This document shows, one piece after another, positions 1 to 38,234 of a stretch of DNA of 38,234 nucleotides. Made by a program: the position numbers and the translations under genes. Source of the stretch: Planctomycetota bacterium. GTDB lineage: Bacteria; Planctomycetota; Phycisphaerae; WQYP01. The stretch spans positions 1-38,234 of the forward strand of contig JAJZVR010000005.1 of the NCBI GenBank assembly GCA_021847065.1, read 5' to 3'. How positions within the stretch are numbered: the first letter of the stretch is position 1; every line of letters starts with the position of its first letter. The notes under the pieces were generated by a model. The model saw nothing but the letters and a program-made list of their open reading frames with translations. It searched no databases and was not told the origin of the DNA.

Positions 1-180
1 CGTTTAATCATCAAAGATTCCACCAATCGAATGACCATTCGATATGACGATATTGTATCGATTCAATTTACCGGTAAAGACCCGGCGGCGGGCAAGAGCT
101 TCCAGACCTGGATGAAAAAATACCATGAAAAAAAGGCTGCTGGCGAAAAAGATATTCGCATTGATCCTGAACCACTTTGA
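1..180 (+). CDS. C-terminal fragment of a hypothetical protein, truncated by the window start
   Basis: Frame 1 is open from base 1 (RLIIKDSTNRMTIRYDDIVSIQFTGKDPAAGKSFQTWMKKYHEKKAAGEKDIRIDPEPL*) and stops at 178-180, shortly before the SD and start of the next gene. Confidence 0.7.
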   Translation, partial: RLIIKDSTNRMTIRYDDIVSIQFTGKDPAAGKSFQTWMKKYHEKKAAGEKDIRIDPEPL

Positions 181-215
181 CTTCACCTGCAACCTGATCG
201 TTACCGAGGGGTTTC

Positions 216-2189
216 ATGTCGCTTCTTAAGCACTTCAGGTGTTTTTCTGGCGGGCGGACAGTTGATCCGATAATAGAATTGCGCCGAGCTGACATTATTG
301 AGAATCGTCGCCCGGTGCTCTGTCACGCCTGCAAATCAAAAATCATTGATAATCCGAAGCGGGCGGTGCTGTTGGCATTGGCCTGTTGCGGCATTCTGTT
401 AGTCGAGGGTTGTGAGTCACCGTTCAGTCAGCAGTCATCCAATTCCGGCTGGGATACTTATGCCCAGTCGGTGCTGGCCCATCAGGTCAGTGATGGCCGG
501 ATTTACAATATGCAAAAGAAAATCACACCGGTGGATCAAGGTGTGCATGAAGCGATCCGTGCCGGATCGGGAAATAATGGCTCGGTGGTTCCCGCGGGTG
601 CCGCAGTGGCGGCGGCAAAATCTTCCGGGGTCACAACGGGTAAATCGGCGTCAGCACTGTATCAAGGCGAGCCGATATACCATCTGACGTTGCAGGATGC
701 TGTGGCCATGGCCTTGGAACATAGCTTGGCCATCAAGGTGCAGGCATATAATCCCGCCATTTCTCAAACGCTGCTGGTGCAGGCACAGGCGGCTTTTGAC
801 GCAACCATTTTTGGTTCCACTGGTGTAACCCGAACGGATGTTCCCACGACATCGGGGACCCAATTTGGTGCCGCCGGAGCCATTCCCGGTGCGGGCAACA
901 GCAACAGTTTAACGTGGGCTAATCAGCTTGGCGTCAGCAAGCCGTTGGGATGGGGCGGAACGGCGCAATTTTCCGCCACCAATGATTTTTTAAATGTGGC
1001 CAAAACCCCGGGCTTTCAACCGGATATAAATCCATCCAATGCGGATAATTTGGCATTGGCGATTTCTCAGCCGCTGTTACGCGGCTTCGGATCTGATGTT
1101 GTGCAATCCGGCATTTATATCGCCCGGACCAATAAGAGAATTTCTCTGGCCGCGTTTCGCAGTCAGGTGCAGGCGGTAATTAAAAATGTCGAGCTGACCT
1201 ATTACCTCCTGGCGCAGGCTGAAGGCAATTTGAGCATTGAGCAGCGGCTGCTGGTCAGCACACGCCATACGCTCAAGCAGATTGAAAAACGCGGCATTTT
1301 TGATGCCACATCCGTACAGGTGGCGCAGGCTAAAGATGCGGTCGCCCAAAGTCGCGTGGCCGTCATAACCGCCCAGGCGAATTTGCGCACAACTTCCGAT
1401 GAACTCAAATCACTGCTCAATGATCCAGAATTAAATCTGCGCGGCAATGTGCTGCTGATTCCCACGGATAAACCCATTACCGAACCGGTCATGTTTAATG
1501 TGGCCCAAGCCATTTCCACCGCTCTGGCGCAACGCAGCATCATGCGGGAGGACCGGCTGAAACTCCATGCCGCCGATATTAATGTCCGTATTGCCGCCAA
1601 TACGTTGCTCCCAAATGCCAACCTGACACTTTCCACACAATCCAACGGCCTGTCGAGTGCCTTCGGCAACGCCTTTACCCAAACCATCAGCCCCGCGCGG
1701 TTCTGGAGTTATGCCGCAGGCGTGCAGGTGTCTATTCCCATCGGCAATCGTGCCGCTGAAGCGGGCTACCGGGAAGAACGACTGCTGCGCCGGCAGGATC
1801 TCACGCAGATGCTCCTGGACGCACAGAGTGTGATTCTGGCGGTAAAAACAACCCTTCGCGCCATGCTCTCCAGCTATCAGCAAATTGAAGCGCAACGGCA
1901 GGCCCGCATCGCCGCCGGAGAGGTGCTGGCGGCGTTGGATGTCCAGCAGCAGGTGGGAGTGAGCCTTACACCGACATTCTTAAATCTCAAATTAACCGCC
2001 GAACAGAATCTGGCATCCGCCCAGGCGGCGGAATTGCAGGCGATGGTGAATTATTCGCAGGCAATTGTCAATCTTGAAGCGGCCAAAGGCACGCTGCTTA
2101 CCTATGACCAGGTGCGCATTGAACCAGCGCCCATACCCGCATCACAAACCTCCGCTGCCGCACGGTTTTTGGGCACCAGCTACCCGTAA
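216..2189 (+). CDS. TolC-like outer membrane efflux protein, probable lipoprotein
   Basis: 657-aa ORF with a lipobox-like N-terminus (LLALACCGILLVEGCES) and TolC-type features (LTLQDAVAMALEHSLAIKVQAYNPAISQ, TYYLLAQAEGNLSIEQRLL, alpha-helical repeats). GAGGGG precedes the ATG. Confidence 0.85.
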   Translation: MSLLKHFRCFSGGRTVDPIIELRRADIIENRRPVLCHACKSKIIDNPKRAVLLALACCGILLVEGCESPFSQQSSNSGWDTYAQSVLAHQVSDGRIYNMQKKITPVDQGVHEAIRAGSGNNGSVVPAGAAVAAAKSSGVTTGKSASALYQGEPIYHLTLQDAVAMALEHSLAIKVQAYNPAISQTLLVQAQAAFDATIFGSTGVTRTDVPTTSGTQFGAAGAIPGAGNSNSLTWANQLGVSKPLGWGGTAQFSATNDFLNVAKTPGFQPDINPSNADNLALAISQPLLRGFGSDVVQSGIYIARTNKRISLAAFRSQVQAVIKNVELTYYLLAQAEGNLSIEQRLLVSTRHTLKQIEKRGIFDATSVQVAQAKDAVAQSRVAVITAQANLRTTSDELKSLLNDPELNLRGNVLLIPTDKPITEPVMFNVAQAISTALAQRSIMREDRLKLHAADINVRIAANTLLPNANLTLSTQSNGLSSAFGNAFTQTISPARFWSYAAGVQVSIPIGNRAAEAGYREERLLRRQDLTQMLLDAQSVILAVKTTLRAMLSSYQQIEAQRQARIAAGEVLAALDVQQQVGVSLTPTFLNLKLTAEQNLASAQAAELQAMVNYSQAIVNLEAAKGTLLTYDQVRIEPAPIPASQTSAAARFLGTSYP

Positions 2190-2375
2190 ACCGAAAATTC
2201 ACAACAGCGTCATTTTCTTGACAACGTATCGGCTAAGTTGCTGGGCTTGTTCTGGAAGACCGGCGTAGGGTTGCTCGGAAAATTGATCTTGCCACCGCGT
2301 TGCGGCTTGATCAATAACACACCTGATGCAGATATTATCAACTCCGTTACATCCAGTACGTTGCCCATGCGCGTA

Positions 2376-2747
2376 TTATTGCGTGGCGGCTGCCCGCTTT
2401 TGCGGCCCCGCCTGCAGCTTCGCCAGCGACATCGCCCAGTGAATTCTAATCACCTTGCCGATGGCACCGACATTGAGCCGATCCGCTATGCCCGCAATGA
2501 AACGTTGGCGAGGTTTGACGTTGGCACTCGTGGCTCTGAGATCCATCATGGCCTGCCACCCCTGGGCCATTTGTACCATCTGCGCGGCAGTGTTGGCATC
2601 GATCAGATCAATGTGGCCCTGAATATCCAGTTTTTCCTTTTTCACCTTTACCGCCAGCCACGCACCGGTAACAGATTTCATCCAGATCGGGCCGGGACGG
2701 CGGCCTACATGGTGGTCGGCAAGTTGCGTCATGTCCAAGATGGCCAA
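2376..2747 (-). pseudogene. Possible C-terminal remnant of a hypothetical protein
   Basis: Minus-strand ORF with protein-like composition (GPIWMKSVTGAWLAVKVKKEKLDIQGHIDLIDANTAAQMVQMAQGWQAMMDL...). It begins only at a TTG with no clear N-terminus and sits beside a repeat-rich intergenic region. Confidence 0.35.
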
Positions 2748-3008
2748 GTTAGGAGGGCAAGGATGCCAAGTTCGGAAAGTTGAGAAAAGCCTTGATGGCA
2801 GCGGATATTATTCAAGTGTGCCAAGAGGGCCAAGTTGTAATAAGGGGGGGGTGGCTTCGCCACAGAACAGAGAAAATCGAATGTCGAAAGTAGAGCGGGG
2901 GCGCGGGCGTCGATTTTCTATCAGCGACATGGCGATCCTCATGGCCAGACGAAGCCATTGATGCAGGCATATTCTTCACTTTTCAAACAGCGCCGGTTTC
3001 CGGCTTCA

Positions 3009-3056
3009 ATGATCGATGACCAATGATCAAAGATCAAAAATCAAAAATTCAGAAAG
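3009..3056. repeat. GATC-rich short repeat tract
   Basis: AATGATCGATGACCAATGATCAAAGATCAAAAATCAAAAATTCAG; related TGATCGATGATCA strings recur at about 3168-3182 and 3350-3372. Confidence 0.6.
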
Positions 3057-3185
3057 CGCTGTGGGGTGCCGCTTGGAAGTCCAGAATCCAGAATCTAGAA
3101 CCAGGCGATGCCGTTGACGTGTTATAGGGGGGAGTGAGTGGAGATAAGGACGCTGCGCTCAATGAACAATGATCGATGATCAGAA

Positions 3186-3347
3186 GTGTCCGGTTAAAAA
3201 AATACAGTAGTGGTCAGCATGGCTTATATTACCGCATTTGTTGGTGGTCGCCTACGTAATCGATTTGAAATTCACTCGTCAGAGAATCCGCCATATTTTC
3301 GGGTAAATTCGACGGATTCGGTCTCGCACTTTGCCTTAACCGGACAC
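3186..3347. mobile_element. 162-bp MITE-like element with 12-bp perfect terminal inverted repeats
   Basis: GTGTCCGGTTAA at 3186-3197 and its exact reverse complement TTAACCGGACAC at 3336-3347. The interior is non-coding. Both flanks carry the TGATCGATGATCA repeat. Confidence 0.6.
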
Positions 3348-3379
3348 CATTGATCGATGATCAAAGATCAAAATCAACG

Positions 3380-3565
3380 AACAATCCCGATATGCGATTC
3401 TTATCGCATCGCCTTGGGGTTTTGGGGCGAGGATCGCGACTTTTTGCGGGGGCACCCGTCGCCGGGCGACGGCGCTAGACGTGAGGCATTGGCCTGCGCT
3501 CAATGGTAAAGGAACAATCCCGCTATGCGGTTCTGCGCACCGCTTTCGGGTTTGGGGCGCGGCCA
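3380..3565. repeat. Imperfect direct repeat (GAACAATCCCG[AC]TATGCG[AG]TTCT...TTTGGGGCG)
   Basis: gaacaatcccgatatgcgattcttatcgcatcgccttggggttttggggcg at about 3380 recurs as gaacaatcccgctatgcggttctgcgcaccgctttcgggtttggggcg at about 3512. Confidence 0.55.
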
Positions 3566-3613
3566 GCAGGCTGGCCGGTTAACCGGTGCGGCGGCGTTTC
3601 TGATTGGGGAGTT

Positions 3614-3631
3614 CCCCGGGCGAGCCCGGGG
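3614..3631. repeat. GC-rich perfect hairpin CCCCGGGC-GA-GCCCGGGG
   Basis: 8-bp perfect stem with a 2-nt loop. No following T-tract. Confidence 0.5.
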
Positions 3632-4198
3632 CTATTTGGTGGGCGCTGCGCGGTTATACCGGCGGGGGGAATTTCATGCGGAGGACTTCGTCGGTCATTT
3701 GGTCGAAGCTGTCGTATTCGAGTTGGCTGGGGTGCGCAACGGGCGGTGATTCAATATTCGCGCCAATCTGCCGCGCTCTTCCACAAACGGCGAATCGGAT
3801 TATACTGTTGGTAAGTCTGTTGCGGGGAATTGCTTTTGGCTGGGCCGGGTTATCTGTCCAAAACGTACCGCTGAAATTAAACTCACCTTGCGAGCCGTTT
3901 AATGCGCCTTTTAAGTTGTTTTCCGAGCCGTGGGTTGAGGCGGGCAAGGTGGGCGGCGGTATTTTGAAGGGGTAGGAAGTCGAAGGGTGTCGAAAGCATT
4001 GCTGTTTTGAAGACTAACATTGCACGAACCCCACGGGGGAGTAAAATCACCATCGGTAAAAGTAGCCTTGACTGTTTTTGGGTCCGCAAGATACAGGAGA
4101 TGCATGATGCAATATCGCCGTGAGGCATGTGTGGAAGATGAACGCAACGGACAAAGAATATGCGGGGCTAACGCGCCATTCACCCTTGCGTCAAGAAT

Positions 4199-7100
4199 TT
4201 GCGGCAGCACCGGAAACGAGGCCATTTTGTTGGTATATTGGCCGCGACTGACAAGTTGGTTACTGCCATGAAGAGCAGAAATGTAATTACGGAATCACCT
4301 CTTCTCTCCAGTGCTGGCTGGCGTGATTGCATTGATTCGCGCCTGCTCCGTGCTGCGCAGAATTGGCAAGAAGCACAGGAATTCAAGAGCCATGGCCATA
4401 CTCTCAGGCGGCTTTTCATAGACCTGACGATAGATGCGGTCCTTTGCGTGGAGGGCCGTCCCACTGTTTGCGTGAAAGATTCGAGGAGGATGTCGCCAAG
4501 TGAGGTCGAGGATTTGAGGCGGCGACTATGGAACATGGGGGCCACTGTCTTGCTGGTCACGGAGGGCACGCGCGACATAAAGGTGTATTCCACACTATTC
4601 AAACCCGCACCCGACGACCAAGATGGCAACAGGGCGCAACTCTCTCACGAGACGATACAAAGCCTGGAGTTGGCCGAACTTGCCCTGCGTTTGGGCCAAC
4701 TTATTAATCGCGTTGAGACCGGAGAAATCTACCGAGAAAATAAGCCGCTATTTGACCCTCAAAGTGCCGTTGATCGAACTCTTCTTGAAAATTTACGCTC
4801 GTTGCGTGATAAGATCCTTTCGGGACGGTCGCGGCAGGATTACCAGCAAGCCCACGCATTTATTGGCCGCTTCCTGTTTTCCAGTTATCTTCTGGATCGG
4901 GGCATAATCAGGTCGTCCTACCTGCAAAAAGCCCACCTCCCAGAAGCGGAGGATATGGCAAATCTTTTAGAAAAGGCGGCGGACGGCCCACAGGTTTTAG
5001 AGACACTGTTTAGCGCATTGCAACGAGATTTCAACGGATCGCTTTTCGGCAATTTGTTGGACAATCATAAAATTGATGGCACCACAATCAATTATCTGCG
5101 ACGCTTTCTCGCCGGAGACGATTTAGCTTCCGGGCAGTTGTCACTTTTTAAACTGTATGATTTCAGCTTTATCCCGGTGGAACTCATCAGTTGCATCTAT
5201 GAGGAATTTCTTGGAGCGGAAGCCAAAACGAGCGAGGGTGCTGTTTCGAGCGTAGAGACTAAAAGAGGTACCCAACGTGCGCTAGGCGCATATTATACTC
5301 CTCCCCGCTTGGCGGAACTGGTGGTGGACATCGCGACCGAGGGCTGGGACACCTTGCTTAATAAGCGATGTCTGGACCCCGCCTGCGGCTCCGGGATATT
5401 TCTTGTCATCATGTTCATCCGCATGGCGGAGGAGTGGCGCAAACGTAATCCCCGTGCCAATACCCGCCGTCGCTACGAAGAATTGATGCGTCTTCTGTCT
5501 GAGAATCTGCGGGGAATTGACACTCATCCGACGGCGTGCCTGGTTACATGCTTCAGCCTGTATCTGGCGTTTCTGGATCAAATGGACCCCAAGGAAATTA
5601 TCGACTTGCGGGAGGCCCTGGCCAGCGACGGAATGCGCAAGATTCTGCCGCGCATCCTATGGAAAAATGACGACACTGCTCCGAAGCCTCCACATTTCGC
5701 GACGGTCCGCGAATCAGATTTCTTTGAGGTCACGGCGGAAAAGGAGTTTGATCTTGTTATCGGCAATCCGCCCTGGGTGAGCCACCATCCCGCTCAGAAC
5801 GCCTATGCGTGGCTTTTTTCCGCAACCACAAATCCATATTTGAGCGAAATGCAGGCAAAGACAAAAAGGGAACAACTGGGTCCAACCCTGATTCCGGCAC
5901 ACGAACTGGCCATCGCATTTATGTGGAAAGCTGGATTGCACCTCAGGCCAGGCGGCCGTGTCTGCCAGATATTGCCGTCGCGAGTCTTTCTGAGCAATAA
6001 CACCGATCGTTTTCAAGCCGCATGGATAAGGAAGCAGCGGTTGGAAGTGGTGTGGCTATTAGCAGATTGGCGTCGCATACTATTTCCTTCGGCAACTTGC
6101 CCATGCGTGATTAGCCGTTACCAGCCGCGCGACGATGGGGAATTGTTGGGCGTTTTTGATTTCGTCACGCCAAAAGCTGAACTGCTCGACCCGCGGGAGG
6201 CGCTAATCCCCATATTTCCCGAAGACCGGAAAACGCTGTTTGAGTCGGATATTGTCTCGGCCGCGGAACGCGGCGAGGCCGCTGCAGCGTGGAAAAAACA
6301 GCACTGGGGGACGCCACGTGACCTCCGGCTTTTAGAGCGGCTGTTGAGGATGCCGCGCCTGAATCGGATGGTAAATGAACCTCCGCGGAATCCAGGCGCG
6401 GCAGCCAATCCTCCGAAGTACTGTTGGTACAAGGGACAGGGATTTCAGCCTGCGAGCGCAAGTACGAAAACGCCACATCAGTTGTTCTGGAAAAGATCGG
6501 ATCTTTTTCTTTCTGCCAACAGCCAGGTTTCGGGCTTGGTCCTGTCGCGGGATGAATGTAAGCCCGTTGGTGAGCTATACGAAAATGCAGGCCTTCATAG
6601 GGCGAAGATCCCATTATTATTTAAGGCCCCCTTATTACTTATCAACAAGGCTTGCACAAAATTTCTGTTCTCCGATTTTGATGTCCTTTTTCAGGATGAT
6701 TTTCAGTCAATTTGCGCGCCGAAGGAGGAGGAGGATGAACTGCTGTTTCTAACCGCTGTATTTTCCAGTTCGCTTGCGCAGTACTTTCTGTTCCATACAA
6801 CCGCCAACATTGGAATAGAGCGTGACATTGCACGATTAGAAGAAATCCTGGCTCTCCCATTCCCATTGCCGAGGGACACAGATGATCCGGCCCGAAGCAG
6901 GAGAATCGTTCTTGCATGCGCCGAATGCTTGCGGAAGCTCCGTGGACAGCCTGACGCCCTGCAAAATCGTTCGCGCCGCAAGTCGCTGGTGCTGGAAACA
7001 CAAAAACACCTTAACAAGCTCGTCTATGAATATTTCACAGTTTGCGATTGGGAGAGGCAACTCATCGAGGACACGGTAAATATGTTTCGCCCCAGTTCCA

Positions 7101-7534
7101 CACCCGGGTCGCTCGATTCAAAAAAACTTCTCACCGTGCAACGCTCGACGCCAACTCACCGAGAGGAATATGCGGAAACATTGATCAAAACCTTTCGCGG
7201 CTGGAGCAGGGTGCAAAAAGCGCTCTGGACTCAGTGCGCCCTAGCGAGCGATCTGGGGCTAGCGCTGATTACGTTGGGCATTGGCGGGAGGTCCAGGGAA
7301 TATAAGGAGTCGCCATCCGAACCTCGCGTGGCCAGCGTGCTTGAAAAGCTGCGTGATGTTACCGCGCGGGACGGGTCCGTTGCCCGCGTACTTCGAGGCT
7401 TCGTATTGTACGAACCGGATCGCGTTCACATCCTGAAACCGCTGGCCCGCCGCCACTGGACGAACACCGCCGCCTTGAACGATGCCGACGAGATTTTGAC
7501 CCGAATGATGGAGGAAGATGGATGGCGCGATTAA
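4199..7534 (+). CDS. Eco57I/type IIG-like N6-adenine DNA methyltransferase (R-M-like protein)
   Basis: 1111-aa ORF (an internal ATG at 4268 is an alternative start). SAM-binding motif DPACGSGIFL (about 5375) and catalytic NPPW (5765-5776). Type IIG-like helical segments FLFSSYLLDRGII and LYDFSFIPVELISCIYEEFLG. Confidence 0.9.
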   Translation: MRQHRKRGHFVGILAATDKLVTAMKSRNVITESPLLSSAGWRDCIDSRLLRAAQNWQEAQEFKSHGHTLRRLFIDLTIDAVLCVEGRPTVCVKDSRRMSPSEVEDLRRRLWNMGATVLLVTEGTRDIKVYSTLFKPAPDDQDGNRAQLSHETIQSLELAELALRLGQLINRVETGEIYRENKPLFDPQSAVDRTLLENLRSLRDKILSGRSRQDYQQAHAFIGRFLFSSYLLDRGIIRSSYLQKAHLPEAEDMANLLEKAADGPQVLETLFSALQRDFNGSLFGNLLDNHKIDGTTINYLRRFLAGDDLASGQLSLFKLYDFSFIPVELISCIYEEFLGAEAKTSEGAVSSVETKRGTQRALGAYYTPPRLAELVVDIATEGWDTLLNKRCLDPACGSGIFLVIMFIRMAEEWRKRNPRANTRRRYEELMRLLSENLRGIDTHPTACLVTCFSLYLAFLDQMDPKEIIDLREALASDGMRKILPRILWKNDDTAPKPPHFATVRESDFFEVTAEKEFDLVIGNPPWVSHHPAQNAYAWLFSATTNPYLSEMQAKTKREQLGPTLIPAHELAIAFMWKAGLHLRPGGRVCQILPSRVFLSNNTDRFQAAWIRKQRLEVVWLLADWRRILFPSATCPCVISRYQPRDDGELLGVFDFVTPKAELLDPREALIPIFPEDRKTLFESDIVSAAERGEAAAAWKKQHWGTPRDLRLLERLLRMPRLNRMVNEPPRNPGAAANPPKYCWYKGQGFQPASASTKTPHQLFWKRSDLFLSANSQVSGLVLSRDECKPVGELYENAGLHRAKIPLLFKAPLLLINKACTKFLFSDFDVLFQDDFQSICAPKEEEDELLFLTAVFSSSLAQYFLFHTTANIGIERDIARLEEILALPFPLPRDTDDPARSRRIVLACAECLRKLRGQPDALQNRSRRKSLVLETQKHLNKLVYEYFTVCDWERQLIEDTVNMFRPSSTPGSLDSKKLLTVQRSTPTHREEYAETLIKTFRGWSRVQKALWTQCALASDLGLALITLGIGGRSREYKESPSEPRVASVLEKLRDVTARDGSVARVLRGFVLYEPDRVHILKPLARRHWTNTAALNDADEILTRMMEEDGWRD

Positions 7535-8199
7535 GCCATTCCGGCTCGACCAGCGCGTTGCGAAAGAAACTATTTCCCAACGGATTTGCCGGTAATGTGA
7601 TGCGGCTAATTCTTGAGACTTGGGATACTTTTTCTATTCCCAAAGTTGTTAGTTGCGAAACTTCGATCACAGCCCTTTTTCGTAAGGCGCTCATTGCTGC
7701 CTATGACGATGGGGGCCGTAAATGGTTATGTTTCGTTAGCTTGGAGGAACCGTGCATCGAACCGAATCTCGGCACCCAGGATGGAAGGAATGATATTCGC
7801 TTTTACCCACCCAGCCACGCAAGGCAAACTATTTTCTTTACGGCTGAATGCAAACGCCTTCATGTCACCACGACTTCCGGCTTCAAAAGTCTTGCGAACA
7901 AGTACGTTGATGAGGGAGTCATCCGGTTCGCTGAGGGCAAATACTCTTCGGGCCTGCCATGCGGGGGAATGATTGGATATGTTATGGATGACCGGATGGA
8001 TCAAGCACTCCAATCTGTCCTAAGAGAAATAGAAAAAAAGAAATGGAGGTCGCGCTTACGGCTTCAGGCGAAAGCTAAGACCCCGTCCGGGGCTATACAG
8101 AATCACCGGTGGAGCATCGACACCCAACACCAAAGGCCCGACGGACAATTTACCATGCATCATTTATTGTTAGGCGTCCGTGCCCGGCGGATACTGTAG
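7522..8199 (+). CDS. Putative PD-(D/E)XK-type nuclease partner of the upstream methyltransferase
   Basis: 225-aa ORF overlapping the MTase by 13 nt. Contains ND-IRF...IFFTAECKRL, matching a D...(E)xK nuclease core (D codon 7792, E codon 7846, K codon 7852). Confidence 0.6.
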   Translation: MARLSHSGSTSALRKKLFPNGFAGNVMRLILETWDTFSIPKVVSCETSITALFRKALIAAYDDGGRKWLCFVSLEEPCIEPNLGTQDGRNDIRFYPPSHARQTIFFTAECKRLHVTTTSGFKSLANKYVDEGVIRFAEGKYSSGLPCGGMIGYVMDDRMDQALQSVLREIEKKKWRSRLRLQAKAKTPSGAIQNHRWSIDTQHQRPDGQFTMHHLLLGVRARRIL

Positions 8200-8565
8200 A
8201 ACTTTCAATCCCACCGTCCGCCTGTCGTCTACTAACGTATTTTGTGTAATCTGAGAAATCTGTGGATCACCCACTCCTATTGGACTTTAGGGGCAGTTGC
8301 CGTTGTAATACGGCTCATCGTGATTGACGCAGGGGAGAATGGTGTATCCGAGTGGTCTTGCAGCGTTGCTGACCTGATCGCGTTTCAAAAACCCACATAG
8401 GTGTAGCGGTGAAAGCGGTTGTCCCGGGGGATGCCAGGCACACGAAACGGTGACTGTTTACCCTTCCGCGGCTGCGGCGGGCCGGGATACACGAAAGAAC
8501 GATATCCAGCCTGACCGCGGGTACAATTCAATCTGGATGATGTGAGAGCCGAAGGATTTTACCAA

Positions 8566-9213
8566 ATGAAAATAACAACCATAGACGCAGTTGATCTTCC
8601 CCAGGTTCTCGCGATGTCACCGTTTTCATACGAGCGGTTTTGCGATGAGAAGGCGCGAGAAACCGTCGAGGAACTTTCGCCAGAACCGGAATATCTTTAC
8701 GTGGCGGCAGGTGTCGTTGATGAGCGGCCGGAGGAGCAATGGAACACGCTGGGGCGGGCAGTATGGAACAGGGATAATATCAGGCGCACGGCAACGGGTG
8801 TGTCCGAGTTGCTTGAGTTGCTTGGTGCAGAGGGTTTTGTGGTAAAACACAAGGGGAATCCGCAAACCTGGTTCACGCCCGAGTTGGCCAACGACGGCCG
8901 GGCCGCTGCGAAAATAGCCTTTCTGAGGCGGCATGGCGTGAACCTCGACTTAACAACGTGGGTGGGTGGCTTTCTGATCGAGGGAGACTCGCTGCCGTTC
9001 ATTGATGAGTTCCTCGACTATTCGCATGTCTTTCATCGCTGGCCATTGGAAATGGTCTGCCGGAACCGGCCGCTCATGGTCGGGCTCGATTACGACCTTT
9101 ACGTGTATTGGGTGTCTTGTGATCGGTCGCTACTCGGGCGCGTGACAAGGGAGTTATCGCAGCGCTCGCTGCTTTTTGCACCAAGCCCATATCTTCCTGA
9201 TCTGGAAGGGTAA
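8566..9213 (+). CDS. Hypothetical protein
   Basis: ORF 8542-9213; the ATG at 8566 (MKITTIDAVDLPQVLAMSPFSYERF...) is a likely start. Amino-acid composition is coding-like. Family not recognised. Confidence 0.65.
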   Translation: MKITTIDAVDLPQVLAMSPFSYERFCDEKARETVEELSPEPEYLYVAAGVVDERPEEQWNTLGRAVWNRDNIRRTATGVSELLELLGAEGFVVKHKGNPQTWFTPELANDGRAAAKIAFLRRHGVNLDLTTWVGGFLIEGDSLPFIDEFLDYSHVFHRWPLEMVCRNRPLMVGLDYDLYVYWVSCDRSLLGRVTRELSQRSLLFAPSPYLPDLEG

Positions 9214-9254
9214 GATTACCAAGTAACGACGGCTCACTTTTTGAAGGCGGAATC

Positions 9255-9560
9255 ATGGGAATTGATTCGTTCTCGGACACGGAAAAGATTTATTTTCTTG
9301 CGCGGCTTGCCCACGAACTCACCGTCTGCGCCCGCTCCACCTACGAGGCGGGGACGGACCGCGTAATTGAGCCGTGCGTACTGCGGGGATACAATGAATT
9401 GCAACACCGCGTAACTGCGTCATTGCGGGACTACGTTTTGGAAAAGGAGGGGATGCCGTTTTCTGCGGTGCTGCAAATGACCCGAGACTTCGCTGCTGAG
9501 CACGGGCGAAGTGAGATAATATCGTCTCTTGAGCGCCTGTATGGGCGAACGGCAACGTGA
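9255..9560 (+). CDS. Small hypothetical protein
   Basis: 101-aa ORF (MGIDSFSDTEKIYFLARLAHELTVCARSTYEAG...RGYNELQHRVTASLRDYVL) with a well-formed helical composition, downstream of 8566-9213 on the same strand. Confidence 0.7.
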   Translation: MGIDSFSDTEKIYFLARLAHELTVCARSTYEAGTDRVIEPCVLRGYNELQHRVTASLRDYVLEKEGMPFSAVLQMTRDFAAEHGRSEIISSLERLYGRTAT

Positions 9561-9662
9561 TAATAGGATTCGCAAACCTTTGCCTAACCGGGGCTCACCT
9601 GTTCACCTGTTCAACGATCAACGGATCTGCGGCGGCAGCAGCGGCCGCTGATATTTTGGCGG

Positions 9663-11024
9663 CTAGGTTTTGGCGGATGTGGGGCGGTGGTCGATAAAGC
9701 GTGCGGGTTTGCGGGGATTGGCGGCGCTTTGTAATTGGCGGATGGCGGCGATGCTGGTAATGGTGATTTGGGGGTGAACCTTCAACAGTGCGCGGACTTT
9801 CAGCGCCAGACGATCACGGATGGCCGCGGTGTTGCGTGTGAGGCATACGTGGAGTTCCACGCGATCACTTAAATCATGCTCGCGATGGGCCACGACGGCG
9901 TAATCCTGCACTTCCGGGATGCTGCTGAGGCAATCAAAGATGGCGGATGGGAAAAGACTTGAGCCGCGAACTTTCAGTAATTGCCGCTTACGCCCCACGA
10001 TGGGACCCAGCCGCGGCGTGGTGCGGCCACAGGGGCATGGATCGGTGTATAGTGCGGCAATATCGCCGGTGCGAAACCGCACCAGTGGCATGGCCTGGAC
10101 ACCTAAGGGCGTGACGACCACTTCACCGAGCGTACCGGTTGGAACGGTGGCACCGTGATCATCGAGAATTTCCACCGCCGCCAATGCGGGGTTCAAATGT
10201 CCGCCTATGCACTTTGGGCCTTCGGCAAAGGTGCAGCAGGTTTCGGTACACGCATAGGTGCTTAGAGCCGGAACGCGCAATGTATCGGTCAGGCGATGGG
10301 CCAATGCATTGGGAATTAACGCCGCGGTGCGCAGTGGCTCGCCAATTCCGATGACCGCCTGAATTACTGACGATTGATTATCGCCTGGCGCTGTGCCGCA
10401 AGCACCGGCCAGCAGCGACGGCACGGTGATAACATAATTTCGGCGATCGCCGCAGAGCAAAGATTGCAGAATATCAAGCTGTGCCGCATACGCCGATCCG
10501 GCACGGATGCACGCCACCCCCAGTTTCTGGGCGCCAAGCCAATACGCCAGGCCCGCCACAAACATACGATCAAGTGCCAATGCCAGAGTCAAGGTATCAC
10601 CCTGGCATAGTCCGGCAATATTCAGCGCCACCGCCTCATTTTCCGCCAGGCGCTGCAAATCTGCCGCGGTCAGCGGCACCCGCAGGGGCTTGCCGGTGGT
10701 ACCGGAAGTTGTGACCCATTCCCGCACAGCATCAGGCTTGCAGGCAAAGGCCGCGTCGCCAACTGCCGCCAGTTGGTCTTTATCGGTCAGCACGCAATCT
10801 GTGAGGTGCTGCAATGTTTTTATGGAATGGGGCAAACGCCCGGCGTAAAGGCGTGATTTATCCGCATGACGGATATGCCGGCGCAAGGCATTAAGCTGTA
10901 ATGCCTGCCAGCGCTTTACCGGCCAGAATAAATGCTCACCGATTTGGGGAGCGTGGCTTTTACTCGGCGTTTTTGTTGATCCGCGTTTTTTTATCACAGA
11001 GCGTCCTGATTTTACAATCTTCAT
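9663..11024 (-). CDS. Adenylate-forming ligase, phenylacetate-CoA ligase (PaaK)/F390-synthetase-like
   Basis: 453 aa with P-loop-like VTTSGTTGKPLRVPLT, VRFRTGDIAALY, a Cys-rich CPCGRTTPRLG segment, and GRKRQLLKVRGSSLFPSAIFDCLSSIPEVQDYAVV typical of the PaaK C-terminal region. Starts within the stop of the upstream MMPL gene (4-nt overlap). Confidence 0.85.
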   Translation of the reverse strand: MKIVKSGRSVIKKRGSTKTPSKSHAPQIGEHLFWPVKRWQALQLNALRRHIRHADKSRLYAGRLPHSIKTLQHLTDCVLTDKDQLAAVGDAAFACKPDAVREWVTTSGTTGKPLRVPLTAADLQRLAENEAVALNIAGLCQGDTLTLALALDRMFVAGLAYWLGAQKLGVACIRAGSAYAAQLDILQSLLCGDRRNYVITVPSLLAGACGTAPGDNQSSVIQAVIGIGEPLRTAALIPNALAHRLTDTLRVPALSTYACTETCCTFAEGPKCIGGHLNPALAAVEILDDHGATVPTGTLGEVVVTPLGVQAMPLVRFRTGDIAALYTDPCPCGRTTPRLGPIVGRKRQLLKVRGSSLFPSAIFDCLSSIPEVQDYAVVAHREHDLSDRVELHVCLTRNTAAIRDRLALKVRALLKVHPQITITSIAAIRQLQSAANPRKPARFIDHRPTSAKT

Positions 11025-14000
11025 TTTGCATCAAAGTTTATGGTCAATAGCAGACAATGGCCAGCATCCCAGATCAGTAATTTGTGCGGGAAAGTTCCCC
11101 GGTCATAGTTTTGATATTGAATTTCAATGTTCCGCTGCGCACTGGTGACTCGGCAAACACGCAAATAACCCGCCGGTCCGGCGAACGTCGCGTAGTGATG
11201 ATGGCCTTTGAGGATAAGAGTGTGATTGCCGGTATTAAACTGTTGTGGCCGGGAAGTCAGGTTTGCGGGCAGTCGCAGCGCTAAAGCTGTATCCACCGCC
11301 AAATACTTAGCCAGGCTTTCAGGAAAATCTGCGGCTTTGTGCAGTACCGTGGGCTTGGTCCCGCAAACACGCACATCACAGAGCAGTGTTCCAAATTCTG
11401 AAGCACACGTTACGCGTAGGGTGCCAAGCGCGTGGCCTTTTACCTGCCCGATCATACTGAATTGATGACCTTGCCAGTTCACATCGGCAAAAAACTGCTT
11501 ATTACATTGGCGGGGAAATGCTAACAGCGATTTCTGGGCGGCGGCGGGTGTCGGGGGCGGTGTTATTGGCGGACGATAGGCCAACGGCGGCGGCACGCTG
11601 CAACAACCACCTAATACACCGATCAGCAGAATCACAATTACCAGCAACACCGCTGCGCGCCAGGCATTGAGCACCACACGGAAAATACGTTGGCCCCCCG
11701 CCGCTGCCGGTGGATGAAGAATAAGTCTTACCAGCGGCCCGACGATAAAGTAACTGGCCAGATAGCCACCGAGAATTCCGGCGGTCAGAGTCATACCAAT
11801 CCAGTGTAAAACGGGGTGGCCCGCCAGAATCATAGCTGCGGTGCCCAGAATGGTTGTTGCCGCACAAAGGAAAGTGGCGGAATTGCGGTTTCCCGCGCCT
11901 ACTGTAAGCGTCCGGAGCGCCGGATCGCTGGCGGCATAGATACCATAATCCACAGCCACACCCATGGTGAATAACATTGGCACCAAGCTAAGGAGATTCA
12001 AACCACCGCCCCACCACTGTGCGACGCCCAGCAACCAGATAAAGCCAACGCCCAGCGACACAGCCGCGATGGCCGCTATATCCAGGCGTCGAAAATAAAT
12101 CCAGAGAGGAATTAAAATCAGCAATGCCACCCAGGGGAACAGATGTTTGGCCTCCATCCGGGCATGATACGATGCGTTGAGATACAACACCTGGCCGCAA
12201 ATGATGGACACCGCCGGCAGATCATGCCGCACTTCCGCAGCCCATTGCGTGGCGAGCTTAGGTGACAGGGACGCATTGAGTTGCACGGTGGAAGATATGG
12301 AGATGTCATGCGGGAGAATTTCCACCACACCGGGAAACAAGCTTGCCGGGGATTGTTGTAAACGCGGCAATGCCGATTCGGCAATGTTTGGAGATTGCCA
12401 GGATTTTACCGCGGCATCAAAGGCATCGGAGCGCAAGTCCGCTGCGGAGGCGGCATGGGCGAGCAGCATTTTGGCGCGGTTGATTTGTTGAGGATTCCAG
12501 AATGCCCGCCACGCCGCCAGGCGGCGTTCGGCGGTCAGTGGATCAGGAAGAATGGCGGACGGGGTGGTATAACCGGCGATCAGGTGCCGGGTTTTGAGAA
12601 TAGCAAGAGTGTGATCTAATATTTGCAATTCGCTTAAGGCTTGGGCAGCGGAGGGCTGATGAATGGTAATTACGCCTGATTGGCGCAGATGCCCCCATAC
12701 CTTGGCGAACATGGTTTGATCCTGCTTAAGCGCTACGGAGGAGCCATCCAAAGAGCGCCCGTTGGCGGTATAGCCGACGATAAGTGCCCGGCTAGCCAGC
12801 CAGAACGTGATGAGAATAAATGCGAACGTTGCGAAGACTTTCAGTAATCCGGGACGCATCCAATAAGCCGATCTGAGAGATGAGGACACCGCGTTGCGCG
12901 AAGGAGGGACTGTGGTTGTCGAATCATTTAAACTCGTACCGGTATTATTTTCCATATTGGCTTTAAGATTCATCTCGACCGGGGACGTATTTTCTTGCCC
13001 ATCGATTGGGGGATGATCAGGTGAAATGCGTGCCTGGGTGTTCTCGGCGGCTTTGGTGGATCGGCAGACCCATGGCCCCAAATATGCCGGTAACACGAGG
13101 AATGTTACCAGCCAAATACACCCGGTGGCACCGGCGATAAACAGGCCCAGCGCCTGGAGGCCGGGGGCGGAACTTGCCGCCAGCGCGCCGTAGCCGGTCA
13201 TGCTGGTGCAGACGCTCATGGAGATGGGGCCCAATAATTCCCGCGCCGCCAGAGCTGGCATATTGCTTTCAAACCGCCCCGCGCGCCGTGCCATACGATT
13301 CATGGCCGCCATAAGTTGGATGCCATAATCCGTGGTGGCTCCGCATAAAAGTCCGTCGAAACCCAGGACGATTAAAGGAATGTGCAATCGCAACAGGCCC
13401 GCGATGCCCAAAGCTGTTCCCAGCCCCACCATGGGCGGAATCAGGCACACGACCACAGCGCCGATGCGCCGGAAATAAATGGCGATAACGCCGGCCACCA
13501 GAAGCGTTCCGACAATTGAAATGATTTTGAGATCTCGCTTTACCAGACGCTGATTCTCCACAAAGTTTCGGTAAGGCCCCACCATCCATACGCGCAGAGT
13601 CGGCATTTTCTTTTGCGCTTGGGCAATCGCCGCACGGATGATTGCCAGCATCTTTTCTGATTTTGCAACATTTTGCGGCCTGAAAGGCGGCGCCAGAATC
13701 ATCATGGCGTGACGGTCATTGCCACTGACCAGCGCCGAACCGGAAAAATGCGCCCCCGTTCCGGGACTAAGAGATTTAAGCCGTGCCAGCAGCAACTGCC
13801 GCATATCCAGTGGATCATACTGCAATTGCGCGGCGATCATCTGCCCGGCCGGCCCGGCCATTTTTTCCACCTGCTGATGAAAATGCCGATCCAGCCAATG
13901 TGAAGAAAGGCGGTGGTGGAAAATATTGAGCTGTGAATGTGAAAGGAGAATCGGCGCGCTATTTCGCAGGGCGATTTGTGCCTGCAGTTGTCGGGATTCC

Positions 14001-14383
14001 GATGCACCATACCAAAGAGTTGAAAACTCATGCGTTTTTTGCAGACCATGAGCCAATAATTGAACTGCGGCCCGCAGATTGCCCGGCTGGCCAGAGGCAA
14101 AATGCACATCCAGCCGCATCGCATCGGCCAGACCGTTGCGATCCTCGGATAGTCGCACATCATGTATGGCCGCACTATGGGCGGAAAAAAAACTCAGCAG
14201 ACTGGTTTGCCACACGATGTTATTCGATGCGGCAAACAGCAGGCCACCGAGAATCAGCAGCACAGCGGTTAAAATAAGGCGATGTGCCCGCAAGAGTTCG
14301 TACCAGCGCAACATCAGCCCCGCGAGCCGATCAGATTGCGAAGCACTGCTTGGTGGGACGCCCGAATAATCCGAATCCTTCAT
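11021..14383 (-). CDS. MMPL/RND-family exporter fused to a DUF3261-like lipoprotein domain
   Basis: 1120 aa with two RND/MMPL-type membrane halves (GLGTALGIAGLLRLHIPLIVLGFDGLLCGATTDYGIQL; LNLLSLVPMLFTMGVAVDYGIYAASDPALR). After the last helix bundle comes a lipobox-like LLIGVLGGCCSVPPP and a soluble beta-rich C-terminal domain. Confidence 0.85.
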   Translation of the reverse strand: MKDSDYSGVPPSSASQSDRLAGLMLRWYELLRAHRLILTAVLLILGGLLFAASNNIVWQTSLLSFFSAHSAAIHDVRLSEDRNGLADAMRLDVHFASGQPGNLRAAVQLLAHGLQKTHEFSTLWYGASESRQLQAQIALRNSAPILLSHSQLNIFHHRLSSHWLDRHFHQQVEKMAGPAGQMIAAQLQYDPLDMRQLLLARLKSLSPGTGAHFSGSALVSGNDRHAMMILAPPFRPQNVAKSEKMLAIIRAAIAQAQKKMPTLRVWMVGPYRNFVENQRLVKRDLKIISIVGTLLVAGVIAIYFRRIGAVVVCLIPPMVGLGTALGIAGLLRLHIPLIVLGFDGLLCGATTDYGIQLMAAMNRMARRAGRFESNMPALAARELLGPISMSVCTSMTGYGALAASSAPGLQALGLFIAGATGCIWLVTFLVLPAYLGPWVCRSTKAAENTQARISPDHPPIDGQENTSPVEMNLKANMENNTGTSLNDSTTTVPPSRNAVSSSLRSAYWMRPGLLKVFATFAFILITFWLASRALIVGYTANGRSLDGSSVALKQDQTMFAKVWGHLRQSGVITIHQPSAAQALSELQILDHTLAILKTRHLIAGYTTPSAILPDPLTAERRLAAWRAFWNPQQINRAKMLLAHAASAADLRSDAFDAAVKSWQSPNIAESALPRLQQSPASLFPGVVEILPHDISISSTVQLNASLSPKLATQWAAEVRHDLPAVSIICGQVLYLNASYHARMEAKHLFPWVALLILIPLWIYFRRLDIAAIAAVSLGVGFIWLLGVAQWWGGGLNLLSLVPMLFTMGVAVDYGIYAASDPALRTLTVGAGNRNSATFLCAATTILGTAAMILAGHPVLHWIGMTLTAGILGGYLASYFIVGPLVRLILHPPAAAGGQRIFRVVLNAWRAAVLLVIVILLIGVLGGCCSVPPPLAYRPPITPPPTPAAAQKSLLAFPRQCNKQFFADVNWQGHQFSMIGQVKGHALGTLRVTCASEFGTLLCDVRVCGTKPTVLHKAADFPESLAKYLAVDTALALRLPANLTSRPQQFNTGNHTLILKGHHHYATFAGPAGYLRVCRVTSAQRNIEIQYQNYDRGTFPHKLLIWDAGHCLLLTINFDAK

Positions 14384-15219
14384 GCCGGCCCCACCGGCGC
14401 GAAACTGTGCGGATTTAATCGGAGATTAACTTTGGTATGGCGCAGCCAGAACAGGCTTTGATCGCCATTTTTGGAGACAATACGAATGAATGTTAAATGG
14501 GGGCGGCGCGCGTTGTTTGCGGTTTTATCCACGTTTGCACGCATTGCAAAACCCAATTGAATTTCCTCAACGGCCTGCCTGAGCACTCCCCGGCGCGGGC
14601 GCAACGTGAACAGTGAAAGCTGCATGGATGGTGATTTATGGACGATCTTGGGAGCTTTGCCGGGAACATGGGGAATTTGCGGCATGGGGCGCACCGCACG
14701 ACTCATGCTGATCCGATATTCGGCGCTGACTTTTTCGGCGTTACCCAGAGACCAGGCCGCGAATTGCCGCATAACAATGCCGATGGCGGGTTGGGAATCC
14801 ACCGTGCCGGTGCGCCAATGTGAATCCGATTCGTTGCGCATAAAAATATTTCGTCCCGAGAGAATATAGCAGGATCGATACGGCCAATTGGTTTGAAACC
14901 GCACTTGCCGGGGCCGGGCGATGGTAATAACCCCCAGGCTGAAAAACGGTTTCCGGAGCACCTGCAATTTTTTTTCACATACAAAGGCGGATTGAACGGA
15001 CTTAACCGTCCCCATCGCCGCAATGATTTTTACCAATTCAGTCCGGGCAGTGAGACGGGAACCGGCATCGGCGCGCGAAGTTGCAATCGTCAAACAAGCC
15101 AAGAATAAGAGGAAAGCTCGCAGCGCCACAATATCTGTGCGCAAGAGGTCAACGCGACATGCGACGGGGCCATCGGCAGGTGATTTTATTATCCGTTGAA
15201 ACATGCCAAGTGATTTCAT
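14380..15219 (-). CDS. LolA-like outer-membrane lipoprotein carrier protein
   Basis: 279 aa: signal-like N-terminus, LVKIIAAMGTVKSVQSAFVCEKKLQVLRKPFFSLGVITIARPRQVRFQTNWPYRSCYILSGRNIFM, a LolA-family beta-half-barrel pattern. 4-nt overlap with the MMPL gene. Confidence 0.75.
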   Translation of the reverse strand: MKSLGMFQRIIKSPADGPVACRVDLLRTDIVALRAFLLFLACLTIATSRADAGSRLTARTELVKIIAAMGTVKSVQSAFVCEKKLQVLRKPFFSLGVITIARPRQVRFQTNWPYRSCYILSGRNIFMRNESDSHWRTGTVDSQPAIGIVMRQFAAWSLGNAEKVSAEYRISMSRAVRPMPQIPHVPGKAPKIVHKSPSMQLSLFTLRPRRGVLRQAVEEIQLGFAMRANVDKTANNARRPHLTFIRIVSKNGDQSLFWLRHTKVNLRLNPHSFAPVGPA

Positions 15220-15257
15220 AGCACCTCAATGGAAGCGAGATCGTTCCAGCCCACCGC

Positions 15258-18200
15258 TCACAGCGACTTCAGTGCTTCCCGCCAGCACCATATCATACCC
15301 GAAAGTCCGACATTTGAGGCAGCGATTCTTAACAGACAATGGCGATATAAGGCTCTTATTTCCCTGGTTCTCTGGAAGCCGGGAAACAGCAATTTGGCGG
15401 CAATAATTTGCTTCCGCGTGGCCGCGAAAGGAACTTTTGGTTTATCGTAGCGCTGCAAAACAGTGTCCGTGAGAGCTTTGATAAACCGGTGATATGGCGG
15501 GCTGTTGGGCGTAACAACGGCTTGAGTCAACCACGCCTCCGCGGCGGCAGGCTGCTTGACAAGTACCGCATCTGCCGCCAACCACAAAGCGTGAATGGCT
15601 CGACCGGTGGGTTCACCACCCATTTTTACCGCGAACTGGTTGATGTGAATCGCCTTAAGCCGATGACCGATAGCTCGGTAGGAAGCAGCAAGGTTCGCCA
15701 ACATCCATGGCTGCACATCAGCACGGTCACGCCAATCGCGCATCCACGCGATAACCCGGCGATATCGGCCAAAGCGTTTTAGAGCATAGCCTGTTTTTCC
15801 CCATAATTCGGTAGCTCCGCAAAGAATTTTACGGTAACGGCGCATCAACCATGCAAACATCTGAAACTTGTTATGGTCGGCAAGCTGTTGAATAAATTCC
15901 AGCAAGGCTAAATGCAGTGCTCGGGCGTCAGTGCTTAATGAATCAACAAACTCCCGGCACAACTGCCATTTATTTCGGCGTGCCAGGCAACGCACGGACA
16001 ATTCACTGATGATCGCATTGCAGTCGTCCTGATTGAGCGCTTCGCGAACGTAATACCCGATTGAATCACTCCAGTTCCTTTTAGCAAGCACCTCCAATGC
16101 CCGCTCCAGCAGCCATGGTTGCGCGGCGGGCATCCGGCAGAGGCTGATCAGTTCGGTCATCGCCATTTTTTTATCATTGCGTGCGGCGGCCATTTCCAGA
16201 CGGGCCATTAACGAGCGATCAGGAGTGGCATGTTGGCTGAGTTGCTTTTCCAATTTAGCGGCATCGGCAAGATTTCCAGCGGCTAACTCCATATCAAAAA
16301 GATTGCCGACGGCATAGGTGTATGCAGCATCCAATTCAACAGCACGCCGGAAGTTGTCTCGGGCGGCGATCATATTGCCATTTTCCCGGTGGGCATCACC
16401 AAGATAGCCATACGCAATGGGAGCTACCGGCCAAAGACGAACCAATGTCTCGGCCATTTGAAGGTACCGCTTCTTATCGCCCGACTCATTGTACCATTCG
16501 ACGAGTCGACAGGTTCCCCAGTAGTAACGAGGAGATTCCTTAACCAATTCAGCCATTTGGGCAATGGCTTCGGCACGCCGCCCGCGACGATATAAAATCC
16601 AAGCGGCCCGTCCCCGCAGCTCAAATGGGACATCGCCATTAAATACTTCGGGATGGCAGGCGGCGAGGGCTTCTTCCAGGCGCCCCGCCTCGGCGAGACC
16701 GCAGGCTCGCTCATCATACGCTTCAATATTTCGAGGGTCGGCTGCAATGGCACGGTTATATGCGGTCAGTCGCTCATCAAATTGTTCCGGCAACTGCAAC
16801 ATTCGCGCCAAATTAAGCCATACCCGGCTGTCGCCGGAACGGCTTTGGGTAAGTTGTCGGGCGAGCGTGAGCGAAACATCCGGCTGTTTAAGTTCTTGGC
16901 TCCATGATTTCAGCGCATCCCAGCCCCATGGATAATCAGGTTCAAATTGGATTGCACGTTGCAATTGCTCCAAGGCTTTCCGGCGCACACCCATGCGCCA
17001 AAGTATATCCGCCAACATTCCATGATTACGCACATCAAACGGGCTGCGGGAAATAATTTCCTCCAGAACCATTCGCGCTTTTACCAGGTCGCCCGAACGG
17101 GTGTAGAGCGCGGCGAGTTGTCGGGCGGGTTCGCTCCAGCAGCGATCTATCTCCAGCGCCTGTTGAAGCGCTGTCCGTTGTCCGTCGATATTGCCCATGG
17201 CACCATAAACGCCTGCCAAGTCAAGAAAAAGTTTCGGCAACAAGTTGAATTTTTCCACCGCGGCACGCCCGTTGACCAGGGCATCTTCCAGTTTGCCCAT
17301 TTGTGTGAGTTGCAGCGTTACGACGGACCAGGCTTGCCAAAGATCGGGGCGTGCCTTGAGCGCGGCTCGAAGCGATTCAAGCACCTCCTGAGCGTCCAGT
17401 ACCTGCACCGCCTGCGCACGGTATGCCGACAGACATTCGCCAAATATGGTCTGGCGGACAATCTCGGAATGAATAAAGGCCAAGGCCTCTTTGCGACCCG
17501 CTGGTGTATTTTCACTGGCGAGCAATTGATGGATTGCGGGCGTGTAATCAACAGACAGACCAATGGCCTTTTTGAGAGCGTTGATCGCCTCCGGGTGTCT
17601 TCCCTGCCGCATTGCCACCGAGGCATAATAATTGTGCGAAGCAGGACTGTTGGGTTCAAGCGTCAAGGCCATTTGTGCCCCCACCGCGGCCTGATCCACA
17701 TCCTGTATATTCAGCAACGCCGCAACCAATTCTCGACGCGTCCATGCGTCATTGGGGTGCAGACCCATTAGATCCCGCACGGCGCCTAAATATCGGTCGG
17801 GCGACTGATCCCGGAACCAAATAACCCGCAACTGTAATAGTGGATAGTGGTGCGGAAACTTTTCACACTGTGCATCGAGGTATGACTCTGCCTCGCTATT
17901 TCCAACGCTTTGAGCCAGCAGTTCTGTCACCCGCCGCTGCGCGTCCATGGCCAGAGGTTCGGCATCCACTATTTTCCGCCAGAGTGTCAGCGCTTCACGC
18001 GGATCACCCTTGTAAAGGACAATATCCGCTGCCACACGCAGCCATTCGCGCTGCGGACAGACTCCCCGGGCTTTGTCCATATACTCATCAGCCTGCTGCA
18101 GCCGTCCATGACGGGCGTTGGCATTTGCCGCCAGCAGCAGCAGCGAACCATCTTCCGGCAATAAACGAAGGGCTTGCTGCAGCATGTCAAAAGCTTCGGC

Positions 18201-20318
18201 GGTTCGATCCAATTCCTCCAAAGCCCAGAACAACAGACCGGCGGGCCGCCCGGTTCTGGCACCAAATTTATTAAACCGCTCTTGCAACAGTCCGAGTACG
18301 TCAATTTCCTGCTTAAAGTGCCGAGAAGCGATGAAATAGGATCGCGCGAAGCGTTCATTTTTATCGTCAAGGCAGCAGGCAAAGCGATAAAGTTCCAGGG
18401 CTTGATCAAATGCACGTTGATCCCAAAGTACACCGGCCAAATCAGCGTATGATCCCGCGGCCAGGGGCATAGCGCGAATCACCCGCCGCAATATTTGACG
18501 AACCGTGCCGAAATTCCGGGCATCGTCCATGAGCTCTCTGGCATAGAGATTCCGAAATATCGGATGCGCTTCTCTGGATTCACATATCTTTTGAAGCATC
18601 TCGATACGCTGGTCGCGTCGCGCCAATGTCCGAAGACACTCGATCTTTCCTAAAAGCAATCCCGAATTATGCGGATATTGGGCCAGCAATTTTTCGTAGC
18701 ACGCCAGCAATGTTCCGGGATCCGCATCGTAGGCGGCAAGAGCCTGTTCCGCCGTCAGCGTCAGACGGTGATCGGGGGCGGCCGCCCGCATGGATTCCAG
18801 CGCGGCGCAGGCGCAATGGCGGTCATGCCGATGCAACGCGGCATTTACGTCGTGAAGCCCATCGTAAAGCGATGCATCGCAAAGATGAACCCCTTCGAGC
18901 AACTGCTGTTGTTCGATAGGGACAAGCACAATTCCCAGCGGTCCGGTGGAGGCGTAACGTTCCAGTGTCAGCTCAGAGACAAATTCGATCGCCGGACGAA
19001 TGTAGGGGTCACGAATAATCAGCGTGCCGCGTAATTCGTCGTAGCCGATAACGGCCTGCAGATGGGCGCTGGCCGGTTCGACAGTGGCAAGGGCGAATGG
19101 TATACCGCGGTCAATAAGTTGTCGGCTGGTTTCCCAGGTCACACGAAATTCCCGGACCAACCAACCATGATCACCGGCCCATTGTCGCAAGGCGCGGTCC
19201 GGCGTTCCGTCGTAGCAAATTTCATGCGCCAAAGCGAGATGATCGATGGGCTTATTCCAGAATCGTCCAAGGCTTGCGACCACCGCGGGGCCACAGGTCA
19301 GGTGGTGTTGCCGGACAAAACCCACCGGCAGCATGACGCGCGAAGCGCTTCCATCGGCGGCCTTTAATTTGGCGGCGATCTTCTGATAGAAACGATTCTT
19401 AGATTTGGCGGCAAGCTCGGCGGCGGCGCAAACATCGCCGCAAAAATAAGCCGCATCTGACTGAGTTCCCATAAGCCAGTCACGTAATTGTTTATCCATT
19501 AAGGGGGCGAGATCGAACGCTCTGGAAAAATTCATCCGGGCATCCTGGTAACTCCGCAATTCCGTTTGCAGCGTCGCGAGTTGCAATACGAGTGCCACAC
19601 TTTCCATTCGCTGCGTTGCCTGCGTCAATAGTTCCAGTGCTTGGTCATCCTTATCCAGCAGTTGCATGAGATGCGCGGCGGATTGTACGGCGGGCCGATA
19701 CCAAGGCCGGATTTCCAAGCCTCGCATAACCGCGGAAAGCGCCGCGTCATAGCAATCCTGCCGCTCCAAAACAGTGCATCGTTCTACCGCCAGCCAGGGG
19801 TCATCTGGAAATATTTCATCAGCTGCATCCAACATTTTGCCTGCGACCATGAAATCCCGCATTATTCCTGCAATCCGGGCTTGGATTCCGTACCAGTTGG
19901 ACCGCAATTCAGCAGGGGCACAATCCGGCATGGCATGAGCGCGGATAAATTGCCATGCATCGAGCGGGCCGTGCTGATTTAATAGTACATGCGCATAGTA
20001 ATACCATGCTTCAGGCGCATCCGGATCTTCGCGATAGGCCCGATAGTGCAGTATTTTGCCCAACTGCGAACTACCAAGATTCCCGGCCAATCGCCCCGCC
20101 ATGATCCGGCCCGCGGTTGAACGCCATTGCGGTAATGGCGCGATATGCTGCGACTTTTGATACGCCTGCAGGTATAAACCCGCATTATATAGTTTTAATA
20201 CCGGCTCAACTTGCTCAAGACTAATCTGCAATCCCTGTCTCCTGCACGTTACAAATGCCAGTATTGTTTTGCCGATGAATCTGGCTTTCCCAATTTCCGC
20301 TTTGCAATGGGCAAGCAT
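15258..20318 (-). CDS. Giant tetratricopeptide-repeat protein with an internal C39-like peptidase domain
   Basis: 1686 aa with many TPR-like helices (e.g. AIAADPRNIEAYDERACGLAEAGRLEEALAA). An internal segment MLPVGFVRQHHLTCGPAVVASL...SAHLQAVIGYDE...IIRDPY has the Cys/His/Asp arrangement of C39-like peptidases. Start uncertain. Confidence 0.85.
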   Translation of the reverse strand: MLAHCKAEIGKARFIGKTILAFVTCRRQGLQISLEQVEPVLKLYNAGLYLQAYQKSQHIAPLPQWRSTAGRIMAGRLAGNLGSSQLGKILHYRAYREDPDAPEAWYYYAHVLLNQHGPLDAWQFIRAHAMPDCAPAELRSNWYGIQARIAGIMRDFMVAGKMLDAADEIFPDDPWLAVERCTVLERQDCYDAALSAVMRGLEIRPWYRPAVQSAAHLMQLLDKDDQALELLTQATQRMESVALVLQLATLQTELRSYQDARMNFSRAFDLAPLMDKQLRDWLMGTQSDAAYFCGDVCAAAELAAKSKNRFYQKIAAKLKAADGSASRVMLPVGFVRQHHLTCGPAVVASLGRFWNKPIDHLALAHEICYDGTPDRALRQWAGDHGWLVREFRVTWETSRQLIDRGIPFALATVEPASAHLQAVIGYDELRGTLIIRDPYIRPAIEFVSELTLERYASTGPLGIVLVPIEQQQLLEGVHLCDASLYDGLHDVNAALHRHDRHCACAALESMRAAAPDHRLTLTAEQALAAYDADPGTLLACYEKLLAQYPHNSGLLLGKIECLRTLARRDQRIEMLQKICESREAHPIFRNLYARELMDDARNFGTVRQILRRVIRAMPLAAGSYADLAGVLWDQRAFDQALELYRFACCLDDKNERFARSYFIASRHFKQEIDVLGLLQERFNKFGARTGRPAGLLFWALEELDRTAEAFDMLQQALRLLPEDGSLLLLAANANARHGRLQQADEYMDKARGVCPQREWLRVAADIVLYKGDPREALTLWRKIVDAEPLAMDAQRRVTELLAQSVGNSEAESYLDAQCEKFPHHYPLLQLRVIWFRDQSPDRYLGAVRDLMGLHPNDAWTRRELVAALLNIQDVDQAAVGAQMALTLEPNSPASHNYYASVAMRQGRHPEAINALKKAIGLSVDYTPAIHQLLASENTPAGRKEALAFIHSEIVRQTIFGECLSAYRAQAVQVLDAQEVLESLRAALKARPDLWQAWSVVTLQLTQMGKLEDALVNGRAAVEKFNLLPKLFLDLAGVYGAMGNIDGQRTALQQALEIDRCWSEPARQLAALYTRSGDLVKARMVLEEIISRSPFDVRNHGMLADILWRMGVRRKALEQLQRAIQFEPDYPWGWDALKSWSQELKQPDVSLTLARQLTQSRSGDSRVWLNLARMLQLPEQFDERLTAYNRAIAADPRNIEAYDERACGLAEAGRLEEALAACHPEVFNGDVPFELRGRAAWILYRRGRRAEAIAQMAELVKESPRYYWGTCRLVEWYNESGDKKRYLQMAETLVRLWPVAPIAYGYLGDAHRENGNMIAARDNFRRAVELDAAYTYAVGNLFDMELAAGNLADAAKLEKQLSQHATPDRSLMARLEMAAARNDKKMAMTELISLCRMPAAQPWLLERALEVLAKRNWSDSIGYYVREALNQDDCNAIISELSVRCLARRNKWQLCREFVDSLSTDARALHLALLEFIQQLADHNKFQMFAWLMRRYRKILCGATELWGKTGYALKRFGRYRRVIAWMRDWRDRADVQPWMLANLAASYRAIGHRLKAIHINQFAVKMGGEPTGRAIHALWLAADAVLVKQPAAAEAWLTQAVVTPNSPPYHRFIKALTDTVLQRYDKPKVPFAATRKQIIAAKLLFPGFQRTREIRALYRHCLLRIAASNVGLSGMIWCWREALKSL

Positions 20319-20399
20319 AATCCCGCTTTATGATTCTCGCAATTGCCGAGGTTATTTCCTGCCGAATTGAAGCATATAAGCGGTGGTTACGGAATCACC

Positions 20400-20576
20400 A
20401 GATGTGGCGGGGCCGGTCGATGGTCATTATTCCCGGCTGAAAAAAGGCTTGCGGAGAATCTATAATTTTGTTTCACATACAATGGCGGATTGGAGTGACT
20501 TAATTTTCCCCAGCGCCGCAAGGGTTTTCACCAGTTCATGTCGCGCGCGTTGTTTATCGAGACTGCACGGCAGCAT
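20400..20576 (-). pseudogene. Decayed LolA-like gene fragment, paralogous to 14380-15219
   Basis: Minus-strand reading HELVKTLAALGKIKSLQSAIVCETKL*ILRKPFFS[frameshift]MTIDRPRH parallels TELVKIIAAMGTVKSVQSAFVCEKKLQVLRKPFFSLGVITIARPRQ of the intact gene. The DNA is also clearly alignable. In-frame TAG plus an apparent 1-nt deletion. Confidence 0.8.
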
Positions 20577-20587
20577 AACTTAGGCTC

Positions 20588-21004
20588 CTACTGAATCGGA
20601 CGACGGCTCTTCGATTTACTTCTGCCAACATGGCCGGCATGCTTCCGCATTGCGGGATTGCCGGCATGCGGGCGTCCCATTGACTGCACATGATAAGCGT
20701 TAATGATGGCCTTGATCAGGCCTGGAAATCGACCTTCTATTTCCGCGCACCGCGCGGTGTTGTGCATTTGAACACCGCGACGTTCGCTGCGGATTAACCC
20801 CGCATCCCGAAGCGCCTTGAAGTGCTGCGAGAGTGTTGATTTGGGTATGGCCTGCTCGTTGATGTTCAGAAAATCCGCGCAGGCATGCGGGCAATCGGAT
20901 GCAACAATATCGGCATAGATCGCTGCACGCACGGGGTCAGAGAGTGCGTGCAGTATGCCTTCGAGGGTAATGTCCTGAACCGATGGATGAAAAAGAGGTC
21001 TCAT
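20588..21004 (-). CDS. ArsR-family HTH transcriptional regulator
   Basis: 138 aa: ILHALSDPVRAAIYADIV...IPKSTLSQHFKALRDAGLIRSERRGVQMHNT, the ArsR winged-helix signature. Confidence 0.88.
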   Translation of the reverse strand: MRPLFHPSVQDITLEGILHALSDPVRAAIYADIVASDCPHACADFLNINEQAIPKSTLSQHFKALRDAGLIRSERRGVQMHNTARCAEIEGRFPGLIKAIINAYHVQSMGRPHAGNPAMRKHAGHVGRSKSKSRRPIQ

Positions 21005-21025
21005 GGCAGTGTACTATACCCGAAC

Positions 21026-21062
21026 TTGACTTGCCGTTCCATGAGTTCTAATATTCGGAACT
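21026..21062 (+). promoter_or_regulatory. Sigma70-like promoter with overlapping palindromic operator candidate
   Basis: TTGACT (21026-21031), 17-bp spacer, TAATAT (21049-21054). The inverted repeat AGTTC-N9-GAACT (21044-21062) covers the -10. Located between divergent arsR and SDR. Confidence 0.6.
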
Positions 21063-21135
21063 ATGCAACTAAGCGGACGCCCGGGCGTTATTCCGGGGCC
21101 GGACTTAAGTGCAGATATTATTAAAGGAGATTCTC

Positions 21136-21885
21136 ATGGGTAAGCTCGCAGGAAAAGTTGCGGTTGTCACGGGAGCGTCCAAGGGTATTGGAGCCGCTAT
21201 TGCCAAGGCGCTGGCGGCGGAAGGCGCGTCGGTTGTCGTGAACTACGCCTCAAGCCGGTCCGGTGCCGATACCGTCGTTGCCGCCATCACGGCGGCGGGC
21301 GGCAAGGCAGTCGCTGTGCAGGGCGACGTTTCCAAGAAAGCGGACATTGACCGTCTGTTCAGCGAAACAAAGAAGGCCTTCGGACGCCTGGATATTCTTG
21401 TGAACAATGCGGGAATCTACGAATTCGCACCACTGGAGAAAATCACCGAGGAGCATTTCCATAAACAATTCAATTTGAATGTGCTGGGCCTGGTTCTCAC
21501 GACGCAGGAGGCACTGAAATATTTCAGCGCCGCCGGCGGCAATGTGATCAACATCAGTTCGCTTGTGAGCACGCTGGCACCGGCGAATGCGGCGATTTAC
21601 AGCGCAACCAAGGGCGCGGTGGATACCATTACCGCATCGCTGGCGAAGGAACTCGGCGCACGCAGAATCCGGGTCAACGCCGTGCGTCCGGGGTTGGTGG
21701 AGACCGAAGGCGCAGTTCTCAATGGCTTCACAACCGGTGATTTTCATGATCAATACGTTAAGGCCGCGCCACTTGGCCGCATTGGTCAACCGCAGGACAT
21801 CGCGGCCGCGGTTGTCTACCTTGCGTCGGACGACTCGGCATGGGTTACCGGCGAAACCCTGCTGGTTTCGGGTGGTCACCGCTGA
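21136..21885 (+). CDS. SDR-family oxidoreductase (3-oxoacyl-ACP reductase/glucose dehydrogenase-like)
   Basis: MGKLAGKVAVVTGASKGIGAAIAKALAAEGA (TGxxxGxG), NNAG, YSATKGA (YxxxK), C-terminal SDR pattern WVTGETLLVSGGHR. AAAGGAGA precedes the ATG. Confidence 0.95.
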   Translation: MGKLAGKVAVVTGASKGIGAAIAKALAAEGASVVVNYASSRSGADTVVAAITAAGGKAVAVQGDVSKKADIDRLFSETKKAFGRLDILVNNAGIYEFAPLEKITEEHFHKQFNLNVLGLVLTTQEALKYFSAAGGNVINISSLVSTLAPANAAIYSATKGAVDTITASLAKELGARRIRVNAVRPGLVETEGAVLNGFTTGDFHDQYVKAAPLGRIGQPQDIAAAVVYLASDDSAWVTGETLLVSGGHR

Positions 21886-22034
21886 ACCGGAAACCGACGA
21901 ACATTATAGATTCACTTGAGCACCTGTTCGCTCTCCGGGATAGCATCGCCGATCAACTGGTTCATGATGATTGCCAATGACATGATTGGCTATCGCAGTT
22001 GGCAATTACAGCGGCTCGGAATTAACATACCGGC

Positions 22035-23120
22035 ATGGCTGCTAAGCAGAGTGAATCTAACATTCAAATTCATCCGGTCATGGTACTGGCGGGAACGGAG
22101 TCCTTTCTGCGCCGGCAATGGCTTGGGCGTATCCGGCAGGCGGCACTGGATGAAGCGTCCATGGATGCGGGTTATATTCGCCTGGAACCCAATGTATCGG
22201 TTACCGCATTGCTGGATGAATGCCGGACCTTCGGCATGTTCTCAAGCCGCAAACTCGTAGTGCTTGAACCTGCGGATATGCTGTTAAAAGCGCGCGGTGG
22301 CAATAATCCCGAATCCTCTCAAGACGGTGATGAAGAGGAATCCGAGCCGCCGGCAACGTCGGGCGGCACGTCACCGCGTGATCTTATTTTGCGCTATGCT
22401 GAAGCTCCCAGTGACAACACCACGCTGGTATTAATCTGCGATAACTGGTTGAAAACCACACGCCTGCACAAATTCCTGGATAAACAAGGGGCTGTCATTT
22501 TCTGCCAGGCGATGAAGGAAGAGGAGGTTCCGCGTTGGCTTACCCAGCACGCCCGAGCGGATTTCGACAAGACGATTGATCCCCAGGCGGCCATTCGCTT
22601 GGCGGAACTTGTGGGTACTGATCTTGCGCGGCTGGAAAGCGAATTGGCGAAACTGGCGTTGTATGCGGATAAACAGCCGGTGATTACCACTGCGATGGTC
22701 GATGAACTCGTTGGGTTTCAACATGAACAGGTGGTATGGAGCCTCATTGATGCACTGGCTGCGGGAAATGCCAAAGACGCGCTAAGCCGTCATACAGAGT
22801 TGTGGCAAATGGATACCCGCATCGGTTTTACACTGGTTGGCGCGATATTTTTCTGGCTAAGCCAAGTGCTCAAGGCCCGGGAAATGCTGGATCGAAGGCT
22901 AAGCGACAATCAAATCATTAAGGAACTCAGGCTCTGGCCGCCACCGCGGGCCAGTGCCGTCATGAATTCCGCCCGCCGTTGGGGCGTCGATGGAAGCCGT
23001 CGCGTCAGCGCCGCATTGCTGGAAGCCGACATGGCGGCAAAAACCAGCCTCGGAGACCCGCAGCGTAACATGGAACGCTTTATTGTGCGGGCATGCATCA
23101 ATCTCGATGCACCGGGGTAG
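22035..23120 (+). CDS. holA: DNA polymerase III delta subunit
   Basis: 361 aa with HolA-type pattern (VLAGTESFLRRQWLGRIR..., LVLICDNWLKTTRLHKFLDKQGAVIFCQAMKEEEVPRWLTQHA..., LARLESELAKLALYAD, VWSLIDALAAGNAKDALS). Confidence 0.85.
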   Translation: MAAKQSESNIQIHPVMVLAGTESFLRRQWLGRIRQAALDEASMDAGYIRLEPNVSVTALLDECRTFGMFSSRKLVVLEPADMLLKARGGNNPESSQDGDEEESEPPATSGGTSPRDLILRYAEAPSDNTTLVLICDNWLKTTRLHKFLDKQGAVIFCQAMKEEEVPRWLTQHARADFDKTIDPQAAIRLAELVGTDLARLESELAKLALYADKQPVITTAMVDELVGFQHEQVVWSLIDALAAGNAKDALSRHTELWQMDTRIGFTLVGAIFFWLSQVLKAREMLDRRLSDNQIIKELRLWPPPRASAVMNSARRWGVDGSRRVSAALLEADMAAKTSLGDPQRNMERFIVRACINLDAPG

Positions 23121-23135
23121 ACCACGGCTGAATGT

Positions 23136-23606
23136 TCACAATGGCTTGCCGAGCAACTGGCGTTTGTGCTTGATAAATTTCATGTGATGATCCAGGTGTT
23201 GGACATACATTTTTACCAGATCACCGAGTGTCACGCGCCCCCGCTGATTGTGCGTGCCGGCGCGAGCAAACGCCTCCACGGGCAGGCGATATAAAATATC
23301 ACCAGTCAGCAAGCGGTTTTTGGCAAATACGTCCGCGGCCATTACCGCATCAAGGTGGTCATAAAATAGTTTAGAAGCAAAAGCACTTTCATCAAATCCG
23401 ATGAGCGTCGGATTATCTTCCGCGATAATGCGTTTCATGCGGTCGGATGCAATTAAATCACTGTCCATGAGGTGCATGACAATCTGCCGGATACTCCAGG
23501 TGTTGGACACCGGGCGAGCGTTAAGCTCCGCAGATGATAATCCCTTAATGGCCGCAGGTAATACGGATGCCTGCCGAACATATTCATCAATAATCGTTTT
23601 TTCCAT
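23136..23606 (-). CDS. DinB-like domain protein
   Basis: MEKTIIDEYVRQASVLPAAIKGLSSAELNARPVSNTWSIRQIVMHLMDSDLIASDRMKRII...LVKMYVQHLDHHMKFI; His-containing four-helix DinB pattern. Confidence 0.85.
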   Translation of the reverse strand: MEKTIIDEYVRQASVLPAAIKGLSSAELNARPVSNTWSIRQIVMHLMDSDLIASDRMKRIIAEDNPTLIGFDESAFASKLFYDHLDAVMAADVFAKNRLLTGDILYRLPVEAFARAGTHNQRGRVTLGDLVKMYVQHLDHHMKFIKHKRQLLGKPL

Positions 23607-23800
23607 GGTGTGATCCTCCAAAAAAGGCTGCCTTCCATGCCCTATCATCAAAACTCTTCCGTTAAAATGCAACAGTGGGGGGGCATGCGCAACATTTCTT
23701 TTTCTCTAATATTACGCAAATACGATTCCGATATCCTGATTTTCAGAGATCAAGCGATGTTGCTCTGATCCATACTTTATTTCTTCAGGAGGAACTCATC

Positions 23801-24982
23801 ATGCGTCGCATCAACTCACAAATGTTTGCAGCCATCACCATGGCACTGGCCAGCACGGCCACCCTGGCGGCAGGTGTCGCCCACGTCAACGCCAGCCCCA
23901 CCGTTGCCGCCGGGTATTCGCTGACCACATTCGCCTCACCATTTACAGTACCGGGTTTAAATCAGGGAATTATTCCCGGCGCTTCACAAGTTGTCAGCGC
24001 ACCAGATGACATAACCGTTGCCGGTAACAGCGTATTTATCGGATGGGGCAACAATGTCATGTCCGATGGCAGTGACGGCGGTCAAAGCGTTGTGGCACAA
24101 TATACACTGACCGGTCAACTGGTTAATCACTTTAACGTAACCGGACATATCGAAGGCATGGCCATGGGAAGCAATGGCATGCTCTACACCGATCAAAATG
24201 AAGATGGCAACTCCACATTGACCGTCATCAACACCGCGACGGGATCGCAAATGCGTTATGGCTATCCCACCCCGTCTGTCCATGGCGGCGGCTTTGACGG
24301 CCTGCAATTTGTCAACGGCAATCTGTATGCCTCCGGGTCAAATCCCGACAACGGTGGCGACGGCCCCGGTCAGGTTAACAGCCATCCGGTGATTTACCAG
24401 GTTAATGCGAATCCCAATTCTTATCCCGCGACAGCCACCGCGATGGGCGTGGTCTGGGGCAATGATATGGCAACCAATGCCATTACCGGTCAAAGCACCC
24501 AGATGAACGTGTTTGATCCTGACTCCTTGAATCTCACGCCGAATGGCAGTCTGCTATTGTCCAATGAAAGCGGAGCACAGTTAACCGAAGTTACCAACCC
24601 GGGTCCAAATCAGAGCATTTCACTGTTGAATCTCACCAATGCCAGTGGCAATCCGGTCAACACCGATGACACCGGTTTCGCCACGGCCTCCAAAGGCACG
24701 CTGTTATTTTCCGATGTAAAAAATAACGTGGTTTATGCGTTGACGGCCAATAATGGCTTTACATTGAATCAGGCTTATTCATCTGATAAAACCAATCACA
24801 GCTTGGATATGCTGAACTTCAGCACCGGGGTGTTGACCCCGATTGTCACGGGCCTGGGCGGACCGGCCGGTATCGGCTTTATTAATGATCCGTCGGCTGT
24901 TCCCGAACCCGCCACTCTGGCCTTGATGGTGCTGGGTGGTGCGTGCTTGTTCCTGATGCCACGCAAGAAAATGTCCCGCTGA
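23801..24982 (+). CDS. PEP-CTERM sorting-domain-containing secreted protein
   Basis: AGGAGG directly upstream of ATG 23801, signal peptide MRRINSQMFAAITMALASTATLAAGVAHVNA, C-terminus VPEPATLALMVLGGACLFLMPRKKMSR (PEP motif, hydrophobic helix, basic tail). Confidence 0.93.
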   Translation: MRRINSQMFAAITMALASTATLAAGVAHVNASPTVAAGYSLTTFASPFTVPGLNQGIIPGASQVVSAPDDITVAGNSVFIGWGNNVMSDGSDGGQSVVAQYTLTGQLVNHFNVTGHIEGMAMGSNGMLYTDQNEDGNSTLTVINTATGSQMRYGYPTPSVHGGGFDGLQFVNGNLYASGSNPDNGGDGPGQVNSHPVIYQVNANPNSYPATATAMGVVWGNDMATNAITGQSTQMNVFDPDSLNLTPNGSLLLSNESGAQLTEVTNPGPNQSISLLNLTNASGNPVNTDDTGFATASKGTLLFSDVKNNVVYALTANNGFTLNQAYSSDKTNHSLDMLNFSTGVLTPIVTGLGGPAGIGFINDPSAVPEPATLALMVLGGACLFLMPRKKMSR

Positions 24983-25150
24983 ATCCGGGATTATCATGGG
25001 GCAATACCTGAAGATGATGTGGAAACATCTTGATTAATTAGCAGGTAACACTCAGAACGATCTGATTACCCCATGCGGTACGTGCTACTGGCGTAACCCG
25101 GCGAATGTTTCCGTACATATCGCATATTGGATAGCGTAACAATACATATT

Positions 25151-25190
25151 AAAGCCCTGTGCGAGTGACTCGCACAGGGCTTTTTCTTTT
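25151..25190 (+). terminator. Rho-independent terminator
   Basis: AAAGCCCTGTGCGAGT-G-ACTCGCACAGGGCTTT (perfect self-complementary hairpin) followed by TTCTTTTTC. Confidence 0.93.
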
Positions 25191-25230
25191 TCAATGCCGC
25201 GATAGCATCGGCTATTTTGCGCCAATGGCC

Positions 25231-25956
25231 TTATCCCGAAGGCAGTTGTTTGGTTTGACCGATTTCGCCTTTCAGACGGGCGAGGTCGGCATCCACGCCG
25301 GAACTCGCGCGCAGGGCGTCAAGATCACGTTCGGTTTTGGTGCGACCATCCACGCCGTCATCCAAAACGCCGGCCTCCGTCAGTGATTCCATCGCATCAG
25401 CCCGGGATTGCATTTGATTGGTTTTGTCCTTGGCCCGTTGCAGCGCATCACCCACATTACCAAGCTGATTTCCAATGCCGGCCAAGCTTTCATTGACCGT
25501 TACCTGGGCTTTCGCGGCGTCATACTGGCTCTTCATAACCTCTTTTTGCGTACGGAATTGATCAATACGGTCTTCAAGCTGCTTTTCATAGGTGATGAGC
25601 TTTTGTGACTGGGCCGCAACATGCTCGCTGGCATCTTTGAGCGAAGCGGCCTTCTGATCCGCAGCCTGCTTTTCCGTCAGGGCGGCTTTGGCAAGATCTT
25701 CCCGCCCGGCCTGCAACGCCATGCGCGCATCGTTTTCCGCCCGGTGGGAGTCGCTTTGTGCGGCAAGCATCTGCCGCTCCAGCGTTTTTTGTTCCGTGAC
25801 CACATCGGCCAGATGGCGCTTGGTTTCCTGCAAAGCGCTTAGCATTTTCTCGTAAGATAAATCCAATGCTTCATCAGGATTTTCAGCATGATTCAGAAAT
25901 TTATTGACCTTGGCCTCAATAATTTCCGCAGCCCGGCGAAACATATTACTCATCAC
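25231..25956 (-). CDS. pspA: PspA/IM30 (Vipp1) family protein
   Basis: 241-aa coiled-coil: MFRRAAEIIEAKVNKFLNHAENPDEALDLSYEKMLSALQETKRHLADVVTEQKTLERQMLAA... Confidence 0.9.
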   Translation of the reverse strand: MMSNMFRRAAEIIEAKVNKFLNHAENPDEALDLSYEKMLSALQETKRHLADVVTEQKTLERQMLAAQSDSHRAENDARMALQAGREDLAKAALTEKQAADQKAASLKDASEHVAAQSQKLITYEKQLEDRIDQFRTQKEVMKSQYDAAKAQVTVNESLAGIGNQLGNVGDALQRAKDKTNQMQSRADAMESLTEAGVLDDGVDGRTKTERDLDALRASSGVDADLARLKGEIGQTKQLPSG

Positions 25957-25994
25957 AAAACTCCTATTAATGTTATTGCTTTATATCAGAATAC

Positions 25995-26843
25995 TTAATC
26001 ATTTACCGGTATGACAATTTGCGGTGAAGCCGGTTCGGGAATCAGTGCTTTATCCTCAATAGGCTTAACTGCGGTGCCTACCGCGAAGAATTCAATGACA
26101 TGCGGTTGCCAGTTATGCGACCCTTCATGCAACTGTACGCCCACTACGCCGTCCGCCCCGGACTCTTTGGCTTCATTCTGCATACGTTCCATGGCCAGTT
26201 CTCGCGCATCATACATGGCCTGGGTAAATTGGGTAATTTCCACATTCCGCCCGACGTTGCCCATCGCCTTAAATACGCCCTGGTGCGCAACATGATACAC
26301 GCACGATCCCATCACCATGGCCAATGGCCGATGCCCCGCCCGCAGGAGCATCCAGAAATCCTGCCCGGAGAGATCGGATGTAAACGGCATACCTTTCGGC
26401 CCTTTAAATCCGGGATGGCCGGCGCTGTGGGCGATGGCAGTGCCAATTGCCATGAATTCCAAAATATCGCTGTCCCAGCCCAAGCGTTTAACTTCCAGCC
26501 GCACGCCCACAACGCCATCGGCCATAAGTGTCAGCGCTTCTTGTTCCATGCGGGTCATGGCCAGTTCTCGGGCCTGATACATGGCTTGGGAAATCACATT
26601 TAATTCCTGATTTTGTCCCCAGGAACCATACTGAATGCCCACATGATAAATACATGAGCCTACCACCAGCCCCAGCGGTTCAAAGCCCGCTTCACGGACC
26701 ATCAGAAACTCGTTGACCGATAAATCTGATGTGAATATACCGCCGCTTTGCCCCGCTTCACGCAGGCCCTGCAAGCGTTCCAGTGCGTGTTTGGGCAGGC
26801 CGGCCAACGCCGGATTTGCTTGAGAGCTTGTTTCGTCCGCCAT
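25995..26843 (-). CDS. Tandem YbjQ-like (UPF0145) domain protein
   Basis: 282 aa with two similar halves: ...AMYQARELAMTRMEQEALTLMADGVVGVRLEVKRLGWDSDILEFMAIGTAI and ...AMYDARELAMERMQNEAKESGADGVVGVQLHEGSHNWQPHVIEFFAVGTAV. Confidence 0.85.
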   Translation of the reverse strand: MADETSSQANPALAGLPKHALERLQGLREAGQSGGIFTSDLSVNEFLMVREAGFEPLGLVVGSCIYHVGIQYGSWGQNQELNVISQAMYQARELAMTRMEQEALTLMADGVVGVRLEVKRLGWDSDILEFMAIGTAIAHSAGHPGFKGPKGMPFTSDLSGQDFWMLLRAGHRPLAMVMGSCVYHVAHQGVFKAMGNVGRNVEITQFTQAMYDARELAMERMQNEAKESGADGVVGVQLHEGSHNWQPHVIEFFAVGTAVKPIEDKALIPEPASPQIVIPVND

Positions 26844-27755
26844 TTAGATAATCTCCTTTTCGGTAGGCATTACCGGTGTCATTTTTCCATCACTTACGCT
26901 GAATACGGGTCTTAACCCCAACGATATATGGCGGCGTGGCTCATGGAGCACCGCCGTGCCGAAGGCGATATGCCGCCCGAGAAACCGCTGCCGCGGGTCT
27001 TGTTCGAGCGGTTCTCCACGTAACAATTCTGAAAATTGCACCCGGGCCAGAACACCGGTCCCCATTCGCGCTGCATCGGTAGCCAATTGGCTTAAAGCAG
27101 CGCGACGAACATCGGTCATAAAATCGGACAACTCACGCAATTCCTGATTCCACCATGAACCCTGACCGGCGGCATTTCTGTATGAATAATGCCAGTTATA
27201 GTGCGCACCAATGGCTAAACCAACCGGAAGAATGCCGGATTCCATCAAGCGGGCAAATTCAAGCGCGGACACCGTTGCGATCACCGGTACGCGCGGTGTG
27301 GCCAGGCCGGCAATGCGCACCGCCGTTCCGAGCACTGCATAATCCATCTGGTCTTCACCGGTACCTTCCATGCGGGTGGCGCTCATTTTGACATCCACCA
27401 CCGCATTGGCCCCCATTAACGTCGCCTCATGCTGCATACGATCGATGGCGGTATGCCAGCCGTCGTAATGTCCGCGTGTCCAGGAATAACCGTAGTGATA
27501 CCAGCAATTTCCGGATACCATCCCGAGAGGATGTATGCCATGCGATCTTTGAGACAACAACGCCCCCACCGATCCGGTGGAAACCCAAGGCAACTTTCCC
27601 GATTTTGTATCTGCGAGGCGCTGTTTGACGAAATCCGGCAGAGTCTGATTGGTTAATGCGGTTTCCCAAGCCTGATTACGAGCTAATTGTTCAGCCTGAT
27701 GCCGCTGCCGATCCGGATCTTGATTTTGTCCTAACACTCGTCCAAGCAGCGACAT
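26844..27755 (-). CDS. YbjQ-like domain protein, divergent tandem copy
   Basis: 303 aa: IDRMQHEATLMGANAVVDVKMSATRMEGTGEDQMDYAVLGTAVR and a second diverged half ending ...FLGRHIAFGTAVLHEP. Its stop codon abuts the ATG of the next gene. Confidence 0.78.
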   Translation of the reverse strand: MSLLGRVLGQNQDPDRQRHQAEQLARNQAWETALTNQTLPDFVKQRLADTKSGKLPWVSTGSVGALLSQRSHGIHPLGMVSGNCWYHYGYSWTRGHYDGWHTAIDRMQHEATLMGANAVVDVKMSATRMEGTGEDQMDYAVLGTAVRIAGLATPRVPVIATVSALEFARLMESGILPVGLAIGAHYNWHYSYRNAAGQGSWWNQELRELSDFMTDVRRAALSQLATDAARMGTGVLARVQFSELLRGEPLEQDPRQRFLGRHIAFGTAVLHEPRRHISLGLRPVFSVSDGKMTPVMPTEKEII

Positions 27756-27869
27756 GGCAAATCCCTTTTAACAGGAACCGTGATAGTTTTCCGGTCTCTT
27801 TAAAGCACATGCAAGAAACCCTCTGATGGTTTTATAGCGATTAGCAGACCGGCTTGCAAGGCAAAATAT

Positions 27870-28256
27870 CTAATTCATCAAAAATTCGTGCAACAGCCCC
27901 TGAGCACCAGCTATACTGGCGGACATGGCTCCAAGTTCCTTGTTGAGACTGCTTAGCCAGTCCGGCAGTTGCAATTCCTCATTTTTCAGCACAATACCGC
28001 GCACCTCATTGCACCGGCTTAAATGCAGACCATGGCCGGAGTTGTCCAGCACAAACCGATTCGCTCCCAGATGAATGGTAATACCCACGACGTGCTGCGT
28101 TTTTGCAAACAGCGAGTCCTTCTTCCGATGCACTTCCACCTGTCCCGGAAGGGATTCTTCGAGTCGGATTGCAAACGCTTCCAGAAAAGATTTAATGTCC
28201 CGCTCCGCACGGCGCAAAAACGCCGCATGAAGATCAAATGCTCCAACTTCTTCCAT
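27870..28256 (-). CDS. Hypothetical protein
   Basis: MEEVGAFDLHAAFLRRAERDIKSFLEAFAIRLEESLPGQVEVHRKKDSLFAKTQHVVGITIHLGANRFVLDNSGHGLHLSRCNEVRGIVLKNEELQLPDWLSSL; globular coding-like composition upstream of the YbjQ genes on the same strand. Confidence 0.7.
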   Translation of the reverse strand: MEEVGAFDLHAAFLRRAERDIKSFLEAFAIRLEESLPGQVEVHRKKDSLFAKTQHVVGITIHLGANRFVLDNSGHGLHLSRCNEVRGIVLKNEELQLPDWLSSLNKELGAMSASIAGAQGLLHEFLMN

Positions 28257-28410
28257 AAATATCCGCACCTCATTAAGCGTTTATACGATTCTCGGCACTT
28301 GGATTATAAACTCCTTGAGGCCGGCGCGACAATGGCAACTATTTAATTGTGCGCTGCAAAGGTAATCGGCCCCTGAGTCAAGACGCCATGATCATTCATG
28401 ACGCGACATG

Positions 28411-29229
28411 TCAGATTCGTCGCTGGCATTGGCCGCAAAAGACGGTTGTGCGGCCACTGATAACCTTGGAAATCAACTTGTTGCCGCAGCGCAAGCACGG
28501 CAAGCCCGCCCGGCCATAGACGCACAGACTTTGGGCGAATTGCCCCTTCTGTTGTGCGACGTTGCGATAATCACGCAAGGTGGTTCCACCCATGGTAATG
28601 GATTTGTTTAACACCGTGCGGATGGCCCCGGCAAGCGATACTTTGTGCTTCTCCCGGATATTTTCCAGCACCTGCAGTGGATGGAGGCGCGCCAGCCAAA
28701 GCGACTCATCAACATATATATTCCCCAATCCTGCTACTGTGCGCTGAGACAGCAAATTCGCCTTTAATCGGCCACGCATATTGCGCCACGCCGCAAAATG
28801 CGATGCAGTAACATCCAGGGCATCAACGCCCATTTTTCCGGTTATTTCTGATTTTTCCGCCAAAGCCCAACTGGAATAATGCCACAACCCTCCGAACCGA
28901 CGCGGGTCTTCCATCCGGAATTCAAAGCCAGTTGCCAGCCGCATCGAAAAGTGAGTGTGTGGCCGACGCGGCACGTCGGGCTTACAACAATCAATGCAAC
29001 CACTCATTCCGAGGTGAATCAGCAGCACCTGACCATCATCAAAAATACAAAAGAGCTTTTTGCCATGGCGAAGCGTCCGATGAATCTTCCGCCCGACCAA
29101 TGCAGAAACGGTTCCGACACCCGCGCGGATATAGCTTTTCCGTAGAACGGTTACACCAACAATGGCCACATTGAGCACGAATGGCTCAAGGGTGCGGCGA
29201 ACTTCCTGAACTTCTGGAAGCTCCGGCAT
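28411..29229 (-). CDS. mutM: Formamidopyrimidine-DNA glycosylase
   Basis: N-terminal MPELPEVQEVRRTL, H2TH-region GLGNIYVDESLWLARLHPLQ, C-terminal zinc finger CLRCGNKLISKVISGRTTVFCGQCQ. Confidence 0.95.
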   Translation of the reverse strand: MPELPEVQEVRRTLEPFVLNVAIVGVTVLRKSYIRAGVGTVSALVGRKIHRTLRHGKKLFCIFDDGQVLLIHLGMSGCIDCCKPDVPRRPHTHFSMRLATGFEFRMEDPRRFGGLWHYSSWALAEKSEITGKMGVDALDVTASHFAAWRNMRGRLKANLLSQRTVAGLGNIYVDESLWLARLHPLQVLENIREKHKVSLAGAIRTVLNKSITMGGTTLRDYRNVAQQKGQFAQSLCVYGRAGLPCLRCGNKLISKVISGRTTVFCGQCQRRI

Positions 29230-29265
29230 AAGCAGGATCCAATTGCAGCGGCCTATGCAGCGGAA

Positions 29266-29673
29266 TTACGAAGCTGCCGGGGCCGGGTTTAGTAATTTGT
29301 CCATGGACATAATCAGCCGGTCAATGCGAAAGGGTTTGTTGATGTAATCATCAACGCCCAACGTTTCGGCATAGGTTTTATGACGCGTTCCCATATTGCC
29401 GGTAATCATGATAACAAACGGCTTGCTGCCTTTAGGTTTGCGGGCTTTGATCCGCTCTACCACCAGAAAGCCGCTGCGTTTGGGTAACATCATGTCCAGA
29501 ACAATAAGGTCCGGCTGGTCTTTCTCCGCCATTTCCACGGCTGTATTGCCATCTCCAGCGGAGATAACTTTGGCACCAGTCGTTGACAAGGCAGCTGTGA
29601 TGGTTGCCAGCACATCGGCATCATCATCCACAACCAGCACTATTTTATCCTTAAATTGTTCACTCATAGTCAA
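29266..29673 (-). CDS. Response regulator receiver-domain protein
   Basis: KIVLVVDDDADVLATI...DLIVLDMMLPKRSGFLVVERIK...MITGN...GVDDYINKPF; a complete REC domain with no output domain. Confidence 0.93.
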   Translation of the reverse strand: MTMSEQFKDKIVLVVDDDADVLATITAALSTTGAKVISAGDGNTAVEMAEKDQPDLIVLDMMLPKRSGFLVVERIKARKPKGSKPFVIMITGNMGTRHKTYAETLGVDDYINKPFRIDRLIMSMDKLLNPAPAAS

Positions 29674-29953
29674 TCCTTTGCCGCAATGCGGACACTAATG
29701 ATTACCTTCACGAGTTCCAACTGACTATTCACCAGTCAGAGCCGCCTTCAAACCGTGGGATCTTGCATCGCCAAGCCCTTGGTTCAACCATATACCTTAT
29801 AGCCTGCACGCCGTCGCTGCAAGCGACTTTTTGTCCCCAATTTGCCCGGCGTTTTGGAGCAGGAGCCTCACACGCCCACGCGAATCATCCAATTCCGCGT
29901 TGCGCCTTGCTCCCGAGCTTTCAGACACCCTCATTATAGGCAGCAGGCAAGCT

Positions 29954-31240
29954 TCACGCCAAATTGCGAATAAGAGCATCGGCGAATTCACTGCATTTCA
30001 CCTCTTTAGCACCACTCATGAGCCGTGCAAAGTCATACGTCACAACTTTATCGCCGATGGTCCGTTCCAAACTCTTGACGATCGAATCTGCCGCTTCCTG
30101 CCACCCCAGATGCTCCAGCATCATCACACCTGAGAGTATGACGCTGCCGGGGTTAACCTTATCCTGATTGGCATATTTTGGCGCGGTTCCGTGGGTGGCT
30201 TCAAACACAGCATGGCCGGTATCACAGTTAATATTGCCCCCCGGTGCAATACCAATGCCACCCACCTGCGCCGCCAGAGCGTCACTTAAGTAATCGCCGT
30301 TGAGGTTCAATGTGGCAATAACATCAAATTCTTCAGGCCGCGTAAGTACCTGCTGAAGTGTAATATCCGCTATGGAATCTTTAATGACAATACCATTGGG
30401 CAGCTTGCACCAGGGGCCACCATCAATTTCAACGGCCCCAAATTTCTCCTTGGCCAGTTGATAGCCCCAGTCACGGAAGGCCCCTTCCGTGTATTTCATG
30501 ATGTTGCCCTTATGCACCAGCGTGACGCTTTTACGCTTATGGGCGATGGCATAATCAATGGCCGCCCCAATGAGCCGTTGCGAACCATCCTTGCTGACCG
30601 GTTTGATGCCCACGCCGGAAGTCGCCGGGAAACGGACTTTCTTAAATGTCTGGGGGAATTCAGCCTCAATGAATTTCAAAATTTTTTGAGCTTCCGGTGA
30701 ACCCGCGGCCCATTCGATACCGGCATAAATATCTTCGGTATTTTCACGGTAAATGACCATGTTAACGGCTTCAGGACGCTTTACCGGACTCGGCACACCG
30801 GCAAAATACCGCACGGGCCGCACGCATACGTATAAGTCCAACTGTTGCCGTAACGCCACATTTAAGGAACGTATTCCACCACCCACCGGCGTGGTCAGCG
30901 GCCCTTTAATACCCACGAGAAATTTGCGAAACGCATGAACAGTGTCATCAGGCAGCCACGCTTTGGCATCCCCGGCAGGCTCACCGGTTTTGAATTTCAG
31001 GAATGATTTCTCACCGGCGTAGACTTCCATCCAGGCAATTTTCCGTTTGCCCTTATAGGATTTTTCCACCGCTGCATCAAACACCCGCACGCTGGCCCGC
31101 CAGATATCCGGTCCGGTGCCGTCACCTTCAATAAATGGCAATATCGGATGATCTGGAACATGCAGCTTTTTGTCTGCTCCCATGGTAATGGCTTGCCCAT
31201 GCGCTGGAACCTGTACATTGGTAAATTCGCCGCTGCTCAT
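29954..31240 (-). CDS. icd: Isocitrate dehydrogenase (NADP-type)
   Basis: 428 aa: [109 protein letters not shown]. Confidence 0.96.
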
Positions 31241-31370
31241 AATAAAAACACCTTCTACAATCGTGAATCAATCACACATCAACCCGGTAGCTTAAAACAC
31301 AACGCCAGTCTTAACAAGTCCTTTACCGTCCGTGTCCGCTGACGAAATCGAGCCGGCCCATTTTGCCGCA

Positions 31371-32138
31371 TTACCGCACCGGCGGAATCGCTGATGCGTC
31401 CGCCTGTTTTTGCTGCAGCGCCTCAGCCGACAACAAATCCGCGTAATAGCGCCCGTCGCGTACCACGATCTGCCCCACTTGCGTACCCACTGGCTGCGAA
31501 AAAATCGGGCCAGCGTATACAAACGTATGAAATTCTCCATTTTCTCCACAGGGGTCTATGGTGGCCGGTAGATCAGCGAGCAACTCTGCATCAAAACTCC
31601 GCCCCGCAAATCCCGGCCCAACCTTGCCTTCTACGCAAGACAAATAGCCCTTGAAGCCCAGATTAATAATTTCCCGCGCCAGTTCGCTGGTCGGACGTTT
31701 CCACAGGGGAAATACCGCCCGCATACCGATCGCTGCGAGATTTTTTTCACGCCACGCTCGCAAGTCCTCAAGAAATAAATCTCCGAAGCCCCCCGTATCC
31801 ACGCCCTGCCGGATATATCGGCGCATCGCGTCGCCCATGATCTGCTCATAAACCGCATTGGTGCAGGGGTGGGAATTGTTTGATGGCAAATAAATTTTAT
31901 CCAGCCGAATGCCAATGGCCTGGGCCTGCAGCTCAAGCAATTCTTCCCGCATGCCATGGTGGCTGATGCGTTTATATTCTTCCGAAACCGTGGTAAGCAG
32001 TGCAACAACCTGATAGTCCGCACTGCGCGAAAGCTCATAGAGTGCCATCGCACAGTCTTTGCCGCCACTCCAGGATAAAACCACCGGTATTTTCGTCACG
32101 CCATCTCCGTTTTTTTTATATCGCCGAAAGCCACCCAA
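31371..32138 (-). CDS. Dph6-like ATP pyrophosphatase (adenine nucleotide alpha hydrolase-like)
   Basis: PP-loop motif VVLSWSGGKDCAMALYEL, YKRISHHGMREELLELQAQAIGI, DTGGFGDLFLEDLRAWREKNL, CGENGEFHTFVYAGPIF typical of the Dph6 family. A GTG at 32099 is an alternative start. Confidence 0.88.
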   Translation of the reverse strand: MGGFRRYKKNGDGVTKIPVVLSWSGGKDCAMALYELSRSADYQVVALLTTVSEEYKRISHHGMREELLELQAQAIGIRLDKIYLPSNNSHPCTNAVYEQIMGDAMRRYIRQGVDTGGFGDLFLEDLRAWREKNLAAIGMRAVFPLWKRPTSELAREIINLGFKGYLSCVEGKVGPGFAGRSFDAELLADLPATIDPCGENGEFHTFVYAGPIFSQPVGTQVGQIVVRDGRYYADLLSAEALQQKQADASAIPPVR

Positions 32139-32334
32139 ATCTAACGCCGCGTAAGCTCCAGCGATAAGTTCTCACGCGTTCGACTTTCTCCTGCTCTATT
32201 TTTTGCCGCAACAAAAAATGCCATCGAGCAGAAGCTTCCAAGTAGACCCCAAGTGAGCCGCGCTTGCAAGCAACAGCCACGATTCTTCCCCGGCCGGGGC
32301 CTGTGACAGTTTCTGCAGCGCAATGGCGATTGAG

Positions 32335-32616
32335 TTAATGGGGGGCGGCGGCGACCGCAGAGCAGCAAAGTTTTCGCGACATCGTCCCGCGCCGTCGGAT
32401 GAGCCAATCCGATGAGATGGATCCGCCCCGTGGAACCGCAAGACGCTGGCCCACACCAAAATTCATGGTGCGTTTAGCACGGGTAATAAAAAATGCTCCC
32501 ATTGTGTGCAGGCGATAAAGTCGGACGAAGTCGCAGTAACGCCGCGCCCCCATCGCCTGGAGGCAAGTGACGGTCTCGCGGAGACTCGAACGCATCGTGA
32601 GTTGGGCGAAGATCAT
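32335..32616 (-). pseudogene. IS4-family transposase remnant with internal deletion
   Basis: FAQLTMRSSLRETVTCLQAMG (N-proximal IS4 pattern) is joined directly to RRYCDFVRLYRLHTMGAFFITRAKRTMNF (catalytic-region YLDFxRLYxLHxxxAFFVTRAK pattern), then degenerates. Confidence 0.65.
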
Positions 32617-32754
32617 GCATATTGAGCTTGTTCATTTCGCACCTTTTATCGTGTCACAACTACCTTGGTGCCGTAATCTGAGACATCTCGGAGGATATGA
32701 ATCCTAGCTATTCTATGGTATACTCAACAGCAGTTAAATGGAAACGGCGGAAAT

Positions 32755-33183
32755 ATGCACCGGTTAAGTAGACATTCTCCCGCGATCACGGCCATGTCTT
32801 GCCTTATGGCAATGTTATGGATGCCCGCGGCGCAGGGGCAGAATGCCGCGACAGTGCCGGGTCCGATCACCTGGATGGGGCGGCTTTTGGCGATTCCCGC
32901 GGCAACGCTACATGCATCAGCCAAACATCGCCGGACCGCCAGCGTTTCCGTCGCAGCAGGCCGTTTTTCCGCCCACTGGATGCCGCCCGGATTAAGTTTC
33001 TGGGCGGTGGCAACCGCTCAAGTGCTTCATGCGTGGCATCATGGTTGCCAGAACAGAACACACATTACCAGCCCCTCTCGTCCCGGCAATGAGCTGCGGG
33101 TGAACATGATAGCTGCCATTCTGCGGCCGCACGGCAGATTTATGCGCGTCTTTGCCGCCCGCCCACCACCATCCACGCTTTGA
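32755..33183 (+). CDS. Hypothetical secreted protein
   Basis: 142-aa ORF with signal-peptide-like start (AITAMSCLMAMLWMPAAQGQNA). Weak support otherwise. Confidence 0.4.
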   Translation: MHRLSRHSPAITAMSCLMAMLWMPAAQGQNAATVPGPITWMGRLLAIPAATLHASAKHRRTASVSVAAGRFSAHWMPPGLSFWAVATAQVLHAWHHGCQNRTHITSPSRPGNELRVNMIAAILRPHGRFMRVFAARPPPSTL

Positions 33184-33262
33184 TTCATGAGCATGGTGTT
33201 CAGTTATTTTACCGGCACATTCGGGCATGTATTATCCCTATAAGCACAATTAAGAGGGTTTT

Positions 33263-36200
33263 ATGGTTACAGAGTTTCTAAATAAATCAATGACTAAAAT
33301 TTTCGGCTCGCGCAATGGTCGGCTGATTAAAGCCTATCGCCAGCGCGTGGAAGCGATTAACGCATTCGAACCGGCCATCCGCGTATTGACCGATGCGCAG
33401 ATGCGGGCCAAGGCGGACGAACTGCGGAAACGCATGGCTGATGGCGAAACCGACCTGGCACTTTTGCCGGAAGCTTTTGCGCTCATGCGGGAATCCATGG
33501 ATCGGAATATCGGTTTGCGCAATGCCTTTAACCCGGCATATTCTTTTGATGCCGGCAAGCTTACACCTGAAGCCTTGGCGCAATATCAGCAGGTCAAGGC
33601 CAAATGTGTCGGTGAGCATGACTGGCGGTTTGTGGAAATTCCCCCGGATCTGTATCAAGCCATCCGTGATGCGGTGCCCGATGCCCGACCCCCCTACCGC
33701 GCGCGGCCATTTGATGTGCAGCTTATCGGCGGCATGGTTTTATATGATGGAAAAATTGCGGAAATGGCCACCGGTGAAGGTAAAACCTTTGTGGCACCGC
33801 TGTCGTGTTTTCTCATGGGCCTTTCCGGCAAGCATTGCCATGTTGTGACGGTTAATGATTATCTGGTGCGGCGCGATGCGGCGTGGGTGGCACCGGCGTT
33901 TTTTGCACTGGGCATGTCGGTGGGGTATGTGCAATCCCACATGGACAATGAACCGCGACAAAAAGCCTATCAATGCACCGTGACATACGGCACCAACAGT
34001 GAATTCGGCTTTGATTATCTGCGCGATAACATGAAACAATCTCTGGCCGAACAGGTGCAAGGCCCCCTGGATTTTGCCATTGTGGATGAAGTGGACAGCG
34101 TGCTGATTGATGAAGCCCGCACGCCGCTGATTATCAGCGGGCCGGCCCATGATGATTCTCCGCGCTATCGGCAGGCCGATGAAGTAACCCGCAAACTTAT
34201 TGCGGCTCAAAAGCCATGGGACATGGCCAATGCGCGCGTGGAAGCACTTAAGCGGAAAATTAAAGGCTCTGAAGGCGATATGAAAAACGCGCGCGGAGAT
34301 GCCGCTAAAATCGCCACCATTCAGGCATCGATAGCCGAGGCGCAAAAAGAACTGGTGGTGGCGGAGGCGGAGTTGGCCAAGCAGGTGCAGCTGTATGAAG
34401 TGGAACTGGATCGCAAAACCGCACATTTGACGCATGAAGGTATCCGCAAGGCGCAGGAATTTGCGGGAGTCGGGTCGTTTTATGTTGGTGGCAACATGGA
34501 TTGGCCGCACCTGCTGGAGCAGGCATTGCGCGCCCATGTTGTGTATGAAATTGACAAAGATTATGTGGTGCAAAAAGGCGAAGTCATTATCGTTGATGAG
34601 TCCACAGGCCGTTTGATGGTGGGCCGCCAATGGAGCGACGGCCTGCATCAGGCGGTGGAAGCCAAGGAACGCGTTACGGTAAAACCCGAAACCCAAACCA
34701 TGGCCACCATTACTCTGCAAAACTTTTTCAAACTCTACAAGCGTATCGCGGGCATGACCGGTACCGCGATGACCGAATCTGAAGAGTTCGGAAAAATTTA
34801 TAAGCTGGAAGTGGTCACGATTCCCACCAACCGGCCCCTGACACGACAGGATTTTGAAGATCTCATTTTCATGAATGAAAATGCGAAATGGGCGGCAATT
34901 GTCGAGCAGATAAAAGAAGTGACAGAACGCGGACAGCCCGTGCTCGTGGGCACAACGAGTGTGGAAAAATCCGAGCGACTCTCACAAATCCTCACGCGGC
35001 AGCATGGCATAGAACATGAAGTGCTGAACGCTAAAAATCATGAACGTGAAGCGGAAATTATTGCGAAAGCCGGTACACAACAGGTCAACAAGCAGGGGCA
35101 AACCGTCGGACGTGTCACGATTGCCACGAATATGGCGGGGCGCGGTACGGATATTTCCCTGGCTCCGGGCGTGCTGGAGGCGGGCGGATTATTTGTGCTG
35201 GGCACGGAACGCCACGAATCGCGGCGAATTGACAACCAGCTTCGCGGGCGATCGGGCCGACAGGGCGATCCGGGCATGTCACGGTTTTTCTTAAGCCTGG
35301 AAGATGATCTCATGCGGCTGTTCGCCGGCGATTTTATGCTCAAGGCCCTGCAGAGCCTGGGCATGAAAGAAGACGAAGCTATTGAACACGGCATGGTTTC
35401 CAAGGCTGTAGCCCGAGCGCAAAAGAAAGTTGAGGAGCGCAATTTCGGTATCCGAAAAAACCTGCTGGAATATGATGAAGTCCGCAATTATCAGCGCAAT
35501 TTCTTTTACACGTCGCGGCAGGCGATTCTGGAAGGCCGGAATTTGCAGGAAATTATTTTTGACACCATCGGCGACTCAGTGCGCGATGCGGTGGCGCATT
35601 ATCTTGACAGAGATTATGTGGCGACATGTGTGGCGGAATGGGTGCGTTTGACGTTCAACACGGTCATTGATCCTCAGGATTTGCGGGATACGGAATTGGC
35701 GGTGCTGGAAATGACGATTAAGGATAAGGCCCGTGAAGACGCGCGCAGCAATATTCACAGCGCCATTTCAGAATTTATGGATCCCGATGCGCATCCGGAA
35801 GATTATGATTACGCGGGAATGTCCTCCTGGGCGATGAGTCAGTTCAAAGTACAGATCAGTCAGGCGCAGTTGAAGAAAATGCAACGCGATGAAATTATTG
35901 ACACGCTGGTGGAAAAGGCGCTTGATCTTATTGATCATAAAGACGTCAACCCGCTGGCCAAATATCTGGTGAAAGGCTATCCGCAGCAGCAGTTGGCGCA
36001 GTGGGCCAATGATAAATTTGAATTCAATATTCCAGTTGCGGATTTAACGGGAAAAACACAGGATCAGGCCATTGAATTGATTCTTAACAACGCCCGGAAG
36101 GCGTATCAACAGCGTGAAATAAGCTATCCGGTGGATTACGCGATGGAAGCGACAGCCGGTGCCGGAGGCATTGAAAATGTTTACGCCTCCGAACAATTGG

Positions 36201-36967
36201 CGGTATGGGTGAAGGCCAAATTCGGAACGCCCATTTCCGGAGACGAAATCCGAAGCCTTGCCACAGAGAAACTGCGGCAGCGGCTTATTGATATTTCCCG
36301 GGAAACCCATGAAACCATTGATAAACAAATTGATGATGCGGTGGCAAAACTTCAGGAATCACGCATGCTTTCCGCCTGGGTTTCCGATCGGTTTGTCACG
36401 CAGGCCTCGGTTGATGAATTTGAGGGCGAACCGCCGGAGGAACGCCGCGAGCGCATCGGTGAATTGGCGCACGCTTTCCTGCGGCGCGAACTTACCGAGC
36501 TGGAACGCACCGTGCTTTTACAGATTTATGACGTCACATGGAAGGATCACCTCTATGCGATGGATCAGTTGCGCGACACCATTGGCTTACGCGGAATTGC
36601 CCAGCGGGATCCGGTCATTGAATATAAGCGGGAAGGTTCGCGGCTGTTTGATGAGTTCCTGAAGAATCTGCGGGAAAAAGTCACGGATGTTATTTTCCGT
36701 ATGCGTATTGCCAGCGCCGGTGACATGCGCAACGTATATGAGGGACAGGAAGAACTCTTTGACGCCAATGAATCCTATGGTGTGGGCGAAAGCGCCGCAG
36801 CCAGAGAATTACAGGCCGCTCCGGCGGAAGCCCCGGCACCGGAAGCCGATGACAGTGAGCCACCGATGGACCCGATTGTCAACGCCGGCCCCAGAGTTGG
36901 CCGCAATGATCCCTGCCCATGCGGCAGTGGAAAGAAATATAAGCACTGCTGCGGACGCACCGCCTGA
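33263..36967 (+). CDS. secA: Preprotein translocase subunit SecA, enlarged form
   Basis: 1234 aa: MATGEGKTFVAPLSCFL, VNDYLVRRDA, YGTNSEFGFDYLRDNM, VDEVDSVLIDEARTPLIISG, RIAGMTGTAMTESEEF, ATNMAGRGTDI, LRGRSGRQGDPG, C-terminal zinc motif CPCGSGKKYKHCC. Confidence 0.98.
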   Translation: MVTEFLNKSMTKIFGSRNGRLIKAYRQRVEAINAFEPAIRVLTDAQMRAKADELRKRMADGETDLALLPEAFALMRESMDRNIGLRNAFNPAYSFDAGKLTPEALAQYQQVKAKCVGEHDWRFVEIPPDLYQAIRDAVPDARPPYRARPFDVQLIGGMVLYDGKIAEMATGEGKTFVAPLSCFLMGLSGKHCHVVTVNDYLVRRDAAWVAPAFFALGMSVGYVQSHMDNEPRQKAYQCTVTYGTNSEFGFDYLRDNMKQSLAEQVQGPLDFAIVDEVDSVLIDEARTPLIISGPAHDDSPRYRQADEVTRKLIAAQKPWDMANARVEALKRKIKGSEGDMKNARGDAAKIATIQASIAEAQKELVVAEAELAKQVQLYEVELDRKTAHLTHEGIRKAQEFAGVGSFYVGGNMDWPHLLEQALRAHVVYEIDKDYVVQKGEVIIVDESTGRLMVGRQWSDGLHQAVEAKERVTVKPETQTMATITLQNFFKLYKRIAGMTGTAMTESEEFGKIYKLEVVTIPTNRPLTRQDFEDLIFMNENAKWAAIVEQIKEVTERGQPVLVGTTSVEKSERLSQILTRQHGIEHEVLNAKNHEREAEIIAKAGTQQVNKQGQTVGRVTIATNMAGRGTDISLAPGVLEAGGLFVLGTERHESRRIDNQLRGRSGRQGDPGMSRFFLSLEDDLMRLFAGDFMLKALQSLGMKEDEAIEHGMVSKAVARAQKKVEERNFGIRKNLLEYDEVRNYQRNFFYTSRQAILEGRNLQEIIFDTIGDSVRDAVAHYLDRDYVATCVAEWVRLTFNTVIDPQDLRDTELAVLEMTIKDKAREDARSNIHSAISEFMDPDAHPEDYDYAGMSSWAMSQFKVQISQAQLKKMQRDEIIDTLVEKALDLIDHKDVNPLAKYLVKGYPQQQLAQWANDKFEFNIPVADLTGKTQDQAIELILNNARKAYQQREISYPVDYAMEATAGAGGIENVYASEQLAVWVKAKFGTPISGDEIRSLATEKLRQRLIDISRETHETIDKQIDDAVAKLQESRMLSAWVSDRFVTQASVDEFEGEPPEERRERIGELAHAFLRRELTELERTVLLQIYDVTWKDHLYAMDQLRDTIGLRGIAQRDPVIEYKREGSRLFDEFLKNLREKVTDVIFRMRIASAGDMRNVYEGQEELFDANESYGVGESAAARELQAAPAEAPAPEADDSEPPMDPIVNAGPRVGRNDPCPCGSGKKYKHCCGRTA

Positions 36968-36983
36968 TACCAAAGGAATTCGT

Positions 36984-38234
36984 ATGCCCATACCCATTGT
37001 TGCCATCGTTGGCCGGCCTAACGTCGGAAAATCCAGTTTGCTGAACATGCTGTCAGGCAAGCGTATATCCATTGTGGATCCCACGGCGGGCGTAACACGC
37101 GACCGCGTATCAAATATTGTTGAAAGCGATGGCCGAAGTTTTGAACTCGTTGATACCGGTGGCTATGGCATTGAGGACCCGGATAATCTCACTGAACAAA
37201 TTCAGGATCAGATTCGCCGGGCCATTGAATCCGCGGATGTGCTGCTGTTTGTCGTGGACGCAAAAACCGGCCCGGTGCCGCTGGATACAGCGGTGGCACG
37301 GCTGATTCGCCCATTTGCCAAACCCGTGATTCTGACGGTCAACAAAGTGGATGGGCCAAATTTGGCATCCAACGCAACAGAATTTTTCGCACTGGGTTTT
37401 GACGAGATGGTCATGATTTCCTGCCAGCACCGACGGGGCAAGGACGAACTGCTGAAAGGAATTTTTCGTCATCTGGGACGCAGCGCCAAAGTTACGCCCG
37501 CCGAATCTGAACTCAAGCTAGCGGTAGTGGGAAAACGCAATGCCGGAAAAAGCACGTTGATAAACACGTTGGCCGGTGGAGAGCGGGTCATTGTTTCCGA
37601 GGTGGCCGGCACCACCCGCGACAGCATTGACGTGCGCATGGAAATTGAAGGCCGCACCATTACAGTTATTGACACCGCCGGTGTGCGCAAACGGGCACGG
37701 ATGACTAACAATGACCTGGAGTTTTACAGCTTTCACCGGGCGCAGCGATCCATCCGCCGAGCGGATGTGGTGCTGCTGCTGATTGACTCCACGGCGGATA
37801 TCAGCGATGTGGATCAGAAACTTGCGGCGTATGTTCAGGAAGAATTCCGGCCGGTGATTCTGGTGATTAACAAATGGGATCTTGTGGGTGAACAGGCCAC
37901 GGTGGAAAGCTATGGTGATTATGCCGCCAAACGCTTCCCGCAATTAAGGCACGCGCCGGTAGCCTGCATCAGTGCCAAGACCGATGCCGATCAATCGCAG
38001 ATTGTCCGCCTGGCGTTTTCACTTTTCGAACAGGCCTCCACGCGGTTAACTACCGGACAGTTGAACAAGGCGGTGGAGGATATTCTGCAATTGCGTGGCC
38101 CGAGCAGTCAGGAAGGCAAGACCGTTAAAGTTTATTATGCGACGCAAATTGATGTCCGCCCCCCCACCATCGTGCTGTTTGTCAATCATCCCCGGTTGAT
38201 TACTGAAGAATATAAACGATTCTTCGCCCATCAG
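36984..38234 (+). CDS. der: GTPase Der (EngA), 3'-truncated by the window end
   Basis: Open frame from ATG 36984 to the window end with two GTPase domains: VAIVGRPNVGKSSLLNML...DPTAGVTRDRV and LAVVGKRNAGKSTLINTLAGGERVIVSEVAGTTRDSID. Confidence 0.96.
   Translation, partial: MPIPIVAIVGRPNVGKSSLLNMLSGKRISIVDPTAGVTRDRVSNIVESDGRSFELVDTGGYGIEDPDNLTEQIQDQIRRAIESADVLLFVVDAKTGPVPLDTAVARLIRPFAKPVILTVNKVDGPNLASNATEFFALGFDEMVMISCQHRRGKDELLKGIFRHLGRSAKVTPAESELKLAVVGKRNAGKSTLINTLAGGERVIVSEVAGTTRDSIDVRMEIEGRTITVIDTAGVRKRARMTNNDLEFYSFHRAQRSIRRADVVLLLIDSTADISDVDQKLAAYVQEEFRPVILVINKWDLVGEQATVESYGDYAAKRFPQLRHAPVACISAKTDADQSQIVRLAFSLFEQASTRLTTGQLNKAVEDILQLRGPSSQEGKTVKVYYATQIDVRPPTIVLFVNHPRLITEEYKRFFAHQ

Follow-up and report, generated by a model that had tools for sequence, protein, structure and literature searches.

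The window, the whole 38,234-nucleotide planctomycete stretch analyzed here, carries four tightly packed minus-strand open reading frames encoding a TPR-C39 protein, a LolA-like protein, an MMPL protein fused to a DUF3261-like domain, and a PaaK/FlxY-type ligase. ORF checking reproduced the layout exactly as originally predicted: a 38-nt gap (15220–15257) separates the TPR-C39 and LolA-like genes, and 4-nt overlaps join the LolA-like gene to the MMPL fusion (14380–14383) and the fusion to the ligase (11021–11024). The features are as follows.

15258–20318, minus strand: TPR-C39 protein, 1686 aa (ORF and Pfam)
19002–19319, minus strand: Peptidase_C39-like domain, residues 334–439 of the TPR-C39 protein, with conserved Q, C, H and D
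14380–15219, minus strand: LolA-like periplasmic carrier (ApeL/LolA2_flexi-like), 279 aa (Pfam, NCBIfam and fold)
11021–14383, minus strand: RND/MMPL transporter (ApeM-like) in in-frame fusion with a DUF3261-like, LolB-type domain (ApeN-like), 1120 aa
11594–11689, minus strand: extra hydrophobic segment and intact lipobox LLIGVLGGC (Cys 927) at the MMPL/DUF3261 junction (alignment)
11024–11605, minus strand: DUF3261-like domain, residues 927–1120 (homologues)
9663–11024, minus strand: PaaK/FlxY-type AMP-forming acyl ligase, 453 aa (Pfam and NCBIfam)

The order of the LolA-like, MMPL-fusion and ligase genes was kept at 57–81% identity in genomes of the same genus, as was, in four of them, a 38–39 nt gap between the TPR-C39 and LolA-like genes, so the arrangement is not due to chance. 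Promoter and terminator scans of the locus returned chance-level signals only. As predicted, profile searches of this 38-kb contig found no ketosynthase (KS), ACP or dehydratase among the 24 window proteins scanned.

The predicted domains were also borne out, with LolA recognized by fold and DUF3261 through homologues. Pfam searches returned an AMP-binding match of PaaK type for the ligase (4.9e-13), MMPL for the 1120-aa fusion (7.8e-12) and Peptidase_C39_2 (8.5e-10) plus many TPRs for the lead protein. FlxY was by far the best NCBIfam model for the ligase (2.7e-102); at 342.7 bits against the 520-bit cut-off of the FlxY equivalog NF053551, the protein is FlxY-like and was not filed as FlxY. 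It is predicted to activate an aromatic starter acid. Distant ligase matches in Treponema and a spirochaete (L146–L148) were set aside, the other genes being lacking there. The LolA-like protein fell slightly short of the Pfam LolA cut-off (8.2e-5; 22.8 versus 23.6 bits), and its top NCBIfam model was LolA2_flexi (2.4e-9, equivalog cut-off not reached). LolA structures were the top PDB matches of its predicted model (pLDDT 75.6), with E-values down to 1.3e-11. As judged from this modelled fold, the LolA assignment of the 279-aa protein is firm.

The MMPL–DUF3261 fusion and its internal lipobox

PF11659 (DUF3261) gave no direct Pfam match in the window fusion protein. Other genera of the family have the DUF3261-like domain as a gene of its own, and one such standalone protein (G011, L143) matched the window domain at E 2e-18. 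PF11659 matched this protein at 3.6e-4 and the standalone homologue of L145 at 9e-4, with scores of 20.8 and 19.5 against a cut-off of 22.3. Because the domain stands alone in other genera and such relatives match PF11659 below threshold, the MMPL C-terminus can be read as DUF3261-like on indirect but good evidence. A fold search with the domain was set aside; its model had a pLDDT of 55.6, and the top match, LolB, came at E 0.01 amid GFP noise.

At the MMPL/DUF3261 joint, 6/6 fused proteins contain a highly hydrophobic segment whose last residues are L-[GA]-G-C. This internal lipobox aligns with the N-terminal lipobox of the standalone DUF3261 proteins of other genera. An internal translation start for DUF3261 was ruled out, the junction having no conserved start codon in the six genomes. 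The domain would either stay tethered to the pump or be released by signal peptidase II. Conservation of the lipobox Cys across six related sequences, a small sample, favours lipidation. Since the internal lipobox is intact, signal peptidase II may cleave the fusion and free the lipoprotein. We tentatively consider, as a possible but doubtful reading, that the fusion is a natural transporter–lipoprotein polyprotein, whose internal signal peptide/lipobox would serve as an extra membrane segment and be lipidated there before signal peptidase II freed an outer-membrane lipoprotein. The ratio of pump to acceptor would then be fixed at 1:1. A literature search of titles and abstracts returned no clear precedent for internal-lipobox polyproteins.

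Biosynthetic genes elsewhere in the genome and in relatives

Profile searches of the source assembly (345 contigs, 88% complete) gave seven KS matches. Besides the window operon (block 1, contig C76), two further blocks were recognized. Block 2 (C89, locus L042) encodes an LPLAT, a hotdog protein, an ACP, a second hotdog protein, an acyltransferase, a KS and a CLF-like KS. Block 3 (C275, locus L040) encodes a CmlS-like, halogenase-like flavoenzyme (3.2e-55; WxWxIP motif present as WIWFIP), a KS and a CLF-like KS. The C89 ACP retains the DSV serine and matched PRK09184 at 7.4e-17 (61 bits; curated cut-off of 70 not reached), a model with a match in a single control genome (Bacteroides ihuae) among the 14 searched. 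For the C89 KS, the top model was of PRK09185 type. The KSs of C89 and C275 retain an intact C-H-H active site; neither CLF-like partner still has the Cys. Of the two hotdog-type genes flanking the ACP, one matched a FabZ model (1.3e-7) and the other gave weak FabA/ApeI-like matches below cut-off. No dedicated ketoreductase (KR) was identified in the source genome; the candidate SDRs, one in the window (21109–21885) and the FAS FabG on C131, showed no tie to the pathway. A search for an ammonia-lyase or aromatic lyase as starter source found none across the whole family, and the C275-type flavoenzyme is missing from some genera.

Two other contigs were dropped as partner clusters. C56 (two adjacent KSs) and C237 (a KS-like gene beside a methylase) both scored as FabF-like, and in the stretches read neither had an ACP or dehydratase nearby. 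The remaining KSs of the genome are of ordinary fatty-acid or unassigned types. PF13723 proved too weak as a presence marker, missing the genome's own CLF-like proteins.

Co-occurrence was scored in 61 genomes from 40 genera (ligase, E ≤ 1e-40; ACP, E < 1e-9). The ligase and the transporter were each detected in 26 genomes, and the aryl-polyene-type ACP was detected in 24. Ligase and ACP calls agreed in 57/61; three of the four disagreements were ligase-positive genomes without an ACP match. At genus level, ligase and ACP occurred together in 11/40 and were both absent from 29, with no genus having one alone. G015, the sole well-completed family genome without the ligase, was also without the ACP. 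Almost all of this co-occurrence comes from one family plus G028. With ten of the eleven genera belonging to that family, the Fisher values cannot count as independent support, and physical linkage carries more weight.

Such linkage was found in four lineages. In G013 (L142, an uncultured Phycisphaerales), LolA, MMPL and ligase genes are directly followed by CLF, KS, acyltransferase, ACP, hotdog and LPLAT genes homologous to those of C89. G016 has ACP, acyltransferase, KS, CLF, ligase and DUF3261 genes within 6 kb, and G028, from another family, has ACP, KSs, MMPL, ligase and LolA within ~25 kb. In Planctomycetes bacterium B3_Pla (L145) the contiguous order is LolA-DUF3261-KR-KS-KS-ACP-acyltransferase-ligase-aromatic lyase-MMPL-KS-CLF, with the aromatic lyase (541 bits) beside the ligase. 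The three blocks are all conserved in the window's genus, at separate sites and never adjacent. Blocks 2 and 3 keep their synteny throughout the genus and lie on long contigs that do not carry block 1; the contigs carrying the three blocks measure 45, 105 and 27 kb in G002 and 71, 70 and 113 kb in G005. Dispersal is therefore more than an assembly effect.

The TPR-C39 lead gene

The original prediction of a 1686-aa TPR/C39 lead gene holds for the ORF and its domains, and less well for its start and its role. Translation probably begins at the TTG at 20231, because relatives have stop codons 5' of it; an SD-like AGGAGACAGGG lies by this TTG. The Q, C, H and D residues of the C39 domain are conserved in the genus members and in a distant (30%) homologue in G060, so the protein is probably an active papain-like enzyme. 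The gene lies 38–39 nt ahead of LolA in four other genus members, those with a sequenced junction. It is absent from G007 (94% complete), where a search of the junction found no remnant, and from the other genera of the family save for an unlinked fragment in G009. G060 has no close ligase or transporter homologue. Among the genomes compared, nothing links the gene to aryl-polyenes. It is probably a genus-level neighbour of the export genes, outside the conserved core pathway set, and possibly co-transcribed with them. The expectation that all four genes would be co-conserved across Planctomycetota thus failed, TPR-C39 being linked in a single genus, lost in G007 and alone in G060. The other three genes, for LolA, MMPL-DUF3261 and ligase, follow the aryl-polyene ACP from genus to genus.

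Pathway assignment and rival explanations

In E. coli, the LolA-like ApeL, the RND protein ApeM and the LolB-like DUF3261 protein ApeN are encoded adjacently and have been proposed to carry aryl-polyene lipids to the outer membrane, and ApeH is the ligase that activates the starter acid (PMC8253772). FlxY of C. pinensis yields 4-coumaroyl-CoA in vitro (PMC3992019). An arylpolyene antiSMASH call has been reported for the Phycisphaerae strain P. mikurensis (PMC8882080); among the papers searched, none dealt with aryl-polyenes in the window's family.

With a probability of roughly 85%, we assign the LolA-like protein, the MMPL-DUF3261 fusion and the ligase to an aryl-polyene (flexirubin/xanthomonadin-like) pathway, predicted from its genes and spread over at least three loci, in which they would provide export and starter activation. 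This assignment is made because the core lies in the same genome, occurs in the same genera and is physically joined to these genes in G013, G016, G028 and L145. The accessory/export character originally proposed for the operon is upheld by the FlxY and LolA2_flexi models and by the gene order.

Compared with ApeA-R of E. coli CFT073 and Xenorhabdus doucetiae, the LolA-RND-DUF3261 order is that of ApeL-ApeM-ApeN. The starter ligase, the KS and its CLF-like partner, the ACP and the acyltransferases have counterparts in the source genome as well, with the two hotdog-type genes as candidate dehydratases. The differences are dispersal over at least three loci, fusion of ApeM with ApeN, a ligase of PaaK/FlxY type, the lack of an identified ApeG-like gene or dedicated KR, and an extra KS/CLF pair with the halogenase-like flavoenzyme. 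The flexirubin cluster (FlxA-FlxY of Chitinophaga pinensis and Flavobacterium johnsoniae) shares the FlxY and LolA2_flexi top models and predicted exporter and acyltransferase genes, whereas here scores are below the equivalog cut-offs, the genes are dispersed and the family has no FlxA-type ammonia-lyase. L145 shares LolA, DUF3261, KS, ACP, acyltransferase, ligase (39% identical), MMPL and KS-CLF, but in a single locus that also encodes a KR, an aromatic lyase and an amine-oxidase-like flavoenzyme, and in which MMPL and DUF3261 are separate genes. A single contiguous cluster is a usual aryl-polyene feature, not a mechanistic requirement, and is not seen here, where the genes lie on C76, C89 and C275. 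The system is best seen as a known one with its genes scattered, rather than as something new.

In the mechanism we propose, the window ligase would adenylate an aromatic acid and load it onto a dedicated ACP or CoA. The two KS/CLF pairs of C89 and C275, together with two putative hotdog dehydratases and a presumed reductase, would extend the polyene on the C89 ACP, the halogenase-like flavoenzyme of C275 would decorate it, and the C89 acyltransferases would attach it to a lipid. The MMPL/RND protein would then bring this lipid to the inner membrane's outer face, from where LolA would ferry it across the periplasm to its receiver, the LolB-like DUF3261 lipoprotein. In the window's genus, the transporter and lipoprotein form one lipobox-containing polypeptide that signal peptidase II may split. 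In other bacteria, aryl-polyenes are protective pigments placed in the outer membrane.

Alternatively, the operon and C89/C275 could form one pathway with a non-polyene lipid product, such as a resorcinol-like, ladderane-like or saturated aryl lipid. KS, ACP and hotdog types are common to ladderane, resorcinol and aryl-polyene clusters, and both the missing ammonia-lyase and the patchy block 3 flavoenzyme would fit such a product. We nevertheless consider it unlikely, given the flexirubin top models of the ligase and LolA, the PRK09184/PRK09185 top models of the ACP and C89 KS, the ApeL-M-N gene order, and the strong aromatic lyase beside the ligase in the homologous L145 set.

The original prediction raised the possibility of a separate system for export or lipid tailoring, borrowing Lol/MMPL parts for another cargo, with TPR-C39 as a specific component. 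A contig free of KS, ACP and dehydratase genes speaks for it, as do the close spacing of TPR-C39 to LolA in the genus and its conserved C39 residues. This idea became improbable once a set of KS, ACP and putative dehydratase genes was found on C89 and C275, with the same core in the same genera and joined to these genes in four other lineages; moreover, TPR-C39 is missing from G007 and, the unlinked G009 piece aside, from the other family genera, and occurs in G060 without the rest of the system. Two findings had been named in advance as counting against a distinct system, a core elsewhere and a lack of co-conservation of the four genes, and both were made. It is also highly improbable that the export arm persists as a non-functional remnant that makes nothing: the dispersed arrangement in a fragmented, incomplete assembly might suggest this, but all three blocks are intact across the genus at about 52–91% identity, with catalytic residues preserved.

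Under the aryl-polyene assignment, most genera of this planctomycete family have the pathway genes in dispersed form, and cluster-based genome mining may undercount such pigments. The export step of aryl-polyene lipids is still poorly understood. Natural fusions, which join the pump to a LolB-like acceptor here and, in sister genera, to an acyltransferase of C45 type, suggest which proteins work side by side in it. The latter fusion replaces the DUF3261 one in genera g4 to g7, and G013 adds TPR repeats to it.

MMPL fusions and ligase/ketosynthase sets in other genomes

The uncultured Phycisphaerales genome G013, in which the export genes are joined to the core, encodes a fusion of a different kind:

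L052:3757-8028, MMPL and C45-type acyl-CoA:6-APA acyltransferase (PF03417) domains in one protein

This protein occupies the same place in the pathway as the MMPL-DUF3261 fusion of the window, with another fusion partner. TPR repeats are present at its tail in G013, and homologues of the fusion were found in genomes G010, G011, G012, G019, G024 and G026. A differing set was observed in G050, from another family of the same class:

L177:3105-15000, MMPL, ligase, flavoenzyme, ketosynthase and LPLAT

The match to the aryl-polyene acyl carrier protein in this set was weak.

TPR-C39 and its neighbours

A distant TPR-C39 homologue was identified in G060, a genome that has no close homologue of the ligase or the transporter:

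L134:8755-14163, TPR-C39 homologue, 1802 aa

It is adjoined by an Hsp70-like gene and may point to the ancestral role of the TPR-C39 family.

In the window, two genes separate TPR-C39 from the DNA polymerase III delta-subunit gene:

20588-21885, ArsR-like regulator and divergent FabG-like SDR

In the genus relatives checked, the delta gene directly adjoins the TPR gene, or the LolA gene in G007, which lacks TPR-C39. The pair therefore looks like an insertion specific to the window genome. Near the delta gene, a further protein is kept across the genus:

23675-24982, PEP-CTERM-tailed protein

Other genes of the window

The interval that separates the operon from an outer-membrane efflux gene holds a methylase gene with three ORFs beside it:

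4199-7534, Eco57I-like restriction-modification methylase, 1111 aa

These neighbouring ORFs, of 225, 223 and 101 aa, gave no family matches. Elsewhere, the window encodes SecA:

33263-36967, SecA, 1234 aa

The match to the DEAD domain model, which has 290 positions, stretches over about 500 residues of this protein, a length that points to a large insertion.
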